Assembly: GCA_018242665.1 (NCBI GenBank)
Contig: JAFEBL010000017.1
Span: 186,001-250,000, forward strand
Source: Nitrospira sp.
GTDB lineage: Bacteria; Nitrospirota; Nitrospiria; Nitrospirales; Nitrospiraceae
Length of the DNA: 64,000 nt
Direction: 5' to 3'
Shown: piece after piece, positions 1 to 64,000 of the stretch
Layout: each line of letters starts with the position of its first letter
How positions within the stretch are numbered: the first letter of the stretch is position 1
Notes under the pieces: generated by a model
Seen by the model: only the letters and a program-made list of their open reading frames with translations
Database searches by the model: none
Told to the model about the DNA's origin: nothing
Program-made: the position numbers and the translations under genes

Positions 1-6
1 TCGCGA

Positions 7-678
7 TCACAGACGGGCGAGCCCCTCAGCAATGGCACATTTTGTGAGCGCGACCGTGGAATGGAGATTCAGTTGGTCCATAATGCGAAACTTATGGAAC
101 TCGACGGTCTTGACGGCAATGTTCAGCAGTCTGGCTACTTCCTTGGTCCCTCGCCCCTCAGCGATCAATTGCAGCACCTCACGCTGGCGCGGCGTGAGAG
201 AAGACACGGACACAGGGGCCTGTGCCGCGCCGCTCTGGACGCTCTGATTGGTCGCCATGACGCTCTTGGTGAGCAGAGACGTCAGGAAGTAGGCTCCCCG
301 TTGCACGGCCTCAATGGCTTGACGCAATTCAGGGGCAGGCGAACGTTTGAGCAGATAGGCTGCCGCCCCGAGCTTAAACGCATCGGCCACCTGCCTGGTG
401 CTTTCCTGAACCGTCAAGAACACCAGGCGACTCGCCGGGACTATTCTGGCGAGCTGCCGTGCCGCATCCAATCCATTGAGCAACGGGAGTAGCACCTCCA
501 TCACAATCACGTCAGGCCGGACCCGCTCTGCCTCTGCCAGCAGCGACCGACCATCCTCAACGATGCCGACGACATCGCAGTACCGCTCGATCAGTGCCCG
601 AATCCCTGCGGCCACGATCACCTGCTCATCAGCAAGCAGGACTCGACATCGACCCGGTTTGTGATCGGCACAGAGCAT
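7..678 (-). CDS. NarL/LuxR-type response regulator with a Glu phosphoacceptor
   Basis: A cytoplasmic DNA-binding regulator made of an N-terminal receiver (about residues 10-130) and a C-terminal LuxR-type helix-turn-helix (about 160-220, containing LTPRQREVLQLIAEG and VKTVEFHKFRI). The receiver keeps the acidic pair (ADE), the Thr (FLTVQES) and the Lys (LLKRSP). The phosphoacceptor position reads VIVMEVLLP, so Glu61 replaces the usual Asp. This may lock the protein in an active-like state or free it from a kinase. The ATG at 678 was chosen because GGAGG lies about 14 nt upstream; the longer reading starts at a GTG at 723. No partner kinase is adjacent. The large hybrid kinase at the other end of the window carries a NarX/DevS-type transmitter and is a possible but unproven partner. 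Confidence 0.9.
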   Translation of the reverse strand: MLCADHKPGRCRVLLADEQVIVAAGIRALIERYCDVVGIVEDGRSLLAEAERVRPDVIVMEVLLPLLNGLDAARQLARIVPASRLVFLTVQESTRQVADAFKLGAAAYLLKRSPAPELRQAIEAVQRGAYFLTSLLTKSVMATNQSVQSGAAQAPVSVSSLTPRQREVLQLIAEGRGTKEVARLLNIAVKTVEFHKFRIMDQLNLHSTVALTKCAIAEGLARL

Positions 679-723
679 AGCCCACCCCCCACCCCTCCGC
701 CCTCCATGACGTTCACCGGGCAC

Positions 724-1070
724 GGACCACGATGAATGCCAGGAGCCGGTTGGTCGAACATCTACGAATCAAAGCAAGTAAGTTGCCATCCCTTTGCCGG
801 CAACCGGCACATCTCACTTCGGGGCTATTGATGAGTTTCACGAGCGACTGCGATGTGGATCACGATGGAAGGGGAAGAGTCTGTGGCGAGCCTCCCCAAT
901 ACCTCATTCGCAGATAGGGGCAATTGGGGGCAGTGTACAGAGACCATGGGACAGCACATTCACCAGGGGGACGTTTAGATCGCGCCAGGCGCCGGCTCAG
1001 AGTCGCCATTGTGTTCCCGGCCACAGCACGGCATACTCTCTTGGAGCCTTCCACCTTGAGGACAGACACC
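724..1070. other. intergenic region, no gene recognised
   Basis: This is the divergent spacer between the response regulator and the cytochrome c gene. The overlapping open frames show no family resemblance or ribosome binding site that I can support. It should hold the promoters of both neighbours, but I see no clear operator or terminator. Confidence 0.5.
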
Positions 1071-1505
1071 ATGCGCTCACACCGCTTGCTCCACGGATTG
1101 ATGCGACTGCTCCTGCTCAGCCTCGTCCTGGCAGGCAGCGACGCCGCTGCCGGCGACACCGGCGCCATGAAGAGTGACAGCACAAACGGTCACGTACTCT
1201 TCAACGGCAAGGGCATTTGCCACTACTGTCACGGCGTGGATGGTGTCATCGACAAGAAACCTGCTCTCAAGCCTGACACCCTGGCGGCCATCGAGAAATA
1301 CGCCGTTTCCGCACCGGATCTGCGCAATCGTGCGGCGCAGAAGCTGAAAGACAACAAGGCTCGTTTTCGGGCGATTCGGGAAGGCCATCCCGGGAGCGGC
1401 ATGTTCCCGGATTCAACCCTGAGCGATCAGGACATCTCGGATCTCGTGGCCTATCTGGCAACCCTCAGGCAGAGCGCCTCGGCTCCCAGCAAGAGTCCGT
1501 ACTGA
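1071..1505 (+). CDS. periplasmic monoheme cytochrome c
   Basis: A 144-residue secreted cytochrome. Residues 1-25 form a signal peptide (positively charged MRSHRLLHG start, then a Leu-rich stretch ending before AAAGDTG). The single haem site is CHYCH near residue 43. A downstream Met in the GSGMFPDSTLS segment is a plausible sixth haem ligand, and the C-terminal helix DISDLVAYLATL is typical of class I cytochromes. The open frame extends upstream to 924, but the ATG at 1071 directly precedes the signal peptide. The physiological partner is unknown. The gene converges on the next one, with 30 nt between their stops. Confidence 0.87.
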   Translation: MRSHRLLHGLMRLLLLSLVLAGSDAAAGDTGAMKSDSTNGHVLFNGKGICHYCHGVDGVIDKKPALKPDTLAAIEKYAVSAPDLRNRAAQKLKDNKARFRAIREGHPGSGMFPDSTLSDQDISDLVAYLATLRQSASAPSKSPY

Positions 1506-1535
1506 GTGGTGAGGAGCCGCTCCTGCGGCCTACGA

Positions 1536-1925
1536 TCAGCTCAATCGGTGCAGATGCCGGGAGACATCGTGATACCGGGCCGGGGTCACGCGATAGCAGT
1601 AGTCAAACAGCCGGTCCGCCGCCTCTGCGGCAATCCCTCGCTCCCGATCCTGAAGCATCTCCATGAACCGATTCATGCTTCGATAGACCGCTTCGCCTTC
1701 GCCCAAATCCAGGTACCCTCGTACGGTCGCCAATTGCGCGACATAGGGCGCGAATCGGTCTGCGACTCCGTCCTCCTTCGCCTGCTCAGTCAGGACCGCC
1801 TGCACCATCGCGTCAAGCCACTCTTCGCCCGCGCCGGCGACCGCCACGATGCCTGGCATGGCCATCACGCTCGCGAGCAACAAAAACGATACCGCCCGCC
1901 GCTTCATGTTTTGAGTAATTCGCAT
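1536..1925 (-). CDS. small exported protein of unknown function
   Basis: I do not recognise a family. The product is about 129 residues, with a signal peptide (MKRRAVSFLLLASVMAM, cut near AVAGAGEE) followed by a mostly helical, charged mature domain of about 100 residues with one Cys and several Tyr and Arg. The start at 1925 has a strong GGAGGGG ribosome site. An internal ATG at 1907 would place the Arg-rich signal peptide at the very N-terminus and is the alternative. A periplasmic location is inferred from the leader only. Confidence 0.6.
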   Translation of the reverse strand: MRITQNMKRRAVSFLLLASVMAMPGIVAVAGAGEEWLDAMVQAVLTEQAKEDGVADRFAPYVAQLATVRGYLDLGEGEAVYRSMNRFMEMLQDRERGIAAEAADRLFDYCYRVTPARYHDVSRHLHRLS

Positions 1926-2138
1926 GATCCCCTCCTCGGATAGACCACGGACTCCAGTCCCACCAGCTCCAATGTAAATACACAGCATAGGCCATGCCAA
2001 CGCTCAGCTGACAAGCCAGGGTACGGCCGACTGCGGAAGCGGCGGGAAAACAACAAGATGGCAAGCGGCCGGGCCAAGGCCGACCGAGCGTGCGATGGCT
2101 CACTGCCCTATTCCGCCACAGGGCAGGTCGCAGATCCC

Positions 2139-2357
2139 TTAGTTCAGGCGAGCCTTTTCACATTTCGCGATCAGCTGTTTCGCGCCTTCCGGCGTTCCCA
2201 TCTTCCGCCGATGTTCGAGGATGAGGGGGTCAATGTGCTCGCCGCACATCACACAACGCCACCCCAGCTGATTGATCTCACGGAGCTCCTCTGGCACCAT
2301 GAACCCTCCGCAACGGAGGCATCGGTCCCGTGCGATCTGTGTGGATGGTGTCACCAT
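2139..2357 (-). CDS. small zinc-ribbon protein
   Basis: A 72-residue protein with two CxxC knuckles, CLRCGG near the N-terminus and CVMCGE about 20 residues later, spaced as in zinc ribbons. A basic helical tail with HRRKMG follows. Such proteins bind zinc and often contact nucleic acid or protein, but nothing here fixes the target. The ATG at 2357 was chosen because GGCGAG sits upstream; the frame is open further upstream, but that part shows no conserved features. It is divergent from the nucleotidyltransferase gene that follows. Confidence 0.6.
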   Translation of the reverse strand: MVTPSTQIARDRCLRCGGFMVPEELREINQLGWRCVMCGEHIDPLILEHRRKMGTPEGAKQLIAKCEKARLN

Positions 2358-2551
2358 ATCGTGCTCGCCTTTCTGTTGAAGGTCGTGAATTCTCCCCCTG
2401 CCCATTCGAGCGCAGGGATGAGGAAAGGATTCACTCGTGGGCGCGTCGAGGGCCATTCGCCAACCCCGATGAATCATGCTACAACGTTCGCAGCCGCCTC
2501 TACCGACTCGATGTTACACAACTGCCTCGCTGACCGCGTCGCCTCACGAAG

Positions 2552-3232
2552 ATGACAAGGCCCGACTCTCCTCAGACCGACACTCGCATCCTGAAAGTCA
2601 TCGTGGGCTCACATGCGCACGGTCTGGCCGGACCGGATAGCGACAAAGACTTCCGCAGCGTGTTCGTCCTGCCCACCGCCGAACTGTTTCGTGTCGGCTT
2701 CAAATATCAAGGCACAAGAATGATGAAGGAGGAAGACGACGAGACGGCCTGGGAAATCGGGCACTTCCTCCAACTCGCGTTACAGGGCCATCCGCTCGTG
2801 CTGGAAACGCTGGTCGCGCCGGTAGCGACGATGGATGACTGGGGCGCGGAGCTCCGGCAACTCTTTCCTCGTCTCTGGTCCGCACAAGCAGCGTATGATT
2901 CGTTTCTCAACTACTGCGAGAATCAACGCAAGAAGATGCTGGAGAAAAAGGACGGCCGGCCCGCCAAATATGCCGCAGCCTATGTGCGAGTGCTGTTCAA
3001 CCTCTGCGAACTCTTGGAACGTGGGAGCTTCAGCATCAGGATCTCCGAAACTCCGGTTGGGGAAATCGTCCGCCGGATCAAAGCCGGACAGTATCGGCCA
3101 GGCGAGGTCATTGATCTGGGAGAATATTGGACTGAGGAAGCCGCACGCCGTCTTCGCGCCTGCACGCAACAGGCGCGCCCTGACCTGGCCGACGCGTTCC
3201 TGCTCAAACTGCGGAAAGCCTTTCTGCGCTAG
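2552..3232 (+). CDS. RlaP-type predicted nucleotidyltransferase (DNA polymerase beta superfamily)
   Basis: A 226-residue cytoplasmic protein whose N-terminus carries the polymerase-beta nucleotidyltransferase signature: GSHAHGLAGPDSDKDFR at about residues 19-35, with the metal-binding DxD as DSD. Family members (COG3541, RlaP) transfer nucleotides to an unknown acceptor and are sometimes linked to RNA repair. No RNA ligase or other repair gene is adjacent here. The middle of the protein (WEIGHFLQLALQGHPLVLETL) matches the family helix that follows the catalytic sheet. The start is the first ATG and its ribosome site is weak. The substrate is unknown. Confidence 0.75.
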   Translation: MTRPDSPQTDTRILKVIVGSHAHGLAGPDSDKDFRSVFVLPTAELFRVGFKYQGTRMMKEEDDETAWEIGHFLQLALQGHPLVLETLVAPVATMDDWGAELRQLFPRLWSAQAAYDSFLNYCENQRKKMLEKKDGRPAKYAAAYVRVLFNLCELLERGSFSIRISETPVGEIVRRIKAGQYRPGEVIDLGEYWTEEAARRLRACTQQARPDLADAFLLKLRKAFLR

Positions 3233-3766
3233 CGACCCGACCGACCCTGCAACAAAAGAAGAGCCCGCTTCCGTGTGGAGATCGGGCCTGCCGACCGAGC
3301 GAGATCCATCCGGACACCCCGGGAGAATACCCACACCGGATGTCCCGCGCCTCCCCTTCTTCGGGCTCCACTGGAGCCGTGCCTCCTACTGGCACCGAGA
3401 TGGAAGCGCGTCCCTTCGGAACTGATCCCGAAACCGGCACAGGCGCAACCCCCGACCCAACTCTTCGCGGCACGGAAGCGGGGATGTCGACCTTATCCTG
3501 GCTCCACCTCCCTTCACACATCTAGTTAAGCACGGTCAGCTTGAAATCAATGAGGTAATTGGCACCATTGCCCTTCCCCGCCGTTGCCCCGTATCGCCCC
3601 ACACCCCGACGCGATTCGTGTGAAGACATCACTCCCCTGCTGCCGAATCGAGTGAACTTTCACAGCTCCCGGATGCGGCCATCTCAGAATGCCGCCCTGG
3701 CATCGGGCCTGCAATACCATGGAGCAGTTGCGCGTGATATCTGAACGCACAGTTGTCAGACGCAGG
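3233..3766. other. long intergenic region with decayed sequence
   Basis: About 530 nt with no intact gene. It contains a possible 35-codon minus-strand frame (3522-3629) and leads into the degraded Hsp20 tail, so it looks like a site of gene loss. I see no repeats, terminator with a T-run or RNA gene. Confidence 0.45.
3522..3629 (-). pseudogene. possible C-terminal gene remnant or tiny ORF
   Basis: This 35-codon minus-strand frame ends in GANYLIDFKLTVLN, a hydrophobic-alternating end that looks like the last strand of a longer beta-rich or outer-membrane protein. A GGGGAG motif lies just before its ATG, so a tiny gene cannot be excluded. Nothing upstream continues the frame as a recognisable protein. 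I do not know the parent family. Confidence 0.22.
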
Positions 3767-3884
3767 ATGGACTATCCACAGATCGACAAAGGTGGCGGCC
3801 GAATACAAAGATGGTGTGCTGAAGGTCCATCTGCCGAAATCGGAAAAGGCCAAACCGAAATCCATTGAGGTCAAGGTTTCCTGA
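3767..3884 (+). pseudogene. decayed Hsp20/alpha-crystallin C-terminus
   Basis: The segment reads VAAEYKDGVLKVHLPKS then KSIEVKVS and a stop. This is the characteristic last two strands of the alpha-crystallin domain of small heat shock proteins (consensus A-x-Y-K-D-G-V-L-x-V-x-L-P-K). One extra base after codon Lys (IDK, near 3791) puts the preceding residues in another frame, and no start or N-terminal domain is recognisable. It is therefore a 3' fragment of a lost gene. Its position immediately upstream of the phosphoribosyltransferase, BCAM0308 and Usp genes fits a stress cluster. Confidence 0.7.
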
Positions 3885-3900
3885 GCGGAAGGAGCAGGTC

Positions 3901-4050
3901 ATGTTCAAACACCCTCGTTATCTGGATATTCCATGGGAAATGCATTGGCATCCCGAAGGGTCGTCGCATCATCACCGATGGTTGGTATTTCTCGTGATTC
4001 TTGCGCTGCTCTTCCTCATCGGCGTGGGCGTGACCAGCGGGCTCTGGTAG
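3901..4050 (+). CDS. small single-pass membrane protein
   Basis: A 49-residue protein with an N-terminal aromatic and His-rich stretch (WEMHWHPEGSSHHHR) followed by one transmembrane helix (WLVFLVILALLFLIGVGV). A good ribosome site, GGAAGGAG, precedes the ATG at 3901, which supports translation. Small proteins of this shape occur next to stress or respiratory genes, but I do not recognise a named family. The His cluster could bind metal; this is a guess. Confidence 0.55.
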   Translation: MFKHPRYLDIPWEMHWHPEGSSHHHRWLVFLVILALLFLIGVGVTSGLW

Positions 4051-4107
4051 CCCCTATAGAGGGATCGCCCGCGCGGGGTCACATCAGCGACAAAAGGATC
4101 GCGCGAC

Positions 4108-4761
4108 ATGTTCACAAACCGTGAAGAGGCCGGCGAACTGCTCGCACAGGAATTAGGCGCATACCGGAACGATGCTGCGGCTATCCTTCTGGCACTGCCG
4201 CGCGGAGGGGTCGTGGTGGCCTATCAGATCAGCTTGGCGCTGCATCTCCCCCTCGATATATTGATCACCCGCAAGATCGGCGCGCCGGGGAACCCAGAAT
4301 ATGCGCTCGGTGCGGTCGGCGAGACAGGAGCGGTCTACTGGAACCGCGAGGCGCTTGCCGGCCTGTCACTCACGGATCGGGACCTCGCCGCCGCCGTGCA
4401 GGCGCAGCAAAAGGAAGTCGCTCGTCGTGTAGCCCTCTATCGGCAGGGCCGGTCGTTTCCCTCGCTCAAAGATCGGACGGTCATCCTGGTGGATGACGGA
4501 CTGGCCACCGGCGCCACCTTCTTTGCATCGGTCGCGACCGCGCGCCAAGCCCATCCGCGCCGCGTGATCGGGGCCGTGCCGGTCGGCCCGCGGACCACCG
4601 TGGAACAGGCGCGAGCGCTTGTCGATCAGCTGGTGGTCCTCAGGACTCCGGATCCGTTTTATGCTGTCGGGAATTTCTACCGGGATTTCGAACAGGTTGA
4701 AGACCGGGAGGTGCTGCAATATCTCAACCTTGCAGAAGAAGCGTTTGTGACGAAGTCATGA
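4108..4761 (+). CDS. predicted phosphoribosyltransferase (COG1926 type)
   Basis: A 217-residue type I phosphoribosyltransferase-fold protein. The PRPP-binding loop is VILVDDGLATGAT (about residues 128-140). The early LALPRGGVVVAYQ segment, with its PRGG motif, and the Lys of ITRKIGAPGNPEYALGAVGE are typical of the COG1926 family. The reaction has not been settled for this family, so the acceptor base is unknown. AAAGGA precedes the ATG. It shares a plus-strand run with the BCAM0308-family and Usp genes, a combination common in low-oxygen stress loci. Confidence 0.85.
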   Translation: MFTNREEAGELLAQELGAYRNDAAAILLALPRGGVVVAYQISLALHLPLDILITRKIGAPGNPEYALGAVGETGAVYWNREALAGLSLTDRDLAAAVQAQQKEVARRVALYRQGRSFPSLKDRTVILVDDGLATGATFFASVATARQAHPRRVIGAVPVGPRTTVEQARALVDQLVVLRTPDPFYAVGNFYRDFEQVEDREVLQYLNLAEEAFVTKS

Positions 4762-4772
4762 GAGGCCGGAAG

Positions 4773-4789
4773 GCGCCGCGCCCCGGCGC
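4773..4789 (+). promoter_or_regulatory. intercistronic GC-rich hairpin
   Basis: GCGCCG and CGGCGC pair perfectly around the 5-nt loop CGCCC. The hairpin lies 11 nt after the phosphoribosyltransferase stop and about 9 nt before the ribosome site of the next gene. There is no T-run, so it is more likely an RNA stability or attenuating structure than a classical terminator. Confidence 0.4.
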
Positions 4790-4809
4790 TCCGCCCAGGA
4801 AAGGGACGT

Positions 4810-5310
4810 ATGGCAATGAACAAACAGACTGAAGGCGGCCATGGCGCGCGCCACGATCGATTCGTGCAGGAATATCAGCATGACTCGTACAAGATGCCCG
4901 GCAAACTGAAGGAGCCGACAGTCTGCAAAGGCTGCGGAGCCGTCTTTCACAAAGGCCGTTGGACCTGGGACTCGAAACCGGCGGGCGCGAACGAAATCGT
5001 CTGTCCGGCCTGCCTGCGTGTTCAGGACAATTACCCGAAGGGATTCGTCACCCTCAAAGGAACCTACAAGGACCAACACCGCGATCAGATCATGGGAGTG
5101 ATCCACAATACGGAGGCTGTGGAAAAGCGAGAGCATCCCCTGGCCCGGATCATGTCTATCCGAGAACAACCCGAAGGGCTCGTGATCTCGACGACCGACA
5201 GCCATCTGCCGCGGCGCATCGGAGAAGCACTCAAGCACTCGCACCACGGCGCCCTGGACATCCAGTACGACAAGGATGAGGAGTTTGTGCGCATCACATG
5301 GACCGGCTAG
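4810..5310 (+). CDS. BCAM0308-family zinc-binding protein
   Basis: A 166-residue cytoplasmic protein with a CxxC pair (CKGCGAVFHKGRW) and a second pair (CPACLR) about 28 residues later, forming a probable treble-clef or NMD3-like zinc site. It is followed by an alpha/beta domain with the IVSTTD-like segment LVISTTDSHLPRRIGEAL. The family is named after BCAM0308 of the Burkholderia cenocepacia low-oxygen-activated locus; the molecular role is unknown. AGGAAAGGG precedes the ATG at 4810. Neighbouring phosphoribosyltransferase and Usp genes repeat the company this family usually keeps. Confidence 0.8.
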   Translation: MAMNKQTEGGHGARHDRFVQEYQHDSYKMPGKLKEPTVCKGCGAVFHKGRWTWDSKPAGANEIVCPACLRVQDNYPKGFVTLKGTYKDQHRDQIMGVIHNTEAVEKREHPLARIMSIREQPEGLVISTTDSHLPRRIGEALKHSHHGALDIQYDKDEEFVRITWTG

Positions 5311-5313
5311 CGA

Positions 5314-5336
5314 ACGAGAACCCGAAGTGTTCTCGT
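5314..5336 (+). terminator. stem-loop after the BCAM0308-family gene
   Basis: ACGAGAAC and GTTCTCGT form an 8-bp perfect stem with the loop CCGAAGT. It starts four bases after the stop codon. No T-run follows, so if it terminates transcription it would do so weakly or with Rho; it may instead protect the 3' end. Confidence 0.42.
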
Positions 5337-5518
5337 GCAGGACGTTAAGGGGCGTACGGCGCGATGAATAAAGCGCGCCACATCTGTGCGCGCCGCCGAG
5401 TTGGTGAGGCGGCCGGACCAAGGGGGGCGAGCCCGTCGGCTCAAGGTCCGTCGCAACAGTGGATCGGTGATTGCAGCAGGCGTGCTCATGAATCATGCGG
5501 GCTACGGAAAGGAGGCCT

Positions 5519-6376
5519 ATGCGCGTTCTGATCGCACTGGACTGGTCGGAGCAGGCATTCGCGGCCGTTCGAGAAGCCTCGTATCTCTATGATCTGCAGG
5601 ACGTGATCCTCGTGCATGGGATCGACCTGGGGATGTTTCAATATCCGATCGTCGCGGAAGTGAGCAACATGCAGGGCTATGACGACTTCCGCGGCGCCAT
5701 GGAACAGGCGGGGGAGCAGTTGCTCGATCACACCACCACGCTGCTGCCGTCGAAAGGGGTGTCCATTACCCGCATCTGTGAAATCGCCAAACCGGCCTCA
5801 TTGATCTTGGACAAAGCCCGGGACCTGCGGCCCGAGCTGATCGTGCTCGGCGCGCGCGGACGCGGGCGGGTCGGCGAATTTGTTCTGGGCAGCGTCTCCC
5901 ATCGCGTGGCATTACATGCGGATTGCACGACCTTGATCGTGAAAGAGCGGGAAGGGCCTGTCACACGCGTGACCGTGGCGATTGAAGGGCATGAAGACGG
6001 TGCGCGCATCAAGGCCTGGCTGCTCGCCCACCCGTTCAAGAATCCGGTAGATCTCACCATCGTGAGCGTGGTGCGGCCCATTCCTTCCACCGATCCCTTC
6101 AGCCTGTTTCCCCTTCAAGACTGGACCGGCATTGCCGTCCGGTCGGCTGAGGACTTGGTCAAGCAGCTCGCTGCCTCGGTCATGAATCATCGGTATACGG
6201 TCGGGACGCAGGTGAGCGTCGGCGACCCCACGGATATCTTGACGGAACGCGCCAAATCGGCAGATCTGTTGATCATCGGCTCGCACGGGCGAAAAGGACT
6301 GGAGCGGTTTCTCCTGGGGAGCATTTCCCATGCGCTGCTCCACCAGGTTCCCTGTCCCGTGTTGCTGGTACGATGA
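5519..6376 (+). CDS. tandem-domain universal stress protein (UspA family)
   Basis: Two UspA domains of about 140 residues each in one chain. Each ends in a nucleotide-binding G-x2-G-x9-G-S signature: GARGRGRVGEFVLGSVSH in the first and GSHGRKGLERFLLGSISH in the second, so both halves should bind ATP. Tandem Usp proteins are cytoplasmic stress and dormancy factors whose targets are mostly unknown. The ATG at 5519 has a near-perfect AAAGGAGG site, so the longer frame from 5495 is not used. A second tandem Usp lies at 28666-29643. Confidence 0.92.
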   Translation: MRVLIALDWSEQAFAAVREASYLYDLQDVILVHGIDLGMFQYPIVAEVSNMQGYDDFRGAMEQAGEQLLDHTTTLLPSKGVSITRICEIAKPASLILDKARDLRPELIVLGARGRGRVGEFVLGSVSHRVALHADCTTLIVKEREGPVTRVTVAIEGHEDGARIKAWLLAHPFKNPVDLTIVSVVRPIPSTDPFSLFPLQDWTGIAVRSAEDLVKQLAASVMNHRYTVGTQVSVGDPTDILTERAKSADLLIIGSHGRKGLERFLLGSISHALLHQVPCPVLLVR

Positions 6377-6426
6377 GAGGAGTGGCCATCACGTAGGAGA
6401 CGTCGACTCATAAAAGGAGCCCGCGC

Positions 6427-6789
6427 ATGAAAACGTTCAGCATTCTCTGTGCCCTCTGTCTTGTGATCTTGGGAAGCACCTGGGCCGCCGGACAAACTCA
6501 GCGCGGCAACCCCCGCGAAGGCCAGGCCATTTACGAGAAACACTGCCTGCGCTGTCACGGGGACAAATTGGACGGCAACGGGCCGGACGGCCAGTATCTG
6601 ATTGTACGCCCGGCGAATTTTCAATCGGTGAACTCGCGCGCCAAGACCGATTGGGAATTGTTGATCACCATTGCGAACGGCGCGCTGTTCAGTCCCATGC
6701 ACGGGTATCGCGGAAAACTGACGGATCAACAAATGCTGGACGTATTGTCCTACATCCGATCCGTCGCGACGCCGGATTTCGTGAGTTAG
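6427..6789 (+). CDS. periplasmic monoheme cytochrome c
   Basis: A 120-residue class I cytochrome with a signal peptide (residues 1-21, ending WAAGQ), the haem site CLRCHG at about 39-43 and a terminal helix MLDVLSYIRSV. The SPMHGY segment probably supplies the Met ligand. AAAAGGAG precedes the ATG. It belongs to the same small-cytochrome family as the products at 16289, 23280 and 27119, sharing the N-G-x-(D/P)-x3-(Y/L)-L-x-(P)-x-(N/D)-(F/L) region after the haem. It lies in a plus-strand run after the Usp gene; the partner is unknown. Confidence 0.9.
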   Translation: MKTFSILCALCLVILGSTWAAGQTQRGNPREGQAIYEKHCLRCHGDKLDGNGPDGQYLIVRPANFQSVNSRAKTDWELLITIANGALFSPMHGYRGKLTDQQMLDVLSYIRSVATPDFVS

Positions 6790-6822
6790 CCGTCAGCGCG
6801 CGCACCAGTCCGCAGCCACTCT

Positions 6823-6850
6823 CTCCCGGCACGCCCGCTTGTGCCGGGAG
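6823..6850 (+). terminator. strong stem-loop downstream of cytochrome c
   Basis: CTCCCGGCAC and GTGCCGGGAG form a 10-bp perfect stem with an 8-nt loop, 33 nt after the cytochrome stop. There is no T-run. The right arm overlaps the first codons of the longest reading of the next gene, which argues that the real start of that gene lies further downstream. Confidence 0.55.
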
Positions 6851-7008
6851 CCTCGCTCCAGGCCCGTCCAGCCTGCTCTCGCGCCGCTCCCGAGCAGATG
6901 GGTCCGCGGGCTGGCGAAGCATCAGTGGTTGCAACGCACCGCCGACCCCGGCATGATCACGAGACACACCCACGCGTCGAACGGCTCCGTCAGCGTATTG
7001 GATCGTCC

Positions 7009-9747
7009 ATGCAGCGTATTCGCCCACGCCACATGCCGCCCCTCCGAGATGATGGACCAGACGCGGGCCATACGATCCTGAGCGATGGAACGACGGCCCT
7101 ATTGCGGATCGCGCAACCCGGCGATGCCGATGAGTTGCAGCGATTCGTCGAACGACTCTCTCCGGCCGCCACTCGTCACCGCTTCTTTTCGGAAACCGCC
7201 CCGCCCGCCGAGGTGATCCGCGCACTCTGCGATTCGTCGCAGCCACAGCGCAGCCTCACGCTGCTCGCCCTGCGTCGGCAGGATGATACGCTGAGCGTGA
7301 TTGCCTCCGGCTCGTACCATGCGCGGGCCCCCTATGAGGCAGAGATCGCGATGGCCGTGGACGACCGACTCCATGGGCACGGCCTCGGCACGATGCTCCT
7401 CGAACGCCTAGCGCTGCTCGCCATTCGGCAGGGATTCACCAAGCTCTGGGCCATCACCCATGCCGACAACTTGGCGATGCGCGAGGTGTTCGCCACATCC
7501 GGCTTCCCCATGGAAGAACATCTTGAAGGCGGCGACATGGAGGTCGAACTGTCGCTGACCCCGACCGATCAGAGCGTGCGGCAATCGGAATGGCGCGAAC
7601 GAGTCGCGACCACCGCCTCGCTCCGCCCCCTGTTCCATCCCCGCTCCGTCGCCGTGGTCGGCGCCTCGCGCTCCCCGCAGAGTATCGGCTATCGTGTCCT
7701 CGACGCGCTCCGGAGTAATGGATTTCGCGGAAGCTGCTATGCCGTCAATCCTTATGCCTCCACGATCGCAGGCGTCGACACCTTTCCTTCACTCCGCGCC
7801 CTGCCGGATCCGGTTGATCTCGCCGTCATCGCCGTGCCCAAGGAGGCGGTGCTGTCGGTGGTGGACGATTGCGCGGCGACCGGCGTCCGCGCACTGGTGG
7901 TCATCACCGCAGGCTTTGCCGAAGTCGGCGAAGAAGGGCGCCGGCTGCAAACACACCTGCTGGACAAGGTCCGGCAGCATGGCATGCGCATGGTCGGGCC
8001 CAACTGCTTCGGTGTCCTGAACACGGACCCGGCGGTGCGGCTCAACGCCACCTTCACCTCCACGTTTCCGCTCGCGGGATCGATTGCGATGTCTTCGCAA
8101 AGCGGCGCGTTGGGTCTGGCACTCCTGGCCGCGTCACGACGATTGCAACTCGGCATTTCGACCTTCGTCAGCGTCGGCAACAAGGCCGATGTTTCCGTGA
8201 ACGACCTGCTGCAATATTGGGAGAGCGATGGCGCCACCAGCGTCATTTTGTTGTATGTGGAATCCTTCGGCAACCCGAGACGGTTTGCGCAGATCGCGCG
8301 TCGAGTCAGCCGCAACAAACCGATCGTCGCACTCAAAGCGGGACGAACCTCGTCAGGCAAACGGGCTGCCGGCTCCCACACGGCCGCGCTGGCCGCCAAC
8401 GATGTCGCCGTCGAGGCGTTGTTTCAACAAACCGGCATCCTGCGCGCCGACCGGCTGGAAGATATGTTCGCGCTTGCAGCCGCGCTCGCGGAACAACCCT
8501 TGCCGAAAGGCAAACGGGTCGGCATCGTCACCAACGCGGGCGGGCCTGCCATTCTGTGCGCCGATGCCTGTGAAGCAGCCGGGCTGGAGGTGCCGGAACT
8601 GTCCCAGGCTACAATCACGCGGCTCTCGCCCTTCCTGCCTCCCTCAGCATCCCTGCGCAACCCGGTCGACTTGATCGCCTCGGCCAGCCCCGAACAGTAC
8701 TGTCAGGCCATCGAGACGCTCCTGACCTCCGACGACATCGATGCCTTAATTGTTCTGTACATCGCGGTCACCAGCACGGACGTCGATCCCATAGCCGAGG
8801 GTATCCTACGAGGCATTGCCGCCGCCCGGGCGGCCCACGCGGTCACCAAACCGGTCTACACCGGCTGGATGGTGGAATCCGATCGCGAGCGTCGCTTGTC
8901 CCTGCCGAGCGAAACGATCCCGACGTTCGCGCTCCCGGAACTTCCCGCCCGCGTCTTGGGCACCATTGCCGGATATGTCCAATGGCGCGATCGTCCACTC
9001 GGCATGGTGCCAGACTTTGACGATCTGGACCTGGCGACCATTCGCACCATGTGCCGGGAGGTGCTGGCCACGAGGGGTGGCGGCTGGTTGACAGCCATCG
9101 AGACGCGCGCGGTCTTGGCCGCCATGGCGATTCGGTTACCGCCGGGCGGAGTGGCCACCAACGCGGAAGAAGCCGCCACGCTCGCCGCGCAGGTTGGATT
9201 TCCAGTCGCCGTGAAATTGGCTTCGCATACCCTCGTGCATAAAACCGACCTCGGCGGCGTACATTTGAATCTTGCTGGGAAAGCCGAGGTTCGCCGTGCC
9301 TATGAAGACATCGCCGCACGCCTCTCGCAGGATCGGCATCTGGACGCGATGGAAGGAGTGCTCGTCCAGCCGATGGTGAAGGATGGCGTGGAAGTGATGG
9401 CCGGCATGGTCCACGATCCGTCATTCGGACCGTTGATCGGGTTTGGGCTTGGCGGGATCCACGTCGAAATCCTGGGCGATGTACGATTCCGCATCACACC
9501 GTTGACGGAGTTGGATGCCGCCGACCTGATTCGCAGCATCAAAGGCTATCGCCTGCTGCAAGGCTATCGTGGGCACCCGCCGGCCGACGTGGACGCGATT
9601 CAGGATCTGCTGCTCCGGCTCTCACGGCTCGTCGAGGACGTGCCGGAGATCGTAGAGCTTGATCTCAACCCCATCTTCGCGCATGCACCAGGGGAAGGCT
9701 ACAGCATCGTGGATGCAAGGATTCGCGTCGCACAGAAGGGAGACTAG
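7009..9747 (+). CDS. GNAT acetyltransferase fused to ADP-forming acyl-CoA synthetase (Pat-like)
   Basis: A cytoplasmic protein of about 912 residues. The N-terminal GNAT domain (about 20-190; HGLGTMLLERL is the acetyl-CoA loop) is followed by a CoA-binding Rossmann domain (about 205-300; RSVAVVGASRSPQSIGY), two succinyl-CoA-synthetase-like domains containing AAGSHTAAL near residue 455, and an ATP-grasp domain (about 690-910; VAVKLASHTLVHKTDLGGV). Such fusions act as protein lysine acetyltransferases that silence acyl-CoA synthetases, or as acetate-CoA ligases. The His in SHTAA is where the family carries its phosphorylated His, so catalysis is possible. In E. coli Pat the GNAT lies at the C-terminus; here it leads. 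The start is uncertain (7009 or 7033), with no strong ribosome site. Confidence 0.88.
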   Translation: MQRIRPRHMPPLRDDGPDAGHTILSDGTTALLRIAQPGDADELQRFVERLSPAATRHRFFSETAPPAEVIRALCDSSQPQRSLTLLALRRQDDTLSVIASGSYHARAPYEAEIAMAVDDRLHGHGLGTMLLERLALLAIRQGFTKLWAITHADNLAMREVFATSGFPMEEHLEGGDMEVELSLTPTDQSVRQSEWRERVATTASLRPLFHPRSVAVVGASRSPQSIGYRVLDALRSNGFRGSCYAVNPYASTIAGVDTFPSLRALPDPVDLAVIAVPKEAVLSVVDDCAATGVRALVVITAGFAEVGEEGRRLQTHLLDKVRQHGMRMVGPNCFGVLNTDPAVRLNATFTSTFPLAGSIAMSSQSGALGLALLAASRRLQLGISTFVSVGNKADVSVNDLLQYWESDGATSVILLYVESFGNPRRFAQIARRVSRNKPIVALKAGRTSSGKRAAGSHTAALAANDVAVEALFQQTGILRADRLEDMFALAAALAEQPLPKGKRVGIVTNAGGPAILCADACEAAGLEVPELSQATITRLSPFLPPSASLRNPVDLIASASPEQYCQAIETLLTSDDIDALIVLYIAVTSTDVDPIAEGILRGIAAARAAHAVTKPVYTGWMVESDRERRLSLPSETIPTFALPELPARVLGTIAGYVQWRDRPLGMVPDFDDLDLATIRTMCREVLATRGGGWLTAIETRAVLAAMAIRLPPGGVATNAEEAATLAAQVGFPVAVKLASHTLVHKTDLGGVHLNLAGKAEVRRAYEDIAARLSQDRHLDAMEGVLVQPMVKDGVEVMAGMVHDPSFGPLIGFGLGGIHVEILGDVRFRITPLTELDAADLIRSIKGYRLLQGYRGHPPADVDAIQDLLLRLSRLVEDVPEIVELDLNPIFAHAPGEGYSIVDARIRVAQKGD

Positions 9748-9755
9748 CGCAGACT

Positions 9756-10316
9756 TCACTCCCGTGACGGCCCACCGCCATGACAGGCGAGACAGTTCGC
9801 GATCCGGCCAGGACGATGCGCCCCCCGCCCCTGTTGATACAACTGCCGGACGATCGGCTCGTCTCGCAGTGTCGGTTCAGCAGCAATCCTGGGGCCGAAT
9901 TCATGGCAGGCCGTGCAGGACGTGCTTCCGGTCGCGCGAAAGATCAATTCCCCGTGAGGATTGCGGCGCGTCTGCTCCGTAATCTGAGCCAGGATTCCCC
10001 GGTGTTCCGTATGGCACCCAGTACAAGCCTGCTGTTGCACGACGAGCCCCCGGTGCCAGCCTGCCACGGTCGCTGTGGCCTGCCGCTCAAAATAGCCTTC
10101 GGTATGGCAGCCCGTACAGCGGGCGGGACTCGGCCCCCGAAACGGCTCATGGCATTGCGTGCATCCTCCGTGATCGACGTGGTAGCGACTGAGATCGCCG
10201 GGAGCCCAGAACGCGGCGGGACTCCGCACAGTTCCCCACCCAACCCACATCACCAACACCAGCGTCGCCAACGCCACAACCGGCATCGCAGTTCTGGGGA
10301 GCGGAAGGTACCGCAT
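9756..10316 (-). CDS. membrane-anchored pentaheme cytochrome c
   Basis: A 186-residue protein with an N-terminal anchor or signal helix (about residues 10-28) and five CxxCH sites in order: CTQCH, CTGCH, CTGCH, CTACH and CLACH. Extra His residues (HVDHGG, TEHRG, NPHGEL) could be distal ligands. The last about 70 residues (NPHGELIFRATG, then CTACH, then PGRIANCLACHGGG) match the whole diheme cytochrome encoded at 10938-11297, so one arose from the other by duplication. It is followed, in transcription order, by nothing co-directional before the convergent acyl-CoA synthetase. The upstream gene is the b-type membrane protein (3-nt spacing), suggesting quinol-to-cytochrome electron transfer. Confidence 0.85.
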   Translation of the reverse strand: MRYLPLPRTAMPVVALATLVLVMWVGWGTVRSPAAFWAPGDLSRYHVDHGGCTQCHEPFRGPSPARCTGCHTEGYFERQATATVAGWHRGLVVQQQACTGCHTEHRGILAQITEQTRRNPHGELIFRATGSTSCTACHEFGPRIAAEPTLRDEPIVRQLYQQGRGAHRPGRIANCLACHGGGPSRE

Positions 10317-10319
10317 GAC

Positions 10320-10907
10320 TTACGAGATTCCGGCAAAGAACCAGGCTCCCGCCACGTGCAGCAGGGTGAAGGCCAGGAACATGAGTGTCATCGGCGCATG
10401 GATCGCCTGCCAGAGACGAAACGCCTCCTCTTGAGAGGCCATTCCGTGCAACCGGGCATCGATGTCATGCTCGGACCATCCTTGATGCTGGAGTTGTCTC
10501 CGCTGATCGTTGAGCGCTCGCAGACTGACGGCATGCACTAGTTGGCCCACGATTCCGCTGACGACCACGATCACCATGGACCCCATGGCCAGGATCGGGA
10601 CAAGCGCATGGTAGTGAGCGCCGGAGTGAATAAAAATCAGCAGCGGTCCCACGACACCTGCCACCATGTGGACTCGAAACCAGCCGCGCGGCCAGCGTCG
10701 TGAGGGGCTGGCCCGTTTCCGAAGGGGGTAGACGAATACCAGTACCGTGACGGCCAGACCGGCCCAGCCGACGATATGTCCATACCGTGTATGGCCGAAG
10801 GGCGTCACCTGGTCGAGACTGAGCAGCGCCTCAAAGGCCAGGGCGCCAGCGATCGCCGCGACCATCGCCCCCACGATCACGATAAGGCGTGACTGCGCGC
10901 CGGTCAT
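10320..10907 (-). CDS. b-type cytochrome-like integral membrane protein
   Basis: A 195-residue protein with about five transmembrane helices (roughly 8-30, 42-62, 80-96, 103-125, 165-192). Paired His in helices, RVHMVAG with FIHSGAHYH and WQAIHAPM with LLHVAG, give plausible haem b ligands as in ferric-reductase or cytochrome b561-like proteins. It is sandwiched between a pentaheme and a diheme cytochrome c gene with 3-nt and 30-nt gaps, so it probably passes electrons between the quinone pool and periplasmic cytochromes. I assign the role from context and His pattern, not from a family I can name precisely. Confidence 0.65.
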   Translation of the reverse strand: MTGAQSRLIVIVGAMVAAIAGALAFEALLSLDQVTPFGHTRYGHIVGWAGLAVTVLVFVYPLRKRASPSRRWPRGWFRVHMVAGVVGPLLIFIHSGAHYHALVPILAMGSMVIVVVSGIVGQLVHAVSLRALNDQRRQLQHQGWSEHDIDARLHGMASQEEAFRLWQAIHAPMTLMFLAFTLLHVAGAWFFAGIS

Positions 10908-10937
10908 CGTTGATCTTCGCCTTTCCCCACCCGCAGG

Positions 10938-11297
10938 TTACTGCCGGTATTTCTCAACCCCTTTGTTGCCACCGGCATGACAACGCAAACAGTCCGCAAA
11001 CCGGCCGGGCCCATGAATGCCCTTCGCCTTGGCCTTAAGATCCTGCACCAACGTGTTGTCCTGCACCTGTGCCGAGACCACACCGTTTTTCCCCCCGCGG
11101 TGACAATCCAGGCAGGTGGTGGCACCAGTCGCGCGAAAGATCAGATCGCTGTGCGGATTCGCCACCGTTCCGGCCGAATCAGCAATCGTCCGGGCCGACG
11201 ACAGCCCTGCCGACGAGGAAGAGATTCCCCCTGGCGTAACGGCCAGACAGAGCAGCCCGAGCAGACAAGCCGGCGCCGCGAATCTCCAGGCGTTCAT
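10938..11297 (-). CDS. periplasmic diheme cytochrome c, paralogue of the pentaheme C-terminus
   Basis: A 119-residue exported protein with a signal peptide (1-23) and two haem sites, CLDCH and CLRCH. NPHSDLIFRATGATTC and GPGRFADCLRCHAGG align closely with the C-terminal third of the pentaheme protein encoded two genes downstream. The conserved His in NPH and GIH could serve as distal ligands. Its ATG overlaps the stop of the hemerythrin gene by four bases (ATGA), showing translational coupling. Confidence 0.85.
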   Translation of the reverse strand: MNAWRFAAPACLLGLLCLAVTPGGISSSSAGLSSARTIADSAGTVANPHSDLIFRATGATTCLDCHRGGKNGVVSAQVQDNTLVQDLKAKAKGIHGPGRFADCLRCHAGGNKGVEKYRQ

Positions 11298-11776
11298 GAC
11301 CGTTCACTCCCACAACAAGTTCGATACCGTTCTTCCGGAATCTCTTTCATGGCCTGATATAACTCGGTCCTCTCCGCCTCACTGATCACCTGATCGATCG
11401 ACGGATAGAGAATGCGCTCCTCTTTCATGTTGTGCGACTTCAGAATCTCCAACAACCGCCCCTCCTCCCGGTCGCTGTCGGGATTGTGCGCCTGTACCTT
11501 TTCATGAATTGCCTCCAGGCATTGGCCGATCATGCGATGCTCGGTCCGCATGACCTGTGTCGGTCCCCCCTCCGCCATGCCGGAGTTTTCCTCCCACTTG
11601 GGAAACAACACGTCTTCCTCCCACACGATATGCCGCTGCAGGCCGAACTTGAACTCGACGAAGGCCTCCTTGGCTTTGATGAAATCCTTCCGCTTCTGTT
11701 GCTGGAAGGTGGTGAAGAGCGCATCCAGTCGATCATGATCCTGTTCAAACGTCACACTGATCTTCGCATCGGACAT
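11294..11776 (-). CDS. hemerythrin-like (HHE domain) protein
   Basis: A 160-residue four-helix protein with the hemerythrin iron pattern: HDRLD at about 14, RHIVWEEDVLFP at about 49-60, TEHRMIG at about 82 and SHNMKEERILYP at about 114-125, supplying His and Glu ligands for a di-iron site. Such proteins bind O2 or NO, or sense or repair iron centres. There is no signal peptide, so it is cytoplasmic, unlike its secreted neighbours. It ends with CCGSERS. The coupling to the diheme gene suggests a role linked to oxygen or NO exposure of the electron carriers. Confidence 0.87.
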   Translation of the reverse strand: MSDAKISVTFEQDHDRLDALFTTFQQQKRKDFIKAKEAFVEFKFGLQRHIVWEEDVLFPKWEENSGMAEGGPTQVMRTEHRMIGQCLEAIHEKVQAHNPDSDREEGRLLEILKSHNMKEERILYPSIDQVISEAERTELYQAMKEIPEERYRTCCGSERS

Positions 11777-11790
11777 GCCGTTCTCCTTCG

Positions 11791-12282
11791 TTATGAATGG
11801 CGAAGCCTATATTCTAAGTGACAGGCCACGCAGGCTTTGAGCACATTGTTGAACTCAGGCAGAATTTGCTTCAGATCTTTCGTGGGCATGACTTCGGCCA
11901 ACTTTTCAGCGGCGGCATGATGCGCCATCGCAAGATCGTGATAGGCCGGCGGGAAATTCTCCGGCTGCTGGCGAGCCATCGCATGCCGGTGCATAAAAAA
12001 TCCCAAATGCGTTTCGGTCAACCCTTGGGCCAGCCGGTAGTCTTCTTCGGCCAATGCCGCAACGATGGCTTGAATCGTTTCCAAATGCTGCAGCATGACG
12101 GCGCGATGTTCCTGCTGCGCATCAGGTCCCAGAGGGATGGGCGTGCGTACGTCCGGCAGGTGTACCGGCCTCACTTCGTCAGCAGGCGGCGCAGGCCGCT
12201 GTTCAGCGCACCCGGTCGCGAGGGTGACCATCACGAACAGGAAGACCAGTCCGGCCGCCGAGTGTCGCTGCCCTCGACTCAT
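11791..12282 (-). CDS. cytochrome c'-like (class II) lipoprotein
   Basis: A 163-residue lipoprotein: the signal helix ends with the lipobox LATGC at about residue 25. The haem site CVACH sits close to the C-terminus, the hallmark of class II cytochromes, and the preceding region is helical with many His residues (HRHAMAR, AYHDLAMAHHAAAE). Class II cytochromes bind NO or act as electron carriers. The ATG at 12282 was chosen because it directly precedes the signal peptide; the upstream frame is Arg-rich and unlikely. It lies 14 nt before the hemerythrin gene. Confidence 0.75.
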   Translation of the reverse strand: MSRGQRHSAAGLVFLFVMVTLATGCAEQRPAPPADEVRPVHLPDVRTPIPLGPDAQQEHRAVMLQHLETIQAIVAALAEEDYRLAQGLTETHLGFFMHRHAMARQQPENFPPAYHDLAMAHHAAAEKLAEVMPTKDLKQILPEFNNVLKACVACHLEYRLRHS

Positions 12283-12355
12283 GCCTGCCCCTCTGTCGGC
12301 ATCCGGCCGTCTTCGCCCCCGCCCTCCACGCCCCTGGAATCGTACGGCAGCCATC

Positions 12356-12664
12356 TCAGGCTCGGTCCGCCCGCTCCTTCTTGAAGGCTTCCTTTCCGGC
12401 GGCCAAGGCGGCGGCGATCGTGGCTTCCGTTTCTTTCAAATATCGCTTGGCCTCTTCCATCGTATGCGCAATGTCCGTCCGGATTTCCTTGGCCTTCTCC
12501 AACACATCTTCTTCCGTCCGTCGCGCATAGCCCTTGATCGCCCGGCGCGTTTCCTCGCCGGAATGGGGCGCATACAGGATGGCTGCCATCGCCCCGAGCA
12601 TGGCCCCACTCAAAAATGCGATCGAGACGCCTAGCCCGGAACAATTGTGATCGTGATCCGCCAT
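12356..12664 (-). CDS. YtxH-domain protein
   Basis: A 102-residue protein with one hydrophobic helix near the N-terminus (LGVSIAFLSGAMLGAMAAILYAPHSGEETRR; the LYAPxSGEETR part is the YtxH signature) and a long charged amphipathic helix or coiled coil (about 45-95). Members are envelope stress proteins of unknown mechanism. The ATG at 12664 has a GAGAGG site; the longer frame lacks one. Confidence 0.8.
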   Translation of the reverse strand: MADHDHNCSGLGVSIAFLSGAMLGAMAAILYAPHSGEETRRAIKGYARRTEEDVLEKAKEIRTDIAHTMEEAKRYLKETEATIAAALAAGKEAFKKERADRA

Positions 12665-12910
12665 GATAACCTCTCTTTCCCCATCTATGTGTTTGTCGAA
12701 CTGGGACTTCATGCTCTGTCGTCGTAGAAAGCAAGCAGAGGATGTGCCAGGCGATAGGAGCGACGCAGCCATCAATTTTCTGCTTTTGCAAGGTTTTCAG
12801 GGGAGCGGCGAGCCGCAACCGCTGATCAGGGCTTTGAATGGGGAATTCCTGAACCGTCTAAATTCGGCACTGTCCCAAAAAGCACCAGACACATCGTCTC
12901 CCCTCTGCCA

Positions 12911-15295
12911 TTAACTCCCGATAGCCGCCCGCCTCAGACGCAGGCTGTTCATGACGACGCTGACGGAGCTGAAGGCCATCGCTGCGCTCGCCAGTACGGG
13001 ACTTAACATCAGACCGGTGAACGGATACAACGCACCGGCCGCGACAGGAATACCAACCACGTTATAAATAAACGCCCAGAACAGATTCTGCTTCATCACC
13101 AGCATGGTCTTCTTCGCAAGTCTGATCGCTGAAGCCACGCTCCGCAGGTCGCCTCGCATCAGTGTGACATCGCTCGCCTCAATCGCGATGTCTGTGCCGG
13201 TCCCAATCGCCATTCCCACGTCAGCCTGCGCCAACGCCGGGGCATCGTTGATACCATCCCCCACCATGGCGACGACCTCCCCCGCCTCGCGCAGACGCCG
13301 GATCTCCGCCACCTTACCCTCCGGCAACACCCCAGCCACGATCCGATCCACGCCGACTTCCCGGGCCACAGCCTGCGCTGTGCGCTCGTGATCGCCGCTC
13401 AGCATGACGACAGTTAACCCCATTTGCTTAAGCTGTCGGATGGCCTCGCGGGACGTTGCCTTGACGGGATCGGCCACCGCAATGAGTCCAGCCAGCTTGC
13501 CGTTGATGGCTACATATACTGGCGTTTTTCCTGCTCTGGCGAACTGCTCCGCTTGGTCAACGAACGACTCCAACGAGATCGCATAGTCCGACATCAGACC
13601 TTTGTTCCCAACAAGGATCGCTGCGCCTTCCACCACACCCATGGCCCCTCGCCCGGCCATGGACTCGAAGGATTCCACCTCAGCCAAAGGAAGCATCTGC
13701 TCTCCGGCCGCAGACACGATCGCTTCCGCTACAGGATGTTCCGACGAGGCCTCCAGGGAGGCCGTGAGACGGAGAAATTCACGATCGGACCACTGGCTAC
13801 CCTCAGCAGTGATGACCTCGGTGACAGCCGGTTTTCCCTCCGTGATGGTGCCGGTCTTGTCGAGCACAACCGTGGTGATGCCAGCGGCCCTCTGCAGCGC
13901 TTCTCCACCCTTGATTAAGATGCCTTGTTCCGCACCCCTCCCGGTTGCCACCATCATTGCCGTCGGTACCGCGAGTCCCATCGCGCATGGACAGGCGATA
14001 ATCAGCACTGCGACGGCTGCAGCAAAGGCTTGCGCCCCGGACGTCTGATCCACCGCGACGTACCAGACCACGAACGTCGCGAGCGCCAACGACATCACGA
14101 TCGGCACAAAGACCACGCTGACTTGGTCCGCTAGCTTTTGGATCGGAGCCCGCGAACCCTGCGCGTCCTGCATCAGTTTGACAATATGGGCCAGCACACT
14201 GTCCGCGCCCACCGTGGTCGCCTGATAGCGGAACGCGCCGGACCTATTGATCGTGCCGCCGATGACGCGGTCTCCCGCCTGCTTCTCGACCGGCATCGCT
14301 TCGCCCGTCAACATGGATTCATCGACGCTGCTTGTGCCGGACAGCACATCGCCATCCACTGCGATGCGCTGGCCTGGCCGCACCACGACCACGTCTCCGC
14401 TCTTCACCGCTTCGACCTGCAGATCGATCTCAACGCCCTCCCGCACGACGCGGGCTGTCTTGGGTTGCAGCGCCACCAATCGTCGCAGCGCAACCGAGGT
14501 CTGCCGCTTGGCGCGGGCCTCCAGCGTATGACCGGTCAGGATCAGCGCAATGATCATCACCACGGCTTCAAAATAGACATCCGGCTGGACACCGTGAGAC
14601 TGGAAAAAGTCCGGAACGACGGTGGCGAAGACGGAATAGAAAAAGGCCGCGCCGGTTCCCACCGCAATCAGCGTATTCATGTCGGCTGCGCGATGCCGGA
14701 GCGCAGACCAGGCCCGCCCATAAAACTGCCGCCCGGTCGAGCCCATCACTGCTATCGTCAGCGCCATCAGAACATAGGACCATTGGCTCGGAGTCGCGAA
14801 CGACAACCAGGATGCCACCTCCATCATCAAAGGCATGAAGAAGCCGACTGCGTGGCTATCCGGTTCACCCGCCACCAAGAGCGGCATGGATAACGCCATT
14901 GCCGACAAGCCGGCGGCGCCGCTCCACAAAGCCTTACGCCGCGCCAAAAGATATTCCTCTTCCTGTGCCCGATCCTGTCCTACCTGTTCATCAAAGGAGC
15001 TTGGGCTCTGAGTCGCCGGTTTGGCTTCATACCCCGTCCGGTTGATCGCCTGGACCAACGATGCCTCCGAAGTGACGGCGGAGTCATAGGTGATGACGGC
15101 TTGCTTCAACATGAGATGGACCGACGCATCAAAGACCCCTGGTTCTTTCTGTACCGCTTGCTGGACGCGGCTCTGGCAAGCGGCGCAGGTCATGCCCTGG
15201 ACCGGAATGGTCACCTTTCGGAGCTGCGGAGTGGCAGAAGCCTCCGCACCGGCAGATGGGTTAATCTTCTGTTCCAACAATGCGACCTTGTTCAT
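12911..15295 (-). CDS. copA: copper-exporting P1B-type ATPase CopA
   Basis: A 794-residue inner-membrane pump for Cu(I). It has one N-terminal HMA domain ([11 protein letters not shown] at about 34-44), eight predicted helices, the metal channel motif CPC ([11 protein letters not shown] near 435), the phosphorylated Asp in DKTGTITEG (near 478), the HP motif (SSEHPVAEA) and the hinge [12 protein letters not shown]. All key residues are present. A four-base overlap couples it to the chaperone gene. No CueR or CsoR gene is adjacent, so control must come from elsewhere. The role fits protection of cytochrome assembly from copper, or copper delivery. Confidence 0.96.
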
Positions 15296-15510
15296 GCAAC
15301 CCTCCCGGCCGGCTCGGCCTCATACCCCACCTCGTTTACCGCCCTGGCGATGTCCGCCGGTGTGATCTCTCCCTGATCGTACGCAACGAAGGCCTCTCCG
15401 ACCTTGACGGCCTTGACTTGTACGCCGTCAAGTTGCGTCAACGCCTTGGTCACCTGTCCGACACAGTGTCCGCAGCTCATGCCTTCAATTTTCAGAATCA
15501 AATTTTCCAT
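15292..15510 (-). CDS. copZ: copper chaperone CopZ (HMA domain)
   Basis: A 72-residue ferredoxin-like protein with the metal-binding loop GMSCGHC at about 10-16 and the conserved GYEAEP end. It carries Cu(I) to CopA, whose gene begins inside its stop codon (ATGA). TAGGAGGCGCACC forms the ribosome site. The C-terminus ([13 protein letters not shown]) parallels the HMA domain of CopA ([13 protein letters not shown]), showing common descent. Confidence 0.92.
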
Positions 15511-15820
15511 GGTGCGCCTCCTAGGGTAAGTGACCGCTCTTCGACGAGCTCCATGCTCAATCCAAACGCTCTGTCATCTCTCTAGACGGAGAAGGTGGCG
15601 AATCATTACAGTGTGAGCGGAAACAACAGAAAAGACTGGTTGAAATAGGGAAAGAGCGATTCAGCTGTGAGGGATACTGATGAATGATCGGAGAGGAACA
15701 AGCGGAGGAGGCGAGGGTGCTTCAGTCAGGGATTAGGATCGGATCAGGACCTGTAAGCCAGAGACAGACGCTTCATTGATGTTGTGAAAACCTTCCCGAT
15801 GGACTCTTTCAGCCCCCATG
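15511..15820. other. intergenic region upstream of copZ
   Basis: About 310 nt between copZ and trxC. It should hold the copZ-copA promoter. I looked for a MerR/CueR-type dyad with a 19-nt spacer and found none convincing. No gene is visible. Confidence 0.4.
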
Positions 15821-16261
15821 TCACATATGGCTACGAACCCACCGCACGATATCCTGAAGACCCAGCGCCCCTGGTTGGCGGGCCAGTTCACGCCCTCCGC
15901 GCAGAAGGACCAATGTCGGGATACTGGAAATGCCGAACCTCGCGGCCAACGTCGGCTCTTCTTCCGTGTTCACTTTCCCGAGCCGAACGTGAGGTTCCAG
16001 CATCTGAGCGGCCTGCTCATAGGCCGGGGCCATCATTCGGCAGGGGCCACACCAGGAGGCCCAGAAATCGACCAGCAGAGGAATCTCCGCCCGCTGCGCA
16101 TGCAGATCAAAATCCGCCGCCGTTAAGGCGATCGGATGACCGGCAAACAAGGCGGCATGGCATTGCCCACAACGAGGCTGCTGCGCCAGACGAGCCGCAG
16201 GCACACGATTGACGCTCCGGCAATGCGGGCATACCAGGTGAATCGATTCGGTCACAGCCAT
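15821..16261 (-). CDS. trxC: thioredoxin 2 (TrxC) with N-terminal zinc domain
   Basis: A 146-residue cytoplasmic thioredoxin. The N-terminus carries two zinc knuckles (CPHCRS and CGQCHA), as in thioredoxin 2, followed by a thioredoxin fold with the active site WCGPC near residue 70 and the cis-Pro SIPTLVLLRGG near 118. It reduces disulfides and is typically linked to oxidative stress. The ATG at 16261 was chosen over a TTG at 16276. It sits among cytochrome and copper genes, where thiol chemistry is needed. Confidence 0.9.
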   Translation of the reverse strand: MAVTESIHLVCPHCRSVNRVPAARLAQQPRCGQCHAALFAGHPIALTAADFDLHAQRAEIPLLVDFWASWCGPCRMMAPAYEQAAQMLEPHVRLGKVNTEEEPTLAARFGISSIPTLVLLRGGRELARQPGALGLQDIVRWVRSHM

Positions 16262-16288
16262 GCCTGCCTGCGGCAACAGACCGCGCCA

Positions 16289-16888
16289 TTATCGTTCACA
16301 CCGTTCCCCTTCACAGCGTCCGCCGCCGCTTCCCATGCCTCGGTGCCCCATGCCCCCCATGTCGTCTCGCATCCCCCGGTGTCCCATGCCTTCGGGCGGC
16401 CCCATGTCTCGACCATGACCATGTTCCTTCGCGAAGGTCCGTTCATACTGGATCAGGGCCCAGATGTCTTCGTCGGTCAATTGGTCGGCGAATCCGATCA
16501 TGCTGGTGCCCGGCGATCCATGCTTGATCACCCAGAAGACTTCTCCTTCCGTACGGTGGCGCCAGAATCCGTGATGCCGGAAGTTACGGGGAGACGGGTT
16601 CAACTGGGCTGCCAAGGGCCCGTTCCCATCTCCTTCCGAACCATGACAATTGATGCAGGTGCCCTTGCCGGTATAGAGCGCCTTTCCCCGTTCAATCGTT
16701 TCAGCAGAGTCCGGCAGAGGATTGCGCAGTTGCCGCGCCTCGGCCATCCGGTCGGCCGGGACCCGCGGCTGCATCACATCATGCCCCATCGCCATGGGAT
16801 CGGAGGACATGACTGGCTGGGGCGAGATCGCCGGCATGGTCGCCAACAGACCGATGAGCATGATGAGGGACCGTTTCACCGCGTTCAC
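16289..16888 (-). CDS. periplasmic monoheme cytochrome c with Met/His/Gly-rich tail
   Basis: About 199 residues: a signal peptide (VKRSLIMLIGLLATMPA), one haem site CINCHG near residue 78, a Met-containing loop (GSPGTSMIGFADQLTDED) and a C-terminal tail of repeated G-M-G-H-R-G-M units ending in Cys and Arg. The tail looks suited to metal (copper) binding. The haem domain closely resembles the last domain of the tetraheme protein at 18433-19842 (PRNF, GSPGT-M-FA). The start is probably the GTG at 16888, preceded by GCGAGG; a GTG at 16912 is the longer option. Confidence 0.82.
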   Translation of the reverse strand: MNAVKRSLIMLIGLLATMPAISPQPVMSSDPMAMGHDVMQPRVPADRMAEARQLRNPLPDSAETIERGKALYTGKGTCINCHGSEGDGNGPLAAQLNPSPRNFRHHGFWRHRTEGEVFWVIKHGSPGTSMIGFADQLTDEDIWALIQYERTFAKEHGHGRDMGPPEGMGHRGMRDDMGGMGHRGMGSGGGRCEGERCER

Positions 16889-16931
16889 GTACGCCTCGCT
16901 ACTTCCAGGCACTGCATTGTGTGACAGCCAC

Positions 16932-17984
16932 TCAGAAATCCAGTTCCGCCATCTTCCGGTGAAAGCGAGTGATCACATTGGGGTCCGGCGTGAGCCGGAT
17001 CTGCGCCTCATTCTTCCCCTTGTACGGAAGCAGGTTCAAGACATATCGCAAGCTTTCCAGCCTGGCAGCCTGCTTGTCGTTCGCCTTCACGATGATCCAG
17101 GGGCTGAACGTCGTGTGCGTCTTGCTGAACATCTCCTCTTTGAACCGCGTATAGGAATCCCACATCTCTTGCGCCTTTTCGTCGACCGGGCTCAACTTCC
17201 ATTGCTTGAGCGGGTTTTGCCGGCGCGCATCGAATCGCTTCGCCTGCTCTTCCTTGGAGATGGAAAACCAGAACTTGATGATGGTCACCCCGTCTTCGTA
17301 CAACATGTGTTCGAATTCGGTGACCTGCTGCAAGAACCGCTGATGTTCCTTCTTGCTGCAAAATCCCATCACCGGCTCCACTACGGCACGGTTGTACCAA
17401 CTCCGGTCAAAAAAGACGATTTCCCCTTTGTTGGGCAGTTGACGGATATACCGTTGAAAGTACCATTGTCCCCGCTCGTCATCGGTCGGCTTCGGTAAGG
17501 CGACGACGCGCATGGCGCGCGGGTTCAGATGTTCGGTAAAGCGACGAATCGTTCCGCCTTTCCCGGCGGCGTCCCGTCCTTCGACGAGAATTGCGATCCG
17601 CTGACCATCCGACTGCACCCATCGTTGCAATCGAACCAACTCCACCTGCAACTGCCGCAACTCCTGCTCGTAGAGCAAGGTCTTGCGCACTTCTTCGAGA
17701 TCGATGCTCTTGCCCTTGATGAGCTGAATGAGCCCACGGCGTGTGTTGACCCGGCGGAGATCGTCTTCACTGAGCACGCGCCCCGCTTCGCCGATGAGGC
17801 CCGCCGCCATCGCGCCGTCAACCTCACGGGGCGCCTCATATCCATCCCCCGCGAGCGGCACGGCGGTGGGAATCACTTCCAGGTCGTCATCCAAATCATT
17901 GTCCCCGAGTACCATGCCAGGCTCCGCCTGACTACGCTCTTTGCGGCCCTTGGCTTTTCCATTGGTCTGTCCGTCTGCGGCCAT
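16932..17984 (-). CDS. ppk2: polyphosphate kinase 2 (PPK2)
   Basis: A 350-residue cytoplasmic enzyme that transfers phosphate between polyphosphate and nucleotides. The Walker A motif EGRDAAGKGGTI is near residue 136 and Walker B FFDRSWYNRA near 191, with the lid residues KFWFSISKEEQ after it. The first about 80 residues are an acidic, poorly conserved extension. Class I PPK2 enzymes mostly make GTP or ATP from polyP; the subtype cannot be fixed by eye. Its place beside cytochromes, Usp, Rnk and glycogen enzymes fits energy supply when respiration stops. Confidence 0.93.
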   Translation of the reverse strand: MAADGQTNGKAKGRKERSQAEPGMVLGDNDLDDDLEVIPTAVPLAGDGYEAPREVDGAMAAGLIGEAGRVLSEDDLRRVNTRRGLIQLIKGKSIDLEEVRKTLLYEQELRQLQVELVRLQRWVQSDGQRIAILVEGRDAAGKGGTIRRFTEHLNPRAMRVVALPKPTDDERGQWYFQRYIRQLPNKGEIVFFDRSWYNRAVVEPVMGFCSKKEHQRFLQQVTEFEHMLYEDGVTIIKFWFSISKEEQAKRFDARRQNPLKQWKLSPVDEKAQEMWDSYTRFKEEMFSKTHTTFSPWIIVKANDKQAARLESLRYVLNLLPYKGKNEAQIRLTPDPNVITRFHRKMAELDF

Positions 17985-18011
17985 GCGCTCCCCCTCTCTG
18001 TCCTTATCGAA

Positions 18012-18371
18012 TCAGAACGCCACGTTGCGATCACGTTCGGCTACGGCCTTGATGTAATCCGGCATGCCCTTGATCGACGCGCCGGCAACGAGATCGGTTC
18101 CGCTGATCTGACGAGCGACGGCGCACGCTCCACAGACCCAAATGGGAATCTGCGCGGCCTGCACCGCAGCCAATAGATCTTTCAACGGCGTCAGATTGAC
18201 GCCTGTCACATGGTCGGCCGTACCCTTGCGTCCCAATGTCACGGCTTCATTCCACAGCCATACCACCACATCGTGCCCCTGTTCCTTGGCGGTCTTGGCC
18301 GCCATGAACGGCAAGGTCGCCATTGTTGGATCGTCTGTACCGCGGCTGCCGGAAATGATAAACGTCGCCAT
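18012..18371 (-). CDS. DsrE-like sulfurtransferase-fold protein
   Basis: A 119-residue cytoplasmic alpha/beta protein. It begins MATFIISGSRGTDDP and carries the central KEQGHDVVVWLWNEAV strand and the Cys-bearing turn VCGACAVAR (about 80-88), where DsrE/DsrF-family proteins carry their persulfide Cys. Family members relay sulfur atoms. Standing directly after a sulfite-oxidase-like and cytochrome operon, it may handle sulfur intermediates, but the exact role is inference. Confidence 0.75.
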   Translation of the reverse strand: MATFIISGSRGTDDPTMATLPFMAAKTAKEQGHDVVVWLWNEAVTLGRKGTADHVTGVNLTPLKDLLAAVQAAQIPIWVCGACAVARQISGTDLVAGASIKGMPDYIKAVAERDRNVAF

Positions 18372-18432
18372 TGGTCAGTCCCCCATAAATCGTCGTTCGT
18401 TCGGAACGTTTTACGTTTCACACTTCACGTCC

Positions 18433-19842
18433 CTACTTCGCCAAACTTCTCACATAGGCAATCAATTGCCAGACCTGCTCATCCGGCAGCGCCGCAAACG
18501 ACATCATGCCGGTTCCAGGAGAGCCGTTCTTAATAATCCAGAACAGTTGCCCGTCCGGCAAATCCTTCATCATCGAGCCGCAGGTAAAGTTTCGAGGCGG
18601 GGGAATCAATGCGGCACCCATGAAACCCTGCCCGTTGCCCTTGTCACCATGACACATGGCGCAGGCCACCGGCTGTGCCGTCTGGAGAAACAGTGTTTTC
18701 CCCGCATGAATCGTGGCGTCCGAGCTCGGCAGGGGATTCGTTTTCGAGAGGAAGTCCTGCGGCGCCTGCACCGTCTTTCTCGGCTGCGGACAGACCCCCG
18801 ATACACCGCCACCCACCGCCGCCTGAGCCTGGTCGGGCCCTCCCTTGAACGTGGCCTTCAAATACGCCATCACGTCCGCCACGCCCTGCTGACCGATCGT
18901 TAGACCCCAATAGGGCATGTTCGGCGACTTCCCCATCGCCGCGCCGCCGTGATTGATCACGTTGTACACATACTCCGTCGGCAATTTCTCGAAGGGGATG
19001 TTCGCATGCACGGCCGGCTTTGGATTCAAACCCGAAGCCGCCGGTCCATCGCCCTTGCCGGTCGCCCCGTGGCATTGTGAACAGTACTCCTTATACAACA
19101 CCTTTCCGCGATCCACGCTGGCCATGCCGAACTCGGGCGCCGTCCAGGGTTCGTAATATTTGAAATCCTTCACGCCCTGCACCATGAGGAAGCCGATCAC
19201 CGCCCGCAACTGCGGCTCTGTCGCATCGGCCAGAAACTCACCGCTGTGGGGAGTGAAGTCCTGCGGATTTTGACCGAACCGGAACAGCCAGTCCTTGTCA
19301 TACCGTTGGCCCGCCGCTACCAATGACGCGCTTTGCGGACCTCCGATCAGCGCGCCGTTCTCTTCAATCAAGTGACAACCCAGGCAGGCGTGGGCCTTGT
19401 ACGCCATGCCGCCGAACGTCGCATCGAATTTGCTGAGTTTGGAGAGATCGAAGGCGCCGACCGTCACCCGAGGGTCCTTGTTGTGTTGTTGAAAGTACTC
19501 GGCGATCGTCGCGGCATCATCGTCACTGACCACGGGATGCCGCACCGGTCCCTCGGCGAGATCCCACCGGTACCCTTTCGGATACAAAGGCGCCTCCTTG
19601 CCGGTCAAGTAGCGCAGCAACCAGGCGCGCTGATATTTGCTTCCCGCCCAGATCAGGTCGGGCGCCTTGAGATTGAAGCGTGAGTCGGCTTTCCCTTCCA
19701 ACCGATGACAGCCGGCGCAATTGGTCTGTATGAGATCCTTCACCCGACTCTGGTCGCTCCCCAGCAGCAGGCGAGGGAAGGATACCACCGCCATCACCAA
19801 GACCAGAGCACAGCCGATCATCACCGTCCGTCGTCGCCCCAT
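18433..19842 (-). CDS. tetraheme (multidomain) periplasmic cytochrome c
   Basis: A 469-residue exported protein (signal helix about 5-27) with four haem sites: CAGCH, CLGCH, CSQCH and CAMCH, spread over about four cytochrome modules. The last module (PPPRNF, then GSPGTGMMSFAALPDEQVW) is a paralogue of the single-haem protein at 16289. This reads as a string of mono-haem domains rather than a compact multiheme bundle. The ATG at 19842 has AAAGGGG upstream. It lies 37 nt after the diheme gene in the apparent molybdoenzyme operon, so it may be the electron acceptor chain. Confidence 0.86.
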   Translation of the reverse strand: MGRRRTVMIGCALVLVMAVVSFPRLLLGSDQSRVKDLIQTNCAGCHRLEGKADSRFNLKAPDLIWAGSKYQRAWLLRYLTGKEAPLYPKGYRWDLAEGPVRHPVVSDDDAATIAEYFQQHNKDPRVTVGAFDLSKLSKFDATFGGMAYKAHACLGCHLIEENGALIGGPQSASLVAAGQRYDKDWLFRFGQNPQDFTPHSGEFLADATEPQLRAVIGFLMVQGVKDFKYYEPWTAPEFGMASVDRGKVLYKEYCSQCHGATGKGDGPAASGLNPKPAVHANIPFEKLPTEYVYNVINHGGAAMGKSPNMPYWGLTIGQQGVADVMAYLKATFKGGPDQAQAAVGGGVSGVCPQPRKTVQAPQDFLSKTNPLPSSDATIHAGKTLFLQTAQPVACAMCHGDKGNGQGFMGAALIPPPRNFTCGSMMKDLPDGQLFWIIKNGSPGTGMMSFAALPDEQVWQLIAYVRSLAK

Positions 19843-19879
19843 GAGGCACCCCTTTCGTTCACACGTCTCGTTGCAACTG

Positions 19880-20509
19880 CTATCGCGTGGCCAACCAGGC
19901 ATGAATATCCGCAATATCTTGATGACTCAACACCGCTCCCCAAGCCGGCATCGGGCCACGGCCATGAAGGACGGTTTCCCAAAATGCTCCGTCGTTTTTC
20001 AGAATCAGGTTCCGCGCGAGTTTCGGCCCCATACCCCCGACCGCTCCTTCTCCGTGGCAGGCCTGGCAATTGTGGGCGTACAGCCCTGCGCCGCGCCCAG
20101 GCACGCCGGTGAGCGGCCCCTCGGTCGACGCCTGCATTCCCGCCGCCGGCACGCTCATCGCCAGCTCCTGCTCGATGGCCGGCAGGTCATCCGGCGCGCC
20201 GGGATGATTTCGCGCAACCACATAGTGAAGAACCAGTTCGACTTCTTCCTTGGACAAGTCGGCGCCCCAGTGGACCATCTTCTCCACCGTGGCGATCCAT
20301 CGCTCTTCCGGCAACCGTTGTTGTGAAATGAGATCCGTCGTGTGGCAGACCGCGCAGCGCGCCATGATCAAGGTGGCAGCGCGCCGGGACTGAGCGGAGA
20401 GGAGTGCCGTGCGGTCATCATCTTGCGCCCCAGTGATGACGACCAAGCCGAGCATGACCGCCAGGAGAGAGCACACGACGATGAGGGAGCCCTGCCGCGA
20501 CCAGCTCAT
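19880..20509 (-). CDS. diheme cytochrome c, likely electron acceptor of the molybdoenzyme
   Basis: A 209-residue protein with an N-terminal membrane helix or signal (about 8-28) and two haem sites, CAVCH (about residue 52) and CQACH (about 146), each followed by a helical module (PGRGAGLYAHNCQACHGEG, GMGPKL, MPAWG). Its ATG lies inside the stop of the upstream sulfite-oxidase-like gene (ATGA overlap). This is the arrangement of sulfite dehydrogenase catalytic and cytochrome subunits (SorA/SorB style), although here the cytochrome has two haems. Confidence 0.85.
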   Translation of the reverse strand: MSWSRQGSLIVVCSLLAVMLGLVVITGAQDDDRTALLSAQSRRAATLIMARCAVCHTTDLISQQRLPEERWIATVEKMVHWGADLSKEEVELVLHYVVARNHPGAPDDLPAIEQELAMSVPAAGMQASTEGPLTGVPGRGAGLYAHNCQACHGEGAVGGMGPKLARNLILKNDGAFWETVLHGRGPMPAWGAVLSHQDIADIHAWLATR

Positions 20510-21687
20510 GCCGCCACCGTCACGGCGACGCGGTCCCAGCCACTCCACACAAATCCTCCGGGATTCCAGGGACTGGTTGCCGGCTGTCGTTCACCGCGCG
20601 CATCCGTGGCACGACAGAGAATGGCCGTCGGGCCGAGGGCTTTCGGATGCCACACATACTGCCACTGCCGCCACGCGTAGGGTTGTGCTTCGCCCAGCAA
20701 TCGGGCCTGCTCCCACGTCTTCCCGTCATCACAGGACACTTCAACCAGCGCCACCGCCGACTCCCCGGCCCAGGCCACACCTTGAATGGTCACTGGACTG
20801 GTCCGCACCGTATCTCCTTCGGCCGGCGCGGCAATCAGCGATTTCACCGGCATCTGTTCGACCGGCACCATCACCGTCCCCGGCAACCCGGACCCCGGCT
20901 GGATCGCGGTCTCGGGCATGCGGTAGGCCTGCTGCATGTAATAGCCGGGCGTTTCATCGGCCCTGAGCGTGATCTCCGTCAGCCACTTCATGCAAGATTC
21001 CGCCATCCAACCCGGTGTCACCACCCTCAAGGGGCCGCCGTGAAGAAGCGGCAAGGGGCGACCGTTCATCTCATAGGCGAGGAGCGTATCGGGATGGAGC
21101 GCCTTCGCGAGAGGAATACTTCGTGTGAACAGGGGAACGGTGGGCAAAGCCGGTCGGTCGGCGCCTTGCAGTTGCACATGAAGCCCCTGCGGGGTGACGC
21201 CGGCGCGCTGCAAGACATCTCGCAGCCTCACGCCGGTCCATTGCGCGTTTCCGACCGCGCCGCGTTCCCACTGCACCCCCGGCACTTTGGGACGATGGTG
21301 GGCGCGCCCGTTTCCGCTGCACTGCAGGACCGCCGTGATGGTCACGGATTCAAAGTCGTGTAGGTCTTTCAGGGTGAGCGTGAGTCCTTCCTTGACCAAC
21401 CCCTTCACGGTCAGGCGCCAGGTCTCGGGCTGCAGGGCCTCGGGTGGAGGTGGCCCGAAATGACTGCGCACAAAGAAACGTTCATTGGGCGTCAACCAAG
21501 AGGTAAATTCCCGCACCGGCGTCTCAGCGTCGAACGGGCGCGATACCCGGACGGTCAGCGGGCCGCTGCCCTGACCTAGAGCCCCTTCCTGACTTCCTTC
21601 GGCCGCCGGGATCGCGCCACGAAGAAGCGCTCCGATGCCGATCCCTTGCAACAATGTCTTCATCCATCCACGGCGGCTAACAGTCAT
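20506..21687 (-). CDS. sulfite-oxidase-family molybdoenzyme (Tat-exported)
   Basis: A 393-residue molybdopterin oxidoreductase. The N-terminus TVSRRGWMK with a hydrophobic stretch is a twin-arginine signal, so it is folded before export. The Mo-ligand Cys lies in VLQCSGNGRA (about residue 123). The conserved LAYEMNGRPLPLLHGGPLR and the C-terminal dimerisation domain (VEVSCDDGKTWEQARL, YVWHP) are complete. Family members oxidise sulfite or related substrates, though some reduce. The ATG at 21687 has AAAGGA at ideal spacing; the ATG at 21708 does not. The substrate is inferred. Confidence 0.9.
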   Translation of the reverse strand: MTVSRRGWMKTLLQGIGIGALLRGAIPAAEGSQEGALGQGSGPLTVRVSRPFDAETPVREFTSWLTPNERFFVRSHFGPPPPEALQPETWRLTVKGLVKEGLTLTLKDLHDFESVTITAVLQCSGNGRAHHRPKVPGVQWERGAVGNAQWTGVRLRDVLQRAGVTPQGLHVQLQGADRPALPTVPLFTRSIPLAKALHPDTLLAYEMNGRPLPLLHGGPLRVVTPGWMAESCMKWLTEITLRADETPGYYMQQAYRMPETAIQPGSGLPGTVMVPVEQMPVKSLIAAPAEGDTVRTSPVTIQGVAWAGESAVALVEVSCDDGKTWEQARLLGEAQPYAWRQWQYVWHPKALGPTAILCRATDARGERQPATSPWNPGGFVWSGWDRVAVTVAA

Positions 21688-21715
21688 GCGCGTCCTTTTA
21701 TTGAGCATCCTTCTA

Positions 21716-22132
21716 TCAGGTGGGAGTCACGGTATGGCTATGAGGATTCAACTCAATGGCAATGGCGGTCGGCACCACGAGGGATTGATGCACGGTACAT
21801 CCATGGGCGACTTTCAACAACCGTTCTTTCAGTTCCGGCGTGATGCGATGGGGAATCCGGATTGAGAGTTGAACCTGGCCGACTCGGTGCGGTCCTTCCG
21901 CCGTGCTCCACTCGGCCTCGACCTTGAGTCCGTCGCGCGAAATATCGTGTCTCGCGCAGAACTCGCCGACGAAGTAGCCCACGCAGCTCGCGATGGAGCC
22001 GACGAATAGCTCCACTGGCGTCATGCCCGCGTCCGCCCCGCCTCCATCGGCCGGCTGATCGGTCACGACCCGATGGCGATCGCTCAAGATGTCGTATCGC
22101 GTGCCGCCTTGATAGGCGATGCTGAGCTTCAT
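21716..22132 (-). CDS. OsmC-family protein
   Basis: A 138-residue cytoplasmic OsmC/Ohr-fold protein. The peroxidatic or reactive Cys pair is seen as SIASCVGYF (about 52) and HGCTVHQSL (about 114). Such proteins reduce organic peroxides or sulfane-sulfur species. The ATG at 22132 follows GGGAG; the longer frame lacks a ribosome site. It sits between the TsdA-like and the molybdoenzyme genes, so handling of reactive sulfur is a reasonable guess. A second OsmC paralogue lies at 27704-28138. Confidence 0.85.
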   Translation of the reverse strand: MKLSIAYQGGTRYDILSDRHRVVTDQPADGGGADAGMTPVELFVGSIASCVGYFVGEFCARHDISRDGLKVEAEWSTAEGPHRVGQVQLSIRIPHRITPELKERLLKVAHGCTVHQSLVVPTAIAIELNPHSHTVTPT

Positions 22133-22209
22133 CTCCCGACCCTCACCTGCCTCGTCGCCATCCCTGTGATGGTTGGTCTCGCGTTGTCGATCAGATACCG
22201 ATGGGCCTT

Positions 22210-23055
22210 CTAGTACGGCGCATCCGAGGGCTTGCCGCCCTTGGGCCAATCGTTGCCCTTCCCGGCGAAATCGGGACGCCGTTGCGCGTGGAGGTAGGCC
22301 GCGACGTCGTACGCATCTTGATCGGCCAATGCCCAACCTCTGGTCCGTGGCATATTCGACTTGATGAACGACGCAGCCACCGAGAGCCGCGCCATGTCAC
22401 TGCCGATGCCATAAGCCTGGTCGCCCCACAGGGGAGGTGCCGTCATGGTGCCGAGGCCGTCCGCACCGTGGCAAAACGCGCAACGGGCCGTAAATACCTT
22501 GGCGCCCTTCGACGTATCCGGCGGCTGGGCGGCTGCGAGATGCGGGATCCCTCGCCAAGCCATGCGGCTTCCTTCCGGCACATCTTTGGATAGCCAGTCG
22601 ATGTAGGCCACGATCGCCTGGAGTTTGTGACTGTCCTGGGGAATCGCCTTGCCATTCAGGTTACGGACGACACAGTCATTGATACGCTCCGCCAGGGTCA
22701 CGGCCCGCCCCGCTCGCGCCTGGTATTCCGGATAGACCCGCGAAAGTCCCACAAAGGAGGCGGAGTTCGGATCCAGTCCTGCATCCAAATGGCAGTTGGC
22801 ACAGGTGAGGCCGTTTCCTACGTAGGTTGCCGCAAACTCCTGGGTATGGACGATCAGTTGATACCCGAGCCGGATCTGCTCTCCTCGCTGGCCACCCGGA
22901 ATGGAATCCGGCGATGGGTGACTGAAGACCGCATCGACACCGCCAGACTCGGACTGTCCGGCGACTGAATGGCCGACGTTGTCGGGCCCCCGTGAGCCCG
23001 CGCAACCGCTCGCCACCGCGACCGCCAACAGGCTGCAGAAAAAAAGGTGCCGCAT
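22210..23055 (-). CDS. TsdA-like diheme cytochrome c lipoprotein
   Basis: A 281-residue lipoprotein (lipobox ASGC, Cys at about 18) with two haem sites, CANCH and CAFCH. The segment after the first haem, with FVGLSRVYPEYQARAG and a conserved Cys in RINDCVVRNLNGK, is the hallmark of thiosulfate dehydrogenase TsdA, where that Cys is the unusual axial ligand of haem 1. TsdA converts thiosulfate to tetrathionate or the reverse. Its lipid anchor would hold it at the membrane surface. It leads the operon with OsmC and the molybdoenzyme. Confidence 0.82.
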   Translation of the reverse strand: MRHLFFCSLLAVAVASGCAGSRGPDNVGHSVAGQSESGGVDAVFSHPSPDSIPGGQRGEQIRLGYQLIVHTQEFAATYVGNGLTCANCHLDAGLDPNSASFVGLSRVYPEYQARAGRAVTLAERINDCVVRNLNGKAIPQDSHKLQAIVAYIDWLSKDVPEGSRMAWRGIPHLAAAQPPDTSKGAKVFTARCAFCHGADGLGTMTAPPLWGDQAYGIGSDMARLSVAASFIKSNMPRTRGWALADQDAYDVAAYLHAQRRPDFAGKGNDWPKGGKPSDAPY

Positions 23056-23279
23056 ACGTATGAATCTCGCAAGCTGTGTACCAGCAGGCCAGGTCGCCCG
23101 CAACCACATCCCTGTTTGTTTTCAAGAGATTGTGGTGACGAGCGGACTCCTCTGGCGACAAAAGCCCCAGGCTGAGGGGGACTGCTGCGGCATCGCGCCA
23201 CAGCTGAGGACGCTCAGTTCCCCTCGGCGCACGGTGGTAAGGGACAATGTCGCGGGAAAGGATTCACGTCGCGGTGTGG

Positions 23280-23630
23280 TCAGGGTTGCAGCGACCGAAT
23301 ATAGGCCAGCAGGTCATCGACTTGCGCTTCGTTCAAGGACGCGGAAAATCCGGTCATGGCGGTCCCTGACCGCCCTTCTAGAATGACCTTGCGCAACTGC
23401 GCATCGGTCTTGGTCTGCGTCGGCTTGGCCGTGAGATCGGCAGGAGGGGGCGTCAGATAGGCTCCCATCTCACTGTCGCCCTTGCCTGTCGAGCCATGGC
23501 AGTTCTGGCAACTGGCTGCATACAACTTCTTGCCTGCTTCAGGACTCGCTTGCCCGGACAGCGCCGCATTGAGCGGGACCATCCCCGACAGCAGCAGCAT
23601 CGCGATTCCCACCCAACTTCTTGTGCGCAT
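23280..23630 (-). CDS. periplasmic monoheme cytochrome c
   Basis: A 116-residue class I cytochrome with a signal peptide (1-24), the haem site CQNCHG, the loop TPPPADLTAKPTQTK and the Met loop GTAMTGFSASLNEAQVDDL. GAGGAAGG precedes the ATG at 23630. It closely resembles the product at 27119. It lies 36 nt downstream of the cytochrome b/c gene and is a probable soluble electron shuttle for that complex. Confidence 0.9.
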   Translation of the reverse strand: MRTRSWVGIAMLLLSGMVPLNAALSGQASPEAGKKLYAASCQNCHGSTGKGDSEMGAYLTPPPADLTAKPTQTKTDAQLRKVILEGRSGTAMTGFSASLNEAQVDDLLAYIRSLQP

Positions 23631-23666
23631 GACCTTCCTCCTCAACGTCCCGTTCGCGCGGCGCGA

Positions 23667-24998
23667 TCATGACGGCGTCGCGCGGGTCAAACTTAACATG
23701 TAGCTGGTCAAATCGTTCAACTGTGCATCCGTGAGCGGAAACTTCGGCATGAACGATCCAGGCGTGACGGATTGCGGGTCACGGAAATGCTTGAGGTGCC
23801 AGGCGCGATCCGGCCTCGTCTCTCCGACCGTGGAGAGGTCCGGCGCGACGGCTCCTCCTTCTCCATGAATCCGATGGCAGCCGACGCAGCCAAACTGCGC
23901 ATACACCGCTTTGCCCCTCGCCACGGCGGGATCGGTTCTGGGCACCGCGTACAAATTCTTGATGGAGATTCCCAGCAGACCGAACACCACGAGCAGGAAC
24001 AGGAGACCGCTCCCCAAGGCCACCGGCCGTCTGATCGGATTCCGCACGGGATTGCGGTCGATGAACGGCCAGAACAGCATGATGAGTACCACACACAACG
24101 GCAACACCCAGGTGGCCAGCGGTTCCAACGGCCCATGCACATACTTCAGCAGCTCGTAGTAGAAGAGAAAATACCATTCCGGGACGGGGACAAAGCTGGT
24201 ATCGGAAGGATTGGCCTTATCCGTCAGCGGCAGGGGCACGCTGAACGCGAGCATCGCAACAGCCAGAAACACGCCGGCGATCACGACCGCATCCATGTAG
24301 ACCTGCCGAGGCGCGAATGTTTCACTATTGAGCGAAGCGCGTTCGTCGGTCCAGGGACCTGCGGGGCCGACGCGCCGGAGGATGAACAGATGCAGCGCAA
24401 TCCCGCTCAGTAGCACTGCCGGGAGAAACAGGACATGGATGGCAAAGAAGCGGGAGAGCGTCAGGGCGCCGAGCGTCTCCCCTCCACGCAGCACTCGGGA
24501 GGCCACGTCACCGACCAAGGGCACCGTCCCGACCATGTTGATGCCTACCTGCGTCGCCCAATAGGCCGTCTGATCCCAAGGCAGGAGGTAGCCGGTGAAG
24601 GCAAAGGTCATCACGATCAAAAACAACACCACGCCCATCATCCACATCGCTTCGCGTGGCGGCTTATACGCGCCATAGAGAAAGGTCTGCAACATGTGCA
24701 GGCCGATCGCAATCACCATGGCGGATGCGCCCCAATGATGGAGTCCGCGCACAAACCAGCCGAACAGCACATCGCGTTCGATGAATTCAATGCTGTCGTA
24801 GGCATGGTCCGGGGTGGGCGCGTAATAGAGCGCGAGGAACATGCCCGTGGCGGCCTGCATGAGAAACAAGAACAGCGTGATGGAGCCGAAGACGTAAATC
24901 CAACTGGCTCCGCCGGGGATGGGCTCATCGAGCAGCGTGCGTTGGACCGGCTTGAGATTCAGACGGCTGTCGAGCCAATCGTATAAACGGGAGGCCAT
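23667..24998 (-). CDS. cytochrome b fused to a C-terminal cytochrome c domain
   Basis: A 443-residue membrane protein forming the core of a bc-type quinol oxidoreductase. Eight helices are predicted. The haem b ligands appear as His pairs in GLHHWGASAMVIAIGLHM and in AIHVLFLPAVLLSGIALHL. The quinol-site motif is PEWYFLF (about residue 270). The C-terminal about 80 residues form a class I cytochrome c with CVGCHRIH and a Met in SFMPKFPLTDAQL. The fusion replaces a separate cytochrome c1. It is encoded just downstream of the Rieske gene, which completes the complex. Confidence 0.93.
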   Translation of the reverse strand: MASRLYDWLDSRLNLKPVQRTLLDEPIPGGASWIYVFGSITLFLFLMQAATGMFLALYYAPTPDHAYDSIEFIERDVLFGWFVRGLHHWGASAMVIAIGLHMLQTFLYGAYKPPREAMWMMGVVLFLIVMTFAFTGYLLPWDQTAYWATQVGINMVGTVPLVGDVASRVLRGGETLGALTLSRFFAIHVLFLPAVLLSGIALHLFILRRVGPAGPWTDERASLNSETFAPRQVYMDAVVIAGVFLAVAMLAFSVPLPLTDKANPSDTSFVPVPEWYFLFYYELLKYVHGPLEPLATWVLPLCVVLIMLFWPFIDRNPVRNPIRRPVALGSGLLFLLVVFGLLGISIKNLYAVPRTDPAVARGKAVYAQFGCVGCHRIHGEGGAVAPDLSTVGETRPDRAWHLKHFRDPQSVTPGSFMPKFPLTDAQLNDLTSYMLSLTRATPS

Positions 24999-25036
24999 GC
25001 GCGATCAGATTCCCTTCTGCGCCGACTCCGGGCAAC

Positions 25037-25588
25037 TCACAACTCCACACTCTCGGGAAGGCCAGAGCGGAACTCCGTATACATGACGAGGAGACGCCCC
25101 CCTTCGACCTTAGAGGGCAGGACGTCCAGCGGACGTGGGGCAGGACCGCCCAACACCTTGCCGTTCATGTCGAACATGCTGCCATGGCAGGGACAGAGAA
25201 ACTTCTGTTCCGTGTCATCCCAGCGATACCCGCACCCGAGATGGGTGCAGATCGGCGAAAAGACCCGCACCCCGCCTTCAGGCTGTTTCACAGCCCAGAC
25301 CGCTTTTTGTGATTTGGTTTCCATCCACCCATCGCGGACGGTCGTCACATGATCTAATTGCGTAGGGCGCCCCGCCGGCAAACTATCCACCGAGCCGACA
25401 TCGACCCATTCACGTTTGCGTCGCGTGAACGCCGGTGACACCAGCGAGCCGAGCAGTGGCACAGCCAATCCCACGCCTACCATCGCAGCCGCAGCAACGG
25501 TCATCCAATGGAAAAACGTACGCCGTGAACCGACCGGAGTCGACAGCCCTGTCCCTTCACTGCTCTGTGTGTCGTTGGAATGGCTCAC
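25037..25588 (-). CDS. Rieske iron-sulfur protein
   Basis: A membrane-anchored 2Fe-2S protein of about 183 residues. A basic and Arg-rich N-terminus (SRRTFFHWM) precedes one transmembrane helix (about 30-50), and the cluster motifs CTHLGC and CPCHGS follow, with GPAPRPL. It accepts electrons from quinol and passes them to the cytochrome c domain. The start is uncertain: a GTG at 25588 has GAGAAG upstream, while the first ATG (25663) has no ribosome site. The short spacing to the b/c gene (38 nt) shows a single operon. Confidence 0.92.
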   Translation of the reverse strand: MSHSNDTQSSEGTGLSTPVGSRRTFFHWMTVAAAAMVGVGLAVPLLGSLVSPAFTRRKREWVDVGSVDSLPAGRPTQLDHVTTVRDGWMETKSQKAVWAVKQPEGGVRVFSPICTHLGCGYRWDDTEQKFLCPCHGSMFDMNGKVLGGPAPRPLDVLPSKVEGGRLLVMYTEFRSGLPESVEL

Positions 25589-25667
25589 GTGTGCATGCTT
25601 CTCGGGGATGATCCCGGAGGGGGAGACGGCAGCACATCCACTCCGTCTCCGCCGTCCGGACATTGAC

Positions 25668-26111
25668 TCAGACCATCTGGTTCTCGATGTCCAGCCCTAG
25701 ACCGATCCAGGCCCGCAGCAAATCGTGCCGGGTCAATGTGTATCTGATCGTACCGTCCTTTTCGACGGGCAGATTGAGCAAGCGCTTCTCTTCCATTATT
25801 CGAACCGCATCGTCGATCGATGTCTCCGCCGTCACGGTAATCCGATCCTTGACCATGATCTGCTCTGCCGTGAGCTGATTGAAATCCTGGCTCGATCTCA
25901 AGGCTTTCAATAAATCGAATTCACTGATGAACCCGATGTACTGTCCCGCATCATCGACCACCGGCGCCCCGGGTGTATGCGTCGTCAATAACTCCACCGC
26001 GATCGCCAATGCGCTTTGGTTCCGACGAATGCGCAATTGGTTGGTTCCGACAACCTGTCCCACCGTCTTAAATCCGCCCACCGGTACACCCGGTCTCGCC
26101 ATCGTCGTCAT
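25668..26111 (-). CDS. CBS-domain pair protein
   Basis: A 147-residue cytoplasmic protein made of two CBS motifs (about 12-70 and 75-140; APVVDDAGQYIGFISEFDLL and LLNLPVEKDGTIRYTLTRHDLL). Such pairs bind adenine nucleotides and report cellular energy. AAGGAGG precedes the ATG at 26111. Stand-alone CBS proteins are common in low-oxygen and dormancy loci. Confidence 0.88.
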   Translation of the reverse strand: MTTMARPGVPVGGFKTVGQVVGTNQLRIRRNQSALAIAVELLTTHTPGAPVVDDAGQYIGFISEFDLLKALRSSQDFNQLTAEQIMVKDRITVTAETSIDDAVRIMEEKRLLNLPVEKDGTIRYTLTRHDLLRAWIGLGLDIENQMV

Positions 26112-26213
26112 CCTATCCTCCTTGTATTCCGGTGACAGAATGGCCACCGGCACTCTCCACACCCTCTCTGATCGAGAGTATTCATACCCCACTTCACAGA
26201 AATCGCTGCCGGC

Positions 26214-26432
26214 TCAGGATTTTTTACGGGCCTCGATCGGACAGGTGTTGATGCCCAACAGGGTCCAAACCGGACAAAACCCGATGGTCCCGGTCACGAG
26301 GGCGATGGCGCCCACCGCGAGCACCACACCCATTGCAGCCCCGGTCAATCCGCCGAAGACACCAATCCCGATCAACAACACACCGAGGATGATCCGAATG
26401 GGTCGTTCAATTCCGCCGACGTTGCATGCCAT
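26214..26432 (-). CDS. DUF2892 (YgaP-type membrane domain) protein
   Basis: A 72-residue inner-membrane protein with two short helices and the family signature N-V-G-G-x-E-R at the start, then GTIGFCPVWTLLGINTC near the end, the Cys-bearing turn. The domain is found alone or fused to rhodanese (YgaP), linking it to sulfur chemistry. A GGAGG site precedes the ATG. Confidence 0.83.
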   Translation of the reverse strand: MACNVGGIERPIRIILGVLLIGIGVFGGLTGAAMGVVLAVGAIALVTGTIGFCPVWTLLGINTCPIEARKKS

Positions 26433-26450
26433 GATGTGCCTCCTTCGTTG

Positions 26451-26600
26451 TAGTCAGGCTCTCAGCTGTGAGCGTTCAGCTCTCAGCATTCAGATTCAAC
26501 GACTGTCGGCGACTCGCGATCTTAATGGGTATGAGTCATCGCAGAGGAAATGGATTCAGTTTTCCCCAACTCTTCCTCCGACTCCTGATGCTGACCACTG
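26451..26600. repeat. short degenerate TCAGC-type repeats
   Basis: The stretch between the DUF2892 gene and the next cytochrome carries several imperfect copies of a TCAGC/CTCAGC element (for example CTCAGCTGTGAGC, CAGCTCTCAGC) and GACTGA/GCTGA words. It has no ORF I can support. It resembles simple intergenic repeats; the function is unknown. Confidence 0.3.
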
Positions 26601-26626
26601 AAGACTGAATAACCGAAGGCTGAACG

Positions 26627-27118
26627 CTACTTATCTGTCGCAAAACGATACATGTCATGGCAGGTGGTGCATCGTGCCGTCATGCTCGACAGGCGGCTAA
26701 GAATCTGCTGGGAGTTTTCGCCCTGCGCAATACCATCGGCGAGATGATCCATGTCCTTGTGAATGGACATCCCCATTTGCTTGAACGCCAAGGGCAGTTT
26801 CAACATGATCGCAGGGTTTACATCCACGGCCATCGCCATGCCTGCCGCGCGAGCCGCGCCTTCCGCATCCTTGAGGTTCGGGCTCGGTTTGCCCAGCACC
26901 GTGAGGACGCCATGCACGGCCTTCAACAACTCACGCATCTCCGTCAACACCAGCGCGCGCTCCGCCGGCGCCAGCAGAATCTCCGTCCGCCCGTCCGCCG
27001 CCGGCCTGGTATGGCCTTGAATGAACAACGCCAGCATGATCACCACCGTGACAATCCAGAGCGTCACAGTGCCGAGCCCGACGACACGCCAATTGATGAG
27101 GGAACGGATGCCGTTCAT
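26627..27118 (-). CDS. class II-like cytochrome c, membrane-anchored
   Basis: A 163-residue protein with an N-terminal membrane helix (about 14-34) and a four-helix-type body that ends in the haem site CTTCH about 10 residues from the C-terminus, as in cytochrome c' and related class II proteins. A Met-rich region (MAMAVD, KQMGMSIHKDMDHL) lies in the body. It is encoded immediately after the monoheme gene, with start and stop codons adjacent. The distal ligand and partner are unknown; NO or O2 binding is possible. Confidence 0.75.
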   Translation of the reverse strand: MNGIRSLINWRVVGLGTVTLWIVTVVIMLALFIQGHTRPAADGRTEILLAPAERALVLTEMRELLKAVHGVLTVLGKPSPNLKDAEGAARAAGMAMAVDVNPAIMLKLPLAFKQMGMSIHKDMDHLADGIAQGENSQQILSRLSSMTARCTTCHDMYRFATDK

Positions 27119-27484
27119 TCAGGGTTGACTCCGGCCGGTGCCACTGCCCAACTGCCGCAAGTAGGCCGTCACATCCCGGATCTCCTCTTCGGACAGAACA
27201 AACTTCCACGCCCCCATCGCGGTGTTGTTCTTGCCATCGTGGATCGTCTTCAATAGCGTCGCGTCCAATTTGCTCTGCGCGGCAGGAGCCGTGAGGTCGG
27301 CGACCGGAGGCGTGAAAGTCATTGCGCCGTTTCCCTTGCCCTCCACCCCATGGCACCGGATGCACAGATTGGCATAGAGCACCTTTCCCTTCACGGTGTT
27401 TCCGTCTCCTGCTGCCCACGCGCCGCCCACAGCAGCCACGAGGAACATCAGTACCCCGCAATTTATGCCGCCCCCTATGCTCAT
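27119..27484 (-). CDS. periplasmic monoheme cytochrome c
   Basis: A 121-residue class I cytochrome with a signal peptide (MSIGGGINCGVLMFLVAAVGGAWA), the haem site CIRCHG, the loop TPPVADLTAPAAQSK and the ligand loop NNTAMGAWKFVLSEEE. It is a close paralogue of the product at 23280. GGAAGG precedes the ATG at 27484, which sits within a longer frame. It forms a two-gene unit with the class II-like cytochrome. Confidence 0.88.
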   Translation of the reverse strand: MSIGGGINCGVLMFLVAAVGGAWAAGDGNTVKGKVLYANLCIRCHGVEGKGNGAMTFTPPVADLTAPAAQSKLDATLLKTIHDGKNNTAMGAWKFVLSEEEIRDVTAYLRQLGSGTGRSQP

Positions 27485-27703
27485 GGACCTTCCATCTTCG
27501 ACGATGACTGCACGCACATCGCAGGGTTACGTAGGATGAACAGAATGCGATCCCCATGCCATTGCTATCTGTAGCAAGGACCACGACACACGTGAGGAAA
27601 GCCGCCGATTCTCGTAGGCGCGCACTGCCAGGGGGCCGCAGGCCTGGAGAGAATCACCCCAACGCGCATGCGAAACTGGCGCAAGATGCCACAGACGCGA
27701 AGA

Positions 27704-28138
27704 CTACAGGATGGTCGGCTCGAGGATCACGCGGGTTTTCATTGAATTGGAAATCAGACAGTTGGCTTCAGCCTTTTCGATCAATTCCTTCGCCTTGCCC
27801 GCATCTCCTCCTGCATGGAGGGTGATACGCGGTCGCAACGTGATCACCGTCATCTGAAATTTTCCCTCGACGAGTTCCAACCGGCCTTCCGCCTCAGACT
27901 GATACGACGCAAAAGCCAGCCCCGCCCGCTCCGCCACTGCAAGAAACGTCGTTAGGAGACAAATGTTCGCTGCTGCGACATACAAGTCCTCCGGGGACCA
28001 GATGCCCTCATGCCCTTTAAATTCCGGCGGCGTCGCCACCTGGATCTCCGGCTTGCCGTCACAGGCGATCATTCCCTTCTTCTGTTCCGTCCACTTCACG
28101 GTCGTGTGATACGTATACACCTTACTGCGAACGTCCAT
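27704..28138 (-). CDS. OsmC-family protein
   Basis: A 144-residue OsmC-fold cytoplasmic protein (SPEDLYVAAANICLLTTFL, then AEANCLISNSMKT, carrying the two Cys positions). It begins MDVRSKVYTYHTTVKW. It differs clearly from the OsmC paralogue at 21716, so the two are not a recent duplication. A detoxification role for peroxides or reactive sulfur is inferred from the family. Confidence 0.82.
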   Translation of the reverse strand: MDVRSKVYTYHTTVKWTEQKKGMIACDGKPEIQVATPPEFKGHEGIWSPEDLYVAAANICLLTTFLAVAERAGLAFASYQSEAEGRLELVEGKFQMTVITLRPRITLHAGGDAGKAKELIEKAEANCLISNSMKTRVILEPTIL

Positions 28139-28252
28139 CGTTCCCTCCGGTCTGGTTCAGGATATGTGGTGGCCATCAACGATACGCCATCAGTCACACG
28201 CTCTTCTCCCAACGAGATACACGTCACACTTCACGCCGTTTTCCTCAGTCTG

Positions 28253-28669
28253 CTAGAGGTGATAATCCCCTGCGGCTTCCGGTTGATACAGGACTTCCTT
28301 GATGCGCACGGTTCGCACCCCGGCCGGCACGGGCCAATCCACCGTCTCACCCGCGCGTGCCCCCAACAGCGCGGTCCCGATCGGTGCAAGGATCGACAGT
28401 TTCTTCTCCTGGATACCGGCGTCAGAAGGAAAGACCAGCGTATAGACGTTTTCCATGCCGGTATCGACGTCTTCGATCCGGACTTGGGAATTCATCGTGA
28501 CCACGTCACGGGGAACGGCCGATGGATCAACGACATGGGCGAGATCGAGCTCGTTCTCCAGACTCTCCAGATGATCCCGGTCCCGCGCCCCGACGCTGAC
28601 ACGAGCCTTCAGGACATCTCTCAGGCGTGCCAAATCGAATTCGGTGATATAGATATCTCGTTGGGTCAT
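28253..28669 (-). CDS. rnk: Rnk-like regulator (GreA/GreB C-terminal fold)
   Basis: A 138-residue cytoplasmic protein with a short coiled N-terminus (MTQRDIYITEFDLARLRDVL) and the GreA/B-type C-terminal domain (LSILAPIGTALLGARAGETVDW). Rnk binds RNA polymerase and affects nucleotide pools; it lacks the Gre catalytic coiled-coil acidic tip. Its ATG overlaps the stop of the Usp gene (ATGA), so both are made together. The linkage to Usp is common in dormancy loci. Confidence 0.85.
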   Translation of the reverse strand: MTQRDIYITEFDLARLRDVLKARVSVGARDRDHLESLENELDLAHVVDPSAVPRDVVTMNSQVRIEDVDTGMENVYTLVFPSDAGIQEKKLSILAPIGTALLGARAGETVDWPVPAGVRTVRIKEVLYQPEAAGDYHL

Positions 28670-29643
28670 CGTTGTGCTCCCTTCATTTCCGTCTCGCTCA
28701 TGGTTTGCGGCACAACCCGGCGATGGTCCGGCGAAAACTTCGGCGTCTTCACGGTGAGGACCGGACACGTCGCCCGGCGCAACACGGCATCCGCCACGCT
28801 GCCGAACCGTTCCATCGAGAGGCCGCGGCGGCCGTGGGTCCCCATGACGATCAGATCGGATTGATGGCGCAACGCAGAGGCGAGAATCACATCGGACGCA
28901 ATGCCCCCTGCAATCTCGGTGTCGGCCGCCAATCCGAATGAAGTCACAAAGGTCTGGAGTTCGCCCAGTTGTCTGTTCCAATGGTCTCGTTTTTCTGTCT
29001 CCTGCTCGACGACGCCCAGGCCGCAGTCCAAATCGTAGGACACCGGTTCCAATACATGCATCAACGTGATGGTGGCGCCAAGGCCGTTGGCGAGTTGAAT
29101 GGCATATTCGACCGCATCAAGGGAGGGACTTGAAAAATCCAGCGGTACCAGAATATGCCCGATCTGCACCTGTCTGTTTGCCACAGACGGCTTGCCCGTT
29201 TCTTCACCCAGCCCTGGTACCGCGAGAACCGGACAGGGTCCTTCTCTCACAACCCGTTCCGCCGTGCTGCCGATCAGTCCATACAGCAGGTTGGTTCGTC
29301 CTCGGACACCCAGCACCACAAGCTCTGCCCCCTCGTCCTTCGCAGCCAGACCAATGTGTTCCGCCGGGCTCCCCAGAACCAGCCGTACCTTGGCGGAAAT
29401 ACCATGCCGCCCCAGATCGTCGCGCACCTCCGCCAACTGCCGCGCGGCCTCAGCCCGTGCTTGCACCACCGCGGCAAGGGACGCCGCCTCAGCGCTCGAC
29501 TGGTGGGGCGCCTCGATCACATGCAGAACCTCCAACGTGGCTCCGCAGTGGGAGGCAAGATAGACGGCGTAGTCCTGCGCACAGGCTGCGCCATCAGAAA
29601 AATCTGTCGCCAAGAGAATCCGTGTCATCAGTGGCCTCGTCAT
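28666..29643 (-). CDS. tandem-domain universal stress protein
   Basis: A 325-residue cytoplasmic protein with two Usp domains. The first has the nucleotide loop GVRGRTNLLYGLIGSTAER and the second GTHGRRGLSMERFGSV, so both look able to bind nucleotide, although spacing in the second differs from the consensus by one or two positions. The start at 29643 has AGAGGAG; the longer frame lacks one. It is translationally coupled to rnk and is the second of two tandem Usp genes in the window. Confidence 0.9.
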   Translation of the reverse strand: MTRPLMTRILLATDFSDGAACAQDYAVYLASHCGATLEVLHVIEAPHQSSAEAASLAAVVQARAEAARQLAEVRDDLGRHGISAKVRLVLGSPAEHIGLAAKDEGAELVVLGVRGRTNLLYGLIGSTAERVVREGPCPVLAVPGLGEETGKPSVANRQVQIGHILVPLDFSSPSLDAVEYAIQLANGLGATITLMHVLEPVSYDLDCGLGVVEQETEKRDHWNRQLGELQTFVTSFGLAADTEIAGGIASDVILASALRHQSDLIVMGTHGRRGLSMERFGSVADAVLRRATCPVLTVKTPKFSPDHRRVVPQTMSETEMKGAQR

Positions 29644-29969
29644 GATAGCTCCTCTGAAACGGTTGGGCGACTGTTCCCATGGAGACAATCGGCCTCCGGC
29701 GAGCGGCGACGGCAGGTCGATCAAGGAGCGGTACGCGTGGGTGGTGGCAATGTGAATACTGACGATTAACGAGTGTTATTGGCTGTACAGCAAGACAAGT
29801 GCCAACGACGCTCTCGCCCGTGCGTTTGCTTTCTCGCTTATTTTCTGGGCGGGTATAAAACAGACGGTGCCGAGTGCCGCACCTTACTGTTGCCATTTGC
29901 AGCAGAGGCCCTCTTCGCCATGAGGCAATACACCCCGCCGCTGCAGTTCAAGACCACTGTGTGTCACCT
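29644..29969. other. intergenic region, relatively AT-rich
   Basis: About 325 nt upstream of the Usp-rnk operon. The centre (about 29740-29860) is AT-richer than the surrounding DNA and contains the 10-bp palindrome GCTGTACAGC. It is the likely promoter of the Usp gene, but I cannot place -10 and -35 boxes with confidence. No gene is visible. Confidence 0.4.
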
Positions 29970-30938
29970 TTACTCACCCGACTCAGCGTCCGACGAACCC
30001 GCACGAGACTTCCTTCCGTCGCTCCACCACAACCCGCTCATCTCCATGACCGCCGTCTCGCCCGGCGCCTGCTCGAGGAGGTCGCGCGAAAAACTCAGGC
30101 ACGGCATGCGTTCATACATCATCCGCAGCACTTCAGCCTCCTTCGGCGTATCGATCGCCTCAGTCAGGCCTTCGAAGAAGGTCATCATCTTGGGCAGCAC
30201 TCTCCGGCCCAAATTCCAGAATGCCTCGACTTTCCCCGTCATGATGAACGTATTCCACAGCGCGCCTGACGCATAGGCCAACTGCGCCAATGGCGGCTCC
30301 GGCCTCTCGATGAATGTCTTGACGGCGCGGATCGAACGAGTGCCGAAACTGACCAGCTGACGATCGGGCATGATCCATCCGTAGTCCGCTTGCGGGCCGT
30401 CCGGCCGCGACGCGAGCAATACCGGCTTCGTGATCAGCCTCTCCGCCGCCCGCATGGCATACAGCACCTCCCTGAGATACCGCTCCTCGGGAAACACAAC
30501 ATGGCCGGAGGGGGAAATGAGAACCGTGGCATCCGGATCACGCGCCCGAATGTAGGTCAACGAGAGAAAAATCCCCGACGCTGTGCCGAGATTGCGGGGC
30601 TGCACTAACACCAACCCGGGCCCCCGCGCGCCGATCTGCGCCCAGACTTCACGATGCCCACGGGCCATGACGACGACCATACGCGCCGGGCTGATGACCT
30701 GCATCGTGCGATCGAGCGTATGCTGGAATTTCGAGCGGGTCCCCAGGAGTCGGCCATATTGCTGGGGAACCATCCTTCCAAGCCGGTGACTGAAGGCCGG
30801 TTGCATCCCGGCCTCGTCATCGTTCGCGAGTACAATTGACCATCGTCGCCCCCTAGATTCCCCTGGCTCCTGCACGATGATCTCCACGTCGCAAAGAGAG
30901 TACACCCTCTCGCCGTAACCTTGCTCACTCGTGGCCAT
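29970..30938 (-). CDS. mannose-1-phosphate guanylyltransferase-like protein with degenerate active loop
   Basis: A 322-residue nucleotidyltransferase-fold protein. It shows the family layout: WSIVLANDDEAGMQP replaces the glycine-rich G-x-G-x-R loop, then PRNLGTASGI, PSGHVVF, and the central LASRPDGPQADYGWI. The usual GGxGTRLxP nucleotide loop is lost, so it may be inactive or bind another substrate. The start is GTG 30941 or ATG 30938. The gene overlaps the preceding tiny membrane-protein gene by about 14 nt. The substrate is unknown. Confidence 0.6.
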   Translation of the reverse strand: MATSEQGYGERVYSLCDVEIIVQEPGESRGRRWSIVLANDDEAGMQPAFSHRLGRMVPQQYGRLLGTRSKFQHTLDRTMQVISPARMVVVMARGHREVWAQIGARGPGLVLVQPRNLGTASGIFLSLTYIRARDPDATVLISPSGHVVFPEERYLREVLYAMRAAERLITKPVLLASRPDGPQADYGWIMPDRQLVSFGTRSIRAVKTFIERPEPPLAQLAYASGALWNTFIMTGKVEAFWNLGRRVLPKMMTFFEGLTEAIDTPKEAEVLRMMYERMPCLSFSRDLLEQAPGETAVMEMSGLWWSDGRKSRAGSSDAESGE

Positions 30939-31071
30939 CACGAACGGCGATCGTCCTGCGCTTCACAGACATCTGCGAGGATGCGATCTGTTTTTCATCG
31001 AGGAAGGATAGCCACAACACCGCCACCCATACCACGCTGGTGATCCCTCCCAGCGCCAACAGCACGAGCAT
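30925..31071 (-). CDS. small single-pass membrane protein
   Basis: A 48-residue protein with one hydrophobic helix (LALGGITSVVWVAVLWLSF, about 5-24) followed by a basic, polar tail. AAAAGGG precedes the ATG at 31071. Its end overlaps the start of the nucleotidyltransferase-like gene. I do not recognise a family; such small proteins sometimes stabilise oxidases or transporters. Confidence 0.45.
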   Translation of the reverse strand: MLVLLALGGITSVVWVAVLWLSFLDEKQIASSQMSVKRRTIAVRDGHE

Positions 31072-31119
31072 GTCGACACCCTTTTCGCTCGCCCCTTCGA
31101 CAGGGGCCAATCGAGCCCA

Positions 31120-31221
31120 TTACTCGGATAGATTCAGCAATGACAAGCCCCAGAAGACCATGACTCCAATTGCGCCGATGACCATCAACAGCAGCAACGT
31201 GGCCGGCACCATGGTTTTCAT
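31120..31221 (-). CDS. 33-residue membrane peptide gene
   Basis: A very short frame with a strong ribosome site (GGAGGAGAGGAACAC) just before its ATG. The product is nearly all hydrophobic (VPATLLLLMVIGAIGVMVF) and would form a single transmembrane helix. It precedes the second small gene by 48 nt. Its reality rests on the ribosome site and the coherent helix. A role as subunit of an oxidase or as a membrane stress peptide is speculation. Confidence 0.5.
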   Translation of the reverse strand: MKTMVPATLLLLMVIGAIGVMVFWGLSLLNLSE

Positions 31222-31327
31222 GTGTTCCTCTCCTCCACTCTGTATGATCTGCGCGAGGTGACATGCTCGTCATCCCCCCGTGACCATGCCACTGTGACTC
31301 CCGAACATGAATCGACGATGAACGGAG

Positions 31328-31345
31328 CATGAAGAATTCTTCATG
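31328..31345. promoter_or_regulatory. 18-bp perfect palindrome, candidate operator
   Basis: CATGAAGAATTCTTCATG reads identically on both strands and lies about 107 nt upstream of the small membrane-peptide gene. It is not followed by a T-run, and its shape suits a dimeric regulator site. No matching second copy was noticed elsewhere. The regulator is unknown. Confidence 0.4.
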
Positions 31346-31389
31346 AATCGTGTTTCATGGACGCTCCATCCATGCTTCAGATTCGTCCG

Positions 31390-31557
31390 TTATCGAGCGC
31401 TGGGGAGGTGACCGCTGAGAAGGGTTAGTGGGTAGGCGGTGTCAGCCCTGTTGCCGGGACCGTGATTGATGTTGCCGGTGACCAGACTCGCATTCCTGAA
31501 ATCGGTTCCGAGGAACCCAGCGGCCTTAGCCCAATCGATCCAACCAGAGCTGCTCAT
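31390..31557 (-). CDS. possible small ORF, translationally coupled
   Basis: A 55-codon frame whose ATG overlaps the stop of the membrane protein gene at 31554 (ATGA), ending in SGHLPSAR. The product shows no signal, helix or recognised motif. The overlap is the only support; it could also be a non-coding tail. Confidence 0.3.
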   Translation of the reverse strand: MSSSGWIDWAKAAGFLGTDFRNASLVTGNINHGPGNRADTAYPLTLLSGHLPSAR

Positions 31558-32093
31558 TCGAGCGACAGGGAACTTGACCGCACGACTTGCGTCAGACCCC
31601 ACAACAAAAAAAGACCGTAGACCGTGCCGAAAAACCAGGGAAAACTGATAGCCCGATGCGCCCACCATTGACGATGTTGCCGGAACGCCCAGGAGGGCTC
31701 AAATGAGCGCGGCTCATTGCTCTGATCGACAATCGTCTCGCGGTGCTCACGCAAGCGGTAGAGCGTGCTGACCGGCTTGCGGTTAAGCCACTCCGGCCTG
31801 GTCTCGATGCCGCGCAACTGCCATTCCCACAGCGCATTCTGACCGGAAAACCGGCCCAGCACGATGGCCATCTGCGCGCTCATGAGAATCCCGATGGTGC
31901 TGAGCAAGACGATAACGATCGTAAAGGGCAGCGCCAGCGACTCCCGCGAGACGAGCAACCCGATAACAGCGACGAAAATCGAATTGGCCGTCAAATAGTC
32001 CGACAGCATGGTGTGATAGTCACGGACACCGGACGTCCACAACGTCAACAGGTGACTGTAGTCAGATTGCATGGTGTCGCGATCGTAGACCAT
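31554..32093 (-). CDS. putative membrane protein of unknown function
   Basis: A 179-residue inner-membrane protein. The N-terminal half carries two hydrophobic helices (about 30-47 and 50-72), then a hydrophilic stretch with aromatic residues, and a C-terminal helix (AISFPWFFGTVYGLFLLWGL). I do not recognise a family. A GGAG site lies upstream of the ATG at 32093, which sits 4 nt after the phosphorylase stop. Co-transcription with the glycogen phosphorylase gene is likely. Confidence 0.6.
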   Translation of the reverse strand: MVYDRDTMQSDYSHLLTLWTSGVRDYHTMLSDYLTANSIFVAVIGLLVSRESLALPFTIVIVLLSTIGILMSAQMAIVLGRFSGQNALWEWQLRGIETRPEWLNRKPVSTLYRLREHRETIVDQSNEPRSFEPSWAFRQHRQWWAHRAISFPWFFGTVYGLFLLWGLTQVVRSSSLSLE

Positions 32094-32097
32094 CCCG

Positions 32098-33819
32098 CTA
32101 GGCTCCGTTGACGGCCTGATCCACCAACCGGTAAGCATTGCGCAGGTATTGGCCGACCATGCGCTGCGTGTTGAAAAACGCCCCGTTGATCGCAATCGTG
32201 TGGGTCATGATCTCGATGAACCGGTCCCGCTCGTTGTAGAAGCATGGCAGGACACGTTGTTCGAGCTTGTCGTAGAGCGCCGCGGCATGACAGGCTTCCA
32301 TATCCTCCGCTGGAGAAACGCAGGCGTCGACCTTCTCCCCGATCGACCACCCCGTCACCCCTTCGATATGCCCTTCGACCCACCAGCCATCCAGGACGCT
32401 CAGGCTGGGCACGCCGTTCATCGCCGCCTTCATCCCGCTGGTGCCGGAGGCTTCCATCGGTGGCAGGGGCGTGTTCAACCACACGTCCACCCCCGCGCAC
32501 AACAGTCTGGCCAACGTCATATCGTAGTTGGCCAGATAGGCCACGGAGAGTTTCCCGCGCATGGCGTGAATGCGGCGGATCATGTCCTTCCCGGCTTGAT
32601 CTTGAGGATGCGCTTTGCCCGCGAAGATGAACTGGATCGGGCCCACCTGCTTGCCCAGGCGCTGTAACCGCTCGACATCATGAAACACCAATGTCCCCCG
32701 TTTGTAGGCGGTGGCGCGCCGCGCGAAACCGATCGTCAGCACATCACGGTCGAAGCCCGCGTTGGTCTCGCGATTCACTTCATCGATCAACGCCAACTTG
32801 GCTTCCCGGTGCGCCTCCCAAATGTCCGCTCTGGGAATACTGATCGCATATCGGAGAGAGAGTTGATCATACCGCCAGTCAGGCAGGTGACGGTCGTAGA
32901 GGGCCTGAAAGGCGGGAGCGGCCCAGGCCACGGCATGCACCCCATTCGTAATGGAATGGATGGGGTAGCCGGGATACAGGGAATGGGACACTTCGCCATG
33001 CCGCATCGCCACACCGTTCACAAACCGCGAGCCGCGCAACGCCAAGAGCGTCATATTCAACGCGACTTGATGTTGGCAGGCTTGAACCAGTTCACAGCGC
33101 CGCTTCCCTAAGACCTGCATCGCCAGGTCGGCGGGGAATTGATCGTGGCCTGCCGGCACAGGGGTATGGGTCGTGAACACGCAGTGTTCCCGCACGTGCT
33201 CGATCACCTCGGGCGGAACCTCCCCATTGTGGGGGTTCCCGTTCATTCCGGCCTCCACCAATGCCAGCACCAGTAAGGCCGCATGCCCTTCGTTGAGGTG
33301 GTACCGATGGATGTGGTCATGGCCCAAGGCCTGCAACAACGCAAACCCGCCGAACCCGAGGACCAACTCCTGGCAGAGGCGGTAGCGGGCATCCCCCCCG
33401 TACAGCTGATCGGTAATGGTCCGGTCCCAGGGGCTGTTTTCGGGGAGATCCGTGTCGAGCAAATACACGGGAACCGCCTGCCCCGACATGCCGGTGACCA
33501 CATATCGCCAGGCGCGCACCACCACCGGTCGCCCCTCGACTTCCACGGTGACGCGCGGCTCCAACGGTTCGGCAAAATCATTGACCGCCCAAGCCACCGG
33601 CTCCTCGGATTGCCCTCCCTCTCGATCAAGACGCTGATAAAAATAGCCGCGCCTGTGCAGGAGGGTGACACCGACCATCGGTACGCCCAGGTCGGCGGCG
33701 GAGCGAATGGTATCACCGGCCAAAATGCCCAAGCCGCCCGCGTAGGTCGGCATCAAGGGATTGAGGCCGATTTCCATCGAAAAATAGGCGACCAGCGCAT
33801 CGCGGCCGGAACGAATCAT
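32098..33819 (-). CDS. alpha-glucan phosphorylase (short GT35 type)
   Basis: A 573-residue cytoplasmic enzyme that releases glucose-1-phosphate from alpha-glucans. It is shorter than classical GlgP and matches the short alpha-glucan phosphorylase family. The PLP-binding Lys is in EASGTSGMKAAMNG (about residue 461), with the conserved HLNEGHAALL, TTHTPVPAGHD and NGVHAVAW. The ATGA overlap couples it to the preceding glycosyltransferase gene. A second, full-length phosphorylase is encoded at 40694. Confidence 0.92.
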   Translation of the reverse strand: MIRSGRDALVAYFSMEIGLNPLMPTYAGGLGILAGDTIRSAADLGVPMVGVTLLHRRGYFYQRLDREGGQSEEPVAWAVNDFAEPLEPRVTVEVEGRPVVVRAWRYVVTGMSGQAVPVYLLDTDLPENSPWDRTITDQLYGGDARYRLCQELVLGFGGFALLQALGHDHIHRYHLNEGHAALLVLALVEAGMNGNPHNGEVPPEVIEHVREHCVFTTHTPVPAGHDQFPADLAMQVLGKRRCELVQACQHQVALNMTLLALRGSRFVNGVAMRHGEVSHSLYPGYPIHSITNGVHAVAWAAPAFQALYDRHLPDWRYDQLSLRYAISIPRADIWEAHREAKLALIDEVNRETNAGFDRDVLTIGFARRATAYKRGTLVFHDVERLQRLGKQVGPIQFIFAGKAHPQDQAGKDMIRRIHAMRGKLSVAYLANYDMTLARLLCAGVDVWLNTPLPPMEASGTSGMKAAMNGVPSLSVLDGWWVEGHIEGVTGWSIGEKVDACVSPAEDMEACHAAALYDKLEQRVLPCFYNERDRFIEIMTHTIAINGAFFNTQRMVGQYLRNAYRLVDQAVNGA

Positions 33820-35090
33820 GGGCTCTCCAACACCTGGCGAATGAGCCGCAGTTCATCTCGGACAAGCCGAGGCATGAGAAAATGCTGGCGGACATGTTCA
33901 CGGCCGGCCCGCCCGAAATCCCCTCGCTCTCCTGGGTGCCGAAGCAGATGGAGGGCTCGCTCCGCGCAGGCTTCCACGCTTGTCACCAGGTTCTTCTGGA
34001 AGGGTTCGGGAAACTGCATCGGGATGCCACCGGTGTTGCCGGCGACTACCGGTTTTTCTTTCCACAAGGCCTCGGAGACGACCAACCCGAATCCTTCCCG
34101 CAGGGATTTTTGGATCACGACATCGGACCCGCGTTGAAAGGCATTCACTTCCATGCTGCCCACGCCGGACAGATTCGTAAACACAAAGAGGTCCGGATCG
34201 TTGGCCGCCTCCTCTTCGACCCGATCCAGAATCTCCCATCCCTCCGGATCGTCCCCCGCCATGGCCCCGATGAGCACCAGTTGCACGCCGGGAAGTTCCG
34301 CTTTGACCAACCGGTACGCGCGCACCACGCCGAGCGGATCTTTCCACGGATCGAAACGCGACACCTGTAACAGCAACGGCCTGGCCGGATCGACTCCGGA
34401 GTCCGCAATCACGCGGCGACAGAGATCCGGGGGTAGTTCCATATTCTTGGTCGCCAGCGGATCGATGGCGGGGGCGATAAATGCGATCCGCTTCGAGGCC
34501 AACTGCGGCAGGACGAACTGATCCATCGTGAACACGACCGCTTCATACTCTTCCAACAATGGCCGCAAAAAGTGGCTGACCTCCTTGTCCGGGGCCGAAC
34601 TGTCGATGTGGCAGCGCCAGATCCATTTGGCCCCGCGAGGTCCCGCGAAATGGCGAATGGCGGCCGGCTGCGGATCGTGGACGATGTACAGATCGTAGTC
34701 GTTCCCGAGCGCCTTCGCGCTCCGCTCGTTGACTGTGAGATAGAGGTCCTGCTCGGCTTTTCCCAACCCATAATGGCCGCCTTGCAGCGCATTGTGAAAC
34801 GCTTTGGTGATGGCAAAAAAATCTGGTTCTCCATGGATCAACCGCCAGTCCGCCTGCACCCCGAGCGCTTGGAGCATGGGAATGTACCGCGCCAGGAGCT
34901 CCGCCACGCCTCCGCCCGCCGCGGTCGAATTCACATGACAAATTCTGACTCCCTGCAAACTCTTGGCGAGCGACGTCAACTCCTCGTACATCGCCTCGCT
35001 CAACAGACTGCGATAGCCGCTCACATTGGCCTGCATCGCGCCGCATCGCTGGCCGACTCCCACCTTGGGTAGCTGCGTCTGTATCTTCAT
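33816..35090 (-). CDS. GT4 glycosyltransferase, trehalose synthase (TreT)-like
   Basis: A 424-residue retaining glycosyltransferase. The N-terminal half starts with CHVNSTAAGGGVAELL, the sugar-nucleotide-side loop, and the C-terminal GT-B domain has QVSRFDPWKDPLGVV and QKSLREGFGLVVSEALW with the family E-x7-E. TreT-type enzymes join glucose and NDP-glucose to form trehalose. Trehalose as the product fits a stress island but is inferred. GGAGA precedes the ATG at 35090; upstream residues in the same frame have no family match. Confidence 0.87.
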   Translation of the reverse strand: MKIQTQLPKVGVGQRCGAMQANVSGYRSLLSEAMYEELTSLAKSLQGVRICHVNSTAAGGGVAELLARYIPMLQALGVQADWRLIHGEPDFFAITKAFHNALQGGHYGLGKAEQDLYLTVNERSAKALGNDYDLYIVHDPQPAAIRHFAGPRGAKWIWRCHIDSSAPDKEVSHFLRPLLEEYEAVVFTMDQFVLPQLASKRIAFIAPAIDPLATKNMELPPDLCRRVIADSGVDPARPLLLQVSRFDPWKDPLGVVRAYRLVKAELPGVQLVLIGAMAGDDPEGWEILDRVEEEAANDPDLFVFTNLSGVGSMEVNAFQRGSDVVIQKSLREGFGLVVSEALWKEKPVVAGNTGGIPMQFPEPFQKNLVTSVEACAERALHLLRHPGERGDFGRAGREHVRQHFLMPRLVRDELRLIRQVLESP

Positions 35091-35119
35091 TGTGCCTGCA
35101 TCTCCTTCATCTGCGCCGG

Positions 35120-35596
35120 TCAACCGAACGTGGCCCGCACCCACTGGCCGAGATAATGCGTGATCGCGACCACCATAAGAGCGATGAGTACATGCTCGCC
35201 GATCACGGTCCAGGGCGGCACCCGCTGCGCCCTCGCCAGGGCATAACTCAGCAGCGTCAGTAACAAGAGTCCCCAGGCAAGGCTGACAGTGAGGGCCACA
35301 TCCAACGGCATGAACAGCACCGGAACGGCGAAGGTTCCGGCGATCACGAACTTGGCCGCGAACGTCGCGGCGGTGGAGGCCCAAATATCATGGGTGTTGC
35401 CATGGTTCCTCGATTCTTCGGCAATGTGGATTCCCAAGGCATCGGACATGGCGTCGGCGACCGCAATCGTGAGAATGCCACCCAGCACCGCGGGCATGGA
35501 ATGGGTACCCGCATGCAGTCCCGCCATCAACCCCAGCGTGGTGATCACCCCGGAGGTCAATCCGAAGCTCAACCCGATTTTCACCGCGGTCCGCAT
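35120..35596 (-). CDS. VIT1/CCC1-family membrane protein
   Basis: A 158-residue inner-membrane protein with four to five helices. It shows the family features GLTSGVITTLGLMAG and AVADAMSDALGIHIAEES, which in this family form the metal path. Members move iron or manganese. The product is shorter than the yeast and plant members. The ATG at 35596 lies in a longer frame and is preceded by GACGAGG. It may manage iron for the many haem proteins nearby. Confidence 0.72.
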   Translation of the reverse strand: MRTAVKIGLSFGLTSGVITTLGLMAGLHAGTHSMPAVLGGILTIAVADAMSDALGIHIAEESRNHGNTHDIWASTAATFAAKFVIAGTFAVPVLFMPLDVALTVSLAWGLLLLTLLSYALARAQRVPPWTVIGEHVLIALMVVAITHYLGQWVRATFG

Positions 35597-35654
35597 GCAC
35601 CCTCGTCTCTCGACCTCCCATCCGGCAATGTCATCGCTGTCAACAACATGCCGG

Positions 35655-36308
35655 TCAGCAGGCCTCGTGTTCCGCTTCCCGCAGACAAGTGCCAATCCAC
35701 TCATTAACCGCAGCCAACACCGCGCTGACCGCGCGGTTGGCCGCCAACACTCCGCCGTATGCATCCTCGGTAGGAGCCGGCGCCACCCTGTCAAAACTTC
35801 TGGCGCCTATGACGCGCTGCGTCTTCAGATCGGTCAATTGCGCGCGCAACCGCACCCGGCTCTGGCTTGGCCGTTGCAAAAACTCCTGTTGCACCGTCAC
35901 CTCCGACACATCGAGTTGATGGTCCGCGCGGAGGGCCGAAGGCAGGGGCGCTACCACTCGCCAGTAGCCCGACTGTTCGAGCGCCCGCAGGAGCAACGGC
36001 GCCAACATCTTGGACGGAGCGTCCACCCAGAAATGACTGGCGTAATAGTTCACTTCCGACGGGCGCTGCAAATAGGCCATCCGTGGCTGCTCAAACCCTG
36101 CCGCAGCCTGCGGCAGACTCACCAGCAACAGGCCTCGGGCGTTCGCCCGCGCAATCGGCATCACTGGGGCATCCGAGTCCTCCGTCGTCAGGACAAACGT
36201 ATGGACCGACGTCTCGGTCGATCGAGGCAACACACAAGCGGTCAAGGCGCCTGCCGCCATCATGAGCATCAACATCACCCTCCCCAGCGCACCAACCGGG
36301 TCCACCAT
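35655..36308 (-). CDS. Mla/Pqi-type lipoprotein auxiliary subunit (PqiC family)
   Basis: A 217-residue outer-membrane or periplasmic lipoprotein with the lipobox LTAC (Cys at about 25). The body follows the ABC-type transport auxiliary domain (HTFVLTTE at the start, VNYYASHFWVDAP and QSGYWRVVAP). It follows the MlaD-like gene by 7 nt. In the PqiABC and Mla systems this subunit bridges the MCE protein to the outer membrane. Phospholipid traffic is the inferred role. Confidence 0.83.
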   Translation of the reverse strand: MVDPVGALGRVMLMLMMAAGALTACVLPRSTETSVHTFVLTTEDSDAPVMPIARANARGLLLVSLPQAAAGFEQPRMAYLQRPSEVNYYASHFWVDAPSKMLAPLLLRALEQSGYWRVVAPLPSALRADHQLDVSEVTVQQEFLQRPSQSRVRLRAQLTDLKTQRVIGARSFDRVAPAPTEDAYGGVLAANRAVSAVLAAVNEWIGTCLREAEHEAC

Positions 36309-36315
36309 AGTCCTG

Positions 36316-37278
36316 TTATTCTCCTGGCCCTTTCGACTGAGCCGAACGGCCAAGCACCAGCAGATTCGGCTGCCGTTCGACCTGTTGCGCCACGCGATTC
36401 AGGGTGGCGGTCAGTTGCCGCAACTCGGTGACCAGCAGCCCGGCATCGGCGAGAGTCTGCCGGGTAAACTGCTCGACACCAGGCCGGCCCGCCCCTACCA
36501 TGTCGCCGACGGAGCGGCTGGTTCGCGACAACTCCTCCGTCACCTGTTGCACTCCGGCGGCGCTCTTGCTGATGCGGTCCAGCAGGGCGGGCACCTGCGT
36601 GCCGAGCCGTTCCGTGACCTTCGCCGCCTGCTCGGCCGCCTGCGCAGCGCCCTGAATGCCACGGTCCAGGTGACTGCTGCGGGCCGCCAACACCTTGGTC
36701 ACTTCCGACAGATCTTTGAGCATCTGCCTCACCAGCGTACGATTCTCCTCATCGACCATCAAGGAAGCATTCTGCGCCAGACCGTTGAGCTGAGCCAGGA
36801 GATTCGTGAGGCCCTGCTCGGACAACAGTTTCGCCAACGTGCCGTCCAGTCGGCCGAGGAGTGAGGGCATGCTCTTGATAACCGGATAGGGCTGCCCGGC
36901 TTCCGGCGCCAGCGCCGGCGCGTCTCTCGTACCTCCGGTCAGATTGAGCGTTACCAATCCTGTGAGGCCTTGCGACACCAGCACCGCCTGCGTGTCGGTC
37001 TTGACCGGCGTCCCGCCGGCGATGTCCAGCGTCACCCGTACCTCTTCCGAGTTCTCAGGGTTCAAGACGACCTCTTTCACGCGCCCGACATCCACGCCGC
37101 GATATTTCACGGTCGAATCCACGCTCAATCCGGCCACCGATTCCGTCGTGTAGACATAATACCGATCGTAGACCCCTCGATAATCGGTCTTGCCCAGCCA
37201 CAGAACGACGCCCAGCACCGTCGCGCCCAGCAACAGGACGAACGCGCCGACCACGACATAGTTGACCTTCGGTTCCAT
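36316..37278 (-). CDS. MlaD-like MCE-domain protein
   Basis: A 320-residue periplasmic protein with an N-terminal anchor (VVVGAFVLLLGATVLGVVLWL), an MCE domain (about 40-120; VAGLSVDSTVKYRGVDVGRV) and a long helical, coiled-coil C-terminus (about 150-300). It forms a hexameric channel for lipids beside the permease. The coiled-coil tail is longer than that of E. coli MlaD and could reach the outer membrane. The gene lies 10 nt after the ATPase gene. Confidence 0.9.
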   Translation of the reverse strand: MEPKVNYVVVGAFVLLLGATVLGVVLWLGKTDYRGVYDRYYVYTTESVAGLSVDSTVKYRGVDVGRVKEVVLNPENSEEVRVTLDIAGGTPVKTDTQAVLVSQGLTGLVTLNLTGGTRDAPALAPEAGQPYPVIKSMPSLLGRLDGTLAKLLSEQGLTNLLAQLNGLAQNASLMVDEENRTLVRQMLKDLSEVTKVLAARSSHLDRGIQGAAQAAEQAAKVTERLGTQVPALLDRISKSAAGVQQVTEELSRTSRSVGDMVGAGRPGVEQFTRQTLADAGLLVTELRQLTATLNRVAQQVERQPNLLVLGRSAQSKGPGE

Positions 37279-37288
37279 CCGTCACCTC

Positions 37289-38092
37289 TCAGTCCTGGTG
37301 CAAGACCGATCCAGCATATTGCAGCCGCGCCGCGCGCCCGCGCGGACCGTGGAAATAGTCGTGAACGGCGGGATCGTCGGAATGGGCCAGTTCTTCCATC
37401 GTTCCCAATCCGAGGACGCGACCGTTCCCCAATACCGCCACCCGATCGGCCAGCCGCCATAACGTGTCCAAGTCGTGCGTCACCATCACCACCGTAAAAC
37501 CGAGCAGCCGTTTCATGCTGAGTACCAGTTCGTCGAATCCATCCGCGATGATCGGATCCAACCCGGCCGTCGGTTCGTCGAGAAACAACAGCTCCGGGTC
37601 CATGACGATGGCGCGGGCCAGCGCCGCGCGCTTCCTCATCCCGCCGCTGAGTTCGCTCGGGTACTTGCCCGCACTGTCCTGCGGCAGGCCGACCAGCGCG
37701 ATCTTCAACGCCACGATATCTCGAATGACCTCGGCGCTCAAACGCGTATGCTCGCGGAGAGGAACCGCCACGTTCTCCGCCAACGTCATGGAACTGAACA
37801 GCGCGCCTTGCTGGAACATCACCCCGAAACGGCGATGCAGGGGGCGTCCATCGGATTCCTGAAGCTCGCGACTGTCCGTCCCGAACAGACGGATGACCCC
37901 GGCCGTCGGCGTGAGCAACCCGATGATCTCACGCAGCAACGTGGTCTTCCCGCAGCCGTTGCCGCCGGCGATGGCGAACACTTCGCCGCGCACGACCATG
38001 AGGCTCACGTCATCATGGACCACCGCTTGGCCGAATCGCGTCGAGACATGACTGACTTCGATGATGGGACTATCAGCCTGCCCGTCGCTCAT
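37289..38092 (-). CDS. MlaF-like ABC ATPase
   Basis: A 267-residue cytoplasmic ATPase with Walker A GGNGCGKTT, the signature LSGGMRKRAALARAI, Walker B ELLFLDEPTAGLD and the switch His (MVTHDLD). It drives the permease MlaE. The ATG at 38092 overlaps the permease stop (ATGA), so they are co-translated. All motifs for hydrolysis are intact. Confidence 0.93.
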   Translation of the reverse strand: MSDGQADSPIIEVSHVSTRFGQAVVHDDVSLMVVRGEVFAIAGGNGCGKTTLLREIIGLLTPTAGVIRLFGTDSRELQESDGRPLHRRFGVMFQQGALFSSMTLAENVAVPLREHTRLSAEVIRDIVALKIALVGLPQDSAGKYPSELSGGMRKRAALARAIVMDPELLFLDEPTAGLDPIIADGFDELVLSMKRLLGFTVVMVTHDLDTLWRLADRVAVLGNGRVLGLGTMEELAHSDDPAVHDYFHGPRGRAARLQYAGSVLHQD

Positions 38093-39210
38093 AGATCCCA
38101 CCAGTTCAACAGGATGCTGCAAATCGCATCAAAAATGATCACGAGAAAGATGCTCTGCACGACGCTGATCGTCGTATGCCGCCCTACGTCGTCCACGCCG
38201 CCCCGAATCTGAAACCCCTGGTAACAGCCGACCAGCGCGATGATGACGGCGAAGAAGGGCGCCTTGCCGATTCCGATGAGAAAATGCCGCAGCGCGACAG
38301 CCTCCTCAAACCGCGCCAGGAAGGCCGTGAAGCTCACGTTCAGCTGATTCGACGCGATCAGCATGCCCCCGAACACGCCCAGGGCATCGGCATAGACGGT
38401 CAGGAGCGGCAGCGTCACGACCAGAGCCAGCACCCTCGGCACCACCAACAACTCGATCGGCGACAGGCCGAGCGTTTTCAACGCATCCAGCTCCTCGGTC
38501 ACCTTCATCGTGCCGATCTGCGCCGCGTAGGCCGAGCCCGACCGTCCGGCGATCAGAATCGCCGCGATCAACGGAGCGATTTCGCGTAACAGGGAAATGC
38601 CCACCAGGTCCACGATGAAAATGTTGGTACCGAACTTGCGCAGCTGTTCGGCACCCTGATACGCGATCACCACCCCGATCAAGAACGTCAGAAGGCCGGT
38701 GATCGGCAGGGCGTTGACACCGTCGAGCCGGAGACTGTGCAGACAGGTGCGCCAGCGCATCCTGGCAGGCGCCTTGACCAGGCAAAACAGGGCGACGACA
38801 CTCTCGCCCATGAACGCCAGACCGCGAACGACCTGGACCCGCAAGTTGCGGATCGACGCATCGAGCCGCTCGATGCCGTTCGGCTGCGGCACCGCATCCG
38901 CCACGATGGCGCTCCAGTTGGACGTCACCAGGTTCATGAGCTGTTCGTACTCCGACCGCAGGCCTTCGATCGTGACCTCGCACCCCTGCCGCCTGGCCTC
39001 CGTCAATGCACGATACAAGACGACCGCCCCGCCTGTATCGAACGCCTCGATCCCGCTCGTATCGAACCGCAACGAACCGTTGCGGGGCCAGGTCATGGTC
39101 TTGAGGACCCGCTCCGCCTGCGCCACACCCACCAGGGTCCAGACCCCCAGGCAACGCAGCGTCCTGTCTCCCACCAGGCTCACGGCAGCCTGTCGGGTTC
39201 CGTCATGCAT
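38089..39210 (-). CDS. MlaE-like permease fused to an N-terminal STAS domain
   Basis: A 373-residue protein. Residues about 1-110 form a STAS (MlaB-like) domain (LRFDTSGIEAFDTGGAVVLYRAL), and about 140-373 form the permease with five helices (GVIAYQGAEQLRKFGTNIFIVDL, then GRSGSAYAAQIGTM). In E. coli MlaB and MlaE are separate; here they are joined. The STAS domain probably regulates the ATPase. It heads the lipid transport operon with MlaF, MlaD and the lipoprotein. Confidence 0.9.
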   Translation of the reverse strand: MHDGTRQAAVSLVGDRTLRCLGVWTLVGVAQAERVLKTMTWPRNGSLRFDTSGIEAFDTGGAVVLYRALTEARRQGCEVTIEGLRSEYEQLMNLVTSNWSAIVADAVPQPNGIERLDASIRNLRVQVVRGLAFMGESVVALFCLVKAPARMRWRTCLHSLRLDGVNALPITGLLTFLIGVVIAYQGAEQLRKFGTNIFIVDLVGISLLREIAPLIAAILIAGRSGSAYAAQIGTMKVTEELDALKTLGLSPIELLVVPRVLALVVTLPLLTVYADALGVFGGMLIASNQLNVSFTAFLARFEEAVALRHFLIGIGKAPFFAVIIALVGCYQGFQIRGGVDDVGRHTTISVVQSIFLVIIFDAICSILLNWWDL

Positions 39211-39304
39211 GATCCACCCTACGACTCATCGTCCGCGACGCCTCCGCTTCTCTGGCCGAATCGAACCCGGCCTGGAGACAAAGTCATCACCGGCCCACAG
39301 CACC

Positions 39305-40519
39305 TTACACCTGGTTTTGTTCCCGCAAGGCCGCGATGAGTTCCCGCTTGGTCATCAGCAATGCGCCCAGCCCGAATAGGATCGTCAACAACGTCAGCAA
39401 GCCCCCGACGATCGGGATGAGCGAAAGCAGTGTATACAGCACCAGCCCGGCCGTGAAGGGGCCGGCGAGGGACGGCGAGTCAGGCTGGCGGCGGAACAGG
39501 AACTGTCCGAGGCAGGTGAGGGCATAGATCCTCGCCAGATACACGGTCGCCACGTACAACGCGAGCAGGACGACCCCGATCGGTAACGCGAACAACGTCA
39601 CGAGGAAACTGACTGCGACGATGGGAACGACCACCAACGCCACCGTCCCCCAACCGAGCGACAGGCCGGGCCGTTCTCGCATCATCGCCGTGACGCGACC
39701 GGCAAAGACCGGATAGACCCGCAGCAGCACCAATCCCAGGATCAAGGTCGAGAAAAAATTGACGACCGCGGCCATCACTCGGACTCCCACGATCCCCCGG
39801 CGGGCCCTTTCAAGGTTCCATCCCTCTGGCAGCGAACGACGCGTCACCCCTCCACGGACCGTCGCCCCCCCATCGATCGAAGGAGCCTCCTCGCTCCAGT
39901 ATCGGAGCTTTCCTCCGATCGTCGCCTTGGAGGTGAGCCGCACAGACTCAGCGGCCACGGCTAAATCTCGTCCGATCTCATTCGCCACTGTGACGGTCCA
40001 GACACCGAGCCTCGCGTCCTTCCCGACATGCCCCGCCAGTTGCACGTGGCCGCCGCCGGCCAGAAGGTTCTCGCGCACTTGTGCGGAGTCCGTCAGTTGG
40101 ATATCGCCGCCGCCGACCGTCGCATTTCTGCCGATAGTCCCGCTGATCGTGACCTGCCCGCCCGCGAGACGCGCGTCCTGAGAAACCGCACCGGACAGAG
40201 TGATTGTTCCTCCACTTGCAATCAGGTCGCCATTGACGATGCCATCCACCAAAACAGTACCGCCGGCGGCATAGACGTCGCCGTTCACGATCCCGGAGAT
40301 TTCCACATGGCGGCCGAAGGCGAAATAATCGCCCTGCACGACCTGTCCGGCCTGCAAGACGGCCCGTTCGCGCAACGGCGTTCGTTGCGCAGGCTCGTCG
40401 GCAAACGCGAAGCTTGAGAATGCGCACCACCCCATGGACATGAAAAGTATGAATGGAGCCACAAGCCTTGCCTCCCTTCTCTGCCGGCCTTCGGTTGAAC
40501 GAGGGAAATCGTAGATCAT
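39305..40519 (-). CDS. bactofilin-like polymer-forming domain fused to membrane domain
   Basis: A 404-residue envelope protein. After a signal peptide (about 18-40), residues 55-210 are a repetitive right-handed beta-helix of the bactofilin type (GIVNGDVYAAGGTVLVDG, then GNATVGGGDIQLTDS-like turns), and residues 245-385 have four membrane helices. The signal places the beta-helix outside the cytoplasm, unlike classic bactofilins. A short paralogue of its N-terminus survives at 55559. The function is unknown. Confidence 0.8.
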   Translation of the reverse strand: MIYDFPRSTEGRQRREARLVAPFILFMSMGWCAFSSFAFADEPAQRTPLRERAVLQAGQVVQGDYFAFGRHVEISGIVNGDVYAAGGTVLVDGIVNGDLIASGGTITLSGAVSQDARLAGGQVTISGTIGRNATVGGGDIQLTDSAQVRENLLAGGGHVQLAGHVGKDARLGVWTVTVANEIGRDLAVAAESVRLTSKATIGGKLRYWSEEAPSIDGGATVRGGVTRRSLPEGWNLERARRGIVGVRVMAAVVNFFSTLILGLVLLRVYPVFAGRVTAMMRERPGLSLGWGTVALVVVPIVAVSFLVTLFALPIGVVLLALYVATVYLARIYALTCLGQFLFRRQPDSPSLAGPFTAGLVLYTLLSLIPIVGGLLTLLTILFGLGALLMTKRELIAALREQNQV

Positions 40520-40693
40520 ATGGGACTTCTTTTCCTACCCCATCCCATTGCACATCCCGGCGCCCGAATCAGCTCCGGAACATCCTGGTCCCTTTGCGTC
40601 CATAATTCCAACCGCCGGCGGCCGGAGAATCTGAAGGCGGCGCTGCCACCCTAGGAAAGGGCGATGATACCAGGAACCGACCGACGGACTCGG

Positions 40694-43174
40694 CTAGGAG
40701 ACCGGACATGACGTGACCTCCCAGATCTCCCGTGCATATTCGGCGATGGTCCGGTCGCTGGAGAACTTGCCGGATCCGGCCACATTCAGGATCGCCTTGT
40801 TCGTCCAGCGCTCCTGGTCGGCATAGAGCCGTCCCAACCTCTCTTGCGCCTCGCTGTACGATTTCAGATCCGCCAGATGCATGTAATAGTCGCCCTGCGT
40901 CAGCAGCGCCTCACGAATGGGAGCGAAGACGCCTGGCTCGTTCCGACTGAAGTGGTCTGAACAGATCAGGTCCAGCGCCCGGCGCGTTTCCGGTTCCTGC
41001 TCATAGTGCCAGTATGGGCTGTACCAACCGCGACTGTTGACGATCTCTTCGGCCGTGAGGCCAAACAGGAAGAAATTCGCTTCCCCAGCTTCCTCCGCCA
41101 TCTCGATCGTCGCGCCGTCGCGTGTGCCGATCGTCAGCGCGCCGTTCATCATGAACTTCATGTTACTGGTCCCGCTGGCTTCATACCCGGCCGTTGAGAT
41201 TTGCTCGGACACGTCGCTGGCCGGAATGAGGCGTTCGGCTATCGAAACGCAATAGTCCGGCACGAACAGGACTCTCAGACGTCCGGCCACGGTAGGATCT
41301 CCCTTGATTGTGCCGGAGAGGTTATTGATGAACTTGATGATGAGCTTGGCCAACGTATAGGCCGGTGCCGCCTTGCCGGCGAAGAAGAACGTCTGCGGGG
41401 CGAACTCAAGGTTCGGATTCTCGCGCAGACGATTGTACAACACCACAATGTGCAAGGCATTGAGCAGTTGCCGCTTGTATTCGTGGATGCGCTTGATGTG
41501 GCTGTCGAACATGGTGTCCGGATCCACCACCTCACCGGTCGTCGCGTTCAGCCAATCCACGAACCGCGTCTTGGCCTCCCGTTTGGCCTTGCGAAAGGCC
41601 TCCTGAAAGGTCTTGTCCGTGGCGAATGGTTTCAACCTGGCCAATTGACTGAAGTCGGTGATCCAGCCATTCCCGATCGCGTCGGTGATCACCTGTGCCA
41701 ATCCAGGGTTGCAGAGCAGCAGCCAGCGCCGTGGCGTGACGCCGTTGGTCTTGTTGTTGAAACGTTTCGGAAATATCTCGGCAAGGTCCTTCACCACACG
41801 CCTGCGCAAGAGCTCGGAGTGAATGGCCGAGACCCCGTTGGTGCTGTGCGAGCCGACGATGGCAAGATGAGCCATGCGGACCTTCCGATCTGTGCCCTCT
41901 TCAATGAGACTGACACGCTCCACGCGTGGCTGGTCGCCAGAGAACCGGGTCCGCACCGAGTCGAGGAAGCGTCGGTTGACCTCGCCAATGATCTCCGCCA
42001 GCCGGGGGAACAACATTTCAAACCATCTGAGCGGCCATTTCTCCAACGCTTCCGGTAACAGGGTATGGTTCGTGTAGGCCAGTGACTGCGTGGTCAGGTC
42101 CCAGGCTTGCTCCCAACCAAGGTGCGCCTCATCGAGCAAGATCCGCATGAGCTCGGGCACGGCCATCGCCGGGTGTGTATCGTTCAGTTGAATGGCGACC
42201 TGTTTGGGCAGGGCAAGCCAGTCGTTGTTCATTCGCCGGAAGCGGCGAACCAGATCGGCCAACGAGCAGGCGACGAGAAAATACTCCTGCAGGAACCGCA
42301 GTCCCTGTCCCTGGCTCGTGGAGTCGTCAGGGTACAGGACCCGTGTGAGGGATTCCGATGCCAACGTTTCCGTCAGCGCCCCCACGAAGTCACCGCGACT
42401 GAACTGTTGAAAATCAAAGTAGTCCGGCGCGGCTGCGGCCCAGAGACGAAGCGTATTGATGGTCTTCCCTCCGTAACCGATCACTGGCCGGTCGAACGGG
42501 ATGCCGAGCAGAATCGACGGCCGGCCGATGATGGGATACAGTTCGCCCGCACGGAGCTCGAACGAACAGTTCAAGTTCACTTCAACGGCTTCCTCGAGTC
42601 GCGCCACCTCCCAGGGGTCCGGACGCCGCAACCAGTTGTCGGGCTGCTCGAATTGCCAGCCGTCTTTGATCGTTTGCTTGAATATGCCGTATTCGTAGCG
42701 CAGACCGTACCCCATGCCCGGCAGCTCACGTGTCGCCATGGAGTCCAGGAAGCAAGCGGCCAAACGTCCAAGGCCGCCGTTTCCGAGCCCGGCGTCCGGC
42801 TCCATCTCGATCAGGGTTGGGTCGACATGGCCCTTGTTCTTCATGATTTCGATCGAGATCTCGGCCAGTCGCGCATTGATGGCATTGTTGACAAGCGAGC
42901 GTCCCAGGAGGAACTCCATCGAGAGGTAGTACACCCGTTTCGGATTCTTTTGCTTGTACGTCTCCTCCGTCAGGAGCCAGCGCTGCGAAATGACGTCCCG
43001 GATCGACCGTGCCACTGCCTCAAACTGCTCGCGTGGCGTGGCCTCCTTGGGATCGATCACGTCGTCGAACACAAGATGCCGTTCGTAGAGGGCAGTATCC
43101 GTCCCGTAGAACTGGACTGGCCCGCATCCATATTGTCGGCGAAGTTCGTTCAGACGATCGTCCATGGCGCTCAT
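40694..43174 (-). CDS. glgP: glycogen/starch phosphorylase GlgP
   Basis: An 826-residue classical GT35 phosphorylase. It shows the long N-terminal lobe (EFLLGRSLVNN, DAGLGNGGLGRLAACFLDS), QLNDTHPAMAVPELMRIL, and the PLP Lys in EASGTSNMKFMMNGALTIGT (about residue 671). It uses phosphate to cleave glycogen to glucose-1-phosphate, so saves ATP. It overlaps glgX by four bases (ATGA). Together with the debranching enzyme and the short phosphorylase it suits breakdown of stores under starvation. Confidence 0.97.
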   Translation of the reverse strand: MSAMDDRLNELRRQYGCGPVQFYGTDTALYERHLVFDDVIDPKEATPREQFEAVARSIRDVISQRWLLTEETYKQKNPKRVYYLSMEFLLGRSLVNNAINARLAEISIEIMKNKGHVDPTLIEMEPDAGLGNGGLGRLAACFLDSMATRELPGMGYGLRYEYGIFKQTIKDGWQFEQPDNWLRRPDPWEVARLEEAVEVNLNCSFELRAGELYPIIGRPSILLGIPFDRPVIGYGGKTINTLRLWAAAAPDYFDFQQFSRGDFVGALTETLASESLTRVLYPDDSTSQGQGLRFLQEYFLVACSLADLVRRFRRMNNDWLALPKQVAIQLNDTHPAMAVPELMRILLDEAHLGWEQAWDLTTQSLAYTNHTLLPEALEKWPLRWFEMLFPRLAEIIGEVNRRFLDSVRTRFSGDQPRVERVSLIEEGTDRKVRMAHLAIVGSHSTNGVSAIHSELLRRRVVKDLAEIFPKRFNNKTNGVTPRRWLLLCNPGLAQVITDAIGNGWITDFSQLARLKPFATDKTFQEAFRKAKREAKTRFVDWLNATTGEVVDPDTMFDSHIKRIHEYKRQLLNALHIVVLYNRLRENPNLEFAPQTFFFAGKAAPAYTLAKLIIKFINNLSGTIKGDPTVAGRLRVLFVPDYCVSIAERLIPASDVSEQISTAGYEASGTSNMKFMMNGALTIGTRDGATIEMAEEAGEANFFLFGLTAEEIVNSRGWYSPYWHYEQEPETRRALDLICSDHFSRNEPGVFAPIREALLTQGDYYMHLADLKSYSEAQERLGRLYADQERWTNKAILNVAGSGKFSSDRTIAEYAREIWEVTSCPVS

Positions 43175-45309
43175 ACGGACTCCACAGAAGATTTCCCGAT
43201 GCGGTGCCGTCCCGGATGTCCCTGTGTCTCCGCTTCGAGTTCAGGCACCGCGAACAGGACCACCACAGACCGGGGTTGAACCGGATACCGATCATCCAAG
43301 ACAAGCGGCGCATCGGACCCAGGGCAGATGTCGTGCGGTGAGTTCAGGTCGGTGTCGATCAGGCGTCGCCATCCCCGGTGTACCCCCGCCGCGCGCGGCA
43401 GCTCGAATACGAGCGGCTCCCAATAGGCATTGACAATGCCGTGGATGAGAAAGCGGCCGTCGGAGGAGTGCGCCGTCAGCGCCAGACTGTGGGATTCATC
43501 GCTCCAGTCGGGACGGTTGAGCGTGATGCCGTGCCAGGTGATACTGGCCCGGCACAGGATCTCGTTCAGGGTGAGAGGGCTTTCTCTTCGCGCCAGATCG
43601 CCCCTCGCTCGCAGTGCAAGGAGGCATTTCACGAACCGGTGGATGTCGGCATGCCTGTCGGTGCCCGTCCAGTCGAACCAGCTGATCTCATTGTCCTGAC
43701 AATAGGCATTGTTGTTCCCACGTTGGGTGCGTCGGACTTCGTCGCCCATCAGCAAGATCGGCGCGCCGACCGACAGCAACGTCAACGTCAGGAAGTTTTT
43801 CACCTGCCGATTGCGAAGGCGCTCGATGGCCGGGTCGTCAGTGGGACCTTCCGCGCCGCAGTTCCAGCTCAGGTTGTCGTCGCTTCCGTCGCGGTTGCCC
43901 TCGCCGTTGGCGTCATTGTGCTTTCGGTTGTAGGAGACCAGGTCGTTGACGGTGAACCCATCATGGCACGTCACGAAATTGATGCTCTGTTCCGGTTCCC
44001 GCGCCTCGTGTCCATAGAGATCCGCGCTGCCCAACAATCGTTGGGCCACGCGTCTCACCGTGCCGTTGTCTCCCTTCAGGAATCGCCGAACGTCGTCCCG
44101 GAATTGGCCGTTCCACTCTTTCCAGCTGTCCCCCACAAACGAACCCACTTGATAGAGGCCCGCCGCATCCCAGGCTTCCGCAATCAGTTTGGTTTCGGCC
44201 AGGAAGGGATCCGATTCGATGTCCCAGAGAATGGGAGGATTGTCCAGCGGACGGCCCGCCTCGTCGCGTGAGAGAATCGACGCCAGATCGAAGCGAAACC
44301 CGTCCACGTGCATCTCCTCCACCCAATAATGAAGGCTGTCGAGAATCAGACGGCGGACAATCGGCTGATTCGCATTCAAGGTGTTGCCCGTGCCCGTATA
44401 GTCGGCATACCGTGACCGATCCTCCTCCAGGATGTAGTAGACCTCGTTCTCCAGACCGCGATAACAAAGCGTCGGACCCTCGTGGTTACCCTCTGCCGTA
44501 TGGTTGAACACGACGTCGAGAATGACCTCGATGTCGGCCCGATGCAGCGCCTTGACCATGTCGCGAAACTCGTCGAGCGGGCCCAAGTGATCCTTGCGGG
44601 AGCTGTAGGAGGCGTGAGGGGCGAAAAATGAGACGGGGCTGTAGCCCCAGTAGTTCACACGGCCCGGCGGCGCGTCCTGCTCGTCGAAGTGAAAGATCGG
44701 CAGGAGTTCAACGGCGGTCACGCCGAGATCCTTCAGGTAGGGGATCTTCTCGCGCAGGCTGGCGTAGGTCCCGCGCGTCGTCGGTGCGAGACCGGAATTC
44801 GGGTGGCGGGTGAAGCCTGCGACGTGCATCTCGTAGATCACGGTGCGCGCAAAGGGGTGTCTCAGCGGGGCGTCCCCTTCCCAATCGTAGGCGTGAGGAT
44901 CCGCCACGACGCTCTTCAGCGCCGCGGCGGTGTTGTCGCCCGGCTTGCCGGCCGCATGCCGACTGAACCGCTCCGGCACCGCCACCGCCCGGCCGTACGG
45001 ATCAAGAAGGACCTTTTCGGGATCGAAGCGCAATCCCCTGTGCGGTTCGAACGGACCGAACGCACGATAGCCGTAGATCTGGCCCGGTCCGAGATTGGGC
45101 ACGAAGACATGCCAGTAGTGGTAGGTCCGGTTCCGACTGGGATCGAGAGCCATCACCCTCGCGGGCTTTGCATCGCCTACGTGATCAAACAGCAGCAATT
45201 CCATGCGGGTGCTGTTCTTGGAGAACAGGCTGAAGTTAACCCCGTCGGAAGAGACCGTCGCGCCGAGAGGAAAACTTTTTCCCGGTTGGATCATCCGTTT
45301 CTGGTTCAT
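43171..45309 (-). CDS. glgX: glycogen debranching enzyme GlgX (GH13)
   Basis: A 712-residue GH13 enzyme that removes alpha-1,6 branches left by phosphorylase. An N-terminal CBM48-like domain (about 10-130; PLGATVSSDGVNFSLFSKN) precedes the barrel with VNYWGYSPVSFFAPH, the nucleophile in DGFRFDLASIL (about 338), the acid Glu in LIAEAWDAAG (about 374) and the CHDG pair (about 448). Its ATG overlaps the stop of the phosphoketolase remnant, a relic of an earlier coupled operon. Confidence 0.96.
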   Translation of the reverse strand: MNQKRMIQPGKSFPLGATVSSDGVNFSLFSKNSTRMELLLFDHVGDAKPARVMALDPSRNRTYHYWHVFVPNLGPGQIYGYRAFGPFEPHRGLRFDPEKVLLDPYGRAVAVPERFSRHAAGKPGDNTAAALKSVVADPHAYDWEGDAPLRHPFARTVIYEMHVAGFTRHPNSGLAPTTRGTYASLREKIPYLKDLGVTAVELLPIFHFDEQDAPPGRVNYWGYSPVSFFAPHASYSSRKDHLGPLDEFRDMVKALHRADIEVILDVVFNHTAEGNHEGPTLCYRGLENEVYYILEEDRSRYADYTGTGNTLNANQPIVRRLILDSLHYWVEEMHVDGFRFDLASILSRDEAGRPLDNPPILWDIESDPFLAETKLIAEAWDAAGLYQVGSFVGDSWKEWNGQFRDDVRRFLKGDNGTVRRVAQRLLGSADLYGHEAREPEQSINFVTCHDGFTVNDLVSYNRKHNDANGEGNRDGSDDNLSWNCGAEGPTDDPAIERLRNRQVKNFLTLTLLSVGAPILLMGDEVRRTQRGNNNAYCQDNEISWFDWTGTDRHADIHRFVKCLLALRARGDLARRESPLTLNEILCRASITWHGITLNRPDWSDESHSLALTAHSSDGRFLIHGIVNAYWEPLVFELPRAAGVHRGWRRLIDTDLNSPHDICPGSDAPLVLDDRYPVQPRSVVVLFAVPELEAETQGHPGRHRIGKSSVESV

Positions 45310-45499
45310 TTCCAGTCACACACTTCGGGCATATCGTCACCGTGCTTCGCGACGTACTGTTTGTGTCCACGCAACTTCTTGCGGATCATCTGTTTGGCAT
45401 AAGCCGCGCGTGACCGGAGCTGCAGTCGTCGATCGATCACATCCTCCACCAGATGGAACAGTCGAAATCGTTCATCACGACCATATCGAACGGGGTCAG
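45306..45499 (-). pseudogene. frameshifted 3' remnant of a phosphoketolase gene
   Basis: The last coding part reads HLVEDVIDR, then KQMIRKKLRGHKQYVAKHG and MPEVCDW, the typical C-terminus of D-xylulose-5-phosphate/fructose-6-phosphate phosphoketolase (consensus FHLVMDVIDR and KLIEHKxYIxxxGxDMPEIRDW). In a second frame just upstream, LTPFDMVVMNDFD is the preceding conserved motif, so a single base was lost between them (near 45459). Everything before is missing, replaced by the DUF1207 gene. The stop codon still overlaps glgX. Confidence 0.75.
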
Positions 45500-45514
45500 G
45501 CCGGAACCGCTCGA

Positions 45515-46495
45515 TCAAAACGACAAATAGATCCCTCCGCCGACCATCTCGATCTTTTGAGCGAAGAACTGTCCGTAGGGAGCGAAGCCGTGAAAATAGT
45601 TCAGGAGCAACCTGAAGCGGCGGTCGGCGCCGGCCTTCGACCATTCCACACCGCCGAGAACGTTGGTATTGATGATCCAATGAAGTTCCTCGAAGGTCTG
45701 AAAGTCAGCGCCGAGGACCGGAGTCAGACGGAGTCGAGGCAGTGACGAGGCCCAGATCGAGGTCGCGACGGTTGGGCCTCGTAACTCCATTCCCCAGTGC
45801 ACCCCGTTCCGGTCCAGGGCGGCCGGTTCCCGGTGAATCAACGTGCTTCCGCCGGCGTACACCCGTCCCCACCCTCCCGGGGCATCGAGGGACACGATCG
45901 CCTCAACCGCCTCGAAGCTCAGGTTCACCCGATTGAATCCTGGATTGCCCAAGAGAAACTCATCGCCCAGGTGACTGCTCTGATGGTACAACCGCACGCG
46001 GGCGGAGATGAGCCCGCTCCGCCACGAGACAGGAATCCCGACGATGTAGTCGGCATTGATGAGGTCGGAGGAAGCGACATCCATATTGAACTGCGCAAAG
46101 ACACCGGCGAGAATGCCGACCTGCCAGCCGTTGCAACCGTTCCGCCGTCCGATGAGACCAAAGTTATCGCCGAACCCGACCGATCCGATATTGGCATAGA
46201 GGTTGTTGGAGCGGATGCGGGTCGCCTGCCAGGAGGCAAAAAACTGCGGCTGTTTCGGATCGGCCCAGAGCGGCCGAAACACGTCGTTTTCGGGAAAGAC
46301 TTCCATCGCGGACGAACCGTCGCTGGAAGAGACCGTGCCGATTCCTTCATAGCGACAATCCACATGGGTCGTTTCCTCGGCAGAGGCCTGAGCATGGGGA
46401 CAGAGAGACAACAGGGTAAGGATCATGCATTGCGCAAGCCGCGACAGACGACGAGAGTGCTCTTGACCGATTGATGCGTCTAGAAAGTTCCGCAT
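45515..46495 (-). CDS. DUF1207-family outer-membrane-type protein
   Basis: A 326-residue exported protein with a signal peptide (about 18-40) and the DUF1207 pattern: VFPENDVFRPLWADPKQPQF, then GVFAQFNMDVASSDLINADY and LYHQSSHLGDEFLL, and many beta strands, ending with GGGIYLSF, a typical outer-membrane C-terminal aromatic. The function is unknown; a beta-barrel is inferred from strands and Phe end. The start at 46495 lies inside a longer shadow frame. It occupies the spot where a phosphoketolase gene was lost. Confidence 0.78.
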   Translation of the reverse strand: MRNFLDASIGQEHSRRLSRLAQCMILTLLSLCPHAQASAEETTHVDCRYEGIGTVSSSDGSSAMEVFPENDVFRPLWADPKQPQFFASWQATRIRSNNLYANIGSVGFGDNFGLIGRRNGCNGWQVGILAGVFAQFNMDVASSDLINADYIVGIPVSWRSGLISARVRLYHQSSHLGDEFLLGNPGFNRVNLSFEAVEAIVSLDAPGGWGRVYAGGSTLIHREPAALDRNGVHWGMELRGPTVATSIWASSLPRLRLTPVLGADFQTFEELHWIINTNVLGGVEWSKAGADRRFRLLLNYFHGFAPYGQFFAQKIEMVGGGIYLSF

Positions 46496-46533
46496 GTGAT
46501 CAGACTCCGGCAACACACCTCGAAACAAACCCG

Positions 46534-47658
46534 TCATCGTTCTGCGGCCAGACTTGCGCGGAAACGTAACAGAGCACCGGCAAAAAACACGGCGCCGATT
46601 CCGATGATCGCCGCAAACTGCGGCCAGACCGTGTCGAGACCGGCGCCGCGGTACAGAATGGCCTGTGCCAAACCGGTGAAATGCGTCGTCGGCGCCGCGA
46701 GCATGATGGTCTGCACGAGCTCCGGCATGCTCTCGCGTGGGGTAATGCCACCGGACAACATATTCAAAATTAGGACGACAAGTATCATGAGCAGCCCAAA
46801 CTGCGGCATGGAACGGGCGATCGTGGCCAGAAGGATGCCCATCGAGGCCGTGGAGAACAGGAGGAGCAAGGCGCCGACCAGGAACAAGGGAACGGAGCCG
46901 ACGATAGGGACGCCCAAGGTCCCCTGCACAACGAACCGCAAGGACAGAGCGGTACAGACGAGCACCACGAGTCCGTTGGCCCACACCTTGGCCATCATAA
47001 TCTCGAAGGGGGTAAGCGGCATGACGAGCAGGTGCTCGAGGGTGCCATGTTCACGTTCGCGGATCACGGCGGCGCCGGCCAGGATGATCGACAGCATGGT
47101 GATCTTGCTGATGATCTCCATCACGCCACCGAACCAGATGCCGTTCAGGTTGGGATTGAACTTCACGCGCGTCGCGAGTGTGATCGGCAGCACCACCCCG
47201 GTCCGGTGGCGCTGGACGAACTCGTTGATTTCCCCCGTCACGATGTTCCGGACGTAATTCGCGCCGATGAAGGCTTGCGTCATCTGCGTCGCATCGATGT
47301 TGACTTGGAGTGTCGGTTGCTTACCGCCGAGCACGTCCTTTTGAAAGTTCGGTGGGATATCCAGAATAAATGTGTAGTCTCCCGCATCAAGACCAGGATC
47401 GACCTCCGCCACTGAAATCAACCGTGGCGGTTTGAAATAGGGCCCATAAAACGCGCTGATGATGCGCGCCGAAAGTGGCGATCGATCCTCGTCGACGACA
47501 GCGATCGGCGCGTTATGCAGCTCTCGGGAGGCGGCCGTCGCACCCGCGTAAATACCGCCGGAGAAACTCCAGACGATGAGGAACAAGAGAATTTTGTCAT
47601 GTCCCAGGCTGCGCAGCTCTTTGATGCCTAGTTGGAAGATATTGGCGAGGTGCTCCAT
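46534..47658 (-). CDS. ABC-2 type permease (YhhJ-like)
   Basis: A 374-residue inner-membrane permease with one N-terminal helix, a large extracytoplasmic domain (about 45-175), and five helices in the C-terminal half (about 180-370), with RERERGTLEHLLVMPLTPFEI as REHGTLEHLLVMP. It resembles YhhJ, which partners RbbA and a HlyD-like protein in drug or toxin export. It ends the four-gene efflux operon and follows the ATPase gene by 2 nt. Confidence 0.88.
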   Translation of the reverse strand: MEHLANIFQLGIKELRSLGHDKILLFLIVWSFSGGIYAGATAASRELHNAPIAVVDEDRSPLSARIISAFYGPYFKPPRLISVAEVDPGLDAGDYTFILDIPPNFQKDVLGGKQPTLQVNIDATQMTQAFIGANYVRNIVTGEINEFVQRHRTGVVLPITLATRVKFNPNLNGIWFGGVMEIISKITMLSIILAGAAVIREREHGTLEHLLVMPLTPFEIMMAKVWANGLVVLVCTALSLRFVVQGTLGVPIVGSVPLFLVGALLLLFSTASMGILLATIARSMPQFGLLMILVVLILNMLSGGITPRESMPELVQTIMLAAPTTHFTGLAQAILYRGAGLDTVWPQFAAIIGIGAVFFAGALLRFRASLAAER

Positions 47659-47660
47659 AC

Positions 47661-50408
47661 TCAGGTCCCCTGTTTTTTCAGCAGAACCATGCTGAGCACC
47701 GTCAAGACGGGAACGAAGGCCGCCAAGGCGAGCAGGTACCCGGAGAGATCCCAGAAATGCAGCGCCTTGGTAAAGGTCCCGCGGCTGATGACGAGGAAAT
47801 ACGTCGCTGGCCAGATCGAACCGATGAACGCGCCGGGCCCTTCCAGTGAGGAGACCGGATCGGTCAATCCCGAAAACTCAATGGTCGGCAGCATCGTCAT
47901 GATCCCCGCCCCGGCCAATGCGGCGATCTGGCTATGGGTGAAGGCGGAGATCAGCAAGCCGAGACCCGTGGTCGCCGTCACATAGAGCAATGCGCCGAGC
48001 GCGAGGGTCGCCAAGCTGCCCTTGAGGGGAACCTTGAACACGAACACGGCCAGTGCGATGAGACCAAAGAAGCTGAGCATGCCGAGAGCGACGTAGGGTA
48101 GCTGTTTCCCCAGAAGGAACTCCAGACGCGTGACCGGCGTCACGTACAAATTGGTGATGGAACCGAGCTCTTTCTCTCGCACCACCCCAAGGGCCATCAT
48201 GATAGCCGGAATGAAGATCAGCAAGAGCGCAATCACCGCCGGGACCATCGCTTCTATACTCTTGAAATCCTGGTTGTAGCGATACCGCGCTTCGAGATCG
48301 GCCAGACCCGCCTGCGGCGCCACCCCATAGGTTCGACGGGAAAGGTCCTGGAGATACTGATAGTGCAGGCCTTGGACATATCCCTTGATCGTTTCTCCTC
48401 GAAATGGCATCGCGCCATCGATCCACCCGCCGATTTCGGTCGACCGTCCTCGCTTCAGATCGCGACCGAATCCGGCAGGAATCTCGATGGCCACGCTCAG
48501 CTCACCGCTCCGCATGCGCCGGTCCAGTTCCGCGTCGTCGAAGATCGGCGGCCGTTCGATGAAGTAGCGCGAGCCGGCGATATTCCGAATGTAATCCCGA
48601 CTCTGCTGGGTTCGATCCCGATCCAGAACCGCGAACGGCAGGTTCTCCACGTCCATGGTAATGCCGTACCCAAGAATGAACATCAGCAGCACTGAACCGA
48701 GCAGGGCGAACGTGAGCCTGATAGGATCTCGCCAGATCTCCAGGGCCTCCCGCCTGGCATAGGCGAGCAGGCGGTGAAGACCAAACGAGGCACGACGATG
48801 GTCTTGTGCCGGTAGGACGGCGAGCGGTTTGCTTGCGACAGCTTCCTCCGCGGACTCTTTCTGCATCCCCGCTCGGCTGGCGTCTTCGAGGTAACTGATG
48901 AAGGCCTCTTCGAGGGAGGACTTCCCACGAGTCTTGATCAAGGCGTCCGGTGTATCGTTCACGAGCACCCGACCCGCATGCATGAGCGAAATACGGTCGC
49001 AGCGCTCACCCTCGTTCATGAAATGGGTGGAGATGAAGATCGTCACGTGGTCTTTGCGGGAGAGTTCGATGAGCAGTTCCCAGAAGCCGTCGCGGGCCAC
49101 AGGATCAACACCCGACGTCGGCTCATCCAGGATCAACATCTCCGGTTGGTGGACCACGGCCACAGCGAGAGAGAGACGTTGTCGGATCCCGAGCGGGAGC
49201 GCCTCAGCCAAGTCGTTCAGATACTCGTTCAGTTTGAAGCGTTCGGCGAGTTCGGCCACACGTCCCGGGATCTTCTCCGGCCGGAGATGGAAGAGCTTCG
49301 CGTGCAACTCGAGATTCTGGCGCACCGTGAGTTCGCCATAGAGAGAAAAGGATTGGGACATGAAACCGACGCGCTTGCGCGTGTCGAGATCCCGGGCGTT
49401 CACCGGATGGCCGAACAACCGCGCATCACCTTCTGATGCGGAGAGCAAACCGGTGAGCATCTTCATGGTCGTGGTCTTGCCGCATCCATTCGAGCCGAGA
49501 AAGCCAAAAATTTCTCCTCGCTCGATGCGGAAGCTCACCTGGTCGACTGCCGTAAAACTGCCGAAGCGCATGGTCAGCCCTTGCGCCTCGATCGCCGGCG
49601 TGCCCTCCTGTCTCTCGCGAGGCGGAATCGTGATGGCCTTGTGGCCCCGCCGTTTTTCTTCAGGGAGCAAGGCGATAAAGACCTGTTCCAATGTCTTCGC
49701 ATTCACATGAGCCTTCAACTCGGCCGGGCTGCCCGTCGCCAGCACCTTGCCCGCATCCATCGCTGCCAGCCAATCGAATTGCTCGGCTTCCGCCATGTAT
49801 GCCGTCGCCACAAGCACGCTCATCCCCGCTCGCCGCTGTCGGATCCGATCGATGAGTTCCCAGAACTGCCGCCGGGACAAGGGATCGACCCCCGTGGTCG
49901 GTTCATCGAGAATCAGCAGGTCTGGATCGTGGATCAAGGCGCAACAGAGACTCAGCTTTTGTTTCATGCCTCCTGATAATTTCCCGGCGGGACGGTCCCG
50001 AAACGGCGCCAGCCCGGTGCTTCCAAGCAGGTCTTTGATCCGCCATTCGCGCTCCTCGCGGGATTGCCCGAACAGTCGGCCGAAAAAATCCACATTCTCG
50101 AAGACGGACAACGTGGGATACAGATTGCCTCCGAGTCCTTGCGGCATATAGGCGATTCGAGGGGACACCGCGTTGCGATAGCGCGCCGTGGCCATATCGC
50201 CGCCGAGGACCTCAACCTGGCCGGTCTGGATTTTTTTCGCGCCGGCGATCAAGCCCAGCAGAGTGGACTTGCCGACCCCGTCAGGACCGATGACGCCCAC
50301 CATGCGGCCGGATGGAATCGCCAATGTCACGGCATCGAGTGCCGGTGTGTCTGCATAACGATGGGTCAATGCCGTCACGCGCGCCACTGATGCGGATCGA
50401 TCGGTCAT
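47661..50408 (-). CDS. RbbA-like dual ABC ATPase and permease
   Basis: A 915-residue fusion. The first ATPase has Walker [10 protein letters not shown] (about 49), signature [18 protein letters not shown] and Walker [14 protein letters not shown]; the second has GSNGCGKTT (about 309) and [17 protein letters not shown]; residues 560-915 are an ABC-2 permease (extracytoplasmic domain and six helices). E. coli RbbA has the same build and was linked to ribosomes, while its neighbours suggest export. The ATG at 50408 overlaps the HlyD-like gene stop (ATGA). Confidence 0.93.
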
Positions 50409-51397
50409 GGCATGAGCTTCGCTTGAAGATATGAGGGCCATTGAACGGCCGCATCGAGTTGCACGTAGGCCACGCCGGGGAGTCCCGGTTTGACGAGAGC
50501 TTCACGGCCTTTGACCAACTCCGGATCGATTTTGACCTTGATCCGAAACATTAGCTTCTCACGTTCCGACCTGGTCTCCACCTCCTTGGGAGTGAACTGC
50601 GCCTTGTCGGCGACAAACGACACCGCAGCGGGGATGACGAGATTCGGCGCCGCATCGAGCGTAATCCGCGCCTGGGCCCCCAGCGCTATTTTCCCCGCCT
50701 CCTCGGCCGGCAGGAACACCGTCATGTAGACATCGGTCGGATCGATGAGCGTCAGGACCTTTCCTCCGGCCGCCAGCACCTCGCCGGGCTCGGCCAATCG
50801 GAATTGGACCCGGCCGCTCCGCGGCGCCAACAGCACGCTCTCCTTGAGGTCGGCTTGAATCCGTTCCGTTTGGGCGAGGCTCGCCTGGATGGCCGCTTCC
50901 GCTTCGGCCAATTGAGCCTCGGCCTGGGTGGTGGCCGCATTGGCCGTTTTCATCTGGGCCTGGGCGCGGTCGTAGTCCTTCACGGAGATGTTGGCGTTGA
51001 CATACAGCGCGCGTGCCCGTTCCAGATCCCGCCCGGCCAACAACTCTTCACTTCGCCGTTGAGCGATCCCCGCCTTGGCCGTGACTGTGCCTTGCCTGGC
51101 TCGCTGGACTTGCGCCTGCGCCTCTCTCAACTGAGCGTCCAGCGCACTGGTGTCCATGCGCGCCAGTGCTTCTCCGACTTGAACCGTCTTGCCCTCATCG
51201 ACCAGCACCGACGCAATGCGGCCTGAAAATTTGGTGGCCACATCGATCTCCTGAACTTCAAGCCGTCCGTTTCCGCTGCCGAATCCGACCAGCGGTGGGG
51301 TGCGGAGATAGAACCACCACACGGACGTTCCCGCCGCGATCAACAGGATGAAAACGATTCCTCCGATGGCGCGTCGAGTCATGTTCGGATTCGGCAT
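50405..51397 (-). CDS. HlyD/YhiI-like membrane fusion protein
   Basis: A 330-residue periplasmic adaptor with an N-terminal helix (about 7-25), split biotinyl-lipoyl-like motifs ([17 protein letters not shown] and [26 protein letters not shown]), a long coiled-coil hairpin between them (about 65-170) rich in Ala, Gln and Glu, and a beta-barrel domain. It links the ABC permease to the outer-membrane channel. AAGGGTGG precedes the ATG at 51397. Cargo is unknown. Confidence 0.92.
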
Positions 51398-51430
51398 GGG
51401 ACCACCCTTCGGCAATCAGTTGCGTTCTTG

Positions 51431-53836
51431 TCAGCGCGACACCGGCGATACCCCGGCGTTCATAAAGAACACCTTCAACCGCTCGAACCAGGCGGCCCGT
51501 TCCTCCGGACTCTGAAAGAAGCTCATCTGTCCCACCGCCCGCTGCACCCGCATCAAATCGATCAGGAAATCGTATACGGCGTTGGCCGCTGCTTCGTTCG
51601 CCGCTATCGCGGCATTCTGCGAGTTCAGCAGCTTGATGATATCCACCGCTCCCCTGGAGTACTGGTCCACAACGAGATCCAAGGTCTTGCGGGCCGAGTC
51701 GGCCGCCTTCCGCGAAAGCCTGATACTGGGAAAAGAGGCGCCGGTTTGATACAGCGCCGTGCGAACTCGCTGATCCACTTGTTGTGCGGCCGCGGTCCGT
51801 TCGATCTGAATCTGGCGCAGTTCTTCACGGGCCTTCAACGCGGTGGCGCTTTTATTCCCGCCTTGGAACAGCGGAAAGGTCAGTCCGATACTCGCGACAT
51901 AAAAATTGTTCTGCGTCTGCGCAAAGCCGACCGGCCCAAGCGGAACGGTCAGGCTCCCTGCCCCTCCTCCCCCTTGGGCATACTGCTGGAACCCTGCGCC
52001 CTGCAGGGCGATCTCCGGGACCCAAAAGGCTCGCTGGGCATTCGTGAGGGTCCGTTCCTTCGCTTCAATCAACGCTTCCAACCTCCGTAACTCGGGAGCG
52101 GCCTTGATCCCTTCTTCGACTTGGAAGTCTCGGAACACCTGAAACCCCCGCGGGTTCTCGATATACTCGAACAGCTGATGCGTATCGCCCAGCAGGGCGG
52201 GATCTTCCAGGGTTTGCTCCACCGTGGAAAACGTTTCTTCCAATGGCCGGTTGAGCACCCGGTTCAAGGACACCTCCGCCTGCCGTTCTTGCGCCGCAGC
52301 GGACACGACGGCTTTTTGTCCGTTGGCCACCTCTGCTTCCCATCGAAAGACCTCGTCCCGCAAGGCGTAGCCGACGGATTCACGAGCGGCGGCCAAGTCG
52401 AGGTTGGAGCGCGTCAGCTTGAGATTGTCTTTCTGGATACGTTGCACCGTCTTGGTTCGAAGCACGGTCAGATAAGCGACCGCGGCATTCTGAGCGGTGT
52501 CCAGCCGCAACTGGTTCCGCTCCTCTTCCCGCGACATTTGCGTCTTCTGCTCGACCGTATAACGGGACCAGGCATCGTCAGAATAGAGGAGCTGTCGGAA
52601 TCCGCCGATCACAATCGCCGCTTGTCCGGGGGTCCCGCCTGTCCCGAATGTGTCGGGGCCTCGACCGTTGAGGACGCCTGAGGTGCCCACAAGGACCTGG
52701 GGCAGAAGGCCGGACCGTGCCTGACCGACCTGGCCGAGTCCCGCCTCCACCTTCCGGTTCGCGGCAGCCAGATCCAGGTTCCCTTCCATGGCGTGGCGTA
52801 CCGCATCGAATAACGCGAGGCGTCGTGAGGTGTTGGTTGGCTCCTCATTCACCAACTCCGCCTCGCTCAGCACTTGGAAACTCGGCCACTTGTCGATGGC
52901 ACGCACCGTCGCCATGTTGATGGCAAGATGCTCGCCCTGGGCAAAGGCGGTCTCAATCCGTCCTGCGTCGGTTCCCGAGAGAATACGCTGGACATTCGCT
53001 GCAATCGTCCGCGCCATTCGGCCCACATCCAACTCGGGCGACAGGGCAACGGACACGCCTCGTTGGACATCGCGTTGTCCCACGGACGAAAAGCTGGGAA
53101 GACGACGAGCCGTGAGACCGGCCACGAGATGCTCGAATTCACCCGAAGGGAGGCGCACCAGCGGCGACAGGTACACGGCGTCCGTGTTCGGAGGGATTGC
53201 GGCAAGGGCCGCTCGACCGGAAGTATCGACGGGAATCACGGTGAGTTGAACAGCTTGGGCCTCCGCAATCTTGCGGGCGCGAGCTTCGAACAGCGGGAAC
53301 GCTTCCAGTAGGATGCGATCAACCAGCACACTTAACCGCCGAAAGGGAAACACTTCTTTGAACGCGGTGAGATTTCGATCGAAACTCTTCAAGGAGACAA
53401 GGTAGTTCAGGTTCTTGACGCCGCTCGTTCCCTTCTTCATTGGCAAGCCCTGCAACTGCGGATCGAGCACGAAGGGAGCAATCACCGGTTTGGACAACTG
53501 CTTCCTTTGACTCACTTCGTGAGAGGCGAGGACGCCGAGCGCGATGATGAGATCGACACGAGACTGAGCCAACACACGATCAATCGCCTGATTCACCCCC
53601 TTCACCGACCATCCTCCCTGCAACTGTCCCTCGTCGGGAAACCGGACGTCGAATTCATGGCTGGTCAGCTCCATGATCTCCTTGCGGATCAGGTCGCGGA
53701 ATTCCGGCACAAGGTCAGACGGTCCATCCCGGACAATTCCGATCTGGACCATCGGTAACGGCTTGGTCTCCGCTTCCCGGCTCCAGAACAGGGCGAGCCC
53801 GACGCCGATGATGGACAGCCACGTTTTGAGATGCAT
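51431..53836 (-). CDS. ABC substrate-binding-like domain fused to TolC-type outer-membrane channel
   Basis: An 801-residue exported protein. After a signal helix (about 6-20), residues 28-320 resemble a periplasmic ABC substrate-binding domain (PMVQIGIVRDGPSD, then LIIALGVLASHEVSQ and PVIAPFVLDPQ), and residues 345-800 form a TolC-like domain with two long helical repeats (QVGQARSGLLPQVLVGTSG, VPEIALQGAGFQQY, VDQYSRGAVDIIKLLNSQNAA). Separate genes normally encode these. It heads the operon, so the efflux channel may carry its own ligand sensor or scavenger. The fusion is intact, with no frameshift visible. Confidence 0.85.
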   Translation of the reverse strand: MHLKTWLSIIGVGLALFWSREAETKPLPMVQIGIVRDGPSDLVPEFRDLIRKEIMELTSHEFDVRFPDEGQLQGGWSVKGVNQAIDRVLAQSRVDLIIALGVLASHEVSQRKQLSKPVIAPFVLDPQLQGLPMKKGTSGVKNLNYLVSLKSFDRNLTAFKEVFPFRRLSVLVDRILLEAFPLFEARARKIAEAQAVQLTVIPVDTSGRAALAAIPPNTDAVYLSPLVRLPSGEFEHLVAGLTARRLPSFSSVGQRDVQRGVSVALSPELDVGRMARTIAANVQRILSGTDAGRIETAFAQGEHLAINMATVRAIDKWPSFQVLSEAELVNEEPTNTSRRLALFDAVRHAMEGNLDLAAANRKVEAGLGQVGQARSGLLPQVLVGTSGVLNGRGPDTFGTGGTPGQAAIVIGGFRQLLYSDDAWSRYTVEQKTQMSREEERNQLRLDTAQNAAVAYLTVLRTKTVQRIQKDNLKLTRSNLDLAAARESVGYALRDEVFRWEAEVANGQKAVVSAAAQERQAEVSLNRVLNRPLEETFSTVEQTLEDPALLGDTHQLFEYIENPRGFQVFRDFQVEEGIKAAPELRRLEALIEAKERTLTNAQRAFWVPEIALQGAGFQQYAQGGGGAGSLTVPLGPVGFAQTQNNFYVASIGLTFPLFQGGNKSATALKAREELRQIQIERTAAAQQVDQRVRTALYQTGASFPSIRLSRKAADSARKTLDLVVDQYSRGAVDIIKLLNSQNAAIAANEAAANAVYDFLIDLMRVQRAVGQMSFFQSPEERAAWFERLKVFFMNAGVSPVSR

Positions 53837-53933
53837 AGGCCGTTACTCCCTCGAGAACAGAGTTCCTTGTCTCTTCCCACTTCTCCTGAGCGATTCTGGT
53901 CGTCGCCCAAAGCTAGGACGCCTCTCTGCCCCC

Positions 53934-53949
53934 GCACCGTCGACGGTGC
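53934..53949. terminator. 16-bp palindrome, possible stem-loop after the dehydrogenase
   Basis: GCACCGTCGACGGTGC is a perfect inverted repeat that can fold as a 6-bp stem with a TCGA loop. It lies about 20 nt downstream of the alcohol dehydrogenase stop on the minus strand. It has no T-run; it may stop transcription weakly or bind protein. Confidence 0.35.
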
Positions 53950-53968
53950 AGGCTGCGAAACGGTTTCC

Positions 53969-55033
53969 TCACGCAAAGGTAATGAGCGGCTTCAAAATTC
54001 CATCAGCCTTCATTCTCATCAGCTCGAACGCCTGCTCCACATTGCGGAAATTGAAACGATGGGTCGTCAGGGGGAGCGGATTGACGCGTCCGGTTTCCAT
54101 GAGGCGCATCAGCCGTTTCATTCGTTCTGCTCCGCCGGGGCAAAGCCCGGTTCGGATGATTTTGTCGCCCATGCCGACGCCCCATTCTTTTCGAGGCATC
54201 TGCACGTAGTCTCCATGCCCGTGATAGCCCACATTGGAGATGGTCCCGCCCGGGCGGGTCGCCTTGATACAAGCCTCGAACGTCGCCTGGGCCCCGAGGG
54301 CTTCTATCGCGGAATCCACGCCTTGTCCGCCCGTCAGATCCAGAATGGCGTGAACGGGATCTTGTTCGGTGAAGTCGACCACGACATCGGCTCCGAAGTC
54401 TTTCGCCAGTTGCTTCCGCCGCGGAACCGATTCCACCGCAATGACCAGGCCGGCTCCCAGCAACCGCGCTCCCACCGTCGCCATGAGTCCGACCGGGCCC
54501 TGGGCGAAGACCGCCACCGTGCCGCCGATGGGAATATTCGCATGCTCGGCGCCCATGAATCCGGTCGACATCATGTCAGAGCAGTAGGCGGCCTGCTCAT
54601 CGGTGAGTTTCGCGGGAATCGGCGCCAGGTTCGCTTGCGCGCTGTTGACGTGGAAATATTCGGCAAGGTTTCCGTCTTTCACGTTTGCAAACTTCCATCC
54701 GCCGAGCATCTCTTGACACTGCGAGGTGTAGCCGCGCAGGCAATTCTCGCACTGGTAACAAGGGGTGATCGCATTGACGGCCACCCGGTCTCCTTCCCGG
54801 AACCCCTTGACCGCGCCACCCAGTTTGTAAATGATGCCGACGGCTTCATGGCCCAGTGTCAGGTTGGTGCGTTCTCCGATCGCCCCGCCGACGGTATGGA
54901 CATCCGACGTGCAGACGAGCGCGGCGGTGGTCTTGACGATCGCATCGTTCGGTCCCGGATCAGCAATCGGTTTTTCCATCATCCCCACCGACCCGATCCT
55001 TTTCATGACGAACGTGTTCATGGTTTGGGGCAT
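53969..55033 (-). CDS. zinc-dependent alcohol dehydrogenase (secondary alcohol type)
   Basis: A 354-residue cytoplasmic medium-chain dehydrogenase. The catalytic zinc residues appear as CTSDVHTV (Cys about 41) and GHEAVG (His about 62), and the structural zinc Cys cluster CYQCENCLRGYTSQC is complete. The Rossmann loop is FAQGPVGLMATVGARLLGAG, and the basic Arg after the ES of VESVPRR suggests NADP. It resembles secondary-alcohol and isopropanol dehydrogenases. GGAAGG precedes the ATG. It could reoxidise NAD(P)H when oxygen is absent. Confidence 0.9.
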   Translation of the reverse strand: MPQTMNTFVMKRIGSVGMMEKPIADPGPNDAIVKTTAALVCTSDVHTVGGAIGERTNLTLGHEAVGIIYKLGGAVKGFREGDRVAVNAITPCYQCENCLRGYTSQCQEMLGGWKFANVKDGNLAEYFHVNSAQANLAPIPAKLTDEQAAYCSDMMSTGFMGAEHANIPIGGTVAVFAQGPVGLMATVGARLLGAGLVIAVESVPRRKQLAKDFGADVVVDFTEQDPVHAILDLTGGQGVDSAIEALGAQATFEACIKATRPGGTISNVGYHGHGDYVQMPRKEWGVGMGDKIIRTGLCPGGAERMKRLMRLMETGRVNPLPLTTHRFNFRNVEQAFELMRMKADGILKPLITFA

Positions 55034-55558
55034 GTGTGATCCCTTCCTTTTTTGTAGATGCCGACACTTGGATACGCTCGGGCACCAAGATCTTGCCCTT
55101 TTGCATACGCGTACGCGCGCCTTCCCGACTCAATCGGGCGATCGCAAGGAAGATTTGCCCACGTGAGGTCCGGCCATTCGAGAATGAGATCGCCCAACAT
55201 GCTACCGGGTAATCAAAGGATGGTTTCACGCATTCGATGATCCGAATCCCCTTCTATCTCCATATGTTCGCCCCCTGATGCCCTGTGACGTGTGAATCTC
55301 TCAGCAATTCAGATGCCATGAGCGGAGAGAAGAAACGATTCATTGAGAAAGTAAAAACAACGACGAGTTAGACCGGCCGAGGAAGATATGGCGGAATTGC
55401 AGCAGATGGAGGATTGTGGTGTTTCGGGCCAACTACGATGAGAGGACTGTGGTGTTGAGGGTCAACCGTGAAGAGTAGAAGACGTGCGTGTGAGCATCTC
55501 TAGCAGGATGTTGAAAAATCCCGCCAGCTTTATTCAGCGCGTCGTGAACCTCAGCGGC
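55034..55558. other. long intergenic region, no gene recognised
   Basis: About 525 nt between the alcohol dehydrogenase gene and the decayed bactofilin-like gene. It should hold the dehydrogenase promoter. The part from about 55501 (TAGCAGGATGTTGAAAAAT) resembles, from memory, a dispersed intergenic element of Nitrospira-like genomes; I cannot confirm this. No ORF here is supported. Confidence 0.35.
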
Positions 55559-55762
55559 TCATCGAATACGTAGTTGACCAGCGGAGCTTTCGACATGGGG
55601 CTCGAATGCAACATAGTCGCCCTGGGCAACCTGGCCGGCTCGCAGAACGGCCCGATCACCAAACAGCGACCGAGGGTTCGAGTCGTCGGCAGCGCCCGGC
55701 AAAGCGGCAGGCCCCAGCAGGAGCATCATCGCGGCCGCCACGATCCCAGCTTTGTAGTTCAT
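55559..55762 (-). pseudogene. truncated paralogue of the bactofilin-like protein N-terminus
   Basis: A 67-codon frame with a signal peptide (MNYKAGIVAAAMMLLLG) followed by RAVLRAGQVAQGDYVAFEPHVE, which closely matches RAVLQAGQVVQGDYFAFGRHVE in the protein encoded at 39305. The match stops after about 22 residues and the frame soon ends, so the rest of the gene is lost. Another frame continues PLVNYVFDEPLRFTTR. Its ATG overlaps the stop of the DUF2231 gene. Confidence 0.6.
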
Positions 55763-56187
55763 CGTGGGAGAATCCCCGCGCCATAGCGATAGACTAAATC
55801 GCCACCGAAATAGCTGGCGACCAACAGTAACAATGATCCGGCACTACCCAGAACCAGCACCAGCACCCGACGCTCCCGCATCAGTCCCCAGTACGACACC
55901 AGTCGCAGGCCCAGCAAGGCGACAAACACCCAGAAGACCGCAAATGCCAGTTCTTCATGCGTCTCAATCGCCTGTTTCGGGATGGTGCCGCTGCGCTCGA
56001 CGGCTTCCTCCGCAACATGTCCTGTCAGCAGGGCTGCCGCGGTCGCCATGACTCCAAGCACTAAGAGTGACCGACTCGTCTCCCGAAACTGCTCGCCACG
56101 CCACCGGAGCGCCAATACATCAAACAACCAGCTCGCCAGCAGCAGGGCGATGGGAAAATGCACGACCATCGGATGAATGGGATGCAT
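55759..56187 (-). CDS. DUF2231-family membrane protein
   Basis: A 142-residue inner-membrane protein with four helices. It begins MHPIHPMVVHFPIALLLASW, the DUF2231 signature with conserved His, followed by TGHVAEEAVERS and an amphipathic tail YFGGDLVYRYG. His positions hint at haem or metal binding, but the function is unknown. A GGAG site lies upstream of the ATG at 56187. Its stop overlaps the remnant ORF. Confidence 0.85.
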   Translation of the reverse strand: MHPIHPMVVHFPIALLLASWLFDVLALRWRGEQFRETSRSLLVLGVMATAAALLTGHVAEEAVERSGTIPKQAIETHEELAFAVFWVFVALLGLRLVSYWGLMRERRVLVLVLGSAGSLLLLVASYFGGDLVYRYGAGILPR

Positions 56188-56403
56188 AGGGCTCCTCGGT
56201 AGACAGCGGACCTCCGGCGGACCGGTTGCTTGCATCGAGAGTGCAAGGATGGAGCCTTGTCCGAATCGACTGCAAAAACCGAACGTATCAGCTGGTCGGC
56301 GATTGAGGATCGCGGGACGGCACTCCAAGCGGGGAGGTCTGCTACAGAGACGGCCGTTCGGTCTGGGGCAGAATGCAACAGGCGCAGAGGCGGATCATGC
56401 TCG

Positions 56404-58131
56404 TCATTCTCGCGCCGCGACGGACAGCAGGAAGAGATGTTTGCGGCTCGGTTGCAAAAAATCCCGCACGTGCTCAACCTGCAACCCGGCCGATTGCTGC
56501 AAGGCCTGCATGGGTCGCTCTTCAGTGAGGATCCTGATCGGCCCCCGTTCGCGCGCGACCTGGCGCACCGCATCGGGATCAGGCAGCGCCGGCACCACAT
56601 GATCCCGCTTCAAATAATAGAGGGCATCCTCATTCTTCGGCCACCCCGGGATATACAGGAAGACTGCGGGACCGGTTTCTCTCGCCACAGCCTTGATGTC
56701 CTCCGTGACCTTACGTGGCGAGGCGGCCTGATCGATCGCAGGGAATACGTAGTTGACCACCAACAGGACATAGGCAACCGCGAGCACACCGACCAGCTGA
56801 AGCGCACGATGCAGGCGCGCCTTCACGACCGCATACAGCAATGCGCCGGACAGACCGACGATCGCCAGGATGAACAGGGGTGACACCACTGGCGACGCGA
56901 CCAACCAACGCCGTCGCAACGGCGCCGCCCCGAAGAACATCCCGGCCGCGAACACGATCGCCAGGACCACGAGCAGCAGCTTCAGGAGAGGGGTCATCAA
57001 ACGAGGATCGTCTGCCGCCGCGAACATTCGATGGTACCAGTAGCCGATCATCAGCCCGATCCCCGGCACGATGGTCATGAGGTAGGGCTCCCGCTTGAGC
57101 GTGGCCAAGCTGAAGGCCGTAAAGAGGCTGAGCACCCAGACCAGCAACAACAATTCAGTCGGATGCGCGCGGAGCGGACGTTGCCCCCAGAGCAGCAGCA
57201 GCGCCGAGGGAAGCACCGCACACCAGGGAAAGAAATCGGCCCACATCATTCCGAGATACCAATAGAACGGGTGGCCGTCGCGAGCCACGCCGACGGATCC
57301 GGCGAGGCCGGTGTTCCACACGGACCCGATTGCGCTCAGGAGCTTGAAATGATGCTGATAGCCGGGCCCTAGCATCGATGCATATCCGACCATCAGGATG
57401 AGGGCCACACCCAACCCGACCCAGAACCATCGGTCCTTCAGCATGCGCGTATCGCGCTGAATCCCCGCATAGGTGCTCATGACGAGCAACGGCAGAAAGA
57501 ACCCGTGCATCTCCTTCAACATCGCGCCAAGCGCCATGGCGAGAAAGGCCAGCACATACCATCGTGAGCTACGGCCCAGGAACTGAACCTGGATCCAGGC
57601 AAACAAGGCCAGCGTCACCAAAAAGGTCAAGGTGGAATCGAACAGCACACGACGCCCGTACCAGAGAAAGACATGGCTGGTCGCGACAACCAGTGCCGCC
57701 CAGAATCCCGCCGTCGAAGACAGTAGTCTCGTCCCCAGCACATACACCAGCACCATCGTGCCAATCGCCGCAAGAGACCCTGGTAGACGCAATGCGATTT
57801 CGTGATCACCCCACAGGGTCGTCGAGAGGTGGAGCATCCAAAAAAACAACGGGGGCTTGTTGAAATACGGTTCGTCTTGATAGGTCAGGTCGAAGAACTC
57901 GCGCCGCCGGCCCATTTCTCCGGCAATGCCTGCATAGAGCCCTTCGCTGCCCTCCAAGAGCGAGAGATGGAGATTGGCAAAATAGGCCCAGCCTCCCACG
58001 AGCACCAGCAGCAAGACCTCAAGACCTCGAACCCCGGCCGGGTTGTCCCAGAGGGTCATCCACGCGGGCCTCTGGCTTCGGGACAAAGAATCGGCTTCGA
58101 GCTGCGACTGCGACACACTCATATCTGACAT
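56404..58131 (-). CDS. GT39/ArnT-like glycosyltransferase (membrane)
   Basis: A 575-residue polytopic protein with about 11 helices. The first periplasmic loop has GSEGLYAGIAGEMGRR and DEPYFNKPPLFFW, the pattern of dolichyl- or undecaprenyl-phosphate sugar transferases of the PMT superfamily (Asp/Glu in the first loop). A soluble C-terminal part of about 130 residues follows. The ATG at 58131 has a strong GGAAGG site; the GTG start at 58170 does not. The acceptor, lipid A or a glycan, is unknown. Confidence 0.88.
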   Translation of the reverse strand: MSDMSVSQSQLEADSLSRSQRPAWMTLWDNPAGVRGLEVLLLVLVGGWAYFANLHLSLLEGSEGLYAGIAGEMGRRREFFDLTYQDEPYFNKPPLFFWMLHLSTTLWGDHEIALRLPGSLAAIGTMVLVYVLGTRLLSSTAGFWAALVVATSHVFLWYGRRVLFDSTLTFLVTLALFAWIQVQFLGRSSRWYVLAFLAMALGAMLKEMHGFFLPLLVMSTYAGIQRDTRMLKDRWFWVGLGVALILMVGYASMLGPGYQHHFKLLSAIGSVWNTGLAGSVGVARDGHPFYWYLGMMWADFFPWCAVLPSALLLLWGQRPLRAHPTELLLLVWVLSLFTAFSLATLKREPYLMTIVPGIGLMIGYWYHRMFAAADDPRLMTPLLKLLLVVLAIVFAAGMFFGAAPLRRRWLVASPVVSPLFILAIVGLSGALLYAVVKARLHRALQLVGVLAVAYVLLVVNYVFPAIDQAASPRKVTEDIKAVARETGPAVFLYIPGWPKNEDALYYLKRDHVVPALPDPDAVRQVARERGPIRILTEERPMQALQQSAGLQVEHVRDFLQPSRKHLFLLSVAARE

Positions 58132-58179
58132 CTGCCTTCCTACGAGATCGAGATTCGTGGCCCTGTTCACGGCTCATGG

Positions 58180-58207
58180 GATTCCCCCTCACCGTTCGGT
58201 GGGAATC
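58180..58207. promoter_or_regulatory. imperfect dyad upstream of GT39 gene
   Basis: GATTCC and GGAATC flank a smaller CACC/GGTG stem, giving a bulged hairpin 49 nt before the GT39 start and about 160 nt after the sensor kinase stop. It could end kinase transcription or be an operator. There is no T-run. Confidence 0.3.
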
Positions 58208-58365
58208 AAATGCGGGAGGCATGGCTTTACGGCATCCTACGCCTGCTGGTCAAGCGGGAGCTGCCATCGGATGAGGCGGACATCGCGCCGGCCTCACAAC
58301 CTCCCGTGAATTCGAAACAGATCCTGTGACGCAGCGCGGCCACGTCGGCCAAGCAGGCCGAATCG

Positions 58366-61300
58366 TCATGTGCTGAAAAGCCCTTCCCACGTCGGTTCGG
58401 CTGCCTCGACCGCCTCACGGATCGCGCCGTAGAGCGAGTCGACCGCCATCTCTTTCGTCAGAAGCCGCATCGCACCCGCGCGCGCCATCGCTTCGGCATT
58501 TTCACTATCCGCATTCACCGAGAGACCGATCACGGTCGTGTCCGGATACTGTGCCTTGATCTCGGCGGTGGCCTCGATCCCGTTCATGTTCGGCATGCTG
58601 ATATCCATCACCACCACCCGCGGCCGTAACTCGCGTGCGAGCCTCACGGCCTCGACTCCGTCCTGTGCTTCGCCGATAACCTGGATATCGTCGTAGGCGT
58701 CCAACATGGAGCGAAGTCCTTGCCGTACCATCGCATGGTCATCGACCAGCAGCACCCGAATACCGGCCGCCGACGCCGCTGAAGGCGCAGGGGCAATGGT
58801 TGAACCATTCATGGACGGATCAACCGCCAATGTGATCGGCTGGCCGCTTTCCGCAACCCATGGATCACCCCCGACCGGCAACATCAAGATCGCTCTGGTG
58901 CCTTGATTCGGCCCCGACTGAATCTCGAAGGAGCCTCCCAGCGCCCGCATCCGCTCCCGAATGCTCAGAAGTCCGAATTTTGACGAGACGCCGGTCCCAG
59001 CCTGAAGCGTGACAATCGAGGGATCAAAGCCCGCACCCTGGTCGCACACCTCTATCCGCAGGACGCCCTCCGGGCGCTCCATCGTCACGGTGGCCTGCCC
59101 CGTTCCGCCATGTTTCCACGAATTGATCAACAGCTCGCGGACCGATTGAAACAGCAGCATGGACTGGTCTTCCGGCAACCGGAGTCCGTCATCTTTCGGC
59201 AGGACCACGGTCACCGACACCTCATGTTTCTTCATGTAGTCGGCCAACCAGTTCAATCCTGCGGCGAGCCCGTGATCGCGCAGCACCGGCGGACTCAGTT
59301 CCGCCACGAGCGTGCGGGTATATTGCAGGGCGTCGGAAAAGATCGCATCCGTTCCTTCGATGACGTCGGCGAGTGCGGGCATCGACGCCGCCAACCGCTT
59401 GCCCTGCCCCATCTTTAACTTTCCCAACACCAAGGTCTGCTGGAGGTGATCGTGCAATTCCGTCGCGAGCCGCTTACGCTCCCGTTGTTCGGCCAGATTC
59501 AACTCCGTCGCCATGGCCCGGAGCCGGTCCTGCGACTGAACCAATTCGGCGGTTTTCACATTCACCGCCTGCTCCAGCTTGACGTTCCATTGCCGAAGAC
59601 GCTGTTGCGCCTCCCGCAATGCGGCTTCGGCGGCCTTCCGTTCGGTCACGTCCTCCACGACGACACCGAAACCGCGAACCTCTCCCATCTGGTCATAGAC
59701 CGGATACCAATTCTCATTCCAATAGCGCGTCACACCCGGCGCTGCCGCTGTCTCACCGCTGAACTCATGATTGATGACAGGCCGGCCCGTGGAGAGGATA
59801 CGGTTCGTGACCTCATAGACGGTCGCTGCGAGCGACGGGACAATGTCCGACACATGTTTGCCGATATGGGCCTCGACCGACAATCCGTTCAGCTCGGCCA
59901 GGCGCGGATTGATGCGCTCATACCGCAACTGCCGGTTCATGTAGCAGAAGCCCATCGGCGCGCTGAGCAAGAGCGAGTCGAGGAGGGCATGGGCCTCGAA
60001 GAGCCGTTCCTCCGCCTGTTTCCGTTCGGTGATGTCGATGACCGACCCGATGTAGCCAAGGAATTCGCCCGATTCAGCGCGGCGCGGCGCGGCGGCATCG
60101 ATAGCCCAACGGTATGCGCCATCGCGGCGGCGGAGACGGTATTCGACTTGGAACGCTTCGCTGCGGACGCTGGCGCCCATGAACACATCCCGCGCCTGAC
60201 GGCGGTCGTCGGGATGCACGGCGTCGATCCAGCCGAAACCCAGTCCGGCTTGCGCGGTCTGACCGGTGAAGTCGTACCATGATTGACTGAGAAAATTGCA
60301 AAAGCCGGTCTGGTCGGTTACCCAGACCATCACGGGAGCGTTGTCAGCCATCTCGCGGAACCGCGCTTCGCTTTCGCGCACGGCCTGCTCGGCACGCTTG
60401 CGGGCGTCGCTGTCCTGCACGACGGCGAGCAGCCCTTGTGGCTGTCCGTGGCCGTCCCGCAGCGCAGAGACGGCCACGTTCACCCAGACCCAGGTTCCGT
60501 CTGGTCGGCCATAGCGTTTTTCGATGACATATTCTTCCAGCGTTCCCGCAGCCACCTCTTCCATCCTCGACCGGTTGCAGCTCCAGTCATCAGGATGGGT
60601 CAGGTCGGCGCAGGAACAGGCGAGGAGCTGTTCGCGCGTGCGATGCACAATCTGGCACATGCGCTCATTCACCTCCAGGAACCGTCCCTCCAGATCGACG
60701 ACCACGATGCCGGTCGCAGCTTGTTTGAACATAGCCCGCAGGCGCTCTTCGCTGGTCCGCAGCACTTCTTCCGCCCATTTGCGTTCCAAATAGTCGGCCG
60801 CTTGACGTGCCAGCAGATCCATGAGGCGCAAGGCCATTTGGTCCGGCAGATGCGGCGCCGCGAAATGGGTCGAAATCATTCCCAACACCGCGCCTGCGCT
60901 GCTGATCAACGGAGTCGATTGCACGGCTCGCACGCCGGCGGCCAGCAACACGTTCAACGACGGCTCTCCGGCGAATAGGGGGCTCTGCGCGACGTCGCCC
61001 ACGACGATGCGTTCATGCGCATCCATGGCCGCCCCGCAGGCCGCCTTTTCAGATGCGCGCACCTCGGCGAAGAAATCGAGAAACGATTTCTCGAATCCTC
61101 GATGAGCCGCGATGGTCAGCGCGCCGGTCGTTCTGTTCAGCACCTGGAGGTTGCCTTTGCTCGCTCCCGTCAGTGCGATTGCGGCCTCCACGAATTGGTC
61201 CAGACAACGCGTCACCTCTTCTCCCGCCTGCACGCACCGGTTGCCCGTCTCGCACAATCGCGTCATGGCTTCGAGCTCGGCCGCCATGCGTGCTTCACTC

Positions 61301-63690
61301 TCCCGCCGAACGCGTACCATACCCAGCTGCGCATGGATGCGTGCGAGGAGTTCACGCGCGCTAAACGGCTTGATGAGGTAATCATCGGCCCCATACTCCA
61401 CGCCTTCGATACGCGAGTCTTCGCCGGCTCTGGCGGAGAGGAGAATGACCGGAACGGTCTTCAACGCCGGATCCCGGCGCAGCTCGCGCAGCAGGCCGAA
61501 CCCGTCGAGCCTGGGCATCATGACGTCGCTCAGGATCAAATCCGGCCGTATTTTCCGCGCGGCGGCCAATGCGGCCTCGCCGTCTGGAGCCGCCTCGACC
61601 GCATAGCGCTCGGCGAGCAATCGCACAACGTAATGCCGCATGTCGGCATTGTCGTCGACTACGAGGATACGCGGGGCGGATTGATCCCCAGGAAGCGGCG
61701 CGACATCGAGAGCCTGCGGGACTGATTCGGCGTGAGCCGTCGCTCCCGGCTTGAATGGCTCCGGCTGCTTGTCCGCCGCCCGCCCCACGACTGAGTCCGC
61801 TTCAGGCAACCATCGCAGGACTTCGTCAACGAACGGAGCAGCGCCTCCTCTGATGGGCGGCATGGACACACGTGCGCCGATCCTCCCAGGCGGCAGATGC
61901 GCGCTACCGAACGGAATCGTCACGATAAACCGGCTGCCGTCTCCTACCAGGCTTTCGGCGCGCACCGTTCCGCCATGGAGTGTGATGAGCTCCTGCACCA
62001 GCGCCAGTCCGATGCCGCTTCCCTTATGGCTCCGGCTTCGCATATGTTCGGCACGGTAGAAGCGTTCAAACAGCCGGGGGATGGCCTCCGCCGGAATGCC
62101 GACGCCGGTATCACGCACTGTCAGGATGGCCTGTCGCGCAGGAGAGGAGGCATGCTTCAGACCTTCCGGAGCCTCGATGGTGGCTGCTGTCAGCGTGATG
62201 TGGATCTCACCTTCGAATGTGAATTTGAAGGCGTTGCTGATGAGATTCAGCACGATCTTTTCCCACATGCCGCGATCGACATAGACCGGCTCCGCCAGAG
62301 ACGGACAATCGACGGTCAATGTCAATCCCGCCCGCTCCACGGCTGACTGGAAACAGCTGGCCAATTCTGCGGTGAACGCGCCGAGGTCCGTTGGTTCGTA
62401 TCGCGCCTGCGCCCGTCCCGCTTCAATCCGCGAGAAATCGAGCAGATTGTTCACCAGGCGGAGCAGGCGTTCGCCGTTGCGGCTGACCATCTCCAATTGC
62501 GTTTTCGCCGCCGGGGGAAGCGCAGTCGGGCTGCTGGCCAACAGTTCTTCTACCGGCCCCAGCATCAGCGTGAGGGGCGTTCGGAACTCATGGCTGACGT
62601 TGGAGAAGAAGGCGGTCTTGGCACGGTCGAGCTCGGCGAGGGCCTCCGCGCGGCGTGTTTCAGCTTCATACGCCCGGGCAATGGCGACGGCGGTGCCGAT
62701 CCGGGACGCCACGAGGTCGAGGAAGTTTCGATAGCGCTCGTCGAACGGGAGACGGGCGCTGATCCCGGCGACCAGAAATCCTGCTGCCTGACGGGGGACC
62801 GTCGATCGGATGGGCACGACGGCCGCTTCTTTCGGCGGCTCACCCCAAGGGCTTACAGGAAATGCGGGAAACCGTCGCTCCACATGCCGAACGATCTGAA
62901 TGTCTTCGGTTCGCAGCGCCTCAGACGCGGGCCAGACCTCGGGCTCAGTCCCACCATTCAGTGCTATCACCAGAGGAGCGCCCGCTTGCCCTGGTGATAA
63001 TCCCGACCAGCCGGCCAGACGCGCGCACCGCCGATCCGCATCGATCACATACAGCAACGAGAAGGAAACGTCTCTGGGATGTCTCGACAGGACCTCGGTC
63101 GCCGCAGCACAGGTTTGCTCGGCACTTCTCCTTTCGAGCGAGGCCGCGCCCAAATCTTTCAAGATACCGATGCGCCGCTCCCCGATGACCTTGTCGGTGA
63201 TTTCATGGACGGTGGCCAACACGCCGCCGATGCCGCCGGGCATCAGATGATCTGGCACAGGGCTGTACGCAATGGTGAAATGCGTCTCCTCCAGAAACCC
63301 GTGCCGGCCGATTTCGAGCAGGATATCGTCGTTCCACGTCGGAGGGCCGCCCTGAAACGGGACGTCGATCAATGGCTTGAGAATGTGCCAGATTTCATTC
63401 CAGCAGTCCCGCACCGGTTGCCCCAGCGCCCCGGGATGTTTGTTCCCCAGAATCGGACGGTACGCGTCGTTGTAGAGCGAGATGTACTCCGGTCCCCACC
63501 ACAAGAGCAGCGGAAAGCGGTTCGCCAACATCAAACTGATCGTATTTTTTTGTGCAGGGGTCCAGGACTCGACCGGTCCCAACGGCGTCCGACTCCAATC
63601 GAGCGTACGGATACGCTCGCCCATTTCGCCGCCGCCCTTCAGGAAACTCCAGGGGTCTTCTGGAGGGATCAGTTGGTCCAGGCTGATCAT
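58366..63690 (-). CDS. giant hybrid sensor kinase: two transmitters and two receivers
   Basis: A 1774-residue cytoplasmic signalling protein. In order: a PAS-like domain (about 1-170), GAF-like (175-345), HisKA with SHEFRTPL (His about 365), HATPase (465-600; GSGIGLALV), receiver 1 (675-795; Asp in SDVMMP), GAF (805-970), PAS (975-1100), PAS (1105-1230), PAS (1235-1365), HisKA_3 (ELHDHLQQT, His about 1414), HATPase (1485-1580; FGLLSIRERM) and receiver 2 (1645-1765; MDISMPNMNG). No membrane helix is visible. Receiver 2 resembles NarL receivers but lacks the DNA-binding part. GAGGGAAA precedes the ATG at 63690. The signal is unknown; PAS/GAF may bind haem, flavin or other ligands. Confidence 0.94.
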   Translation of the reverse strand: MISLDQLIPPEDPWSFLKGGGEMGERIRTLDWSRTPLGPVESWTPAQKNTISLMLANRFPLLLWWGPEYISLYNDAYRPILGNKHPGALGQPVRDCWNEIWHILKPLIDVPFQGGPPTWNDDILLEIGRHGFLEETHFTIAYSPVPDHLMPGGIGGVLATVHEITDKVIGERRIGILKDLGAASLERRSAEQTCAAATEVLSRHPRDVSFSLLYVIDADRRCARLAGWSGLSPGQAGAPLVIALNGGTEPEVWPASEALRTEDIQIVRHVERRFPAFPVSPWGEPPKEAAVVPIRSTVPRQAAGFLVAGISARLPFDERYRNFLDLVASRIGTAVAIARAYEAETRRAEALAELDRAKTAFFSNVSHEFRTPLTLMLGPVEELLASSPTALPPAAKTQLEMVSRNGERLLRLVNNLLDFSRIEAGRAQARYEPTDLGAFTAELASCFQSAVERAGLTLTVDCPSLAEPVYVDRGMWEKIVLNLISNAFKFTFEGEIHITLTAATIEAPEGLKHASSPARQAILTVRDTGVGIPAEAIPRLFERFYRAEHMRSRSHKGSGIGLALVQELITLHGGTVRAESLVGDGSRFIVTIPFGSAHLPPGRIGARVSMPPIRGGAAPFVDEVLRWLPEADSVVGRAADKQPEPFKPGATAHAESVPQALDVAPLPGDQSAPRILVVDDNADMRHYVVRLLAERYAVEAAPDGEAALAAARKIRPDLILSDVMMPRLDGFGLLRELRRDPALKTVPVILLSARAGEDSRIEGVEYGADDYLIKPFSARELLARIHAQLGMVRVRRESEARMAAELEAMTRLCETGNRCVQAGEEVTRCLDQFVEAAIALTGASKGNLQVLNRTTGALTIAAHRGFEKSFLDFFAEVRASEKAACGAAMDAHERIVVGDVAQSPLFAGEPSLNVLLAAGVRAVQSTPLISSAGAVLGMISTHFAAPHLPDQMALRLMDLLARQAADYLERKWAEEVLRTSEERLRAMFKQAATGIVVVDLEGRFLEVNERMCQIVHRTREQLLACSCADLTHPDDWSCNRSRMEEVAAGTLEEYVIEKRYGRPDGTWVWVNVAVSALRDGHGQPQGLLAVVQDSDARKRAEQAVRESEARFREMADNAPVMVWVTDQTGFCNFLSQSWYDFTGQTAQAGLGFGWIDAVHPDDRRQARDVFMGASVRSEAFQVEYRLRRRDGAYRWAIDAAAPRRAESGEFLGYIGSVIDITERKQAEERLFEAHALLDSLLLSAPMGFCYMNRQLRYERINPRLAELNGLSVEAHIGKHVSDIVPSLAATVYEVTNRILSTGRPVINHEFSGETAAAPGVTRYWNENWYPVYDQMGEVRGFGVVVEDVTERKAAEAALREAQQRLRQWNVKLEQAVNVKTAELVQSQDRLRAMATELNLAEQRERKRLATELHDHLQQTLVLGKLKMGQGKRLAASMPALADVIEGTDAIFSDALQYTRTLVAELSPPVLRDHGLAAGLNWLADYMKKHEVSVTVVLPKDDGLRLPEDQSMLLFQSVRELLINSWKHGGTGQATVTMERPEGVLRIEVCDQGAGFDPSIVTLQAGTGVSSKFGLLSIRERMRALGGSFEIQSGPNQGTRAILMLPVGGDPWVAESGQPITLAVDPSMNGSTIAPAPSAASAAGIRVLLVDDHAMVRQGLRSMLDAYDDIQVIGEAQDGVEAVRLARELRPRVVVMDISMPNMNGIEATAEIKAQYPDTTVIGLSVNADSENAEAMARAGAMRLLTKEMAVDSLYGAIREAVEAAEPTWEGLFST

Positions 63691-64000
63691 GATCGTGCCG
63701 TTTCCCTCAGACAGGAATCGAAGAGGCTCCTCCACGTCAGCGGGTCGCACAGGAACGCACCACGCCACTGCATGGCAGGCGAATAGAGAGCTGCCGCATT
63801 AAACGCCCCTCCTGTCCGGTTGTAAAGTATCCCTGGACGTGGCAGAGAGAGAACTAGGGATTTGCCTAGGATGAACAAGCACGGCGACCGGTCTATCCGG
63901 CAGCTCAGAGTCCACCGGTAGGGATAGCGGCGAGGCACTACTTGGAGATCGCTGGGGCGGTCAGGGCCTGTGAGCCTTCGTTGGATACCGGCACAGGGCT
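63691..64000. other. upstream region of the hybrid kinase, window edge
   Basis: About 310 nt upstream of the kinase start. I see no gene, only the likely promoter. A weak CTAGG/CCTAG dyad lies near 63857-63872. Any gene reading into this part from outside the window cannot be judged. Confidence 0.35.

Follow-up and report, generated by a model that had tools for sequence, protein, structure and literature searches.

A candidate periplasmic cassette for thiosulfate and sulfite oxidation with multiheme cytochromes in Nitrospira

The window analysed here is a stretch of 64,000 nucleotides from a Nitrospira genome. On its minus strand, an operon encoding a Rieske protein, a cytochrome b/c fusion and a cytochrome c is followed by the genes of a TsdA-like lipoprotein, an OsmC-family protein and a SorA-like molybdoenzyme. 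Then come the genes of a diheme cytochrome that is translationally coupled to the molybdoenzyme, of a tetraheme cytochrome, of a DsrE-like protein and of PPK2. All the genes named in the sequence-only reading of this DNA were found on this strand, and profile search matched their families far above chance. The CxxCH motif occurs twice in the TsdA-like protein, twice in the diheme cytochrome, four times in the tetraheme cytochrome and once each in the cytochrome c and the b/c fusion. The likely real starts are at 23055 for TsdA, 22132 for OsmC, 20509 for the diheme cytochrome and 19842 for the tetraheme cytochrome. A scan of the region for promoters and terminators gave no excess over shuffled sequences.

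Three smaller members accompany the redox proteins. The gene of the OsmC-family protein (21716–22132, minus strand; PF02566, 2.5e-12) separates TsdA from SorA at most of the SorA loci in Nitrospira. The DsrE/YchN-like protein (18012–18371, minus strand; PF02635, 2.6e-19; YchN structure 1jx7, 3.5e-4) carries a CxxC motif and is mostly 87–96% identical across Nitrospira. Synteny showed that the conserved block also takes in the downstream polyphosphate kinase 2 (16932–17984, minus strand; PF03976, 2.1e-96).

The TsdA-like diheme lipoprotein (22210–23055, minus strand) is a predicted thiosulfate dehydrogenase/tetrathionate reductase and matches the TsdA structure 4wqc at 3.9e-50. It also matches the SoxA-TsdA_cyt-c family (1.7e-13; PF21342, 50.8 bits against a cut-off of 27), and its C-terminal cytochrome c domain matches PF13442 (44.2 bits, cut-off 27). 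A SoxA identity was rejected (36.2 bits against a cut-off of 110). With residues counted from the open reading frame start at 23109, the protein has the lipobox Cys36, the axial Cys146 of heme 1, Met253 of heme 2 and the substrate arginine pair R142/R132. The sequence-only reading had singled out the cysteine of an RINDC motif, and this residue indeed aligns with the axial Cys of Allochromatium vinosum TsdA. Among 24 homologues C36, C146, R142 and M253 are invariant, and R132 is conserved in at least 90%. The protein thus shares with the A. vinosum (4wqc) and Campylobacter jejuni enzymes the two c-type domains, the Cys-ligated heme 1, the heme-2 Met and the conserved Arg. It differs in its lipoprotein signal and, like the Campylobacter enzyme, has Asn where A. 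vinosum TsdA has Lys208. A TsdA homologue is carried by 122 of the 175 Nitrospiraceae genomes searched.

The molybdoenzyme (20506–21708, minus strand) is a predicted Tat-exported, SorA-like catalytic subunit of a sulfite dehydrogenase. It matches Oxidored_molyb (PF00174, 6e-59), Mo-co_dimer (PF03404, 8e-16) and the Starkeya SorA structure 2blf (1.1e-73). Export through Tat, as had been proposed, agrees with the twin arginines R12 and R13, which are invariant in a 22-sequence alignment and in all 36 clade members. Among the NCBIfam models SorA scored best, at 318.4 bits, which is below its equivalog cut-off of 600 bits (NF052245). SorT (242 bits, cut-off 570), SoxC (209.9 bits, cut-off 420) and MsrP/YedY (37.5 bits, cut-off 207) were all rejected. 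SorA profile scores were about 304–340 bits for the Nitrospiraceae clade and about 566–600 bits for lineage IV. Trees were built from 75 rows by a quick method and from 30 rows by a careful method. The clade was sister to SorA in both (SH-aLRT 92 in the former, 92/96 in the latter), on a branch that was not starred and is not decisive; SoxC branched apart, and E. coli MsrP lay on a distant branch. These results indicate that the enzyme belongs, by its sequence, to a separate clade beside SorA and is neither YedY nor SoxC, so a grouping with YedY-like reductases, which would have spoken against sulfite oxidation, was not observed.

The predicted catalytic site is well preserved. R81, H83, the molybdenum ligand C130, R135 and Y262 correspond to SorA R55, H57, C104, R109 and Y236; they are kept in 36 of 36 members and are also invariant in alignment A1. 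W147, listed among the SorA-like site residues, is likewise kept in 36/36, and the Trp at the position of chicken W204 is retained in the clade. Trp231 of Starkeya SorA is replaced by Tyr in all 36 members. The gene of this clade was found in 77 of 175 Nitrospiraceae genomes.

The stop codon of the molybdoenzyme and the start of the diheme cytochrome (19880–20509, minus strand) share the ATGA at 20506–20509, which confirmed the overlap noted before. This cytochrome fuses a SorB-like N-terminal domain to a c6/c551-like C-terminal domain, and the SorB-like heme domain is encoded directly beside the catalytic gene. All 29 diheme members matched the NCBIfam SorB model below its cut-off; the protein of this locus scored 43.3 bits over residues 56–112 only (NF052246, cut-off 93) and has two hemes instead of one. 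The top structural match of its model was Starkeya SorB, 2blf_B, with a middling Z of 7.3 (rmsd 2.4, 63 residues); a search with Foldseek by itself returned no PDB match for this model at an E-value of 0.001 or lower.

The tetraheme cytochrome (18433–19842, minus strand) is built of four class-I c domains. No single known family fits it, and its domains match various class-I cytochromes. Across Nitrospirales its gene adjoins SorA and/or TsdA. SorA and TsdA lie within 6 kb of each other in 54 of the 59 genomes holding both, and SorA is linked to the tetraheme gene in 51/59. When SorA is missing, the tetraheme gene stands beside TsdA (43 of 51 genomes). In lineage IV, where TsdA was left out of the search, it stands beside SorA in 14/19. 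The cassette is thus modular and conserved, and the tetraheme cytochrome, which pairs with TsdA without SorA and with SorA in lineage IV, is likely a shared electron acceptor of both enzymes. It was also found in four Nitrospiraceae genomes that matched neither TsdA nor the SorA clade, as well as in eight lineage IV genomes without SorA, which means that other donors must exist.

Next to the cassette, outside its conserved core, lie the Rieske iron-sulfur protein of a bc complex (25037–25663, minus strand; PF00355, 2.8e-11), a b6/petB-type cytochrome b fused to a C-terminal cytochrome c domain (23667–24998, minus strand; Cytochrome_B PF00033, 1e-52; PF00034, 1e-11) and a monoheme cytochrome c (23280–23645, minus strand; PF00034, 7e-14). 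The genome was found to have two cytochrome b genes, of which the b/c fusion is one. A coupling of the sulfur module to this complex had been suggested. The bc operon is within 10 kb upstream of the SorA locus in 13 of the 14 close relatives with enough flanking sequence. Among the SorA loci of more distant Nitrospira, this holds for only 3 of 15. Since the operon is kept only among close relatives, the coupling of the cassette to the bc complex is weak.

Taken together, these findings suggest, with a probability of about 0.6, a periplasmic cassette that feeds electrons from inorganic sulfur into respiration. On the Cys-ligated heme of the lipoprotein-anchored TsdA, two thiosulfates would be joined to form tetrathionate, with the electrons leaving via heme 2. 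The SorA-like enzyme would oxidize sulfite to sulfate and pass single electrons to the SorB-like N-terminal heme of the diheme partner, and from there to the second heme. Both branches would converge on the tetraheme cytochrome as a common collector, which may deliver electrons to the cytochrome c pool and a terminal oxidase; an alternative exit may run through a bc complex in reverse to quinone. With the axial Cys kept in TsdA and the molybdoenzyme placed away from YedY, the proposal that thiosulfate and sulfite oxidation feeds cytochrome c is still the best reading, and its bc part is weaker. SoxB had no match in the genome, so a complete Sox pathway is not the explanation. What is observed are the identities of the genes, the catalytic residues, the architecture of the fusion and the linkage; the substrates, the direction, the part of the tetraheme cytochrome as collector and any working connection with the adjacent bc complex are inferred.

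Other explanations were weighed against this reading. Sulfite that arises in amino-acid turnover or under bisulfite stress may be removed by the SorA-like enzyme, and thiosulfate by TsdA, as detoxification or overflow without growth, with cytochrome c reduced only incidentally. For bacterial sulfite:acceptor oxidoreductases, PMC3561395 names sulfite detoxification as the main role. The neighbouring OsmC and DsrE-like proteins would suit a stress or thiol context, and the absence of the SorA-like gene from more than half of the Nitrospiraceae genomes resembles an accessory function. However, tetrathionate, the product of TsdA, is itself reactive, and a linked TsdA with two multiheme cytochromes is more than detoxification needs, which makes this explanation rather unlikely. 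It is less likely again that the cytochromes are general respiratory parts of Nitrospira and that the two sulfur enzymes lie next to them with no functional tie. Many cytochrome genes do lie along the same strand, and the tetraheme cytochrome of some genomes occurs without either enzyme, but its independent pairing with each enzyme across lineages makes a functional link hard to avoid.

Two further alternatives concern the reactions themselves, and we consider both improbable. TsdA enzymes are bidirectional, and TsdA could work as a tetrathionate reductase, a low-oxygen sink for low-potential electrons from the SorA-like enzyme. Its heme-2 pocket, K-x-N-M (K250, N252, M253), is that of tetrathionate-reducing, tetrathionate-respiring Campylobacter TsdA (K252, N254, M255; PMC5146829). 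But the A. vinosum K208N variant keeps the residual reductase activity of the wild type (PMC6879331), so the Asn/Lys difference does not fix the direction; Nitrospira are aerobic nitrifiers, and electron transfer from thiosulfate to cytochrome c is feasible with a couple at +198 mV (PMC9562282). The SorA-like clade could also have a different substrate, for example an organosulfur compound or an oxyanion other than sulfite. Its separate position below the SorA cut-off and the invariant Tyr for Trp231, near the active-site Tyr in sequence, would agree with this, but the rest of the sulfite-site residues that were examined are conserved, the Trp at chicken W204 among them, and its partner is of SorB type.

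Nitrospira rank among the major nitrite oxidisers of soil, water and treatment plants and are globally important. The cassette hints at a possible second energy source for them; if active, it would connect nitrogen cycling with sulfur cycling within a single organism and would allow an alternative energy source to be tested directly by growth. We also propose, tentatively and at somewhat less than even odds, that in many Nitrospiraceae, including comammox members, one tetraheme cytochrome collects electrons in a mix-and-match manner from two unrelated sulfur enzymes: TsdA and the enzyme of a distinct SorA-like clade, which has a diheme SorB fusion as partner. In that case nitrifiers could respire thiosulfate and sulfite beside nitrite, which would ease reverse electron transport. 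In this genome the nitrite oxidoreductase proxy TIGR03479 gave matches below cut-off only; the AMO family search for comammox status gave no match, and it is uninformative because control genomes had no match either.

A sulfite dehydrogenase annotation is already known for some lineage I/II Nitrospira, and a 2025 survey assigned SorAB largely to lineage IV (PMC12342949). No account of a Nitrospira TsdA came up in our literature search. Compared with known TsdA systems, the proposed acceptor is a separate tetraheme cytochrome. SorAB of Starkeya novella (2blf) and of lineage IV Nitrospirales shares the molybdenum and dimerisation domains, the R/H/C/R/Y site and the adjacent SorB-like domain, whereas the Nitrospira clade is separate, replaces Trp231 with Tyr and is linked to TsdA and OsmC. 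SorT/SorU of Sinorhizobium and of Sulfitobacter plasmid L103 also joins a sulfite dehydrogenase to a cytochrome, but it is a different subfamily. The earlier impression that the arrangement is undescribed is weakened for its diheme part. Starkeya SorB is monoheme, while diheme SorB/SorU-type fusions occur also in lineage IV, Sulfitobacter (SorU with c550) and Nitratireductor. As described in the abstract of PMC3561395, which does not mention TsdA or a tetraheme cytochrome, the Thermus thermophilus sulfite enzyme likewise has a two-domain diheme acceptor, c550, which takes up the sulfite electrons through its N-terminal domain and passes them on to cytochrome c552.

Sulfite dehydrogenase has been annotated earlier in clade A comammox and in three closed nitrite-oxidising Nitrospira (PMC7078480), and it is named in the legend of the ND1/NJ1 cartoon (PMC5767232). 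A 2025 survey described SorAB as mostly confined to lineage IV (PMC12342949). No confirmable report of TsdA or tetrathionate in Nitrospira was found in the open-access literature. What is new here is a distinct SorA-like clade, its link with TsdA, the fusion architecture of the diheme partner and a modular tetraheme cytochrome.

The window belongs to a Nitrospira-like genome 4.06 Mb in size. Every gene of the cassette lies on the minus strand, and the gene identities of the sequence-only reading were borne out by family matches, heme motifs and synteny. From upstream to downstream, the order is CBS protein, Rieske, cytochrome b/c fusion, cytochrome c, TsdA-like lipoprotein (22210-23055), OsmC, SorA-like molybdoenzyme (20506-21708), diheme cytochrome (19880-20509), tetraheme cytochrome (18433-19842), DsrE-like protein and PPK2. 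The overlap proposed for the diheme cytochrome is an ATGA shared by its start and the SorA-like stop. The genes from OsmC through PPK2 are closely spaced, whereas the stop of cytochrome c (23280) and the probable start of TsdA (23055) are some 225 bases apart. Elsewhere on the minus strand, a further redox cluster (9756-12354) contains a pentaheme cytochrome, b561-like, small CxxCH and cytochrome c'-like proteins and, by eye, a candidate hemerythrin; large ORFs at 32098-45309 resemble, also by eye, glycogen phosphorylases and a debranching enzyme.

The molybdoenzyme could have been closer to YedY or SoxC than to SorA, but NCBIfam scores favoured SorA (318 bits) over SorT (242), SoxC (210) and MsrP (37), and the nearest solved structure was Starkeya SorA (1.1e-73). 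Its closest homologues are from Nitrospira, including Ca. N. defluvii FP929003. Alignment with the Starkeya and chicken enzymes showed R55, H57, C104, R109 and Y236 retained in 36/36 clade members; the Trp at the chicken W204 position is also retained, and Tyr replaces Trp231 in all 36. Two trees placed this clade beside the SorA clade (Starkeya, a Roseomonas plasmid, lineage IV Nitrospirales and family f3) with support of 92 and 92/96, which makes this placement probable but not proven. A class-wide scan showed that Nitrospirales hold both kinds, canonical SorA in lineage IV (~566-600 bits) and the SorA-like clade in Nitrospiraceae (~304-340 bits). Family f4 was taken as lineage IV (UBA8639) because of its canonical SorA and the survey's lineage description (PMC12342949). 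A SorA-like clade of Desulfobacterota-type genomes (L039-L053) has Gln in place of H57 and Glu where the chicken enzyme has R450, and its genes almost never adjoin a cytochrome gene. A Pyrinomonadaceae MAG binned as Acidobacteriota (L034) has a Nitrospira-like cassette, by misbinning or transfer.

The N-terminal half of the diheme protein matched SorB in 29/29 members, and the C-terminal half is c6/c551-like. Starkeya SorB was the top structural match of the N-terminal half (Z 7.3, rmsd 2.4, 63 residues); Z values below 8 are middling, so the match is support for the SorB likeness and not proof of it. The arrangement had been thought unfamiliar, which does not hold for the diheme partner. Lineage IV SorA also has one, whose SorB half scores higher (82-88 bits). 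A SorU+c550 fusion accompanies Sulfitobacter SorT, a c550+SorB fusion occurs in Nitratireductor, and for Thermus a diheme acceptor of a sulfite dehydrogenase has been described by experiment (PMC3561395). The diheme partner is therefore a recurrent design, not a unique one. Three lineage IV loci (L105, L106, L108) have a CoA-disulfide-reductase-like flavoprotein near SorA-diheme, family scoring covering the L105 copy.

The TsdA-like protein matched A. vinosum TsdA (3.9e-50). Four residues show no variation among 24 homologues: the lipobox Cys, the axial Cys on which the assignment had hinged, the heme-2 Met and one substrate Arg. Around heme 2 the protein has the K-x-N-M motif of Campylobacter TsdA, an enzyme that functions as a tetrathionate reductase (PMC5146829). 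A. vinosum K208N data show that this residue is not what sets direction (PMC6879331), so the TsdA-like protein may work either way.

Linkage was counted on pooled placed matches, for which each genome's best candidates were scored; genomes that are related do not count as independent cases. Among the matches listed, SorA lay within 6 kb of TsdA in 54/59 Nitrospiraceae genomes having both and within 6 kb of the tetraheme gene in 51 of these 59; TsdA and tetraheme were equally close in 43/51 genomes without SorA. SorA and tetraheme lay within the same distance in 14/19 lineage IV cases, again among the matches listed; the TsdA search covered Nitrospiraceae only. Single loci showed TsdA-tetraheme-DsrE without SorA (L112), TsdA-OsmC-tetraheme (L113), OsmC-tetraheme-SorA-diheme without TsdA (L117) and SorA-diheme alone (L116). 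This independent pairing with either enzyme suggests that the tetraheme cytochrome is a shared acceptor for both. Six loci (L017, L018, L019, L024, L028, L035) have a three-heme form without the C-terminal domain, and in L001, L010 and L011 the N-terminal half is divergent.

Coupling to the bc complex is a weaker part of the sequence-only reading. The bc operon lies within 10 kb upstream in 13/14 close relatives with enough flank, but in only 3/15 more distant SorA loci, one of which (L018) has it some 7 kb from the cassette, and the window's genome contains a second cytochrome b locus. Functional coupling is possible, and conservation gives it no support. The second bc complex (G000:C13, ~9465-11527, locus L107) comprises a cytochrome b of 371 aa and a Rieske protein of 315 aa, with more c-type cytochromes around.
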